Below, piece after piece: positions 1 to 35,852 of a DNA stretch of 35,852 nt. Location of the stretch: assembly GCA_018241185.1 (NCBI GenBank), contig JAFEEH010000226.1, positions 1 to 35,852 on the forward strand. Reading direction: 5' to 3'. This stretch comes from Pseudomonadota bacterium. Its GTDB lineage: Bacteria; Pseudomonadota; Gammaproteobacteria; Burkholderiales; Burkholderiaceae_C. How positions within the stretch are numbered: the first letter of the stretch is position 1; every line of letters starts with the position of its first letter. The notes beneath the pieces are model-generated. The model saw only the letters and a list, made by a program, of their open reading frames with translations. It had not been told where the DNA came from and made no database searches. A program made the position numbers and the translations under genes.

Positions 1-1
1 C

Positions 2-1492
2 GACATGCTCTGCGACGCCGACACGGTGGGCGTGTTCCAGATCGAGAGCCGCGCGCAGATGTCGATGCTGCCGCGCCTGAAGCCGCGCTGCTACTACGAC
101 CTGGTGATCGAGGTTGCCATCGTCCGGCCCGGCCCCATCCAGGGCGGCATGGTGCATCCGTACCTGAAGAACCGCGAGAGGCGGCTGCGCAAGGAGCCGA
201 TCCCCAATCCCTACCCGGCGCTCGACGAGGCGCTGGGCCGCACGCTGGGCGTGCCCATCTTCCAGGAGCAGGTGATGCAGATCGCGATGATCGCCGCCGG
301 CTTCAGCGCCGACGAGGCCGACCGCCTGCGCCGCGCCATGGCGGCCTGGAAGCGCAAGGGCGGCATCGACAAGTTCCACGACCAGCTGGTGGAGGGCATG
401 GTGGCCCACGGCTACGACCGCGACTTCGCCGAAGGCATCTTCCGGCAGTGCCAGGGCTTCGGCGAGTACGGCTTTCCCGAAAGCCATGCGGCCAGCTTCG
501 CCAAGCTCGTCACCGTGAGCGCCTGGCTCAAGCTGCACGAGCCGGCCTGCTTTCTCGCGGCGCTGCTCGATTCGCAGCCCATGGGCTTCTATTCGCCCTC
601 GCAGCTGGTGCAGGACGCGCGCCGCCATGGCGTGGAGGTGCGTCCGGTGGATGTGATGGTCAGCACCATCGACTGCACGCTGGAGCCGCGCGATGCCGAT
701 GCGCCGACGCCGCACCTCGACCCGCGCCATGCGCAGCGCCAGGGCCGGCCCGGCCAGCCGGCCGTGCGCCTGGGGCTCGGCCGCATCGCGGGCCTGAGCA
801 AGGCGGGCGCCGAGCGCCTGGTGGCAGCACGCGCGCAGCAGGTCTTCACGAGCGTCGAAGACCTGGCCCTGCGTGCCGAACTCGACCCGCGCGACATGGC
901 CGCCCTGGCCGGTGCCGAAGCTCTTGCGGCCTTGTCGGGCCACCGCCGCCAGCAGGTCTGGGAAGCCACGGCCACGCGTGGACTGGCGGGTCGTGCGAAG
1001 GGCCTGCTCAAGGGCGTGCCCATCCATGAACCTTCTCTGGCCCTTCCAGCCGCGCCCGAGGGCGAAGAGATCGTCGGCGACTACGCCGCGCTGGGCCTGA
1101 CCCTGCGCCGCCACCCGCTCGCACTGCTGCGTCCCAGGCTGGCGCGCTTGAAGCTGCAGAGCGCGCAGGTGCTGCGCGACGCGCCGCACGGCGCCATCGT
1201 GCGCGCCTGCGGCATCGTCACCGTGCGCCAGCGGCCGGGCACCGCCAAGGGCACCATCTTCGTCACGCTGGAGGACGAGACCGGCCCGGTCAACGTCATC
1301 GTCTGGAGCCACGTGGCCCTGGCCTGGCGCGAGCCGTTGCTCAAGTCGCAGCTGCTGGCGGTGCAGGGCACCTGGCAGCGCGACACCGAAAGCGGCGGCA
1401 ACGTGCAGCACCTGGTGGCCCAGCGCTTCAAGGACCTCACGCCCTGGCTGGGGCGCCTCGCGCAGGGGCAGCGCAGCCGGGATTTCCATTGA
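2..1492 (+). CDS. dnaE2: Error-prone DNA polymerase DnaE2, C-terminal part (5' truncated by window edge)
   Basis: The frame is open from the first bases, so the gene starts upstream; about 496 residues are visible of a protein usually slightly over 1000. The first visible residues (DADTVGVFQIESRAQM) and the following RPGPIQGGMVHPYL segment are the conserved palm/fingers region of class C polymerases. A helix-hairpin-helix region follows (around GLGRIAGLSKAGAERLVAAR), then a C-terminal OB-fold (ACGIVTVRQRPGTAKG...VNVIVW). The terminal SRDFH is typical of DnaE2 rather than replicative DnaE1. In the known imuA-imuB-dnaE2 cassette the enzyme does damage-induced translesion synthesis; imuA/imuB would lie outside the window. 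It is followed 24 bp later by thpR, possibly cotranscribed. Confidence 0.95.
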   Translation, partial: DMLCDADTVGVFQIESRAQMSMLPRLKPRCYYDLVIEVAIVRPGPIQGGMVHPYLKNRERRLRKEPIPNPYPALDEALGRTLGVPIFQEQVMQIAMIAAGFSADEADRLRRAMAAWKRKGGIDKFHDQLVEGMVAHGYDRDFAEGIFRQCQGFGEYGFPESHAASFAKLVTVSAWLKLHEPACFLAALLDSQPMGFYSPSQLVQDARRHGVEVRPVDVMVSTIDCTLEPRDADAPTPHLDPRHAQRQGRPGQPAVRLGLGRIAGLSKAGAERLVAARAQQVFTSVEDLALRAELDPRDMAALAGAEALAALSGHRRQQVWEATATRGLAGRAKGLLKGVPIHEPSLALPAAPEGEEIVGDYAALGLTLRRHPLALLRPRLARLKLQSAQVLRDAPHGAIVRACGIVTVRQRPGTAKGTIFVTLEDETGPVNVIVWSHVALAWREPLLKSQLLAVQGTWQRDTESGGNVQHLVAQRFKDLTPWLGRLAQGQRSRDFH

Positions 1493-1516
1493 ACCCATTG
1501 TCAGGAGTTGCCTTCC

Positions 1517-2056
1517 ATGCCCCATGCACGCGAACACCTTCCTCAGGCCTATGTATGGCTGCGGCCTCCACGCGCGGTGCGCCAAGCGCTGGCTCAGCAT
1601 CGCGATCAGTGGTGGTGGCCCAAGGGCCACCATCAGCCTCGAGCCGACCGACTGCACCTGACGCTGCATTCGCTCGGACCGCTCACCGACGACGAACTCG
1701 GCGATGTCGATCGCAGTCTGAAAAGGGCCCGCCATCCGCGTTTCGATCTGTCGCTGGCCTGGTCCGGCCTGCACGAACGCTTCGACCTGGCGATCGCCTG
1801 CCCGACCCCGAATGCGGCGCTCCACCTCCTGCACGAGCGACTGCGTGTCTGCATGCCAGGCGGGGTTCATGGTCGCAGGTCGCGCTGGAGGCCGCATGTG
1901 ACTCTCGCGTGGAATACGCCTTGTGCGGGGATCGCGGCACTCGATCCCATCGCCTGGCCGGTGGACAGCTTTGCGCTCGTGCGTTCCTGGTTGCAAGACG
2001 ATCGCGTCGAGCACGAGGAAATCGCCTGCTACGAACTGCAGGAGGTGTCGACATGA
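1517..2056 (+). CDS. thpR: RNA 2',3'-cyclic phosphodiesterase (2'-5' RNA ligase family)
   Basis: A 179-residue protein with the two HxTx motifs of the 2H phosphoesterase fold, HLTL at residues 47-50 and HVTL at 127-130, spaced as in ThpR/LigT. The family hydrolyses RNA 2',3'-cyclic phosphates to 2'-phosphates; the former name came from a reversible 2'-5' ligase activity in vitro. I chose ATG 1517 because AGGAG lies 9 bp upstream; a TTG at 1508 in the same frame would overlap that Shine-Dalgarno sequence. It follows dnaE2 by 24 bp. The protein is somewhat rich in Trp and His (QWWWPKGHH near residue 31), where the family is variable. Physiological substrate is not known from sequence. Confidence 0.85.
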   Translation: MPHAREHLPQAYVWLRPPRAVRQALAQHRDQWWWPKGHHQPRADRLHLTLHSLGPLTDDELGDVDRSLKRARHPRFDLSLAWSGLHERFDLAIACPTPNAALHLLHERLRVCMPGGVHGRRSRWRPHVTLAWNTPCAGIAALDPIAWPVDSFALVRSWLQDDRVEHEEIACYELQEVST

Positions 2057-2156
2057 GGGCCATGTCCCCAGCGCCATATCCACCAAGACCCTGTATCGCA
2101 CGGTGTGTCGTCGAGCATTTCTCGATCTGGAGGCCCGCTTGGGCTACGCTGAAGCC

Positions 2157-3095
2157 ATGACCGCGACCCTGACCGCCCCCCGGATCGCCGCCGGCTCCGC
2201 GAACGCAGGCACCCCCGTCGGCCCGCCCCCGCCGGCACCTGATGTGCCCCGGCCGCCGTCGTCCCCGCCCATCGTGGTACCTCCGCCGCCCGCAGGCGAC
2301 CCGCCACCGGCCGACCCGCCCTTCACCGACCCCGGCGCTCCGCCGCCCGTGGCCGATCCGCCCCCGGCCGCCGTGGTGCTCGGCCGCGTGCATGCACGCC
2401 GGCTGCGCGAGGTCTACCGCTCCGCGGGCTGGCCCTGCTGCGACGCGATCGAGGTCGACCTGCTCGCGGCCGGCCTGCTCGAGCGTCAGCGTTCGGCACA
2501 CGGCCACGAAACCCTGCGCGTGAGCGACCGCGGCATCGCGCACATCGCTTCTTCGCTGGTCGTCAACCGCGGTGCGCTGTCGGCGCACGAGGCGCTGGTC
2601 GAGCAGGTCGCACGCGAGATGACGCGCAACGGCCGCATCGCCTGGCGCGGCCTCAGCCTGCGCGCGCGCCTGGCGCCGACGGAGGAGGGCGGCAAGCCGC
2701 GCTGGTGCATCGCGCGGCCCGACGTCTTCTCGATCCGCAACACCAGCGTCGAGGCCTACGCCCAGCCGGTGGTGCACGAGGTCAAGGTCAGCCGCGCCGA
2801 CCTGCTGGGCGACCTGCGCAAGCCCGACAAACGCGCCGCGTACCTCGACCTGGGCGGCGAGTGCTGGTACGTGCTGGGGCGCGATGCGCGCGGCCGGCCC
2901 ATCGCCGAGCCCGAGGAAATCCCCGAGGGCTGCGGCGTGCTGGTGCAGGAGAACGCGCGCCTCGTCGTGGCGCGCGCTGCAACCCATCGGCCGGTGCAGC
3001 GACTGCCCTTCAGTGTGTGGATGGCACTCGCAAAAGCTCAGCCCGTGGCCGGCTTTGACGAAGACGCCCAGGAGTTCCTGGGCGCACTGGCCTGA
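2157..3095 (+). CDS. PD-(D/E)XK nuclease-like protein, MmcB-type, with proline-rich N-terminus
   Basis: About 312 residues from ATG 2157. Residues 20-72 are almost entirely Pro/Ala/Asp, probably disordered. Residues 74-135 look like a small winged-helix (LREVYRSAGWPCCDAIEVDLLAAGLL..., ending GIAHIASS). Residues 140-245 resemble the restriction-endonuclease-like fold seen in MmcB proteins: Asp189 in RPDVFSI, then Glu208-x-Lys210 in HEVKVSRADL, followed by a segment ending ECWYVL. In that family E-x-K with an upstream Asp is the potential catalytic site; MmcB is linked to DNA repair. Neighbourhood with dnaE2 fits repair but does not prove it. The start is uncertain: no good Shine-Dalgarno precedes 2157, and a shorter protein starting near residue 73 (GTG codons) is possible. 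Confidence 0.65.
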   Translation: MTATLTAPRIAAGSANAGTPVGPPPPAPDVPRPPSSPPIVVPPPPAGDPPPADPPFTDPGAPPPVADPPPAAVVLGRVHARRLREVYRSAGWPCCDAIEVDLLAAGLLERQRSAHGHETLRVSDRGIAHIASSLVVNRGALSAHEALVEQVAREMTRNGRIAWRGLSLRARLAPTEEGGKPRWCIARPDVFSIRNTSVEAYAQPVVHEVKVSRADLLGDLRKPDKRAAYLDLGGECWYVLGRDARGRPIAEPEEIPEGCGVLVQENARLVVARAATHRPVQRLPFSVWMALAKAQPVAGFDEDAQEFLGALA

Positions 3096-3193
3096 AGCGC
3101 AGAACGTTGCGGCACCGCGACCGGCGGTCTGGACGCGCTGGCCAGACGGAAACAGAATGAACTTTTGTCTACAGGCCTCCGGAGTCCGATCGC

Positions 3194-3529
3194 ATGCAGC
3201 CCGTGCTCGAGATCGTTGAACGCCACGCGGCGTCTTTCACTTATAGCGTGCGCGCCCCCCGGTCGGGCGGGGTACTGCCGGTGTCGTGCTACGTCGATGG
3301 CGGCTTCGGTTCATTGGCCGAATGCCTTGCGGATGCGGCAGAAGCCTTCAGCCCGTACTTCTCACGTGTCTACGTGCGGTTCCAGGGGCTGTGCGTGGGC
3401 GAGCACATGGTGATGCGCCTGCGTGTCCAGCCCGAAGCGCTGGCCGCCCACCTGGTGCAGGCGTACCAACGCAAGAGGCTGGCGGCCGACGAGCAGGCCG
3501 CTGCCGAGCCGGCCCGACGCGTCGCCTGA
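3194..3529 (+). CDS. Small conserved-looking hypothetical protein
   Basis: 111 residues, start ATG 3194 with GGAG 9 bp upstream (3181-3184). I do not recognise a family. The N-terminal 75 residues look like a compact alpha/beta domain (SFTYSVRAPRSGGVLPVSCYVDGGFGSL..., then FSRVYVRFQGLCVGEHMVMRLRVQP), and the C-terminal 30 residues form a probable charged/alanine-rich helix. There is no signal peptide or membrane segment. It lies about 100 bp after the MmcB-like gene and just before a strong terminator, so it may be the last gene of that transcript. Codon use is like the neighbours. Function unknown. Confidence 0.65.
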   Translation: MQPVLEIVERHAASFTYSVRAPRSGGVLPVSCYVDGGFGSLAECLADAAEAFSPYFSRVYVRFQGLCVGEHMVMRLRVQPEALAAHLVQAYQRKRLAADEQAAAEPARRVA

Positions 3530-3552
3530 GCCCTGCCGCCCTCGTGCACCCG

Positions 3553-3589
3553 AAAAAAAAGAACCCGGCCAGACCCGGGTTCTTTTTTT
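3553..3589. terminator. Bidirectional rho-independent terminator
   Basis: GAACCCGG (3561-3568) pairs with CCGGGTTC (3575-3582) around a 6-nt loop. The stem is flanked by eight A on the left (3553-3560) and seven T on the right (3583-3589), so it can end transcription from both the small upstream gene on the plus strand and the RcnB-like gene on the minus strand. It sits exactly between these two convergent genes. Confidence 0.93.
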
Positions 3590-3614
3590 GATTGCGATGC
3601 ACGGGGCGCCGCGA

Positions 3615-4040
3615 TCAGCGCGTCATCGCATTGATCACGACCGCCGAGATCACGCCGGTGGCGATTGCCGCCAGCACATAGTCCGACCCGTTCTGCACCC
3701 AGTAGTAGCCGCGCGGCGGCTGGCGCAGGCCGTGGCCGCGCCAGTCTTGCACGACGTACTGCGGCCGGCGGTACTGCGGCGGCAGGCGCTCGCCGCGATT
3801 GAAGCGACGGTATTCCGGATAGGCCATGGGCGGCGGCCCGGCATGCGGGCCACGGTGATACCGCGGCGGACCCGGCCGGTGCATGCCCGGCCCGGGGCCC
3901 TGCATGTGCGGTGGTCCGCCGGGACGACCCGCGTGCGGGCCGCCCGGCCCGCGGCGGTCATGGCCGGGGCCCGGTTGTGCGAATGCCGCGGCACAGGCCA
4001 GCGCTATGGCGCCGGCCGCGAGAGTGCGGAAGCTGTTCAT
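3615..4040 (-). CDS. RcnB-like secreted protein, Gly/Pro/His/Arg-rich
   Basis: 141 residues from the ATG at 4040, which has AGGAG 8 bp upstream; a longer frame reaches upstream through the tRNA gene and is not credible. Residues 1-22 form a signal peptide (MNSFRTLAAGAIALACAAAFAQ). Residues 23-75 are low-complexity Gly-Pro-His-Arg. The C-terminal part has the pattern of the RcnB/YohN family: a YRRFNRGERLPPQYRR segment, then YVVQDWRGHGLRQPPRGYYWVQNGSDYVLAAIATGVI ending in a short hydrophobic stretch. E. coli RcnB is a periplasmic protein in nickel/cobalt homeostasis. The His-rich linker would fit metal contact, but no efflux gene is nearby, so the metal role is only a family inference. Confidence 0.8.
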   Translation of the reverse strand: MNSFRTLAAGAIALACAAAFAQPGPGHDRRGPGGPHAGRPGGPPHMQGPGPGMHRPGPPRYHRGPHAGPPPMAYPEYRRFNRGERLPPQYRRPQYVVQDWRGHGLRQPPRGYYWVQNGSDYVLAAIATGVISAVVINAMTR

Positions 4041-4175
4041 CGTGGCGACTCCTCTTTCTCTTGCCAAAAACCCATCGTAAGCATGCGCTGCGCCGGCCCG
4101 CGTAGGCCGAAGGCGCCGATGTGCGCGAAAGGTCAGGGAAGAAATCGAGGCCATCCCGCCGGATCGGGGAGCTGC

Positions 4176-4249
4176 TGGAGCGGGTGAAGGGAATCGAACC
4201 CTCGTATGAAGCTTGGGAAGCTGCCGTTCTGCCATTGAACTACACCCGC
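4176..4249 (-). tRNA. tRNA-Gly (anticodon CCC)
   Basis: Read on the minus strand the 74-nt gene has acceptor stem GCGGGTG/CACCCGC, D-stem GTTC/GAAC, the T-loop TTCGATT, and an encoded 3' TCCA. The anticodon loop TTCCCAA gives CCC, and the body closely resembles E. coli glyU tRNA. One anticodon-stem pair (28:42) reads as a C-U mismatch, with GCAGC facing GCTTC. Confidence 0.95.
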
Positions 4250-4329
4250 AGCAGCCGCGGATTCTAGCGTGCGTCTCGGTTCGTTCCGGCCGCCACCGAC
4301 ATGTGCAAAGCCGGCCGAGCCCGGCACGG

Positions 4330-4351
4330 AAAAAGGGCTCCGCAGAGCCCT
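4330..4351 (-). terminator. Rho-independent terminator of the DUF6351 gene
   Basis: On the minus strand AGGGCTC (4351-4345) pairs with GAGCCCT (4340-4334) around a 4-nt loop and is followed by five T (4334-4330). It begins about 23 bp after the stop codon at 4374. Confidence 0.85.
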
Positions 4352-4373
4352 TCGATCCGGTGCCGCGCGCGCC

Positions 4374-6641
4374 TCAGCTCAGCGGCAGCCGCAGGTACGT
4401 GCCGCGCAGCGGCTGCTGCCCCGCGCCCGGCTTGCTCCAGTCGCACACGCCGTTCGGGAAGATGGCGTTCAGCCGGGTCTGCTCGGCGCCGCTGAAGGGC
4501 ACGGCGTAGTCGGCCACGTTCACGGGCTTGAGCTGGCACTTGAGCACGTCGTTCACCAGCGGCGATCCGGCGACGAGGCGCGGCGTGCTGAAGCGCGGGT
4601 AGACGACGTTGCACGCGGCGGCCGGATCCTGCGATGCGGGCTCGTCGATGCGCTTGCCGGTCTTGTCCCAGCAGGCGTCGTTGGCTCCTGCGGGTTTGTT
4701 GCGCACGACCTTGTCGATCGACGCGGGCGCGGTGTCGGCGGCCATGTTGTCCAGCCACCGGTTGAGCAGGTCGATCGATTCGGCCATGTAGTTGACGCCG
4801 GAGGTCGAGCCGAGCGTCCAGATGATCTGGTTGTCGCTGCGGCCGTTGGCGCGCTGCAGGCGGGCGCGGATGATCAGGTCCTGCATCGTGTCGTGGATGT
4901 CGCCGACGGCGTCTGCGTTGCCGCGCTGCGTGATGATGGGGATGTTGGCCAGGCCGGGTCCGGTGAAGCTGTTCTTGAAGCCGCCGCCGTAGGTGGCTTC
5001 CAGCGCGCCGCTGTCGGCCACGGTGCGTGCGGCCTGCAGGTTGCCGTCGCCGTCGTAGCCACCCACGTTCTCGTTGAGGTCGAGGAACTCCTTGACCGTG
5101 ATGGCGCCTTGGTTCAGCGCCGCCAGCCCGTACTGCACGCCGATGTTGTCGATGGGTCGCCGCGCCTCCTGCGTGCCGGGGCGTTTGCCCAGCAGGTTGA
5201 CGTTGGTCTGGAACAGATCGCAGCGCACGCCGTCGGGGTTGGTGCTGCGGTTGAACACGTTGGCCGCGTTGCCGGGTTCGAGAAAGCCGCAGCCCGGCGC
5301 GTTGTCGGACTTGATGATGCTCGCGAAAGACAGGTCCCAGGCCAGGCAGGTGTTGGTGTTGAAGCCGTTGACCGCGTTCTGCTTGGTGGTGCTCCAGGTC
5401 ACGGGGTCGGCGTTGTAAACCCTGTTGAGCAGTCGGCACTCCATCACCTCGGGCATCAGCGTCTCGGGGAAGGAGACGATGGGCTGGATGCCGTCGAGCA
5501 GGCCCGGATACAGCTGCGCGATCAGGTATTGCTGAATCGCGCCGCCCGAGCCGCCGAAGCCGGCGGTCCACTTCGGCACGTCACCGAATTCCTCGATCAC
5601 GTGCTCCTTGAGCATCATGAGTGTCTCGCCCTGCAGGTGCGGGTTGGCGTGCTGGTTGTTCCACAGCTCGGTCGAGTTGATGAACGCGAAGCCGCGTGAC
5701 AGCTGGATGTGCCCCGCGTCGCCGAGGATCGAGTCGATGGGGTGCACGCCCTGGTTGTACTGGGCCGAGCCACAGCAGTCGAAGTACACGACCAGCTTGC
5801 GGTTCCAGCCCGGACCCGGCGTCCAGGTGGCCGGCGCGCCGGCCGACGGGTTGTCGAGCACCGCGAGGCGGTACACGCCGCGGTTGATGGTGCCGGACTC
5901 CACGCGCACGATGTAGGGCACGGTGACGCCGTCGTTGGTGGTGGTCTGCGCCAGGTCCGACGGCCGCGGGCCGGTGGGATCGGACAGCGGCTTGAAGAGG
6001 CCGCCCGTCGTGCGGTAGTACCAGACCACCTGCGTCGTGGCCGAGCAGTCCGCATCGAGCGGCGCACCCAGTCCGTTCTGCACGGTTCGGCACTCGTAAG
6101 GCGTGATGTGCGGGCCCGACAGGATCGGCCCGGTGATCGGGTAGTTGGTCAGTGTCAGCTCGGTATGCTGCGCGGGGTCGTCGGCGTTGCTCACCACGAT
6201 CAGGTTGTCCTTGCCCGACGGCGAGGCCGGGTCTTCGGCCAGGCCGCTGACCTTGCCGCGCAGCACCCGCGCGGCCGCGTCGCGCACGGGCACCTGCGCG
6301 GTGACGTCCTTGCCGTTGAGGCTCACGCGCACGCTCGAGGGCGACACGCCTTCGGGCGCGCGGATCTCCAGCAGCGTGTCGCCGCCGCTGACCAGGTCGG
6401 GCCGCGAGGACAGGGTGCGCACATCGAAGGCTGCCGGCGCCGGGGCGGGTGCGGGTGATGGCGCAGGTGCCGGTGCCGGGGCGGGCGCTGGTGCAGGGGC
6501 CGGGAAGAAGAAGCCGCCGCCCGATCCGCCGCCGCCGCAACTGGCAAGGAGGGCGGCGCTGGCGACCATGAGTGCGGCGCCGGCCCGAACGGCGGGCCGC
6601 GGACAAACCCGCTGGCGCGGCGAAGGTGTGGAAGTGAACAT
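4374..6641 (-). CDS. DUF6351 family lipoprotein, probable alpha/beta-hydrolase fold
   Basis: 755 residues from ATG 6641, with AGGAG 5 bp upstream. The N-terminus is a lipoprotein signal with lipobox LAS-Cys35, followed by a Gly-rich stretch and a linker of about 24 residues of alternating Pro-Ala (near residues 45-68), as in proteins tethered away from the membrane. The body begins with a domain of the type [19 protein letters not shown]...VSLNGKDVT, then [17 protein letters not shown], which I recognise as DUF6351. The segment [20 protein letters not shown] carries a GxSGG nucleophile-elbow-like motif, suggesting a serine esterase/hydrolase related to tannase-like enzymes; substrate unknown. 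It is divergent from a Crp/Fnr-type regulator starting 78 bp away, which may control it. Confidence 0.8.
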
Positions 6642-6719
6642 GCTGTCTCCTGGTGTCGGTGTGTGTTCTTCGCTCAGCGTAAGGAGCGCGAACTGACACC
6701 ACGGTCGTTGCGATGACAG

Positions 6720-7490
6720 ATGAGGCATGAATTGCTACAGGTAATCCCTGATGCCCCGCAGGCCGTGCCGTGCCTCGAGGCGATGGTGCGGCGCTCGCGG
6801 TGGGCGGCACGACTTTCTTCTTCCGACCTGGAGCACGTGCTCGGCGGCATGCAGGAGCGCCGCTTCGCGCGCGGCGCCTGCATCGCGGGCGCAGGGCAAC
6901 CGGTCGAGCACTGGATGGCGCTGATCGACGGCTTCGCCAAGATGTCGGTGGCTTCGGAGGGCGGTCGCGTGTCGACGCTGACCGGCGTGTCCGCAGGCGT
7001 GTGGTTCGGTGAAGGTTCACTGATCAAGCACGAGGCGCGACGCTACGACGTGTTCGCGCTGCGGCCCACGCGCGTCGCGCTGATGCCGCGCCGCACCTTC
7101 GAGTGGCTGCGCGAGACCAGCATTGCCTTCAACCACTACCTGCAGGAACTGCTCAACGCGCGGCTGAGCCTGTTCATCGGCGCGCTCGCGCACGAGCGCT
7201 TGCTCGATACCGACGCCCGCGTGGCCCACTGCCTGGCGAGCCTGTTCAATCCCGAGCTGTACCCCGATGCGCCGCGCCAGCTTCAGGTCGGGCAGATCGA
7301 GATCGGCCTGCTCGCCAACGTCTCGCGCCAGCGGGTGAACGTGGCGCTGCAGCGGCTGCAGGCCCTGGGCCTCATCCGGCTCGAGCGGCGCGGGCTCACG
7401 GTGCTCGACCTGCCGGGCCTCGACGGCTTCCGCGCCGCCTACGGCAGCGATCCGGCGTCGCGCGACGCCGGGGCAGCGCGGCGCGCCTGA
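6720..7490 (+). CDS. Crp/Fnr family transcriptional regulator
   Basis: 256 residues. The N-terminal half is a cyclic-nucleotide-binding-like beta roll (FARGACIAGAGQPVEHWMALIDGFAKMSV...GVWFGEGSLIKHEARRYDVFALRPTRVALMPRRTF). A dimerisation helix follows, and the C-terminal winged helix has the recognition segment IGLLANVSRQRVNVALQRLQALGLIRLERRGLTVLD. It lacks the four-cysteine pattern of FNR, so oxygen sensing through an iron-sulfur cluster is unlikely. The start at ATG 6720 has no strong Shine-Dalgarno; an ATG at 6783 preceded by GAGG is an alternative that would shorten the protein by 21 residues. It is divergent from the DUF6351 lipoprotein gene. Ligand unknown. Confidence 0.85.
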   Translation: MRHELLQVIPDAPQAVPCLEAMVRRSRWAARLSSSDLEHVLGGMQERRFARGACIAGAGQPVEHWMALIDGFAKMSVASEGGRVSTLTGVSAGVWFGEGSLIKHEARRYDVFALRPTRVALMPRRTFEWLRETSIAFNHYLQELLNARLSLFIGALAHERLLDTDARVAHCLASLFNPELYPDAPRQLQVGQIEIGLLANVSRQRVNVALQRLQALGLIRLERRGLTVLDLPGLDGFRAAYGSDPASRDAGAARRA

Positions 7491-7650
7491 GAAGCTGTGA
7501 ACGAATCCGCCATGCCCGCTCGCCCTGCCAAAACACACTCACTCGGCGTTGCAAATGCTCGCCATAGCCCGAGCTATGGCTGCGCTTTGCGCCTGGATTG
7601 GGCGCGTTTTCGCGGTCCGCTCGGTCACGCCGAATTCATTCACAGCTTCT
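7490..7650. repeat. 160-bp imperfect palindromic (MITE-like/REP-like) intergenic element
   Basis: The left end AGAAGCTGTGAA (7490-7501) is mirrored exactly at 7639-7650, and the similarity of both halves continues inward to the centre, where GCCATAGC (7561-7568) faces GCTATGGC (7573-7580) around CCGA. Overall the halves pair at roughly 70 percent. The element begins with the last base of the Crp-type gene's stop codon and fills nearly all of the 183-bp gap before the convergent Hsp70-like gene. It has no coding capacity of its own. It could act as a bidirectional terminator or be a non-autonomous mobile repeat. Confidence 0.8.
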
Positions 7651-7673
7651 GAGCCTGGCGCGCGCTCGGCACT

Positions 7674-8975
7674 TCAGCCGAACAGCCGCTGAGCGTGCAC
7701 CCCGAGCCCCTGCGCCACGCTGGCGTTGCGGTCGCCGTGCACTGCGCGCGCCGCGGGCAGTCGTGCGGCGATGCGGTCGGTCAGTGGCGTGAATCCGGTC
7801 GAGCCGCCGGTGAAGTAGAGGGCCGCGACGTCCGCCGCCTGCACGCCGGCCATGCGCAGGGTCTCGCCGGCCGCTTCGACGATGCGCTGCAGGTCGGCGT
7901 CGAGCGCCTGCACGGCCTGCGCCTCGTCGAGGCCGGCTTGCAGGCCGGCTTCGATGCGGCCGAGGTCGATGCGCGTGGCGCCGCCTTCGGCCACGGCGAT
8001 CTTCGCGGCCTCGGCCTGGCCGATGAGCGCGTGGCCGAGGTGCTCGTCCACGACGGTCATCAGGCGCCTGTAGTGCGCCGGGTCGCCGTAGAACTCGCGC
8101 ATGCGCCGCAGCTCGGCCACGCGCGGCGCGGTGTAGACCGTGTTGATGAGGTGCCAGGTCGCGAGGTCGAAGTACACGCGGCTGGGCACCTCGCGTGGCG
8201 TCTGTCCGACGCGCGCCGGGCCGAGTCCGCGGTAACCGCACAGCGGCAGGATGCTGGCGAGTTCGACGTGGCGGTCGAAGTCGGTGCCGGCCACGTGCAC
8301 GCCGTGATTGGCGAGGATGTCGTCCTTGCGCTCCAGCCGGCCGCGCCGCTGCGGCCCCACGCGCACCAGCGAAAAGTCGGAGGTGCCGCCGCCGATGTCG
8401 GCCACCAGCACCAGTTCTTCGCGCTCGACGCGCTGCTCGTAGTCGAGCGCGGCGGCGATGGGTTCGTACTGGAAGCTCAGCGCCTGCAGGCCGACCGAAC
8501 GCGCCGCGGCCTCGAGCGTCGCCTGCGCCTGGGTGTCGCGTGCGGGGTCGCCGTCGACGAAATACACCGGCCGGCCCAGCACCGCGCGTGCGATGGGCGT
8601 GCCGGCCTCGCGTTCGGCCATCGTCTTCAGGTGCCGCAGGTACGACGCCACGACGTCGAGGTAGCGCACCGCGTGCCCGGCGCCGACCTCGGTGCTCTGG
8701 TCCGCGAGCGCCGAGCCGAGGATGCTCTTCATCGAGCGCATCAGCCGGCCCTCGTGCCCCTCGACGTACGCTGCCAGTGCGTGCCGACCGTACAGCCGCT
8801 GCGGCTCCTCGTGCGCGGCCAGGCCCTCCACACCGTAGAACACGGCCGTCGGCATGGTGCGCTGGCCTGGCTCCAGTTCGACCAGGGCCATGCGCCCGTC
8901 GCCCGCCGACAGCGCGATCGCGGAGTTGGACGTGCCGAAGTCGATGGCGCAGAAGGGCGGGGCGGAGCGGGTCAT
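7674..8975 (-). CDS. Hsp70 family protein, YegD-like, without substrate-binding domain
   Basis: 433 residues from ATG 8975. It has the three actin/Hsp70 ATPase signatures in order: phosphate-1 CAIDFGTSNSAIAL (9-22), phosphate-2 VADIGGGTSDFSL (191-203) and the adenosine motif LYFTGGSTGFTPL (386-398). With only about 430 residues it is essentially a nucleotide-binding domain, as in E. coli YegD (about 450 residues), and lacks the beta-sandwich substrate domain and lid of DnaK. The family is called a putative chaperone; clients are unknown. The next gene on the same strand upstream is the ferritin-like protein, separated by 173 bp containing a dispersed repeat, so they are probably separate units. 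No J-protein or GrpE is nearby. Confidence 0.88.
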   Translation of the reverse strand: MTRSAPPFCAIDFGTSNSAIALSAGDGRMALVELEPGQRTMPTAVFYGVEGLAAHEEPQRLYGRHALAAYVEGHEGRLMRSMKSILGSALADQSTEVGAGHAVRYLDVVASYLRHLKTMAEREAGTPIARAVLGRPVYFVDGDPARDTQAQATLEAAARSVGLQALSFQYEPIAAALDYEQRVEREELVLVADIGGGTSDFSLVRVGPQRRGRLERKDDILANHGVHVAGTDFDRHVELASILPLCGYRGLGPARVGQTPREVPSRVYFDLATWHLINTVYTAPRVAELRRMREFYGDPAHYRRLMTVVDEHLGHALIGQAEAAKIAVAEGGATRIDLGRIEAGLQAGLDEAQAVQALDADLQRIVEAAGETLRMAGVQAADVAALYFTGGSTGFTPLTDRIAARLPAARAVHGDRNASVAQGLGVHAQRLFG

Positions 8976-9080
8976 GGCACGGGCGCCCGGCAGGCCGCTG
9001 GCGCGGGCCGGGTCGAAGAGGCGTTGGGGGAGGGGCGCGGATTCTAGCGAGCACCCGTCGATGGCGTGCCTGGCGCAAAG

Positions 9081-9146
9081 AATGCTATCGAATCGATAGC
9101 TGCTCACGCCCGTCCCACGGGCGCTGCAGCCCGATTTGACTCTGAA
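9081..9146 (+). repeat. Dispersed 65-bp Comamonadaceae-type repeat, copy A
   Basis: It shares with copies B (13605) and C (14760, minus) the order GCTATNGANTCGATAGCTGC, a GC-rich hairpin (here CGCCCGT 9107-9113 pairing with ACGGGCG 9117-9123), then GCC, a TTTG element, and TGAA. It ends 2 bp before the stop codon of the ferritin-like gene, whose transcript runs towards it. Confidence 0.85.
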
Positions 9147-9148
9147 GA

Positions 9149-9970
9149 TCAGCGCAGGAACACGCGCTGCATGAACAGCTCGATCGGCACCTGCAAGGCC
9201 GTCTGCACCGGCGCCGGCAGCTCCAGCGGGCGCATCAGCATCTTCAGCGTCATGCCCGGGTTGAGGTTGCGGCTGATGGTGCGGCTCACGCGGCTGCTCA
9301 GGCCGCGTTGCCAGGTGCGGTCGGGGGCCTGGGCGGGATGGCGGCCGCGCGCGATGTGACGCAGGGCGCAGTCGGCGTCCTCGCTCTTGAGCTCCCAGGT
9401 GCGGCGCGCCACGGTGCCCAGTACGCGCAGCCGGCCCAGGCGTTCCTCCTGGCGATAGCGGCGGAAGAACTTGTAGAAGTGCTTGTAGTGGTTGACCTCG
9501 TCGGTCGCGATGCGGGTGCACAGGTCGACGAAGACCGGCTCGCTCGCCGCCTTGGCCAGCGCGCGGTAGTAGGTGGCGGTGCCGGTCTCCACCACGCAGC
9601 GCGCCGACATCTCCAGCCCGCGCGTGGGCGCGAGCAGTTCCACCTTGCAGTAGGTCGCGTATTCGGTCAGGAAGCTCTGGAAGGCCGGCTCCCAGTCGAA
9701 CTCCGGCCACACGTGGTTGACGTAGGCCCGCAGGGCGCGGCCGTGCTGCAGCTCCTCGTGCTCCCAGTGGTCGCGCAGCCAGGCCGTGACCTCCTCGTCG
9801 CCGGCGAAGAAGTCGACCAGGTTGTGGGTGTAGAGGTCGGAGCCGCTCTCGATGAAGGACGCCGAGCAGGCCAGGTAGAACAGCGTGTCGTCGTCGCGGA
9901 TGCGGTCGAGCTCGATGCGCGAGAAGTCGAGGTCGTCGATGGTCCAGTGCGCGGCTTCGTAGCCAGCCAT
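9149..9970 (-). CDS. Ferritin-like diiron domain protein
   Basis: 273 residues from ATG 9970, with AGGAG 7 bp upstream. The first 170 residues are helical and carry two ExxH pairs typical of a carboxylate-bridged diiron four-helix bundle: E73-L-Q-H76 (in EHEELQH) and E158-V-N-H161 (in TDEVNHYKHF), with further acidic candidates E41 and E128. The C-terminal 90 residues are basic and end in a hydrophobic segment (ELPAPVQTALQVPIELFMQRVFL) that may lie along a membrane or partner. The family includes oxidases, hydroxylases and desaturases; the reaction cannot be read from the sequence. No electron-transfer partner gene is adjacent. Confidence 0.75.
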   Translation of the reverse strand: MAGYEAAHWTIDDLDFSRIELDRIRDDDTLFYLACSASFIESGSDLYTHNLVDFFAGDEEVTAWLRDHWEHEELQHGRALRAYVNHVWPEFDWEPAFQSFLTEYATYCKVELLAPTRGLEMSARCVVETGTATYYRALAKAASEPVFVDLCTRIATDEVNHYKHFYKFFRRYRQEERLGRLRVLGTVARRTWELKSEDADCALRHIARGRHPAQAPDRTWQRGLSSRVSRTISRNLNPGMTLKMLMRPLELPAPVQTALQVPIELFMQRVFLR

Positions 9971-10320
9971 GCAGAAACTCCTTGTGACATGGGCGAGGGC
10001 GGTCGCAACGGTTGCCGGCGCCGGGAGGGCGCGGCCCTCGGGCCCCGCCGCCCGCACCTTACGCGCATTGTGCAGTCGCAGCACTGACCGATCGCAAGCC
10101 GGGGACGGCGGCATGTCCTTGGGCGTCGATGGCCGGCCGCCCGGTGCGGCGGGACCGTGCCTCTTGCCCGCAGGCCGCGCATGGCCGGCCCGCCGCGACC
10201 GGTCGCGGTGAGGCCCCAAACCTATAATCGAATGTTCAATCGAATCAAGCAGTTAGCGGCCGTGCCCCCCCTGTCGATGGGAGGTCCGGCCGGCCGCCGG
10301 TGCCCCAGCCTCCACATCCC
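9971..10320. other. Divergent intergenic region between the ferritin-like gene and alaS
   Basis: 350 bp without a credible gene. The first 200 bp hold GC-rich sequence with no clear motif. The alaS-proximal part holds a perfect TATAAT and two copies of AATCGAAT (10226-10233 and 10238-10245) 12 bp apart, followed by an untranslated leader of about 80 bp rich in CCGG that could form a hairpin. I see no T-box or riboswitch. Confidence 0.5.
10223..10228 (+). promoter_or_regulatory. Probable -10 box of the alaS promoter
   Basis: A perfect TATAAT in a region of about 70 percent GC, 92 bp upstream of the alaS start. No good -35 box is found at 17 bp spacing (the sequence there is CGGTCG), so strength or exact use is uncertain. 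Confidence 0.5.
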
Positions 10321-12945
<2,625 letters not shown>

Positions 12946-12968
12946 GGCGCAACAAGACGGTCCGCGCC

Positions 12969-13673
12969 ATGCGTGCGACGTTCGTTCGCCACGGCCAGAG
13001 CACCGGCAACGCCGGTCAGCCCACGCGCGACCTGGTGGCCATGCCGCTGACGCCGCTGGGCGTGTCGCAGGCGCGCGAAGTCGCCTGCAGCTGGCGGCGC
13101 GAGCCGACGCACATCGTGAGCTCGCCCTTCCTGCGCGCACGCCAGACGGCCGAGCCGACCTGCGTGCGCTTTCCCGGGGTGCCGATGGCGATCTGGCCGA
13201 TCCACGAGTTCACCTACCTGTGCCCGGCCAACTGGGCCGACACCACCCGCGCGCAGCGGCGGCCCACGGTCGAGGCCTACTGGCAGCGCGCCGACCCGGC
13301 CTACATCGACGGGGAGGGCGCCGAGAGCTTCTCGCAGGTGCTGCGCCGCGCCGAGGCGGCGCTGGCCCGCCTGGCCGCGTTGCCGGACGGTGCCGAGGTC
13401 TTCCTCTTCAGCCACGGCCAGTTCATGCAGGCGGTGCGCCAGAGCGTGGGGCTGGCCGGCGAAAGCGACGACGACAAGATGGCCCAGTTCTGGCCTTTCG
13501 AGCAGCGTTCGCCGGTGCTCAACTGCCAGAAGCTGGTGCTGGGCCACGCCGGGGGCGCATGGCGCGTGCTCGACGAGGACCCGCTGGCCGCGCCCGAGCT
13601 GCCTGTTGCTATGGATTCGATAGCTGCTCGCGCAGACCTGGCGCGCTCTGGAGCCCGATTTGGCCATGAATGA
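12969..13673 (+). CDS. Histidine phosphatase family protein (phosphoglycerate mutase-like)
   Basis: 234 residues. The catalytic RHG motif is at residues 7-9 (TFVRHGQSTGNAG), and the second conserved His is in FLFSHGQFMQAV; an internal SSPFLRARQTAEP matches the third family signature. The branch includes broad phosphatases acting on phosphorylated small molecules; the substrate is not predictable. The last 20 residues (about MDSIAARADLARSGARFGHE) are encoded by a dispersed repeat (copy B), so the native C-terminus has probably been replaced or extended by repeat insertion. The stop codon overlaps the start of panE by 8 bp, suggesting translational coupling. It follows alaS closely and is likely cotranscribed. 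Confidence 0.85.
   Translation: MRATFVRHGQSTGNAGQPTRDLVAMPLTPLGVSQAREVACSWRREPTHIVSSPFLRARQTAEPTCVRFPGVPMAIWPIHEFTYLCPANWADTTRAQRRPTVEAYWQRADPAYIDGEGAESFSQVLRRAEAALARLAALPDGAEVFLFSHGQFMQAVRQSVGLAGESDDDKMAQFWPFEQRSPVLNCQKLVLGHAGGAWRVLDEDPLAAPELPVAMDSIAARADLARSGARFGHE
13605..13670 (+). repeat. Dispersed 65-bp repeat, copy B, inside a coding sequence end
   Basis: It reads TTGCTATGGATTCGATAGC, then a weaker hairpin part, then GCCCGATTTGGCCATGAA. It supplies the last codons of the phosphatase and the start region of panE (ATG 13666). Family members A and C lie at 9081 and 14692. Confidence 0.85.
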
Positions 13674-14688
13674 CTTGGACGCGCCCGGCGAGGTGCTGGT
13701 GATGGGGGCCGGCGCGGTCGGCTGTTATGTCGGCGGCTGCCTGGCGGCCGCCGGCGTGCCGGTCACCTTCGTCGGCCGGCCGCGCGTGCTCGAGGCGGTG
13801 GCACAGCACGGACTCACGCTGACGGACCGCGACGGCGCCTGCCGGCGCGTGCGAGCTGCTGACCTGCGGCTGTCCGACTCGGTGCCTGCGGGCGCCCGGC
13901 CGGCGCTGGTGCTGCTGTCCGTGAAGAGCGGGGCCACCGCGGCGGCTGCGGCCGAACTGGCGGCGGCCCTGCCGGCCGGCACGCCCGTCGTGTCGCTGCA
14001 GAACGGCATCGGCAACGCGGGCCTCGCGCAGCGCGCCGCGCCTTCGCTCAAGGCGCTGCCGGGCATGGTGCCCTACAACGTGGCCGAGCTGGCGCCGGGC
14101 GCCTACCACCGCGGCACCGCCGGGCGCCTGGCCAGCGTCGCTCATCCGGCCCTGCTGCCGTGGGCGCCGGTGTTCGAGGCCGCCGGCGTGCCGATCGACC
14201 TGCGCAGCGACCTGCAGGCGATCCAGTGGGGCAAGCTGCTGCTCAACCTCAACAACCCGGTCAATGCGCTGTCGGGCCTGCCTCTGCGTGAGCAGCTGCT
14301 CGACCGCGGCTACCGCCGCTGCTTCGCCGCGCTGATCGACGAGGCCCTGGCGGCGCTGGACGCCGCCGGCATCGAGCCGGCGCAGATGACTGCCGTGTCG
14401 CCGCGCCGCCTGCCGATGCTGCTGCGCCTGCCCGACTGGCTGTTCCGCCGCGTCGCCGCACCCATGCTGCGCGTGGACGCCAAGGCACGCTCCAGCATGG
14501 CCGACGACGTGGCGCTGGGCCGGCGCACCGAGGTCGATGCACTCAGCGGCGAAGTGGTGCGCTTGGCCGAGACGCACGGCCTTTCGGCACCGCGCAACGC
14601 GAAGATGGTGGAACTGCTCGATGGCGGCTGGCCGAAGCCACCGGTGCGCATGGATTCAGCGGCGCTGCAGCGCGCGCTCGGGCTGTAG
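13666..14688 (+). CDS. panE: 2-dehydropantoate 2-reductase (ketopantoate reductase family)
   Basis: 340 residues. The N-terminal Rossmann motif is GAGAVGCYVGG (14-24), the central segment SLQNGIGN (110-117) is conserved, and Lys190 in QWGKLLLNLNNPVNAL corresponds to the family's catalytic lysine. The C-terminal helical domain has the signature SSMADDVALGRRTEVDALSG. The enzyme reduces ketopantoate to pantoate with NADPH in pantothenate/CoA synthesis (EC 1.1.1.169); the family also includes related 2-oxoacid reductases, and the sequence alone does not fix specificity. I chose ATG 13666, overlapping the phosphatase stop; a TTG at 13660 is in frame. Both candidate starts lie within repeat copy B, so its translation probably relies on coupling. 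Confidence 0.88.
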   Translation: MNDLDAPGEVLVMGAGAVGCYVGGCLAAAGVPVTFVGRPRVLEAVAQHGLTLTDRDGACRRVRAADLRLSDSVPAGARPALVLLSVKSGATAAAAAELAAALPAGTPVVSLQNGIGNAGLAQRAAPSLKALPGMVPYNVAELAPGAYHRGTAGRLASVAHPALLPWAPVFEAAGVPIDLRSDLQAIQWGKLLLNLNNPVNALSGLPLREQLLDRGYRRCFAALIDEALAALDAAGIEPAQMTAVSPRRLPMLLRLPDWLFRRVAAPMLRVDAKARSSMADDVALGRRTEVDALSGEVVRLAETHGLSAPRNAKMVELLDGGWPKPPVRMDSAALQRALGL

Positions 14689-14691
14689 CAG

Positions 14692-14760
14692 CGATTCAAG
14701 CCAAAAGTGGCCGCAGCGCCCGTCGGTCGGGCGCCGGCAGCTATCGAATCCATAGCAAAC
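14692..14760 (-). repeat. Dispersed 65-bp repeat, copy C
   Basis: On the minus strand it reads TTTGCTATGGATTCGATAGC, then a hairpin with GGCGCCCGAC facing GACGGGCGC, then GCGGCCACTTTTGGCTTGAA. It fills the gap between the convergent panE and TetR genes, where the hairpin could serve as terminator. It is almost identical to copy B over its first 23 bases. Confidence 0.85.
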
Positions 14761-14777
14761 CGCGCGCGGCGGCGATG

Positions 14778-15377
14778 TCAGCGCCGGGCCACGAGGGCGC
14801 CCAGCACCGTGCGCAGCGTGCCCACCGCCGCCTCGCGCCCGGCCGCGTCGCACGCCATCTGCGCGCGCACGATCGCACCGTCGAAGACCAGCGCCGCCGC
14901 ATCGGCCAACAGCTCGCGCGTCGCGCCGTCGGGCAGCAGTTCGGCGATCACCTGCGTCATCTCGCCCTTGTGGGCGCGCGCGATGTCCACCGCCTCGGGC
15001 AGCGCCTGCGCGATCTCGACCACCGAGTTGATGAAGGCGCAGCCGCGGAAGTCGGGCTGCTCGGTCCATTCCCGCAGCACGTCGGCCAGCAACAGCAGGC
15101 GTGCATGGCCTTCGGCCGGCGAGGCCGCGCCGCAGCGGCCCAGCGCGTCGATGAACCACGCCATCCAGCGGCGATGGCGGAAGTCCAGGAACTCGCGCAC
15201 CAGCGCGTCCTTGCTCGGGAAGTGCCGGTAGAAGGTGAGCTTGGCCACGCCGGACTCGGCGATAAGCCGGTCCACGCCCGTGGCGCGGATGCCGTCGCGG
15301 TAGAAGAGGTCGTGCGCCGTCGCAAGGATGCGCTCGCGTGCCGACAGGTCGCCGGCCAGGGGTGTCGGGGAAGACAT
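14778..15377 (-). CDS. TetR/AcrR family transcriptional regulator
   Basis: 199 residues. The N-terminal helix-turn-helix is clear (RERILATAHDLFYRDGIRATGVDRLIAESGVAKLTFYRHFPSKDALV, about residues 13-58). The C-terminal ligand domain has CAFINSVVEIAQ, as in a common proteobacterial subgroup with C-terminal domain for small organic ligands. It is divergent from the DUF1348 gene with a 98-bp gap that contains two palindromic operators, one close to each start, so it most likely represses itself and the DUF1348 gene. Inducer unknown. Confidence 0.92.
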   Translation of the reverse strand: MSSPTPLAGDLSARERILATAHDLFYRDGIRATGVDRLIAESGVAKLTFYRHFPSKDALVREFLDFRHRRWMAWFIDALGRCGAASPAEGHARLLLLADVLREWTEQPDFRGCAFINSVVEIAQALPEAVDIARAHKGEMTQVIAELLPDGATRELLADAAALVFDGAIVRAQMACDAAGREAAVGTLRTVLGALVARR

Positions 15378-15386
15378 CGACGGGAT

Positions 15387-15406
15387 TGTAGACAGGTCCG
15401 TCTACC
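15387..15406. promoter_or_regulatory. TetR operator 1
   Basis: GTAGACAG and CGTCTAC form an imperfect palindrome (TGTAGACAGGTCCGTCTACC) just upstream of the TetR start. It shares its left arm with operator 2; the centres are 41 bp apart. Confidence 0.75.
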
Positions 15407-15427
15407 TGGGTTATCGTCGCGACCCGA

Positions 15428-15447
15428 TGTAGACAGGTCTGTCTACA
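15428..15447. promoter_or_regulatory. TetR operator 2
   Basis: TGTAGACAGGTCTGTCTACA has perfect 9-bp arms around a 2-bp centre. It lies 28 bp upstream of the DUF1348 start codon, a position where a bound repressor would block transcription. Confidence 0.85.
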
Positions 15448-15475
15448 CGTCTATGTCCAACCGCAGGAGCCCGAC

Positions 15476-15958
15476 ATGCCCGACACCCTCGCCGAAACCC
15501 GCCCGCCGGTGCCGCCTTTCAATCTCGCCACCGCCACCCAGAAGGTGCGCGGCGCCGAGGACGCCTGGAACTCGCGCGACCCCGACCGTGTGGCCCAGGT
15601 CTACACCCCCGACACCCTCTGGCGCAACCGGGCCGAGTTCCCCAGGGGGCGCGAGGCGGTGCGCGCCTTCCTGCAGCGCAAGTGGGCGCGCGAACTGGAC
15701 TACCGCCTCATCAAGGGCCTGTGGGCCTTCACCGACCACCGCATCGCGGTGCGCTTCGCCTACGAATGGCACGACGACTCGGGCCAGTGGTTCCGCAGCT
15801 ATGGCAACGAGAACTGGGAGTTCAACGCCCAGGGCCTGATGCAGCGGCGCTTCGCCAGCATCAACGACCTGCCCATCGCCACGGCCGACCGCCTGTTCCA
15901 CTGGCCGCTCGGTCGCCGGCCCGACGACCACCCCGGGCTGGAAGAACTGGGCCTCTGA
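15476..15958 (+). CDS. DUF1348 / SnoaL-like (NTF2 fold) protein
   Basis: 160 residues, start ATG 15476 with AGGAG 6 bp upstream. The whole sequence matches the DUF1348 pattern: [55 protein letters not shown], then [28 protein letters not shown] and the [15 protein letters not shown] tail. The fold is the cone-shaped NTF2/SnoaL barrel, which can bind small molecules or catalyse isomerase/hydratase-type reactions; no reaction is established for the family that I know. Its control by the divergent TetR regulator suggests induction by a small compound, possibly its own ligand. Confidence 0.88.
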
Positions 15959-15999
15959 AGCGCCACCGCCGGTCAGGCAAGGGACGCTACATTGCCGGC

Positions 16000-17574
16000 A
16001 TGACGCCCCCGCCGCTGATTCGCCTCCTGCTCGCCGTGGCCGCGCTGACCCTGGCCGGCTGCGCCAGCCTGCCGCCGCCGCAGCCGGCGCCACGCTCCAC
16101 CGCGCCGACCGATGTCGCGGACACGCGCCTGGCGCAGATCGCCACGGCCAGCACGCCGCCCGGCGCCGGGCCGGACGCGCTTTCGGGCTTCCAGCTCATG
16201 CCCGAGGGGCCGACGGCGCTCAACGCGCGCGTCGCGCTCGCGCGCCAGGCCCAGAAGAGCATCGACGCGCAGTACTACATCCTGCAGGCGGACGGCTCGG
16301 GCCTGCTCTTCCTGCACGAGCTGCTGCAGGCCGCGCGGCGCGGCGTGCGGGTGCGCTTGCTGGTCGACGATCTCTACACCGCGGGCAAGGACGAGCTCTT
16401 CGCCGCGCTGGCCTCGCAGCCCAACTTCGAACTGCGGCTGTTCAACCCGCTGGCGGTGCGCACCGGCCCGCTGACGCTGCGGCTCGCGCTGTCGCTGGGC
16501 GACGTGCGGCGCATCAACCGGCGCATGCACAACAAGCTCTTCGTGGCCGACAACAGCGTGGCCATCACGGGCGGGCGCAACATCGCCGACGAGTACTTCA
16601 TGCGCAGCGACGTGGCCAACTTCATCGACATGGACGTGCTGGCCACCGGGCCGGTGGTGCCCGAGCTATCGGCCTCGTTCGACGACTACTGGAACAGCGC
16701 CCAGGTGCGCCCGATCGGTTCGCTGGTGCGGCTGCCCACCGACGGCGAGGGCACGCGCGAGTGGCTTCAGGACCACCTGCGCGGCAAGCGGGAGCCCCTG
16801 CCCGAGCGCTACACCGACGTGCTGGGCCACCCCACCATCGCGGCACAGCTGCAGGCCGGCCGACTCGACCAGACGCCGGGCGACGGCCGCGCGGTGGCGG
16901 ACATCCCCGAGAAGATCACCATCCAGGACCCCGAAGCCAGCTACGCCGACAGCGTGACGCAGCGCACCATCGCCATGCTCTACGGCGCGCGCGAGCAGGT
17001 GCTGATGGTGTCGCCGTACTTCATCCCCGGCGAGCGCGGCCTCGAGATGCTGGAGGAGGGCGTCAAGCACGGCGTGGAGATCATCGTGCTGACCAACTCG
17101 CTCGACGCCACCGACGAGTCGCTGGTGTATGCCGGCTACGCGCGCTATCGGCTGGCGATGCTCAAGGCCGGCATCCATGTCTACGAGCTGGGCGCGAAGC
17201 TGGCCCCGCGCGACCACCAGCTGGGCGACTTCAAGAGCTCGACCGGGCGCCTGCACTCCAAGCTGGCCATCGTGGACCGGCGGCGGATGTTCATCGGCTC
17301 GATGAACCTCGACGGCCGCTCGGCGCGCCTGAACACCGAAATCGGTGTACTGATCGACAGCCCGGCGCTGGCGGCGCAGTTCACGCGCTTCATGCCGCTG
17401 CGCGCGCTGGGCGCCTACCAGCTGCAGCTCACCGCTGGCGGCACCGCCGTGGAGTGGATCGAGCACAACCCCGACGGCACCAGCAAGGTCATCACCGACG
17501 AGCCCGGTGCCCACTGGCTCGGCAGCTTCCGCGACTGGCTGCTGCTGCGCTTCCTGCCCGAAGACCTGTTGTGA
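16000..17574 (+). CDS. Phospholipase D family lipoprotein (cardiolipin synthase C-like)
   Basis: 524 residues. The N-terminus is a lipoprotein signal with lipobox LAG-Cys21. Two HKD motifs are complete: H177-x-K179-x4-D184 (HNKLFVAD, followed by GGRN) and H419-x-K421-x4-D426 (HSKLAIVD, followed by GSMN). The spacing and overall length match the ClsC/YmdC group, which transfers a phosphatidyl group between phospholipids to make cardiolipin. Membrane attachment by the lipid anchor would be unusual compared with E. coli ClsC but occurs in related annotated proteins. It stands 41 bp after the DUF1348 gene; whether it shares that promoter is open. The cynS promoter follows right after its stop. 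Confidence 0.88.
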   Translation: MTPPPLIRLLLAVAALTLAGCASLPPPQPAPRSTAPTDVADTRLAQIATASTPPGAGPDALSGFQLMPEGPTALNARVALARQAQKSIDAQYYILQADGSGLLFLHELLQAARRGVRVRLLVDDLYTAGKDELFAALASQPNFELRLFNPLAVRTGPLTLRLALSLGDVRRINRRMHNKLFVADNSVAITGGRNIADEYFMRSDVANFIDMDVLATGPVVPELSASFDDYWNSAQVRPIGSLVRLPTDGEGTREWLQDHLRGKREPLPERYTDVLGHPTIAAQLQAGRLDQTPGDGRAVADIPEKITIQDPEASYADSVTQRTIAMLYGAREQVLMVSPYFIPGERGLEMLEEGVKHGVEIIVLTNSLDATDESLVYAGYARYRLAMLKAGIHVYELGAKLAPRDHQLGDFKSSTGRLHSKLAIVDRRRMFIGSMNLDGRSARLNTEIGVLIDSPALAAQFTRFMPLRALGAYQLQLTAGGTAVEWIEHNPDGTSKVITDEPGAHWLGSFRDWLLLRFLPEDLL

Positions 17575-17581
17575 GTTCGGG

Positions 17582-17597
17582 TGGCACGCCCATTGCG
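17582..17597 (+). promoter_or_regulatory. Sigma-54 (RpoN) promoter of cynS
   Basis: TGGCACG-CCCA-TTGC matches the sigma-54 consensus TGGCACG-N4-TTGC at every conserved base, with the GG (17583-17584) and GC (17595-17596) dinucleotides 10 bp apart. It lies in the gap between the PLD gene and cynS, 38 bp upstream of the cynS start. I found no convincing NtrC palindrome nearby; it may lie inside the PLD gene. Confidence 0.85.
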
Positions 17598-17634
17598 TGC
17601 CTGGCTGCTTTCTGTCCACACCAGGAGCCAAGCC

Positions 17635-18078
17635 ATGAACCGCAACGACGTGACCGAGAAGATCATCGCCACCAAGGTGGCCAAGGGCATCCAGTGGGCC
17701 GACGTGGCCACGAAGGCCGGCCTGTCCAAGGAATGGGTCACGGCCGCCTGCCTGGGGCAGATGACGCTGGACGCCGCGCAGGCCAAGGTGGTCGGCAAGA
17801 TCTTCGGCCTCAACGCCGAAGAGCAGAAGTGGTTGCAGGTGGTGCCGTACAAGGGCTCGCTGCCCACGGCCGTGCCCACCGATCCGTTGATCTACCGCTG
17901 GTATGAGATCGTCAACGTGTACGGGACCACCATCAAGGAGCTGATCCACGAGGAATTCGGCGACGGAATCATGAGCGCCATCGACTTCAAGATGGACATC
18001 GTGCGCGAGCCCGACCCCAAGGGCGACCGTGTGAACGTGGTGCTGTCGGGCAAGTTCCTGCCCTACAAGACCTATTGA
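17635..18078 (+). CDS. cynS: Cyanase (cyanate hydratase/lyase)
   Basis: 147 residues, start ATG 17635 with AGGAG 7 bp upstream. The enzyme converts cyanate and bicarbonate into ammonia and carbon dioxide (EC 4.2.1.104), allowing detoxification and use of cyanate as nitrogen source. The N-terminal helical domain is like a phage-repressor DNA-binding fold; the C-terminal catalytic part has Arg88 and Glu91 (RWYEIVNVYG) and Ser114 (GIMSAIDF), at the same spacing as R96, E99 and S122 of the E. coli enzyme. It is a decamer in known cases. No cynT carbonic anhydrase, cynR or nitrate/cyanate transporter is adjacent. A sigma-54 promoter suggests nitrogen-limitation control. Confidence 0.97.
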   Translation: MNRNDVTEKIIATKVAKGIQWADVATKAGLSKEWVTAACLGQMTLDAAQAKVVGKIFGLNAEEQKWLQVVPYKGSLPTAVPTDPLIYRWYEIVNVYGTTIKELIHEEFGDGIMSAIDFKMDIVREPDPKGDRVNVVLSGKFLPYKTY

Positions 18079-18104
18079 AGCGGCCCGAATACCGAAAGTG
18101 CAAT

Positions 18105-18140
18105 CGGCCGCCAGCGCCCGCCAGCCGGGCGTTGCGGCCG
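18105..18140. terminator. Strong hairpin between convergent cynS and the binding-protein gene
   Basis: CGGCCGC (18105-18111) pairs with GCGGCCG (18134-18140) and CGCCCG (18115-18120) with CGGGCG (18126-18131). A second small hairpin CGTCAC-GAAC-GTGACG follows at 18145-18160. There is no T run, so termination is plausible but not typical. The GGCCGC...GCGCCCG part resembles the hairpin of the 65-bp repeats, so it could be a decayed copy. Confidence 0.5.
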
Positions 18141-18177
18141 AATTCGTCACGAACGTGACGATCTGCCGCCGTGGGCT

Positions 18178-18921
18178 TCAGACCGTGGCGGCGGGCGCGA
18201 CGGAGGCGCCTTCGATCCGGTGGCGCGCGAGCGCGTCGGCCACGAAGCCGCTGGCCTTCATGTCTTCCACGAAGGCCGCGAGGAAGGCCGCCGCCTCGGC
18301 ACCGCGGCCCGCGGGCAGGCCCATCGCCTGCTGGATCACCATGAAGCGACCGGGCAGCATGCGCAGCGCCGCGTCGTCGCGCGCCCAGCCTTCGAGCAGC
18401 TGTCGGATCCCGGCCGCGACTTCGATGCCGCCTGCCTTGACCGCCTCGCGGACGGCGCCGGCGTTGGGCAGCCGCTCGATGCCGGCGGCCTTCAGCTCGC
18501 GCGTGAGGAAGAGGTCGTAGGCGCTGCCCGCGCCGACGCCCACGCGCGTGCCAGCGCGGTCGACGTCGGCGTTGTCGGCCAGCGCCGAGGCGGCCGGCAC
18601 GAGGTAGCTGCCCTCGATGAGCACATAGGGCGCGGTGAAGCGAAGGCCTTCGCCGCGCGCCGGATCGATGGCGAAGAAGCCGACATCCGCCTGCTCGCCG
18701 CGCACCGCCTCGACCGACTGCGCGGCCTTGTCGAACACCTTCAACTCGACCGTCAGGCCCAGGCGCTCGGCCAGTGCGCGCGCCAGGTCGACGGAGACGC
18801 CGGCCGGCTCGCCGGTGGACGTGTCGCGGCCGGCCAGGATCGGGTTGCCGAGGTTGATGGAGGCGCGCAGAACGCCGGTCGGCGCGAAGGCCTGGAGGAG
18901 GGCGGGGGACGGTGCGGTCAT
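18178..18921 (-). CDS. Amino-acid-type ABC solute-binding protein (SBP_bac_3), no signal peptide
   Basis: 247 residues with the family-3 binding-protein pattern: LRASINLGNPILAGRD..., GVSVDLARALAERLGL, then ELKVFDKAAQSVEAVRGEQADVGFFAIDPAR and LRFTAPYVLIEGSYLVP. Binding proteins of this fold normally carry an export signal; here the protein begins directly with the first beta strand and there is no upstream in-frame start for at least a dozen codons. No permease or ATPase gene is adjacent. It may be a cytoplasmic ligand-binding protein or an exported one with a missed start. It is convergent with cynS. Ligand unknown, likely a small polar compound. Confidence 0.8.
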   Translation of the reverse strand: MTAPSPALLQAFAPTGVLRASINLGNPILAGRDTSTGEPAGVSVDLARALAERLGLTVELKVFDKAAQSVEAVRGEQADVGFFAIDPARGEGLRFTAPYVLIEGSYLVPAASALADNADVDRAGTRVGVGAGSAYDLFLTRELKAAGIERLPNAGAVREAVKAGGIEVAAGIRQLLEGWARDDAALRMLPGRFMVIQQAMGLPAGRGAEAAAFLAAFVEDMKASGFVADALARHRIEGASVAPAATV

Positions 18922-18988
18922 GGCGCGGCGGCGAGTGGCAGGGTGCGGGCCAGTGTACGGCGCTGACCCCGCGCGGCCCTCAGTGCAG

Positions 18989-19054
18989 GTGCCCGCTGGC
19001 GTCGGTCCAAGTGCCCGCTGGCGTCAGTCGAGGTGGCCGCTGGCCAGTGCGGCC
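18989..19054. repeat. Three tandem 22-bp units at the 3' end of the response regulator gene
   Basis: GTGCCCGCTGGCGTC is repeated at 18989 and 19011 with a 22-bp period, and a diverged third unit GTGGCCGCTGGCCAG starts at 19033. The second unit contains the stop codon (19024) of the regulator gene and the third encodes its last residues. Confidence 0.6.
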
Positions 19055-19920
19055 GCGGCAGCGCGCGTCTCCACGCCCAGCTTCTCGAAGATGTGCTCCA
19101 GGTGCTTGTTCACGGTGCGCGGGCTCATGCCCAGGATCTCGGCGATGTCGCGGTTGGTCTTGCCCTTGGCCAGCCAGGACAGCACCTCGGTCTCGCGCGG
19201 GGTGAGTGCGGCCTCGCCCAGGCGCGAGGCACCGCTGGGCCCGCGGTCCAGGGCCAGCAGCAGCATCGTTTCGCCCAGGGTCGCGGTGCCCAGGTTGCGT
19301 GCCGACAGGCGCTGGCCGGTGGCGGTGGTCAGCCGTTCGGTGCCGCCCTGCAGCACCGGCGCGAGGGCGGGCGGCAGGTGGCCGGGCAGCGCGGCCTGCG
19401 GCAGCCCCTGCAGCCAGGCGGCGGCCTGCGGCGACAGCCAGGCGATGCGGCCCTGCGCATCGACGAAGACCACGCCCATGCCCGCCACGTCGACCGCGTC
19501 GCGCGCCATGCGGGTGATGCGCGCGTTGCGCGTGTGCGTGTGCAGCCGGGCCAGCACCTCCTGCGCGCGGATGGGCTTGACCACGTAATCCACCCCGCCC
19601 GATTCGAAGCCCTCCACCACGTGCGGCGTCTCGGACAGCCCGGTCATGAACAGCACCGGGATGTGCGCCAGCGCCGCGTTGGCCTTGATGCGCCGGCAGG
19701 TGTCGAAGCCCGACAGGCCGGGCAGCATGCCGTCGAGCAGGATGGCATCGGGCACCACCAGCTCCAGCCGCTCCAGCGCGCTCTCGCCGTCGCCGGCCAC
19801 CAGCACGGTGTAACCGCTCGATTCGAGCGTGTCGCACAGCATGCCCAGGCTGCTGGGCGCATCGTCCACCACGAGGACGACGGGGCGTTCGGCGTCAGAG
19901 GTCGAGGGCGACGGCATCAT
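19024..19920 (-). CDS. NarL/FixJ (LuxR)-family response regulator with central PAS-like region
   Basis: 298 residues. The receiver domain is N-terminal, with acidic pocket D19-D20, phospho-acceptor D63 (ILLDGMLPG) and K115 (VVKPIRA). Residues 140-200 look like a degenerate PAS domain (AGMGVVFVDAQGRIAWLSPQAAAWL). The C-terminal LuxR helix-turn-helix is clear (LTPRETEVLSWLAKGKTNRDIAEILGMSPRTVNKHLEHIFEKLGV). The start overlaps the end of the transporter-kinase gene by 26 bp, so the two are translationally coupled and almost certainly partners. This output domain is the obvious candidate to bind the TACGTTGAWTGACGTA palindromes upstream of urtA and amiE. Confidence 0.92.
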   Translation of the reverse strand: MMPSPSTSDAERPVVLVVDDAPSSLGMLCDTLESSGYTVLVAGDGESALERLELVVPDAILLDGMLPGLSGFDTCRRIKANAALAHIPVLFMTGLSETPHVVEGFESGGVDYVVKPIRAQEVLARLHTHTRNARITRMARDAVDVAGMGVVFVDAQGRIAWLSPQAAAWLQGLPQAALPGHLPPALAPVLQGGTERLTTATGQRLSARNLGTATLGETMLLLALDRGPSGASRLGEAALTPRETEVLSWLAKGKTNRDIAEILGMSPRTVNKHLEHIFEKLGVETRAAAAALASGHLD

Positions 19921-22900
19921 CGGCGATCACTTTCCTGAGTTGGTCGAGTTCGAAGCGCGACACCAGGCCGCGCAGCTGGGTGCAGGCCGCGGCCAGCTCG
20001 GGCCGCTCGGTCGCGATGCGGTCCAGGGCCTGCTGCAGCCCGCGCACATGGCCGATCTGGGCCAGGTGCAGCAGTTCGGCGCGGGCCTCTTCGGGCAGGG
20101 CGATGGCGCCAGGCTGCGGCGGTGGGTCCATGCGCACGGCGGGCGCCGGGGTGTGCACCAGCCATTCGAGGCTCAGGTGCCGCTCGAGCGCGGCGATGAG
20201 TTCGGATTCGATCACCGGCTTGCCCACGAAGCCCTGGCAGCCGGCCTCGCGCAGCCGGTCGGCCTGGTTCTCGAACACGTTGGCCGAGACGATGATGATC
20301 GGCACCCGGTCGAAACCCGCGGCGCGCACGTGGCGGGCGGTGTCCCCGCCGTCCATGTCGTCCATGCTCAGGTCCAGCAGGATGGCCGAGGGCTGGTGGT
20401 CGCGCAGGCTGTCCAGGCACTCGGTGCCGCTGGCGGCCTCGCGCACGTCGAAGCCCAGCGGCATGAGCAGGCCGGCCAGCATCTGGCGCTGCACCGGCTG
20501 GTCGTCCACCACCAGCAGCGTGCGGCGCGGGCCGAAGTAGCCCGAGATGGGCCGCTGCGGCTCGGCCTGCGGGCCGGGGTCGGCCACCTCGCGCAGGTAG
20601 ATGCGCACGCTGAAGGTGCTGCCCTGGCTGGAGCTGTCGGCCAGCGCGAGCTCGCCGCCCATCAGCGAGGTGAGCAAGCCAGTGATGGTCAGGCCCAGGC
20701 CGGTGCCCGGCTCCCCCGCGCGCCGGCCGACGCTGCCGCGCTCGAAGGGCAGGAAAATGCGCTGGCGGTCCTGCGGGGCGACGCCGGGTCCGGTGTCGAT
20801 GACGTCGAAGCGCAGCACCTCGCGCCGTGCGTCCACCTGCAGCGTGACGGTGCCGGCCTCGGTGAATCGCACCGCGTTGGCCAGCAGGTTGATGAGGATC
20901 TGCCGCAGGCGTTTGGCATCGGCCTGCACCCAATCCGGCAGACGCCCCAGGTGGGTGTAGACGAAGGCGAGGCCCTTGTTCTCGGCCTGCGGACGCACCA
21001 TGCGCACCAGCTCGTCGAGGAAGGCCGGGAGCGCCAGCGGCGCCGGCTCCAGCTGCAGGCGGCCGGCCTCGATGCGCGCCAGGTCGAGCAGCCCGTCGAT
21101 GAGGCCCAGCATGTGCTCGCCGCTGCGGTGGATGGTCTGCACGGCGCCGTGCACCGAGGCCGGCGTGGCGGCGGCCGGCTCGGACTTCAGCAGGATCTGC
21201 GAATAGCCCAGGATGCTGTTCAGGGGCGTGCGCAGCTCGTGCGTCATGCCGGCCACGTAGCGCGTCTTGGCCTGGTTGGCGGCCTCGGCCGCCTCCTTGG
21301 CGGCCTGCAGCGCGGCGTCGGTGCGCTGGTGGGCCTCGATCTCCACCGTCAGCAGGTGGTTGTGGCGGTTCGATTCCTCCTGCGCCATGTGGCGGCTCTC
21401 GCTGCCCAGCACCACCCACCAGGCCGCCACCGCCGCCACCAGCGACAGCAGCGCGAAGACCTTGAGGAAGGGCGTGCGCAGCGCCTCGTTGGGCATGCCG
21501 CCGGCGCCGATCAGCTCCTGGGCATAGACGATGCCCATGATGGTCGCCAGCAGCGCCACCAGCGAGAAGGCCACCACCAGGTAGTGGGCGACGCGGAAGT
21601 TCAGGCGCGCCGACAGCCTTGCCGGCAGCAGCGCCTGCAGCCAGCCGCTGATCTGCTCGGCGGCGCGCGAATCGGTCTTGCAGCGGTCGTGGCAGCGCGA
21701 CTCAAGCGTGCAGCACAGCGAGCAGATCGGCGCGCTGTAGGCCGGGCAGAAGGCCATGTCCTCGGCCTCGAAGCGGTTGTCGCACACATGGCAGGTCACG
21801 CTCTGGCCGGGCGTCCAATGCTGCAGGTCCTGCCGGGCCAGGTAGTAGCGCCCGCGCGTGCGCCAGGCCAGCAGCGGCGACACCACGAGCGCCGTTGCCA
21901 GCGCGATGAAGGGCGAGAACGCGGCCGCCCAGTGCCCCAGCAGGCCGGCGTAGGCGACCATCGCCAGTCCGGCCGCCACCAGCGTGGCCACCAGGCCGAC
22001 CGGGTTGATGTCGTACAGGTGCGCGCGCTTGAACTCGATCACCTTCGGGCTGAAGCCCAGCGGCTTGTTGATGACCAGGTCGGCCACCAGTGCGCCGACC
22101 CAGGCGATGGCGATGTTGCTGTACAGGCCCAGCACCTTCTCCAGCGCGCCGAACACGCCCAGCGTCATCAGGAGCACGGCGATCAGCACATTGAAAACCA
22201 GCCACACCACGCGCCCCGGGTGGCTGTGCGTCAGGCGGGCGAAGAAGTTCGACCACGCCAGCGAGCCGGCATAGGCGTTGGTCAGGTTGATCTTCATCTG
22301 CGAGACGACCACGAAGAGCGTGGTCACCGCCATGACCGTGGCCGGGTCCTTCAGCACGTAGGCGAAGCCGGCCAGGTACATGCGGGTGGGCTCGACGGCG
22401 TGCTCCGCCGGGATTTCGTGCTGCAGCGCGAGGAAGGCCAGGAAGGCGCCGCCCAGCATCTTGAGCATGCCGGGCACGATCCAGCCCGGGCCGGCGATCA
22501 GCACCGCGGCCCACCAGCGCCCGCGGTTGGCGGCCGTTTTCTCGGGAAGGAAGCGCAGGTAGTCCACCTGTTCGCCGATCTGCACCACCAGCGCGAAGGC
22601 CACGGTGGCGCCGGCGCCGAACATCAGCGGGTCGAAGCCGCTGCTGCCCGACACGCGCCCCACGAGGCTGGTGAAGTCGGCGTACAGCTGCGGGTTCTTC
22701 GCCAGCACCGCGAGGAAGGGCAGGAAGAACAGCACGATCCAGATCGGCTGGCTCCACAGCTGCAGGCCCGAGATCAGCGTGATGCCGCGCATCACCAGCG
22801 GGATGATGACCAGCGACGAGGCCAGGTACAGCACCGGCAGCGGCCAGTCCAGGTACATCTGCAGCGCGAGCGCGAGGATGGCCGCCTCCAGCGCGAAGAA

Positions 22901-23290
22901 GATGAAGGTGAAGCTCGCGTAGATGAGCGAGGTGATGGTCGAGCCCAGGTAACCGAAGCCGGCGCCGCGGGTGAGCAGGTCCATGTCCACCCCGTGCCGC
23001 GCCGCGTAGTACGAGATCGGCAGGCCGGTGAGGAAGGTGATCAGGCCCACCACCAGGATCGCCCAGACGGCGTTGGAGAAGCCGTACGACAGGGCGATGG
23101 CGCCGCCGATCGCCTCCAGCGCCAGGAAGGAAGTCGCGCCGAAGGCGGCGTTGGCCACGCGGAACTCCGACCACTTGCGAAAGCTGCGCGGCGTGTAGCG
23201 CAGGGCGTAGTCCTCCAGCGTCTCGTTGGCGACCCAGGTGTTGTAGTCGCGCCGGATGCGGAAGATCTTCTGGCCGGAAAGGGGTTGCAT
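19895..23290 (-). CDS. NCS1-type transporter / hybrid histidine kinase / receiver fusion
   Basis: 1131 residues from ATG 23290. Residues about 45-475 form a 12-helix transporter of the NCS1 (cytosine/purine/hydantoin) type. Residues 498-540 carry eight cysteines (500, 503, 515, 523, 526, 527, 533, 537), a probable zinc- or redox-binding module. Two more membrane helices follow (about 568-590 and 608-628), then a coiled linker. The kinase core has the H-box MTHELRTPLN with His684, N-box NLLANAVRFT, and G-boxes DTGPGVA and GTGLGL. A receiver follows with D929-D930, phospho-acceptor D973 and K1024. The last 90 residues are helical and unassigned. The layout parallels the PutP-like CbrA/CrbS kinases but with a different transporter family. 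It is divergent from urtA, so a nitrogen compound imported by or related to urt is the likely signal. Confidence 0.93.
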   Translation of the reverse strand: MQPLSGQKIFRIRRDYNTWVANETLEDYALRYTPRSFRKWSEFRVANAAFGATSFLALEAIGGAIALSYGFSNAVWAILVVGLITFLTGLPISYYAARHGVDMDLLTRGAGFGYLGSTITSLIYASFTFIFFALEAAILALALQMYLDWPLPVLYLASSLVIIPLVMRGITLISGLQLWSQPIWIVLFFLPFLAVLAKNPQLYADFTSLVGRVSGSSGFDPLMFGAGATVAFALVVQIGEQVDYLRFLPEKTAANRGRWWAAVLIAGPGWIVPGMLKMLGGAFLAFLALQHEIPAEHAVEPTRMYLAGFAYVLKDPATVMAVTTLFVVVSQMKINLTNAYAGSLAWSNFFARLTHSHPGRVVWLVFNVLIAVLLMTLGVFGALEKVLGLYSNIAIAWVGALVADLVINKPLGFSPKVIEFKRAHLYDINPVGLVATLVAAGLAMVAYAGLLGHWAAAFSPFIALATALVVSPLLAWRTRGRYYLARQDLQHWTPGQSVTCHVCDNRFEAEDMAFCPAYSAPICSLCCTLESRCHDRCKTDSRAAEQISGWLQALLPARLSARLNFRVAHYLVVAFSLVALLATIMGIVYAQELIGAGGMPNEALRTPFLKVFALLSLVAAVAAWWVVLGSESRHMAQEESNRHNHLLTVEIEAHQRTDAALQAAKEAAEAANQAKTRYVAGMTHELRTPLNSILGYSQILLKSEPAAATPASVHGAVQTIHRSGEHMLGLIDGLLDLARIEAGRLQLEPAPLALPAFLDELVRMVRPQAENKGLAFVYTHLGRLPDWVQADAKRLRQILINLLANAVRFTEAGTVTLQVDARREVLRFDVIDTGPGVAPQDRQRIFLPFERGSVGRRAGEPGTGLGLTITGLLTSLMGGELALADSSSQGSTFSVRIYLREVADPGPQAEPQRPISGYFGPRRTLLVVDDQPVQRQMLAGLLMPLGFDVREAASGTECLDSLRDHQPSAILLDLSMDDMDGGDTARHVRAAGFDRVPIIIVSANVFENQADRLREAGCQGFVGKPVIESELIAALERHLSLEWLVHTPAPAVRMDPPPQPGAIALPEEARAELLHLAQIGHVRGLQQALDRIATERPELAAACTQLRGLVSRFELDQLRKVIADDAVALDL

Positions 23291-23406
23291 CGAAGGGTCT
23301 CGCGAAAGCGGGGCAGGCGAGCCGTCTTGCAAGAAGCGATCCGCGGGGCGGGCGCAGACACCGCAGCACGCCCGCGCAGTCTGCCGCCGCGGCCGCCGCA
23401 TGCCGC

Positions 23407-23422
23407 TACGTTGAATGACGTA
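23407..23422. promoter_or_regulatory. Probable response-regulator operator upstream of urtA
   Basis: TACGTTGAATGACGTA is an inverted repeat (TACGT-N6-ACGTA) centred 120 bp upstream of the urtA start and 124 bp from the divergent kinase start. It differs in one base from the site before amiE. Its 7-2-7 layout (TACGTTG, 2 bp, inverse of TACGTCA) is that of NarL-family sites. A further GTAGG-N6-CCTAC inverted repeat follows at 23433-23448, and a weak sigma-54-like TGGC...TGC with GG and GC 10 bp apart at 23451-23466. Confidence 0.75.
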
Positions 23423-23534
23423 TTCGCCGTGCGTAGGGCCGTTCCTACAGTGGCGGCCATGGTGCTTCGCGGCACCTCCCGCTGCACCCCGATGGTGCGG
23501 CGAGGCCCCTTCGCCACTCAACCTGGAGCCTTCG

Positions 23535-24797
23535 ATGTCCCGACCCCAAGATCCCTCCGACGTCCTCGCCCTGCGCCGCCGCCGGCTGCTGCAGGGCGCG
23601 GCGGCCCTGCCCGTGATGGGCCTGGGCGGCCTGGCCTTCGGCCAGACCCCGCCGACCGCCAAGGTCAACACCACCAAGCTGGCGGTGACCGACACCGAAG
23701 TCACCGTGGGCCAGCTGCACTCGTCCTCGGGCACGATGGCCATCTCCGAGACCGGCTCGATCCAGGCCGAACAGCTCGCGATCGACCAGATCAACGCCAT
23801 GGGCGGCATCCTGGGCCGCAAGATCAAGGTCATCAAGGAAGACGGCGCCTCCGACTGGCCGACCTTCGCCGAGAAGAGCAAGAAGCTGCTGGTCAACGAC
23901 AAGGTGGCCTGCGTGTTCGGCTGCTGGACCAGCGCCTCGCGCAAGGCGGTGCTGCCCGTCTTCGAGAAGGAGAACGGCCTGCTGTACTACCCGACCTTCT
24001 ACGAAGGCCTGGAGCAGAGCAAGAACGTGATCTACACCGGCCAGGAAGCCACGCAGCAGATCATCTACGGCCTGGACTGGGGTGCGAAGGAGAAGAAGGC
24101 CAAGACCTTCTTCCTGGTCGGCTCCGACTACATCTGGCCGCGCACCTCGATGAAGATCGCGCGCAAGCACATCGAGACGGTGGGCAAGCTCGGCAGCGTG
24201 AAGGGCGAGGAGTACTACCCGCTGGGCCACACCAACTTCAACTCGCTGATCAACAAGATCAAGGTCGCCAAGCCCGACTGCATCTTCGCGGCGGTGGTGG
24301 GCGGCTCGAACGTGGCCTTCTACAAGCAGCTCAAGGCCGCCGGCATCACCGGCGACAAGCAGTTCCTGCTGACGCTGTCGGTCACCGAGGACGAGATGAC
24401 CGGCGTGGGCGGCGAGAACTTCGCCGGCTTCTACTCGTCGATGAAGTATTTCCAGACGCTGGACAACGCGAACAACAAGAAGTTCGTCGAGGCCTTCAAG
24501 GCCAAGTACGGCAAGGACGCCGTGATCGGCGACGTGACGCAGGCCGGCTACCTGGGCCCCTGGCTGTGGAAGGCCGCGGTCGAGAAGGCCGGCAGCTTCG
24601 ACGTCGACAAGGTGGTGGCGGCCTCGCCCGGCATCGAGCTCAAGACCGCGCCCGAGGGCTACGTGAAGCTGGACGCCAACCACCACCTGTGGAGCAAGTC
24701 GCGCATCGCGCAGGGCCAGCTGGACGGCACCTTCAAGGTGGTGGCCGAGTCGCCGGAGCTGATCAAGCCCGATCCGTTCCCGAAGGGCTACCAGTAA
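23535..24797 (+). CDS. urtA: Urea/short-chain amide ABC transporter, substrate-binding protein
   Basis: 420 residues, start ATG 23535 with GGAG 6 bp upstream. The N-terminus has RRRRLLQGAAALPVMGLGGLAFGQ, a signal that resembles the twin-arginine type. The mature part is the type I periplasmic-binding fold of the UrtA/FmdD group: VTVGQLHSSSGTMAISETGSIQAEQLAIDQIN, GGILGRKIKVIKEDGASDWPTFAEKSKKLL, and VFGCWTSASRKAVLPVFEKENGLLYYPTFYEG. In cyanobacteria UrtA binds urea; in Methylophilus a related FmdD serves short-chain amides and urea. The cluster here has formamidase and amidase but no urease, so an amide or mixed specificity is plausible. First gene of the urtABCDE-fmdAB unit. Confidence 0.93.
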   Translation: MSRPQDPSDVLALRRRRLLQGAAALPVMGLGGLAFGQTPPTAKVNTTKLAVTDTEVTVGQLHSSSGTMAISETGSIQAEQLAIDQINAMGGILGRKIKVIKEDGASDWPTFAEKSKKLLVNDKVACVFGCWTSASRKAVLPVFEKENGLLYYPTFYEGLEQSKNVIYTGQEATQQIIYGLDWGAKEKKAKTFFLVGSDYIWPRTSMKIARKHIETVGKLGSVKGEEYYPLGHTNFNSLINKIKVAKPDCIFAAVVGGSNVAFYKQLKAAGITGDKQFLLTLSVTEDEMTGVGGENFAGFYSSMKYFQTLDNANNKKFVEAFKAKYGKDAVIGDVTQAGYLGPWLWKAAVEKAGSFDVDKVVAASPGIELKTAPEGYVKLDANHHLWSKSRIAQGQLDGTFKVVAESPELIKPDPFPKGYQ

Positions 24798-24798
24798 A

Positions 24799-24905
24799 CC
24801 ACCCCCGTTTGGCTCGCCTCGCGGCGAGCCCATACCCCCTCAAGGGGGCACACCCTACGGCCCGGCAAAGCCGGTTCCGTGGGTGTCCCCGGGCGGGCCT
24901 CGCTG
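24799..24905 (+). repeat. Intergenic hairpin repeat R1 (urtA-urtB)
   Basis: It holds CACCCCC, a perfect hairpin GGCTCGCC-TCGC-GGCGAGCC (24811-24830), CCCCCT-CAA-GGGGG, then GCACACCC and CGGCCCGGCAAAGCCGGTTCCG. The same order recurs at 27881-28000 (R2). It separates urtA from urtB and could attenuate transcription, giving excess binding protein over permease. Confidence 0.8.
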
Positions 24906-24967
24906 CGCTGGCCGCGGTCGAGGCGCTGGCTCCCGCTTCCACCGGCTCGCGTTCTGAAAGCTGATCC

Positions 24968-25882
24968 ATGACCCTCTCCGACATGCTCAACATCGGCCTC
25001 ATGCAGGGCTTCGCGGGGCTTTCGCTCTTCGCGGTGCTGCTGCTCATGGGCCTGGGGCTGGCGATCATCTTCGGCCAGATGGGCGTCATCAACATGGCGC
25101 ATGGCGAGTTCATGGCCATCGGCGCCTACACCGTCTACATGTCGGCCCTGTTCACCGAGCGCACGGCGCCGGGGGCCATGGCCTACTACTTTCCCGTCGC
25201 CATCGTGCTGGGCTTCGGCGTGGCCTTCGCGCTCGGCTGGCTCATGGAATGGGCGCTGATCCGCCACCTGTACAGCCGTCCGCTCGACACACTGCTGGCC
25301 ACCTGGGGCGTCAGCCTGGGGCTGCAGCAGTGCTTCCGCACCTTCATCAACCCCAAGGAAGTGAGCCCGACGCTGCCCGAGTGGCTGATGGGCTCGTGGA
25401 CGCCCATGGAGGGCGTCGACATCCCGATCAACGGCCTGTTCGTGCTCGCCCTCACGGCGGTGGTGACCGTCGGCGTGCTGATCGCCCTGCACAAGAGCCG
25501 CTGGGGCCTGCGGGTGCGCGCCACCGTGGCCAACCGCACCATGGCCAATGCCACCGGCATCGACACGAAGAAGACCGACCGCCTGACCTTCGCCATCGGC
25601 TGCGGCATCGCCGGTGTGGCGGGCGCGGCCTTCACCACCATCGGCTCCACCGGGCCGACTTCCGGGCAGCTGTACATCGTCGACTCCTTCCTGGTCGTGA
25701 CCTTCGGCGGCGCCGCCAGCCTGCTGGGCACCGTGGTCTCGGCCTTCGGCATCGCCCAGACGCAGTCGATCTCGGAGTTCTTCATGACCGGCTCGATGGC
25801 CAAGGTGCTGACGCTCTCGCTGATCGTGCTGATCCTGATGCTGCGGCCGCAGGGTCTCTTCGCCTCCAAGGTCCGCCGCTGA
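24968..25882 (+). CDS. urtB: Urea/amide ABC transporter permease (branched-chain type)
   Basis: 304 residues, LivH-like. The N-terminal part has the UrtB hallmark GLGLAIIFGQMGVINMAHGEFMAIGAYTVY; the coupling-helix region is RWGLRVRATVANRTMANATGIDTKKTDRLTFAIGCGIAGVAGA. Eight or so membrane helices fit the family. It forms the inner-membrane channel with UrtC. The gene follows urtA after 170 bp that contain repeat R1, and precedes urtC by 24 bp. The Shine-Dalgarno is weak (GAAAG about 10 bp upstream). Homologues of FmdE in the Methylophilus formamide system belong to the same family. Confidence 0.94.
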   Translation: MTLSDMLNIGLMQGFAGLSLFAVLLLMGLGLAIIFGQMGVINMAHGEFMAIGAYTVYMSALFTERTAPGAMAYYFPVAIVLGFGVAFALGWLMEWALIRHLYSRPLDTLLATWGVSLGLQQCFRTFINPKEVSPTLPEWLMGSWTPMEGVDIPINGLFVLALTAVVTVGVLIALHKSRWGLRVRATVANRTMANATGIDTKKTDRLTFAIGCGIAGVAGAAFTTIGSTGPTSGQLYIVDSFLVVTFGGAASLLGTVVSAFGIAQTQSISEFFMTGSMAKVLTLSLIVLILMLRPQGLFASKVRR

Positions 25883-25906
25883 TTCACCTCCTCTCGAAAC
25901 GACGCC

Positions 25907-27112
25907 ATGGACTCCCTCAAGGCCCTGATCAAGCGCTACCAGTTCGGCAGCCTGCTGCTGCTCACCCTGCTGCTCGTGGTGGTGCTGCCGCTCACGCTGG
26001 ACATCTTCCGCCTCAACCTGGTGGGCAAGTACCTCTGCTACGCCTTCGTCGCCGTCGGGCTGGTGATGGTGTGGGGCTACGGCGGCGTGCTGAGCCTGGG
26101 CCAGGGCGTGTTCTTCGGCCTGGGCGGCTACGCGATGGCGATGTTCCTCAAGCTCGAGGCCTCCGACCCCGAGAGCACCAAGATCCAGTCCACGCCGGGC
26201 ATCCCCGACTTCATGGACTGGAACCAGATCACCTCGCTGCCGGCGTTCTGGGTGCCCTTCAAGAGCCTGCCGCTGGCGCTGCTGGCGGTGGTGCTGGTGC
26301 CGATGGCGCTGGCCTGGCTGATCAGCTTCGCGATGTTCAAGCGGCGCGTGGGCGGGGTCTACTTCGCCATCATCACGCAGGCGGTGGCGTTGATCTGCAC
26401 CGTGCTCATCATCGGCCAGCAGGGCTACACCGGCGGCGTCAATGGCATGACCGACCTGAAGACGCTGCTGGGCTGGGACACGCGCACCGACAGCGCCAAA
26501 TACATCCTGTACTTCGTCTGCGTGGCGCTGCTGATCGGCTCGATCGTGCTGTGCCGGTGGATCCAGACCAGCAAGCTCGGCACGCTGCTGCTGGCCATGC
26601 GCGACAAGGAAGACCGGGTGCGCTTCTCCGGCTACGACGTGTCGAATTTCAAGGTCTTCACCTTCTGCCTGGCGGCCGGGCTGTCGGGCATCGGCGGCGC
26701 GATGTTCGCGCTGCAGGTGGGCTTCATGTCGCCCAGCTTCGTGGGCATCGTGCCCTCGATCGAGATGGTGATCTTTGCGGCCGTGGGTGGGCGCATGAGC
26801 CTGGTGGGCGCGGTCTACGGCACGCTGCTGGTCAACGCCGGCAAGACGCTGTTCTCGGAAAGCTTCCCGGACCTGTGGCTCTTCCTCATGGCGGGCCTGT
26901 TCATCGGCGTGACCATGGCCTTCCCCATGGGCCTGGCCGGCCTGTGGGACGAGAAGATCAGGCCCTGGTGGAAGCGCAGCCGCATGGAGCGCAAGGCCGA
27001 TGCCGCGCGCGTCGCCGCCGCCCACGCCGCCTACCCCGATGCGTTGCCGCCGCGCGACGGCAAGAAGCCCGCCGCCGACCTGCCCGAAGGCATGAGCGGG
27101 CAGGGCGCCTGA
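25907..27112 (+). CDS. urtC: Urea/amide ABC transporter permease (LivM-type)
   Basis: 401 residues with about ten hydrophobic segments. Typical UrtC segments are VWGYGGVLSLGQGVFFGLGGYAMAMFLK, YFAIITQAVALICTVLIIGQQGYTGGVNGMTDL, and the coupling loop LGTLLLAMRDKEDRVRFSGYDVSNFKVFTF. The C-terminal 50 residues are hydrophilic, rich in Lys/Arg/Ala, and extend beyond the last helix, probably in the cytoplasm. It pairs with UrtB. The next gene, urtD, begins 20 bp after its stop, supporting one operon. Confidence 0.95.
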   Translation: MDSLKALIKRYQFGSLLLLTLLLVVVLPLTLDIFRLNLVGKYLCYAFVAVGLVMVWGYGGVLSLGQGVFFGLGGYAMAMFLKLEASDPESTKIQSTPGIPDFMDWNQITSLPAFWVPFKSLPLALLAVVLVPMALAWLISFAMFKRRVGGVYFAIITQAVALICTVLIIGQQGYTGGVNGMTDLKTLLGWDTRTDSAKYILYFVCVALLIGSIVLCRWIQTSKLGTLLLAMRDKEDRVRFSGYDVSNFKVFTFCLAAGLSGIGGAMFALQVGFMSPSFVGIVPSIEMVIFAAVGGRMSLVGAVYGTLLVNAGKTLFSESFPDLWLFLMAGLFIGVTMAFPMGLAGLWDEKIRPWWKRSRMERKADAARVAAAHAAYPDALPPRDGKKPAADLPEGMSGQGA

Positions 27113-27132
27113 GACGAACGAGAGCCGACGCC

Positions 27133-27876
<744 letters not shown>

Positions 27877-27880
27877 CGTG

Positions 27881-28000
27881 CCACCCCCCAGTCTTCGCGC
27901 TGCGCGCTCCGCCAACCCCCCTCTGCTGCGCGAGGGGGGCGCACCCAGCGGCCTGGCAAAGCCAGTTCCGCGGGAGCCCTGGCATGGCCTGCTCCGCGGC
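27881..28000 (+). repeat. Intergenic hairpin repeat R2 (urtD-urtE)
   Basis: Second copy of the R1 element: CCACCCCCC, a GC-rich hairpin, CCCCCCTC facing GAGGGGGG, then GCGCACCCAGCGGCCTGGCAAAGCC and AGTTCCGCGGG. In the last hairpin the pairs change together: CCGGC-AAA-GCCGG in R1 versus CTGGC-AAA-GCCAG here, so the structure is conserved. Confidence 0.8.
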
Positions 28001-28061
28001 CTCTCGAATCGTGCCGGCATGGACGCCGCCGGCGATGGATGGTGCAAAGGAGAGATGTGAG

Positions 28062-28763
28062 ATGAGCAACGTGATGCTGAAGGTCGAGGACCTGCATGTG
28101 GCCTACGGCCAGAGCGAGGCGCTGCACGGCGTGTCCTTCGAGGGCATGGCCAACGAGACGGTGGCCATCATGGGCCGCAACGGCATGGGCAAGACCACGC
28201 TGTTCAAGTCGCTCATGGGCATCCTGCCCGTGAAGAGCGGCCGCATCGAGGTGGGCGGCCAGGACGTGACCAAGGACGAGAGCTTCCGCCGCGTGGCCAA
28301 GGGCATCGCCTACGTGCCGCAGGGCCGCATGATCTTCCCGACGCTGACGGTGGAGGAGAACATCCAGACCGGCCTGGAGAACAGCAAGACCCGCCGCATC
28401 CCGGAGGAGATCTACGCGCTCTTCCCCGTGCTCTTCGACATGAAGCGGCGCAAGGGCGGCAACCTCTCGGGCGGCCAGCAGCAGCAGCTGGCCATCGCCC
28501 GCGCCCTGGTGACCGAGCCCAAGGTGCTGCTCTTGGACGAGCCGACCGAGGGCATCCAGCCTTCCATCATCAAGGACATCGCGCGGGCACTCAACGAGAT
28601 CCGCAAGATGAAGGGCATCACCATCGTCGTCTCGGAGCAGGTGCTTTCCTTCGCCATGGATGTGGCCGACCGCCTCTTCGTCATCGAGGGGGGACGCCTC
28701 GTGCACGAGACCGCCCGCGACAAGACCGACGAGGCCCACATCAAGGCCTACCTCTCGGTCTGA
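28062..28763 (+). CDS. urtE: Urea/amide ABC transporter ATP-binding protein UrtE
   Basis: 233 residues from ATG 28062, with AGGAG 9 bp upstream. Walker A is GRNGMGKTT, signature LSGGQQQQLAIARAL, Walker B LLLDEPTEGIQP, and the H-loop position is Gln/Ser-type (VVSEQVLSFA) as in LivF/UrtE proteins, where the family often departs from His. It is the second ATPase of the Urt importer. The next gene, fmdA, begins 46 bp later with its own good Shine-Dalgarno, so transport and hydrolysis are probably on one transcript. Confidence 0.94.
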   Translation: MSNVMLKVEDLHVAYGQSEALHGVSFEGMANETVAIMGRNGMGKTTLFKSLMGILPVKSGRIEVGGQDVTKDESFRRVAKGIAYVPQGRMIFPTLTVEENIQTGLENSKTRRIPEEIYALFPVLFDMKRRKGGNLSGGQQQQLAIARALVTEPKVLLLDEPTEGIQPSIIKDIARALNEIRKMKGITIVVSEQVLSFAMDVADRLFVIEGGRLVHETARDKTDEAHIKAYLSV

Positions 28764-28809
28764 GCGCCCCGCCTTTCCCTCCCGCCATTTCAACCAGGAG
28801 CCTTCCCAA

Positions 28810-30039
28810 ATGCCCGACACCCTGATCAAGGTCGACCTTTCGCAGCCCGCGCCCAGCAACGAGATGGTGCACAACCGCTGGCACCCGGACATCCCGATGG
28901 CCTGCTGGGTGAACCCGGGCGACGACTTCAAGCTGGAGACCTACGACTGGACCGGCGGGTTCATCAAGAACAACGACAGCGCCGACGACGTGCGCGACAT
29001 CGACCTGACGACGGTGCACTACCTGAGCGGCCCGGTGGGCGTGAAGGGTGCCCAGCCCGGCGACCTGCTGGTGGTCGACCTGCTGGACATCGGTGCCAAG
29101 GACGACAGCCTCTGGGGCTTCAACGGCTTCTTCAGCAAGAAGAACGGCGGCGGCTTCCTGACGGAGCATTTCCCGCTGGCGCAGAAGTCGATCTGGGACT
29201 TCCACGGCATGTTCACCACCTCGCGCCACGTGCCGGGCGTGAAGTACGCGGGCCTGATCCACCCGGGGCTGATCGGCTGCCTGCCCGACCCCAAGATGCT
29301 GGAGATGTGGAACACGCGCGAGCAGGCGCTGATCGATTCCGACCCGGCCACCAGCGGCCTGGCCAACCCGCCCTTCGCCGGCACCGCGCACATGGGCAAG
29401 CTCACCGGCGAGGCCAAGGCCAAGGCAGCGGCCACCGGGGCGCGCACCGTGCCCCCGCGCGAGCACGGCGGCAACTGCGACATCAAGGACCTGTCGCGCG
29501 GCTCGAAGATCTTCTTCCCGGTCTACGTCGAGGGCGCGGGCCTGTCGGTGGGCGACCTGCACTTCAGCCAGGGCGACGGCGAGATCACCTTCTGCGGTGC
29601 CATCGAGATGGCTGGCTGGGTGCACATGAAGGTGTCGATCATCAAGGGCGGCATGGCCAAGTACGGCATCAAGAACCCGATCTTCAAGCCCAGCCCGATC
29701 AAGCCCGTGTACGACGACTACGTGATCTTCGAGGGCATCAGCGTCGACGAGAGCGGCAAGCAGTACTACCTCGACGTGAACGTGGCCTACCGACAGGCCT
29801 GCCTCAACGCGATCGAGTACCTGAAGAAGTTCGGCTATTCGGGCGCCCAGGCCTACTCGATCCTCGGCACGGCGCCCGTGCAGGGCCACATCAGCGGCGT
29901 GGTCGACGTGCCCAACGCCTGTGCCACGCTGTGGCTGCCGACGCAGATCTTCGACTTCGACATCAACCCGAGCGCCGCCGGGCCGACGAAGTTCCTGGAC
30001 GGCAGCATCGACATGCCGCTCTCGCCGGACCTGGCCTGA
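28810..30039 (+). CDS. fmdA: Formamidase
   Basis: 409 residues, start ATG 28810 with AGGAG 9 bp upstream. Full-length member of the acetamidase/formamidase family and very similar in pattern to Methylophilus FmdA: VDLSQPAPSNEMVHNRWHPDIP, DWTGGFIKNNDSADDVRDIDLTTVHYLSGP, PPREHGGNCDIKDLSRGSKIFFPVYVEGAGLSVGDLHFSQGDGEI and the GVVDVPNACATLWLP end. The enzyme hydrolyses formamide to formate and ammonia (EC 3.5.1.49), weakly acetamide and others. It is cytoplasmic. The position after urtABCDE matches the Methylophilus fmd region, where amide transport and formamidase are linked. Confidence 0.95.
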   Translation: MPDTLIKVDLSQPAPSNEMVHNRWHPDIPMACWVNPGDDFKLETYDWTGGFIKNNDSADDVRDIDLTTVHYLSGPVGVKGAQPGDLLVVDLLDIGAKDDSLWGFNGFFSKKNGGGFLTEHFPLAQKSIWDFHGMFTTSRHVPGVKYAGLIHPGLIGCLPDPKMLEMWNTREQALIDSDPATSGLANPPFAGTAHMGKLTGEAKAKAAATGARTVPPREHGGNCDIKDLSRGSKIFFPVYVEGAGLSVGDLHFSQGDGEITFCGAIEMAGWVHMKVSIIKGGMAKYGIKNPIFKPSPIKPVYDDYVIFEGISVDESGKQYYLDVNVAYRQACLNAIEYLKKFGYSGAQAYSILGTAPVQGHISGVVDVPNACATLWLPTQIFDFDINPSAAGPTKFLDGSIDMPLSPDLA

Positions 30040-30040
30040 A

Positions 30041-30382
30041 ATGCCGGCTTACGAGTACGAATGCGCCGACTGCGGGGGCTTCGATGCCTTCCGCAGCATG
30101 AGCCAACGCAACGAGCCCGCGGCCTGCCCGGTGTGCGCCACGCCCTCGCCGCGGGTGCTGGCGAGCGCGCCCCGGCTGGCGCTGCTCGACGGCGGCACGC
30201 GGCGTGCCATGGACGTCAACGAGCGCGCACGGCACGAGCCCAAGAGTTCGCGCGACTACCAGCGGCTGCGCCACCCGGCCGGCTGCGGCTGCTGCAGCCC
30301 GGGCCGCAGCAAGGCGACGGTGACGGCACCCAATGGCGCCAAGGCCTTTCCGTCGAAGCGGCCCTGGATGATCAGTCACTGA
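30041..30382 (+). CDS. fmdB: FmdB-type zinc-ribbon protein
   Basis: 113 residues, starting 1 bp after the fmdA stop, so translation is coupled. The N-terminus is the FmdB zinc ribbon: MPAYEYECADCGGF with C8 and C11, and CPVC with C29 and C32. The C-terminal part has an extra GCGCC cluster (near residue 83) and a basic tail. In Methylophilus fmdB lies next to fmdA and was proposed to regulate amide genes; its role remains unproven. Its 3' end overlaps the convergent FAD monooxygenase gene by 11 bp. Confidence 0.88.
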   Translation: MPAYEYECADCGGFDAFRSMSQRNEPAACPVCATPSPRVLASAPRLALLDGGTRRAMDVNERARHEPKSSRDYQRLRHPAGCGCCSPGRSKATVTAPNGAKAFPSKRPWMISH

Positions 30383-32054
30383 GCGCCGGCAGGCGGGCCT
30401 CAGCCCGTCCGCACAGCCGCGCGACCAGGGCGCCTGCATCGGCCGGTAGCCGGTCGCCACGCCAGGCCACGTGCTGGTCGGCGCGGCACAGGACCAGCGC
30501 ATGGCGGTAGCCGGCCTCGGCCGGCAGTTCGTCGGCCGTGGCGTCGATCAGCGCCAGCGGCATGCCGGCGGCTTTCGCGGCGGCCTGCAGCGGTGCGATG
30601 TCGACCGACGGGTCTCGCCGCAGCAGCGTGTAGCCGGGGCCGAAGGCGTCGTAGAGCGAGCGCCCGTCGGCCAGCCACACATGCGGCGCGCGGCAGCCCG
30701 GCACCGTGGACGACGTGAAGCCGCCCATGCTGTAGGGGGGCGGTGCTTCGCCGTCGGCGGCGATGATGGGCGAGGCATCGTAGAAGTACCCGAAGTTCAG
30801 GCCGGCGCAGCAGAACTGCTGCACGTTGAGCTCGTAGGCCTCGCGGCCCACGGCCTCGCGCAGCGCCTCGCCCTCGGGTCCGGGTGCTTCCAGGTTCGGC
30901 GGCACGGCGCCGCGCGCGCGAATCATCTTCTGCGCATGGTCCATCGCGAACTGCGACACCTGCTCCGTGATCGGCTGGCGCTCGGCCTCATAGGCGTCGA
31001 GGATGGCCTCGTCGGCCCAGCCCTGCAGGCAGGCGCCGAGCAGCCAGCCGAGGTTGACCGCGTCGGCGATGCCGGCATTCATGCCGTAGCCGGCGTACGG
31101 CACCCACAGATGCGCCGCGTCGCCCGCGATGAACACGCGGCCGGCGCGGAAGCGGTCGGCCACCAGCCGTCGGCCCACCCAGTCTTCCTTGCTGATGACC
31201 TCGTAGGCGAAGTCGGCCTCCACGCCGAGGATCTCGCGGATCGAGGTGTCGCGGTCGACCGAGTCGAACTCGGGCTCGTGCGGGTTGAGGTGGTTGTGGA
31301 CCAGCCAGTGGTCGCCGCCATCGATGGTGAACACGGTGCCGCAGCGCCGCGGATTGACGGCATAGCAGCACCAGGCGTCGGCGCCCTGGGTGCGCTCGCG
31401 CAGCCCGGGAGCGCGGATGTAGGTCGACTGCACGCGCTGGATCACCGGCGTGCCGGCCAACTGCGCGCCCATGGCCTTGCGCACCATCGAGCTGCCGCCG
31501 TCGCAGCCGACCAGGTAGCGAGCGCGCAGGGTGCGCGTGGTGCCGTCGTCCAGGTCGAGCGCGGTCGCGGTCACGCCGTCGGCGTCCTGCGCGAAGCCCG
31601 TCACTTGCGTGCGGCTGAGCAGCGTCACGCCGGGCCGGCTCGCGGCATGTTCCAGCAGAATCGGCTCGAGGTAGATCTGGTTGATGCGGTGCGGTGGCTC
31701 GGGCGTCGGCCACCAGGTGTCGGGGCCGTCCGTGGCGGTGTAGCGCTCGCGCCGGCTCGGGATCGGGATGCGCGTGAGCTCCTGCCCGGTGAAGGTGGTG
31801 CGGAAGACGACGTCGTTGGGATGGTCCGTGGGCAACCCGGCCGCGCGCACGGCGGCGGCGACGCCGAGGCGGCGGAACTGCTCCATCGTGCGGGCCGCCA
31901 CGTGGTTGCACTTGACGTTGGGCGGTTCGCCACGGCGGCGGGTCTCCGCCAGGGCGACGCGCACCCCGCGCGAGGCGAGGTCCATCGCGAGGGTGAGGCC
32001 GACCGGTCCGGCGCCGACGATCAGGACGTCGGTGGTGAGGGTCTCGAGGCTCAT
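30372..32054 (-). CDS. FAD-dependent aromatic-type monooxygenase (FAD_binding_3 family)
   Basis: 560 residues. Three flavoprotein-hydroxylase motifs are present: the N-terminal GAGPVGLTLAMDLASRG dinucleotide fold, the DG motif YLVGCDGGSSMVRKAMG, and the GD motif FIAGDAAHLWVPYAGYGMNAGIADAVNLGW. A C-terminal thioredoxin-like domain follows, as in phenol 2-monooxygenase/MhpA-type enzymes. These hydroxylate aromatic rings with NAD(P)H and oxygen; substrate not predictable. The gene is followed upstream, 25 bp away, by the Bug binding protein and both are divergent from a LysR regulator, so they form one catabolic unit that lies between the fmd and ami genes. Confidence 0.9.
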   Translation of the reverse strand: MSLETLTTDVLIVGAGPVGLTLAMDLASRGVRVALAETRRRGEPPNVKCNHVAARTMEQFRRLGVAAAVRAAGLPTDHPNDVVFRTTFTGQELTRIPIPSRRERYTATDGPDTWWPTPEPPHRINQIYLEPILLEHAASRPGVTLLSRTQVTGFAQDADGVTATALDLDDGTTRTLRARYLVGCDGGSSMVRKAMGAQLAGTPVIQRVQSTYIRAPGLRERTQGADAWCCYAVNPRRCGTVFTIDGGDHWLVHNHLNPHEPEFDSVDRDTSIREILGVEADFAYEVISKEDWVGRRLVADRFRAGRVFIAGDAAHLWVPYAGYGMNAGIADAVNLGWLLGACLQGWADEAILDAYEAERQPITEQVSQFAMDHAQKMIRARGAVPPNLEAPGPEGEALREAVGREAYELNVQQFCCAGLNFGYFYDASPIIAADGEAPPPYSMGGFTSSTVPGCRAPHVWLADGRSLYDAFGPGYTLLRRDPSVDIAPLQAAAKAAGMPLALIDATADELPAEAGYRHALVLCRADQHVAWRGDRLPADAGALVARLCGRAEARLPALSD

Positions 32055-32079
32055 GGGGAAGGGGCGGAGAGAAGAAAGT

Positions 32080-33099
32080 TCAGTCGAGCTTGATGCCGGC
32101 GCGCTGGATGACCTGCGCCCACTTGGTGGTCTCGCTGCCGATGTAGCGCGCGAAGGCGGCCGTGCTCTGAGGTGCCGGCTCGACGCCGAGGTTGCGCATG
32201 GCCGCGCGCGTCGCCTCGTCGCCCAGGCCGGCGTTGATCTCGGCGTTCAGCCGCGTGACGATGGCGTCGGGCGTGCCGGCCGGCGCGACGATGCCGAACC
32301 AGCCGGTGGAGTCGTAGCCGGGCACGCCGGCTTCCGACATCGTCGGCACGTCGGGCAGCATCGGCAGGCGGGTCGCGCTGGTCACGGCATAGGCGATCAG
32401 CTTGCCGGCGCGGATCTGCTGCAGGGCCGAGGGCAGGTCGACGATGCCCAGCGGTACCTGGCCGCCCAGCACATCGAGCGCGGCCGGGCCCGATCCGCGG
32501 TAGGCCACCTCGACCAACTGCACGCCCGCCATCTGCGAGAAAAGCGCCGCCGACAGGTGCATCGCCGTGCCGTTGCCGCCGTGCGCGACCGAGAGCTTGC
32601 GCGGCTCGGCCTTCGCCTGCTCGATCAGTGCCTTGAGCGTGCGGGGCTGCAGCGACGGGTGCCACAAGAGAACGCAGGGGATGCCCGACACCATCGCCAC
32701 CGGCTTGAAATCGCGCGCCGGGTCGAAAGGCATCTGGGCGTACAGGCTCGCATTGGCCGACAGCGCACCGGCCGCGCCCAGGCCCAGCGTGTAGCCGTCG
32801 GGGGCGGCGCGGGCCACCACGGTGAGCCCCACGTTCCCGCCCGCACCGGGTCGGTTGTCGACCACCACGGGCTGGCCCAGGTGCTCGTTCAGGCGCGGCA
32901 CCAGCATGCGGAACACGGCATCCGCGCTGCCGCCGGGCGGGAAGGTGACGACTACGCGAATCGGCTTGTTGGGGTAGTCGGCCTGGGCCAGTGAATGCAG
33001 CGGCGCGGCCAGCGCGAGCGCACCGGCGGCCAGGGTGCCCAGCGCGCGGCGGCGGGTCGGGCAGGGCCGTGCGCTCGCGCGGCCTGAAGAGGGATGCAT
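32080..33099 (-). CDS. Bug-family (tripartite tricarboxylate transporter) substrate-binding protein
   Basis: 339 residues from ATG 33099, with GGAG 6 bp upstream; a longer frame from 33129 would place that Shine-Dalgarno inside the gene. A signal peptide with RRR (TRRRALGTLAAGALALAAPLHSLAQA) precedes the mature start DYPNKPIRVVVTFPPGGSADAVFRMLVP, and the family hallmark VVVDNRPGAGGNVG is present. Bug proteins are periplasmic and often orphan; no TctA/TctB membrane genes are in the window. Located 25 bp before the FAD monooxygenase, it may capture that enzyme's aromatic substrate. It is divergent from the LysR gene. Confidence 0.92.
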   Translation of the reverse strand: MHPSSGRASARPCPTRRRALGTLAAGALALAAPLHSLAQADYPNKPIRVVVTFPPGGSADAVFRMLVPRLNEHLGQPVVVDNRPGAGGNVGLTVVARAAPDGYTLGLGAAGALSANASLYAQMPFDPARDFKPVAMVSGIPCVLLWHPSLQPRTLKALIEQAKAEPRKLSVAHGGNGTAMHLSAALFSQMAGVQLVEVAYRGSGPAALDVLGGQVPLGIVDLPSALQQIRAGKLIAYAVTSATRLPMLPDVPTMSEAGVPGYDSTGWFGIVAPAGTPDAIVTRLNAEINAGLGDEATRAAMRNLGVEPAPQSTAAFARYIGSETTKWAQVIQRAGIKLD

Positions 33100-33190
33100 G
33101 CGTGTCTCCGGTTTCGGTGTTTTCCACATTGAAACCGCGATGAATTCATTCGTAAATCAATAAATTCGAAACCATTCTGAAGATGAGCTG
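33100..33190. promoter_or_regulatory. AT-rich divergent promoter region of the Bug and LysR genes
   Basis: The 91-bp gap has an A/T-rich core (33138-33170) with GAATT and AATTC arms around ATTCGTAAATCAATAAATTC, in contrast to the GC-rich flanks. It is the natural place for a LysR dimer site and both promoters. I cannot assign a certain T-N11-A box. Confidence 0.45.
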
Positions 33191-34102
33191 ATGAATACGA
33201 CCTTTGCACCGACGATCCGGCAATTGCGCGCCTTCGTGCAGGTGCACCGGCTGGGCAAGCTGAGCGCCGCGGCCGAGCAGCTCTTCGTCACGCAGTCGGC
33301 CGTGAGCATGCTGATCCGCCAGCTGGAGGAGGGACTGGACGCGCGCCTCTTCGACCGCACCACGCGGTCGCTCCAGCCCACGGCCGCCGCGTCGGAGATG
33401 CTGCCGGTGGCCGAACGCATCCTGCGCGACGTCGACGCGCTGTCCACCGGCTTTCGCGAACTGGCCCAACTGGAGCGTGGGCGCGTGAGCATTGCCATCA
33501 CGCCCACACTGGCGTCCTTTCTGCTGCCCGAGGCGATTCGCGCCTTCGCGCGCAGCCACCCGCAGGTGCGCGTGCTGGTAGACGACTGCGCGCCCGACCA
33601 GTTCGTCTCGCGCGTCATCGGCGAGCACGTGGATTTCGGCGTCGGCACGCCCGAGCGGCCCGGCGCCGAGGTCGACACGCAGACGCTGCTGCGCGACCAC
33701 CTGGCGCTGGTGTGCCCGCGCACGCACACGCTGGCCACGCAGCGCTCCGTGCGCTGGCGCGCCCTGGCCGGCGAGCCGTTGACCACCGTGCGGCCGGGCT
33801 ATGGCATCCGTCCGCAGATCGAGGCGGCGGCGGCGCGGGCTGGCGTGGCGCTGGACGTGGTGCACGAGGTGTCGTTCCTCTCCACCGCGCTGTGGATGAC
33901 GGCCAGCGGCATGGGCGCCGCCATCATGCCCTCGGCCTTCGCACGGGCGGCGGGCGATGCGTCGTTGGCCATCCTGCCGCTGGTCGCGCCGCGTGTGTCG
34001 CGTGACGTGTCGGTCGTCACGCGCCGCGGGCGCTCGCTCTCGGCGGCGAGCCAGAGCTTCATCCGCACCCTGCGCACGACGCTGGCTGCGCACAAGGGCT
34101 GA
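33191..34102 (+). CDS. LysR family transcriptional regulator
   Basis: 303 residues. The N-terminal winged helix is typical (RQLRAFVQVHRLGKLSAAAEQLFVTQSAVSMLIRQLEEGLDARLFDRTTRSLQPTAAA, residues 10-66). The effector domain begins near residue 95 (GRVSIAITPTLASFLLPEAIRAFARSHPQVRVLV). It is divergent from the Bug-monooxygenase pair and probably activates it with an aromatic or organic-acid effector. It could also affect amiE, which starts 105 bp after its stop on the same strand, but amiE has its own operator-like palindrome in the gap. Confidence 0.92.
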   Translation: MNTTFAPTIRQLRAFVQVHRLGKLSAAAEQLFVTQSAVSMLIRQLEEGLDARLFDRTTRSLQPTAAASEMLPVAERILRDVDALSTGFRELAQLERGRVSIAITPTLASFLLPEAIRAFARSHPQVRVLVDDCAPDQFVSRVIGEHVDFGVGTPERPGAEVDTQTLLRDHLALVCPRTHTLATQRSVRWRALAGEPLTTVRPGYGIRPQIEAAAARAGVALDVVHEVSFLSTALWMTASGMGAAIMPSAFARAAGDASLAILPLVAPRVSRDVSVVTRRGRSLSAASQSFIRTLRTTLAAHKG

Positions 34103-34121
34103 GCCGCTGCATTCGCCGGGC

Positions 34122-34155
34122 GCCGGCCCGTACGTCAATCAACGTATGGGCCGGC
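34122..34155. promoter_or_regulatory. Extended palindrome upstream of amiE, same operator as urtA
   Basis: The core TACGTCAATCAACGTA (34131-34146), read on the minus strand as TACGTTGATTGACGTA, matches the urtA site at 15 of 16 positions. Here the arms extend outward with GCCGGCCC and GGGCCGGC, giving 14-bp arms with one mismatch. It is centred about 70 bp upstream of the amiE start. The GC-rich outer arms could also form a transcription-terminating hairpin for the LysR gene. Confidence 0.75.
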
Positions 34156-34207
34156 CGGGCAGCGATTTCGACAATGCCGGCATCGACATTCCCTCCGGAG
34201 CGCAGCC

Positions 34208-35251
34208 ATGATCCACGGCGACATTTCCAGCAGCAAGGACACCGTCGGCGTCGCCGTCGTCAACTACAAGATGCCGCGCCTGCACACGCGCGCCGAGGTG
34301 CTGGCCAACGCGAAGCAGATCGCCGACATGGTCGTCGGCATGAAGGCCGGCCTGCCGGGGCTGGACCTGGTGATCTTTCCCGAGTACAGCACGCACGGCA
34401 TCATGTACGACAGCGCCGAGATGTACGAGAACGCGGCCAGCGTGCCGGGCTTCGAGACGGAGATCTTCGCGCAGGCCTGCCGCAAGGCCAAGGTGTGGGG
34501 CGTGTTCTCGCTCACTGGCGAGCGCCACGAGGAGCACCCGAACAAGGCGCCGTACAACACCCTGATCCTCATGAACGACCAGGGCGAGATCGTCCAGAAG
34601 TACCGCAAGATCATGCCCTGGGTGCCGATCGAGGGCTGGTACCCCGGCAACTGCACCTACGTGAGCGAGGGCCCCAAGGGCCTGAAGATCAGCCTCATCA
34701 TCTGCGACGACGGCAACTACCCCGAGATCTGGCGCGACTGCGCGATGAAGGGCGCCGAGCTGATCGTGCGCTGCCAGGGCTACATGTACCCGGCCAAGGA
34801 ACAGCAGATCCTCATCAGCAAGGCCATGGCCTTCGCCAACAACGTCTACGTGGCGGTGGCCAATGCGAGCGGCTTCGACGGCGTGTACTCGTACTTCGGC
34901 CACTCGGCGCTGATCGGCTTCGACGGCCGCACGCTGGGCGAATGCGGCGAGGAGGAGATGGGCGTTCAGTACGCCGCCCTGTCCAAGGGCCTGATCCGCG
35001 ACTTCCGCAAGAACGGGCAGAGCGAGAACCACCTCTTCAAGCTGCTGCACCGCGGCTACACCGGCGTCATCAATTCGCGCGAAGGCGACAAAGGTGTGGC
35101 CGACTGCCCCTATTCCTTCTACGGCAAGTGGGTGTCCGACCCGGAGGGCACGCGGGAGATGGTCGAATCCTTCACGCGCAGCACCGTGGGCACGGCCGAG
35201 GCGCCGATCGAGGGCATCCCGAACGAAGAGACGGCCAACCTGCACCGTTGA
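34208..35251 (+). CDS. amiE: Aliphatic amidase
   Basis: 347 residues, start ATG 34208 with GGAG about 8 bp upstream. It is a nitrilase-superfamily amidase hydrolysing short aliphatic amides (acetamide, propionamide) to the acid and ammonia (EC 3.5.1.4). The catalytic triad Glu59 (FPEYS), Lys134 (KYRKIMPW) and Cys166 ([13 protein letters not shown]) stands at the same positions as in the Pseudomonas enzyme, and the N-terminus [24 protein letters not shown] is diagnostic for AmiE rather than AmiF. Known enzymes are hexamers in the cytoplasm. It shares an operator-like palindrome with urtA. The CbbQ-like ATPase gene starts 25 bp later. Confidence 0.96.
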
Positions 35252-35276
35252 CCCGCACCGCTGACAGAGCGCCGGC

Positions 35277-35852
35277 ATGGACGCCCACGACCCGTTGCAT
35301 GCCTGGCGCATCGCGCAGGAGCCGTTCTACCGGGCCGTGGGCGACGAATGCGCCCGGTTCGAGGCCGCGTGGTCGCGGCGCCTGCCGCTGCTGCTGAAGG
35401 GACCGACCGGCTGCGGCAAGACCCGTTTCGTCGAGCACATGGCCTGGCGCCTGGGCCGGCCCCTCGTCACCGTGGCCTGCCACGAGGACACCGGCGCCGG
35501 CGACCTGGTGGGCCGCTGGTTGTTGGACGCGGACGGCACGCGCTGGCAGGACGGGCCGCTGGCGCTGGCCGCCCGGCACGGTGCCATCTGCTACCTCGAC
35601 GAACTGGCCGAGGCGCGACCGGAGACGGCCGTCGCGATCCACCCGGTCACCGACACCCGGCGCATGCTGCCGCTGGAGCGGCGCGGCGAGCTGCTGCGGG
35701 CGCATGCCGATTTCATGCTGGTGGTGTCCTTCAATCCCGGCCACGGCAGCCGCCTGCTGCGCAGCGCGACGCGCCAGCGCTTCTGCGGCCTCGCCTTCGA
35801 CCACCCCCAGGCCGAGGACGAGGCGCAGATCCTCATGCACGAGGTGGGCATC
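35277..35852 (+). CDS. CbbQ/NirQ/NorQ-type AAA+ ATPase, N-terminal part (cut by window end)
   Basis: 192 residues are visible and the frame is open to the last base. Walker A is GPTGCGKT (42-49); the Walker B region [34 protein letters not shown] is characteristic of the CbbQ/NorQ group of MoxR ATPases, and SFNPG follows as expected (sensor 1 Asn). Members work with a von Willebrand-domain partner (CbbO/NorD type) to remodel or activate a metalloenzyme or Rubisco. Such a partner would be expected just beyond the window. Its position 25 bp after amiE suggests an accessory role for amide metabolism, perhaps comparable to amiB in the Pseudomonas ami operon, but this is inference. Confidence 0.88.

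What the first reader, a model, noticed from the sequence alone, without database searches (positions are those of the whole stretch)
19024..34155. Transporter-kinase two-component system with one shared operator for amide uptake and hydrolysis genes
Seen: TACGTTGAATGACGTA upstream of urtA and, on the other strand, TACGTTGATTGACGTA upstream of amiE, 15 of 16 identical and 10.7 kb apart; I found no other copy in the window. Its 7-2-7 heptamer layout is that known for NarL-family regulators. The only NarL/FixJ-type regulator in the window is translationally coupled to the NCS1-transporter kinase divergent from urtA. Inference: the kinase senses a small amide/urea-type compound, and the regulator activates urtABCDE-fmdAB and amiE-ATPase as one regulon.
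Basis: partly seen in the sequence, partly recalled or inferred. Interest (0 to 1): 0.88.

Follow-up and report, generated by a model that had tools for sequence, protein, structure and literature searches.

The report
Transporter-like sensor controlling amide-use genes
A bacterial sensor made of a transporter-shaped domain fused to a kinase appears to switch on genes for taking up and breaking down small amides through one short DNA signal, and a sister sensor seems to do the same for urea with a slightly altered signal.

Summary
The two 16-bp copies are real, the only ones in the window (up to 3 mismatches) and in the genome (up to 2). They belong to the palindrome TACGTYRNNYRACGTA, exact in 78 of 80 loci with this kinase. 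In 180 family genomes 53 of 58 exact sites lie within 300 bp upstream of urtA, amiE or the kinase; 41 of 42 site-bearing genomes have the kinase. Class-wide, urtA relatives have the site in 4 of 4 genomes with the kinase and 0 of 9 without.

New: a -10-like box lies 23 bp from the operator before urtA, amiE and, on the other face, the kinase gene, so one palindrome may serve two divergent promoters. A paralogous pair near urease genes uses TACGC-type sites. The regulator residue aligned with NarL Lys188 separates the classes: Asn with TACGT sites 74 of 74, Lys/His/Gln/Thr without them 46 of 46. The kinase's N-half has an NCS1-like fold and a conserved eight-Cys linker. Binding, activation and ligand are inferred. 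A new variant of transporter-coupled two-component systems.

The parts
19895..23290 (-). Fused sensor: NCS1-like membrane domain, eight-Cys linker, two further TM helices, HisKA, HATPase, receiver (1131 aa)
   Evidence: one open frame; Pfam kinase and receiver domains; fold of residues 1-640 nearest to CodB and Mhp1
19024..19920 (-). Response regulator, receiver plus LuxR-type HTH; Asn271 aligns with NarL Lys188
   Evidence: next to the kinase in 78 of 80 loci
23407..23422 (.). Operator 1, between the kinase gene and urtA
23446..23451 (+). -10-like box TACAGT of urtA, 23 nt from operator 1
23378..23383 (-). -10-like box CAGACT of the kinase-regulator operon, 23 nt from the other side of operator 1
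23535..24797 (+). urtA, substrate-binding protein
   Evidence: NCBIfam TIGR03407 over its cut-off
24968..25882 (+). urtB, permease
   Evidence: position and conserved order in relatives; not scanned against a family library
25907..27112 (+). urtC, permease
   Evidence: position and conserved order in relatives; not scanned against a family library
27133..27876 (+). urtD, ATPase
   Evidence: frame; conserved order in relatives; not scanned against a family library
28062..28763 (+). urtE, ATPase
   Evidence: NCBIfam TIGR03410 over its cut-off
28810..30039 (+). fmdA, formamidase
   Evidence: NCBIfam NF045496 over its cut-off
30041..30382 (+). fmdB-like zinc-ribbon protein
   Evidence: NCBIfam TIGR02605 and NF053663 over their cut-offs
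34131..34146 (.). Operator 2, before amiE
   Evidence: own amiE site in 15 of 36 family genomes with amiE
34170..34175 (+). -10-like box GACAAT of amiE, 23 nt from operator 2
34208..35251 (+). amiE, aliphatic amidase
   Evidence: NCBIfam NF009802 over its cut-off
35277..35852 (+). MoxR-type AAA+ ATPase, cut by the window's end
   Evidence: Pfam AAA_5

Best explanation
A receptor kinase with a transporter-shaped membrane domain detects small amides or a close relative and, through its kinase and receiver domains, controls phosphorylation of the partner regulator. The regulator dimer binds the palindrome TACGTYRNNYRACGTA, centred near -43.5 where a -35 element would lie, and activates urtABCDE-fmdAB, amiE with its ATPase gene and, from the other face of operator 1, its own kinase-regulator operon. 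Supported by sequence statistics: the link of site, regulator and target genes, and the fixed promoter geometry. Inferred: phosphorylation, binding, activation rather than repression, autoregulation, ligand.
For: Exact site in 78 of 80 kinase loci; 53 of 58 sites in 180 genomes within 300 bp upstream of urtA, amiE or the kinase, and genome co-occurrence 41/1/2/136; 4 of 4 against 0 of 9 class-wide; amiE has its own site in 13 of 17 genomes when outside the urt operon and 2 of 19 when inside; nANNNT peaks at exactly 23 nt from the operator on the target side and on the kinase-facing side; helix residue separates operator classes in 120 of 120 loci; regulators without the NCS1-type kinase keep operator and residue in G049, G142, G147.
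Against: No binding or expression data. The spacing rule is not universal: amide urtA sites fit in 60 of 86 (23 of 37 non-redundant); three class-wide loci with the kinase (L194, L198, L203) and the G028 porin site have no such box. G014 has a lone site without the kinase. G028's separate amiE has no exact site. The reversed control pattern hits about as many genomes as the pattern itself. G022 has a urea-type site before urtA but no kinase or regulator found. Nothing here tests the ligand.
Confidence: 0.85

Rival explanations
1. Another regulator binds the palindrome (the LysR protein at 33191-34102, the FmdB-like protein, or a general nitrogen regulator), and the kinase-regulator pair is linked to it only by neighbourhood.
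For: A LysR gene lies just upstream of amiE. [quoted passage not shown] In the amide branch kinase, regulator and urtA are nearly always together.
Against: The LysR is seen in only 4 of the 80 kinase loci at 90% identity or more (L003, L004, L021, L038) and not in L013, L017, L020, L034, L040, whose amiE has a site (several loci end near amiE, so absence there is not firm). Herbaspirillum loci such as L057 and L072 show fmdA and sites but no fmdB match at the thresholds used. Sites are absent in 0 of 9 urtA relatives without the kinase, and the regulator's own helix residue predicts the site class.
Confidence: 0.06
2. The regulator represses the three promoters and the signal relieves repression.
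For: The operator lies over the -35 position, which would also suit a repressor.
Against: In the window no -35-like hexamer stands next to the operator (TTCGCC, GCGGCA, TGGGCC); a fixed spacing of operator to -10 box with no -35 element is the layout of an activator that replaces it (general knowledge).
Confidence: 0.07
3. The two copies resemble each other by chance or by recent duplication and have no function.
For: A pattern of this size turns up at chance level in genomes of this size: the reversed control has 48 hits in 40 of 180 genomes (my count).
Against: Placement and conservation across genera, the fixed 23-nt spacing and absence without the kinase.
Confidence: 0.01

Closest known systems
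CrbS/CrbR (MxtR/ErdR), acetate two-component system of Pseudomonas and Vibrio
   Same: Hybrid kinase fused to a transporter-type domain, LuxR-type regulator, an inverted-repeat operator (ACTU motif) before the genes for using a small nutrient (PMC5715377, passages; PMC7918813, passages).
   Different: There the membrane domain is SLC5 joined by a STAC domain; here the fold is nearest to NCS1 and the linker carries eight conserved cysteines. Operator and targets differ.
CbrA/CbrB
   Same: Kinase fused to a transporter domain; CbrA's domain moves L-histidine (PMC7918813, passages).
   Different: SLC5 domain; CbrA lacks the receiver domain (same passages). Transport by the domain found here was not testable.
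NCS1 transporters CodB and Mhp1
   Same: Best fold matches of the N-half: E 6.7e-10 to 2.8e-7, target TM-score 0.66-0.77; the next folds start at 1.5e-5.
   Different: No Pfam family or PDB sequence profile match; hhalign to CodB gives probability 17% over 146 columns; fused to a kinase.
Methylophilus fmdCABDEF cluster
   Same: Formamidase with amide/urea ABC uptake and an amide porin, induced by formamide and urea (PMC10781810, passages). One extra site found here precedes a porin gene (G028).
   Different: No kinase or response regulator is mentioned in that review (0 occurrences of those terms).
NarL
   Same: Receiver plus LuxR-type HTH; the recognition helix aligns.
   Different: 29% identity to the window's regulator; another operator (recalled).

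Membership tests
NarL/FixJ response regulators | receiver domain followed by a LuxR-type (GerE) HTH | tested here: met
   PF00072 and PF00196
NarL/FixJ response regulators | binds an inverted repeat as a dimer | not testable with these tools
   a palindromic site co-occurs with the regulator; binding itself not tested
Transporter-coupled hybrid histidine kinases, as a kind | multi-span transporter-type domain and kinase core in one protein | tested here: met
   one open frame, LeuT-type fold of the N-half, HisKA, HATPase and receiver
SLC5/STAC histidine kinases (CrbS, CbrA) | SLC5 (SSF) membrane domain | tested here: not met
   no SSF family among Pfam matches at E up to 1 for 30 sequences; best folds are NCS1, an SLC5 protein follows at 1.5e-5
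SLC5/STAC histidine kinases (CrbS, CbrA) | STAC linker domain | tested here: inconclusive
   no Pfam match in the linker and an eight-Cys linker instead; no STAC model was run by itself
NCS1 transporter family | NCS1 fold | tested here: met
   top five PDB matches are CodB and Mhp1, on a model with mean pLDDT 79
NCS1 transporter family | family sequence profile | tested here: not met
   no NCS1 family in Pfam scans; PDB profile search empty at E 1
NCS1 transporter family | cation-coupled uptake | not testable with these tools
   needs a transport assay; ion- and substrate-site residues were not mapped
Urea ABC transporter UrtABCDE | NCBIfam models of UrtA and UrtE | tested here: met
   TIGR03407 521.5 against 492.75 bits and TIGR03410 340.8 against 285.8; substrate not tested, and a second urea-type urtA with its own operator lies elsewhere in this genome

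The most novel reading that the evidence does not exclude
The NCS1-like domain is a receptor for the minimal N-C=O unit of amides and urea and founds a family of NCS1-fold transceptor kinases with an eight-Cys, possibly metal-binding, linker. The family has three branches: an amide regulon (TACGT operators), a urea regulon (TACGC operators) and a cyclic-di-GMP branch (REC-EAL partner beside another FmdA-type amidase). After duplication the amide and urea branches were insulated mainly by one recognition-helix residue (Asn271 against Lys/His/Gln/Thr) and one operator base per half-site.
Probability: 0.5. Interest if true: 0.8.

Novelty: new variant of a known kind. Interest (0 to 1): 0.66.

Why it matters
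It gives a concrete, testable regulator for amide and urea use in many Betaproteobacteria and in Pseudomonas. It would extend transporter-coupled kinases from the SLC5 to the NCS1 fold. Two paralogous systems in one genome with near-identical operators make the insulation of regulators after gene duplication testable with one residue and one base pair. One palindrome with a box 23 nt from each edge would be a very simple design for an uptake operon divergent from its own autoregulated sensor.

Tried and rejected
Counting genomes with the pattern was rejected as evidence by itself: 58 sites in 42 of 180 genomes, against 48 hits in 40 of 180 for the reversed control (my count). Placement and co-occurrence were used instead.

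Sequence routes to the NCS1 label failed: Pfam, PDB profile search, hhalign to CodB (weak). Only the Foldseek search gave it; the second aligner was not available.

Rows dropped or chosen; the list of 43 amide-type kinase genomes was picked by me (full matches at 64% identity or more, plus the split G039). G071 in it proved to have a urea-type regulator and site, so it is a misassigned row and not a true miss. One search has 133 loci; 6 with a regulator cut before the helix and 7 without a placed TACG-N8-CGTA are left out of the 120. Three of the 7 (L113, L114, L131) have their urea-type urtA elsewhere; non-redundant sets drop promoters over 75% identical over 60 nt and those shorter; rows under 230 aa were dropped, so no Pseudomonas regulator is in the tree, and 115 were thinned to 80. 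One search gives the best 80 of 378 relatives; the other 298 were not seen. The 60 stretches were picked by me, favouring contigs that hold both kinase and urtA.

Literature: searches showed no paper on an NCS1-type kinase, on this operator or on a two-component system for these genes in the held open-access library; most subscription papers are not held. Seen: search listings, and passages only of PMC5715377, PMC10781810, PMC7918813 and PMC5829831.

G049 and G142 first looked like a refutation (urea-type site, no kinase) until their regulator was found. G022 stays unexplained: urea-type site before urtA, no kinase or regulator at the thresholds used, in an assembly of about 340 contigs.

Whether the NCS1-like domain keeps ion- or substrate-binding residues was not worked out: there was no reliable alignment.
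Full report
What is there. The window lies on contig C140 of a 5.34 Mb genome. Its kinase is 98-99% identical (best segment) to Xenophilus aerolatus loci L037 and L038. On the minus strand one fused gene (19895-23290, 1131 aa) is followed, with a 26-bp overlap, by a response regulator (19024-19920). On the plus strand, divergent from the kinase, run urtA-E, fmdA and fmdB; amiE and a MoxR-type ATPase gene follow about 4 kb later. urtA, urtE, fmdA, the fmdB-like protein and amiE exceed NCBIfam cut-offs; urtB-D are named by position and by their relatives. Kinase and regulator domains are from Pfam.

The observation. The two copies are the only ones in the window at up to 3 mismatches and in the genome at up to 2. 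Among 80 kinase-bearing loci (the best 80 of 378) the palindrome TACGTYRNNYRACGTA occurs exactly in 78. The exceptions are L051, whose contig begins inside amiE, and L063, which has a variant. The loci include Variovorax, Methyloversatilis, Pseudothauera, Noviherbaspirillum, Herbaspirillum and Pseudomonas.

Co-occurrence. In one set of 180 family genomes, asked for at 95% completeness or more, I searched the pattern, the kinase N-half, urtA and amiE. Site and amide-type kinase: 41 genomes; site only: 1 (G014); kinase only: 2 (G071, G039); neither: 136. G071 is a misassigned row with a urea-type regulator and site. G039's kinase is read in two separated pieces and only degenerate sites are near. 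Of 58 exact sites, 53 lie within 300 bp upstream of urtA, amiE or the kinase. urtA of this type has an exact site in 38 of 41 genomes, 84-163 bp upstream; of the misses, G044 and G009 have a one-mismatch site and G039 degenerate ones. amiE without the kinase occurs once, in G121, with no site. The pattern count alone proves nothing, since the reversed control hits about as many genomes.

The site follows the genes. With amiE inside the urt operon (start within 7.1 kb of urtA, same strand) it has its own site in 2 of 19 genomes; otherwise in 13 of 17. The four misses are G028, G053 (amiE match incomplete), G098 (amiE beside another urt set) and G121 (no kinase). In four Pseudomonas loci fmdA has its own site (L056, L062, L073, L082). 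In L046, L049 and L172 one site lies between divergent urtA and amiE, with a box at 23 nt in both directions. Extra sites precede a porin gene in G028 and a second FmdB-like gene in G143.

The refutation test. In 271 class-wide genomes urtA relatives (E up to 1e-130) occur in 13, the own genome included. With the kinase 4 of 4 have the operator; without it 0 of 9 have even TACG-N8-CGTA within 500 bp upstream of the estimated start.

Promoter geometry. In the window the operator is followed after exactly 23 nt by TACAGT (urtA), GACAAT (amiE) and, on the kinase-facing side, CAGACT; the LysR-facing side of operator 2 has GCGGCT there, no such box. Over offsets 8 to 47, nANNNT peaks at 23: amide urtA 60 of 86 (23 of 37 non-redundant), amiE 8 of 11, fmdA 5 of 5, urea urtA 43 of 48 (42 of 46), kinase-facing side 46 of 64 non-redundant. 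If the boxes are -10 elements, the operator is centred near -43.5, in place of a -35 element. This is why I propose activation of two divergent promoters and autoregulation. Against it: L194, L198 and L203 and the G028 porin site lack the box.

A urea twin. Many of these genomes carry a second kinase of this kind at about 49-67% identity over the matched part. Its usual neighbours are urease and urea-type urt genes: ureC was found in 46 of 46 genomes tested, in many within a few kb. Nearly all fetched loci that hold both this kinase and urtA have a TACG-N8-CGTA site before urtA, mostly of the form TACGC..GCGTA, also where the kinase is tens of kb away (G080, G133, G158, G164). The own genome has it too: kinase on C114, operator on C184 before urtA, ureC on C133. 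The 23-nt spacing is shared.

Specificity residue. The regulator's Asn271 aligns with NarL Lys188 (the NarL number is counted from its end). Over 120 loci with a readable residue and a placed site, Asn goes with a TACGT..ACGTA operator in 74 of 74, and Lys, His, Gln or Thr goes without one in 46 of 46. Most Pseudomonas loci add a second, half-matching site. In a midpoint-rooted tree of 80 regulators L063 and L132 (Thr, other operators) lie inside the amide clade with starred support, which suggests a second joint change of residue and operator. RcsB uses K180 on helix 9 to contact bases (PMC5829831, passages); that this residue matches NarL Lys188 is recalled. G049, G142 and G147 have the urea-type regulator but no NCS1-type kinase at 1e-60. 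They keep Lys, a TACGCC..GGCGTA operator and a box at 23 nt; in G147 the receiver seems, by eye, to have lost the phosphoacceptor Asp. The operator thus follows the regulator rather than the kinase. G022 is an open exception.

The sensor. The N-half (model of residues 1-640, mean pLDDT 79) matches CodB and Mhp1 best but no sequence profile (weakly). In 30 sequences Cys 500, 503, 515, 523, 526 and 527 are invariant and 533 and 537 nearly so. Between the window's kinase and the urea-type kinases compared, the NCS1-like part (58-64%) is more alike than the kinase core (48-52%), which fits similar ligands. NCS1 substrates share the N-C=O unit with amides and urea (general knowledge); that this domain binds amides is inference. 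In a third branch, near another FmdA-type amidase in five loci, the two loci scanned have a REC-EAL protein after the kinase.

Verdict. Known in kind: transporter-coupled two-component systems such as CrbS/R. New as far as the held literature shows: the NCS1-type receptor kinase, its regulon, the operator code and the urea twin.

Noticed in passing
L178 6986-13324; L180 4761-11585; also L179, L181, L182: A third group with the same NCS1-like domain (54-59% identity) lies near another FmdA-type amidase; in the two loci scanned the next gene encodes a REC-EAL protein, a cyclic-di-GMP output. No TACG-N8-CGTA site in these stretches.
   Followed up: partly
L177 9427-10515; L173 4786-5859; L174 6848-7918: Urea-type regulators in genomes without the NCS1-type kinase have altered receiver domains but keep the DNA-binding residue and the operator.
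   Followed up: partly
window 30372-34102: A FAD monooxygenase, a TctC-type binding protein and a LysR regulator stand between fmdB and amiE, which are in one operon in 19 of 36 family genomes with amiE.
   Followed up: partly
window 34208-35852; L013, L020, L027, L028, L040, L046, L050, L054: A MoxR-type ATPase gene follows amiE in these eight of the 80 loci; several other loci end near amiE. A role as activase of the amidase is conceivable.
   Followed up: no
window 21680-21793 (-), kinase residues 500-537: Eight conserved cysteines between transporter and kinase parts suggest a metal- or redox-binding linker.
   Followed up: no
L126 6003 and 6087 (G044): Urea-type urtA with a urea-class and an amide-class operator 84 bp apart, which suggests joint control in this genome.
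   Followed up: no
L119 13906-17294 (G039): The kinase frame is interrupted by about 1.5 kb and the nearby operators are degenerate, as if the system were decaying together.
   Followed up: no
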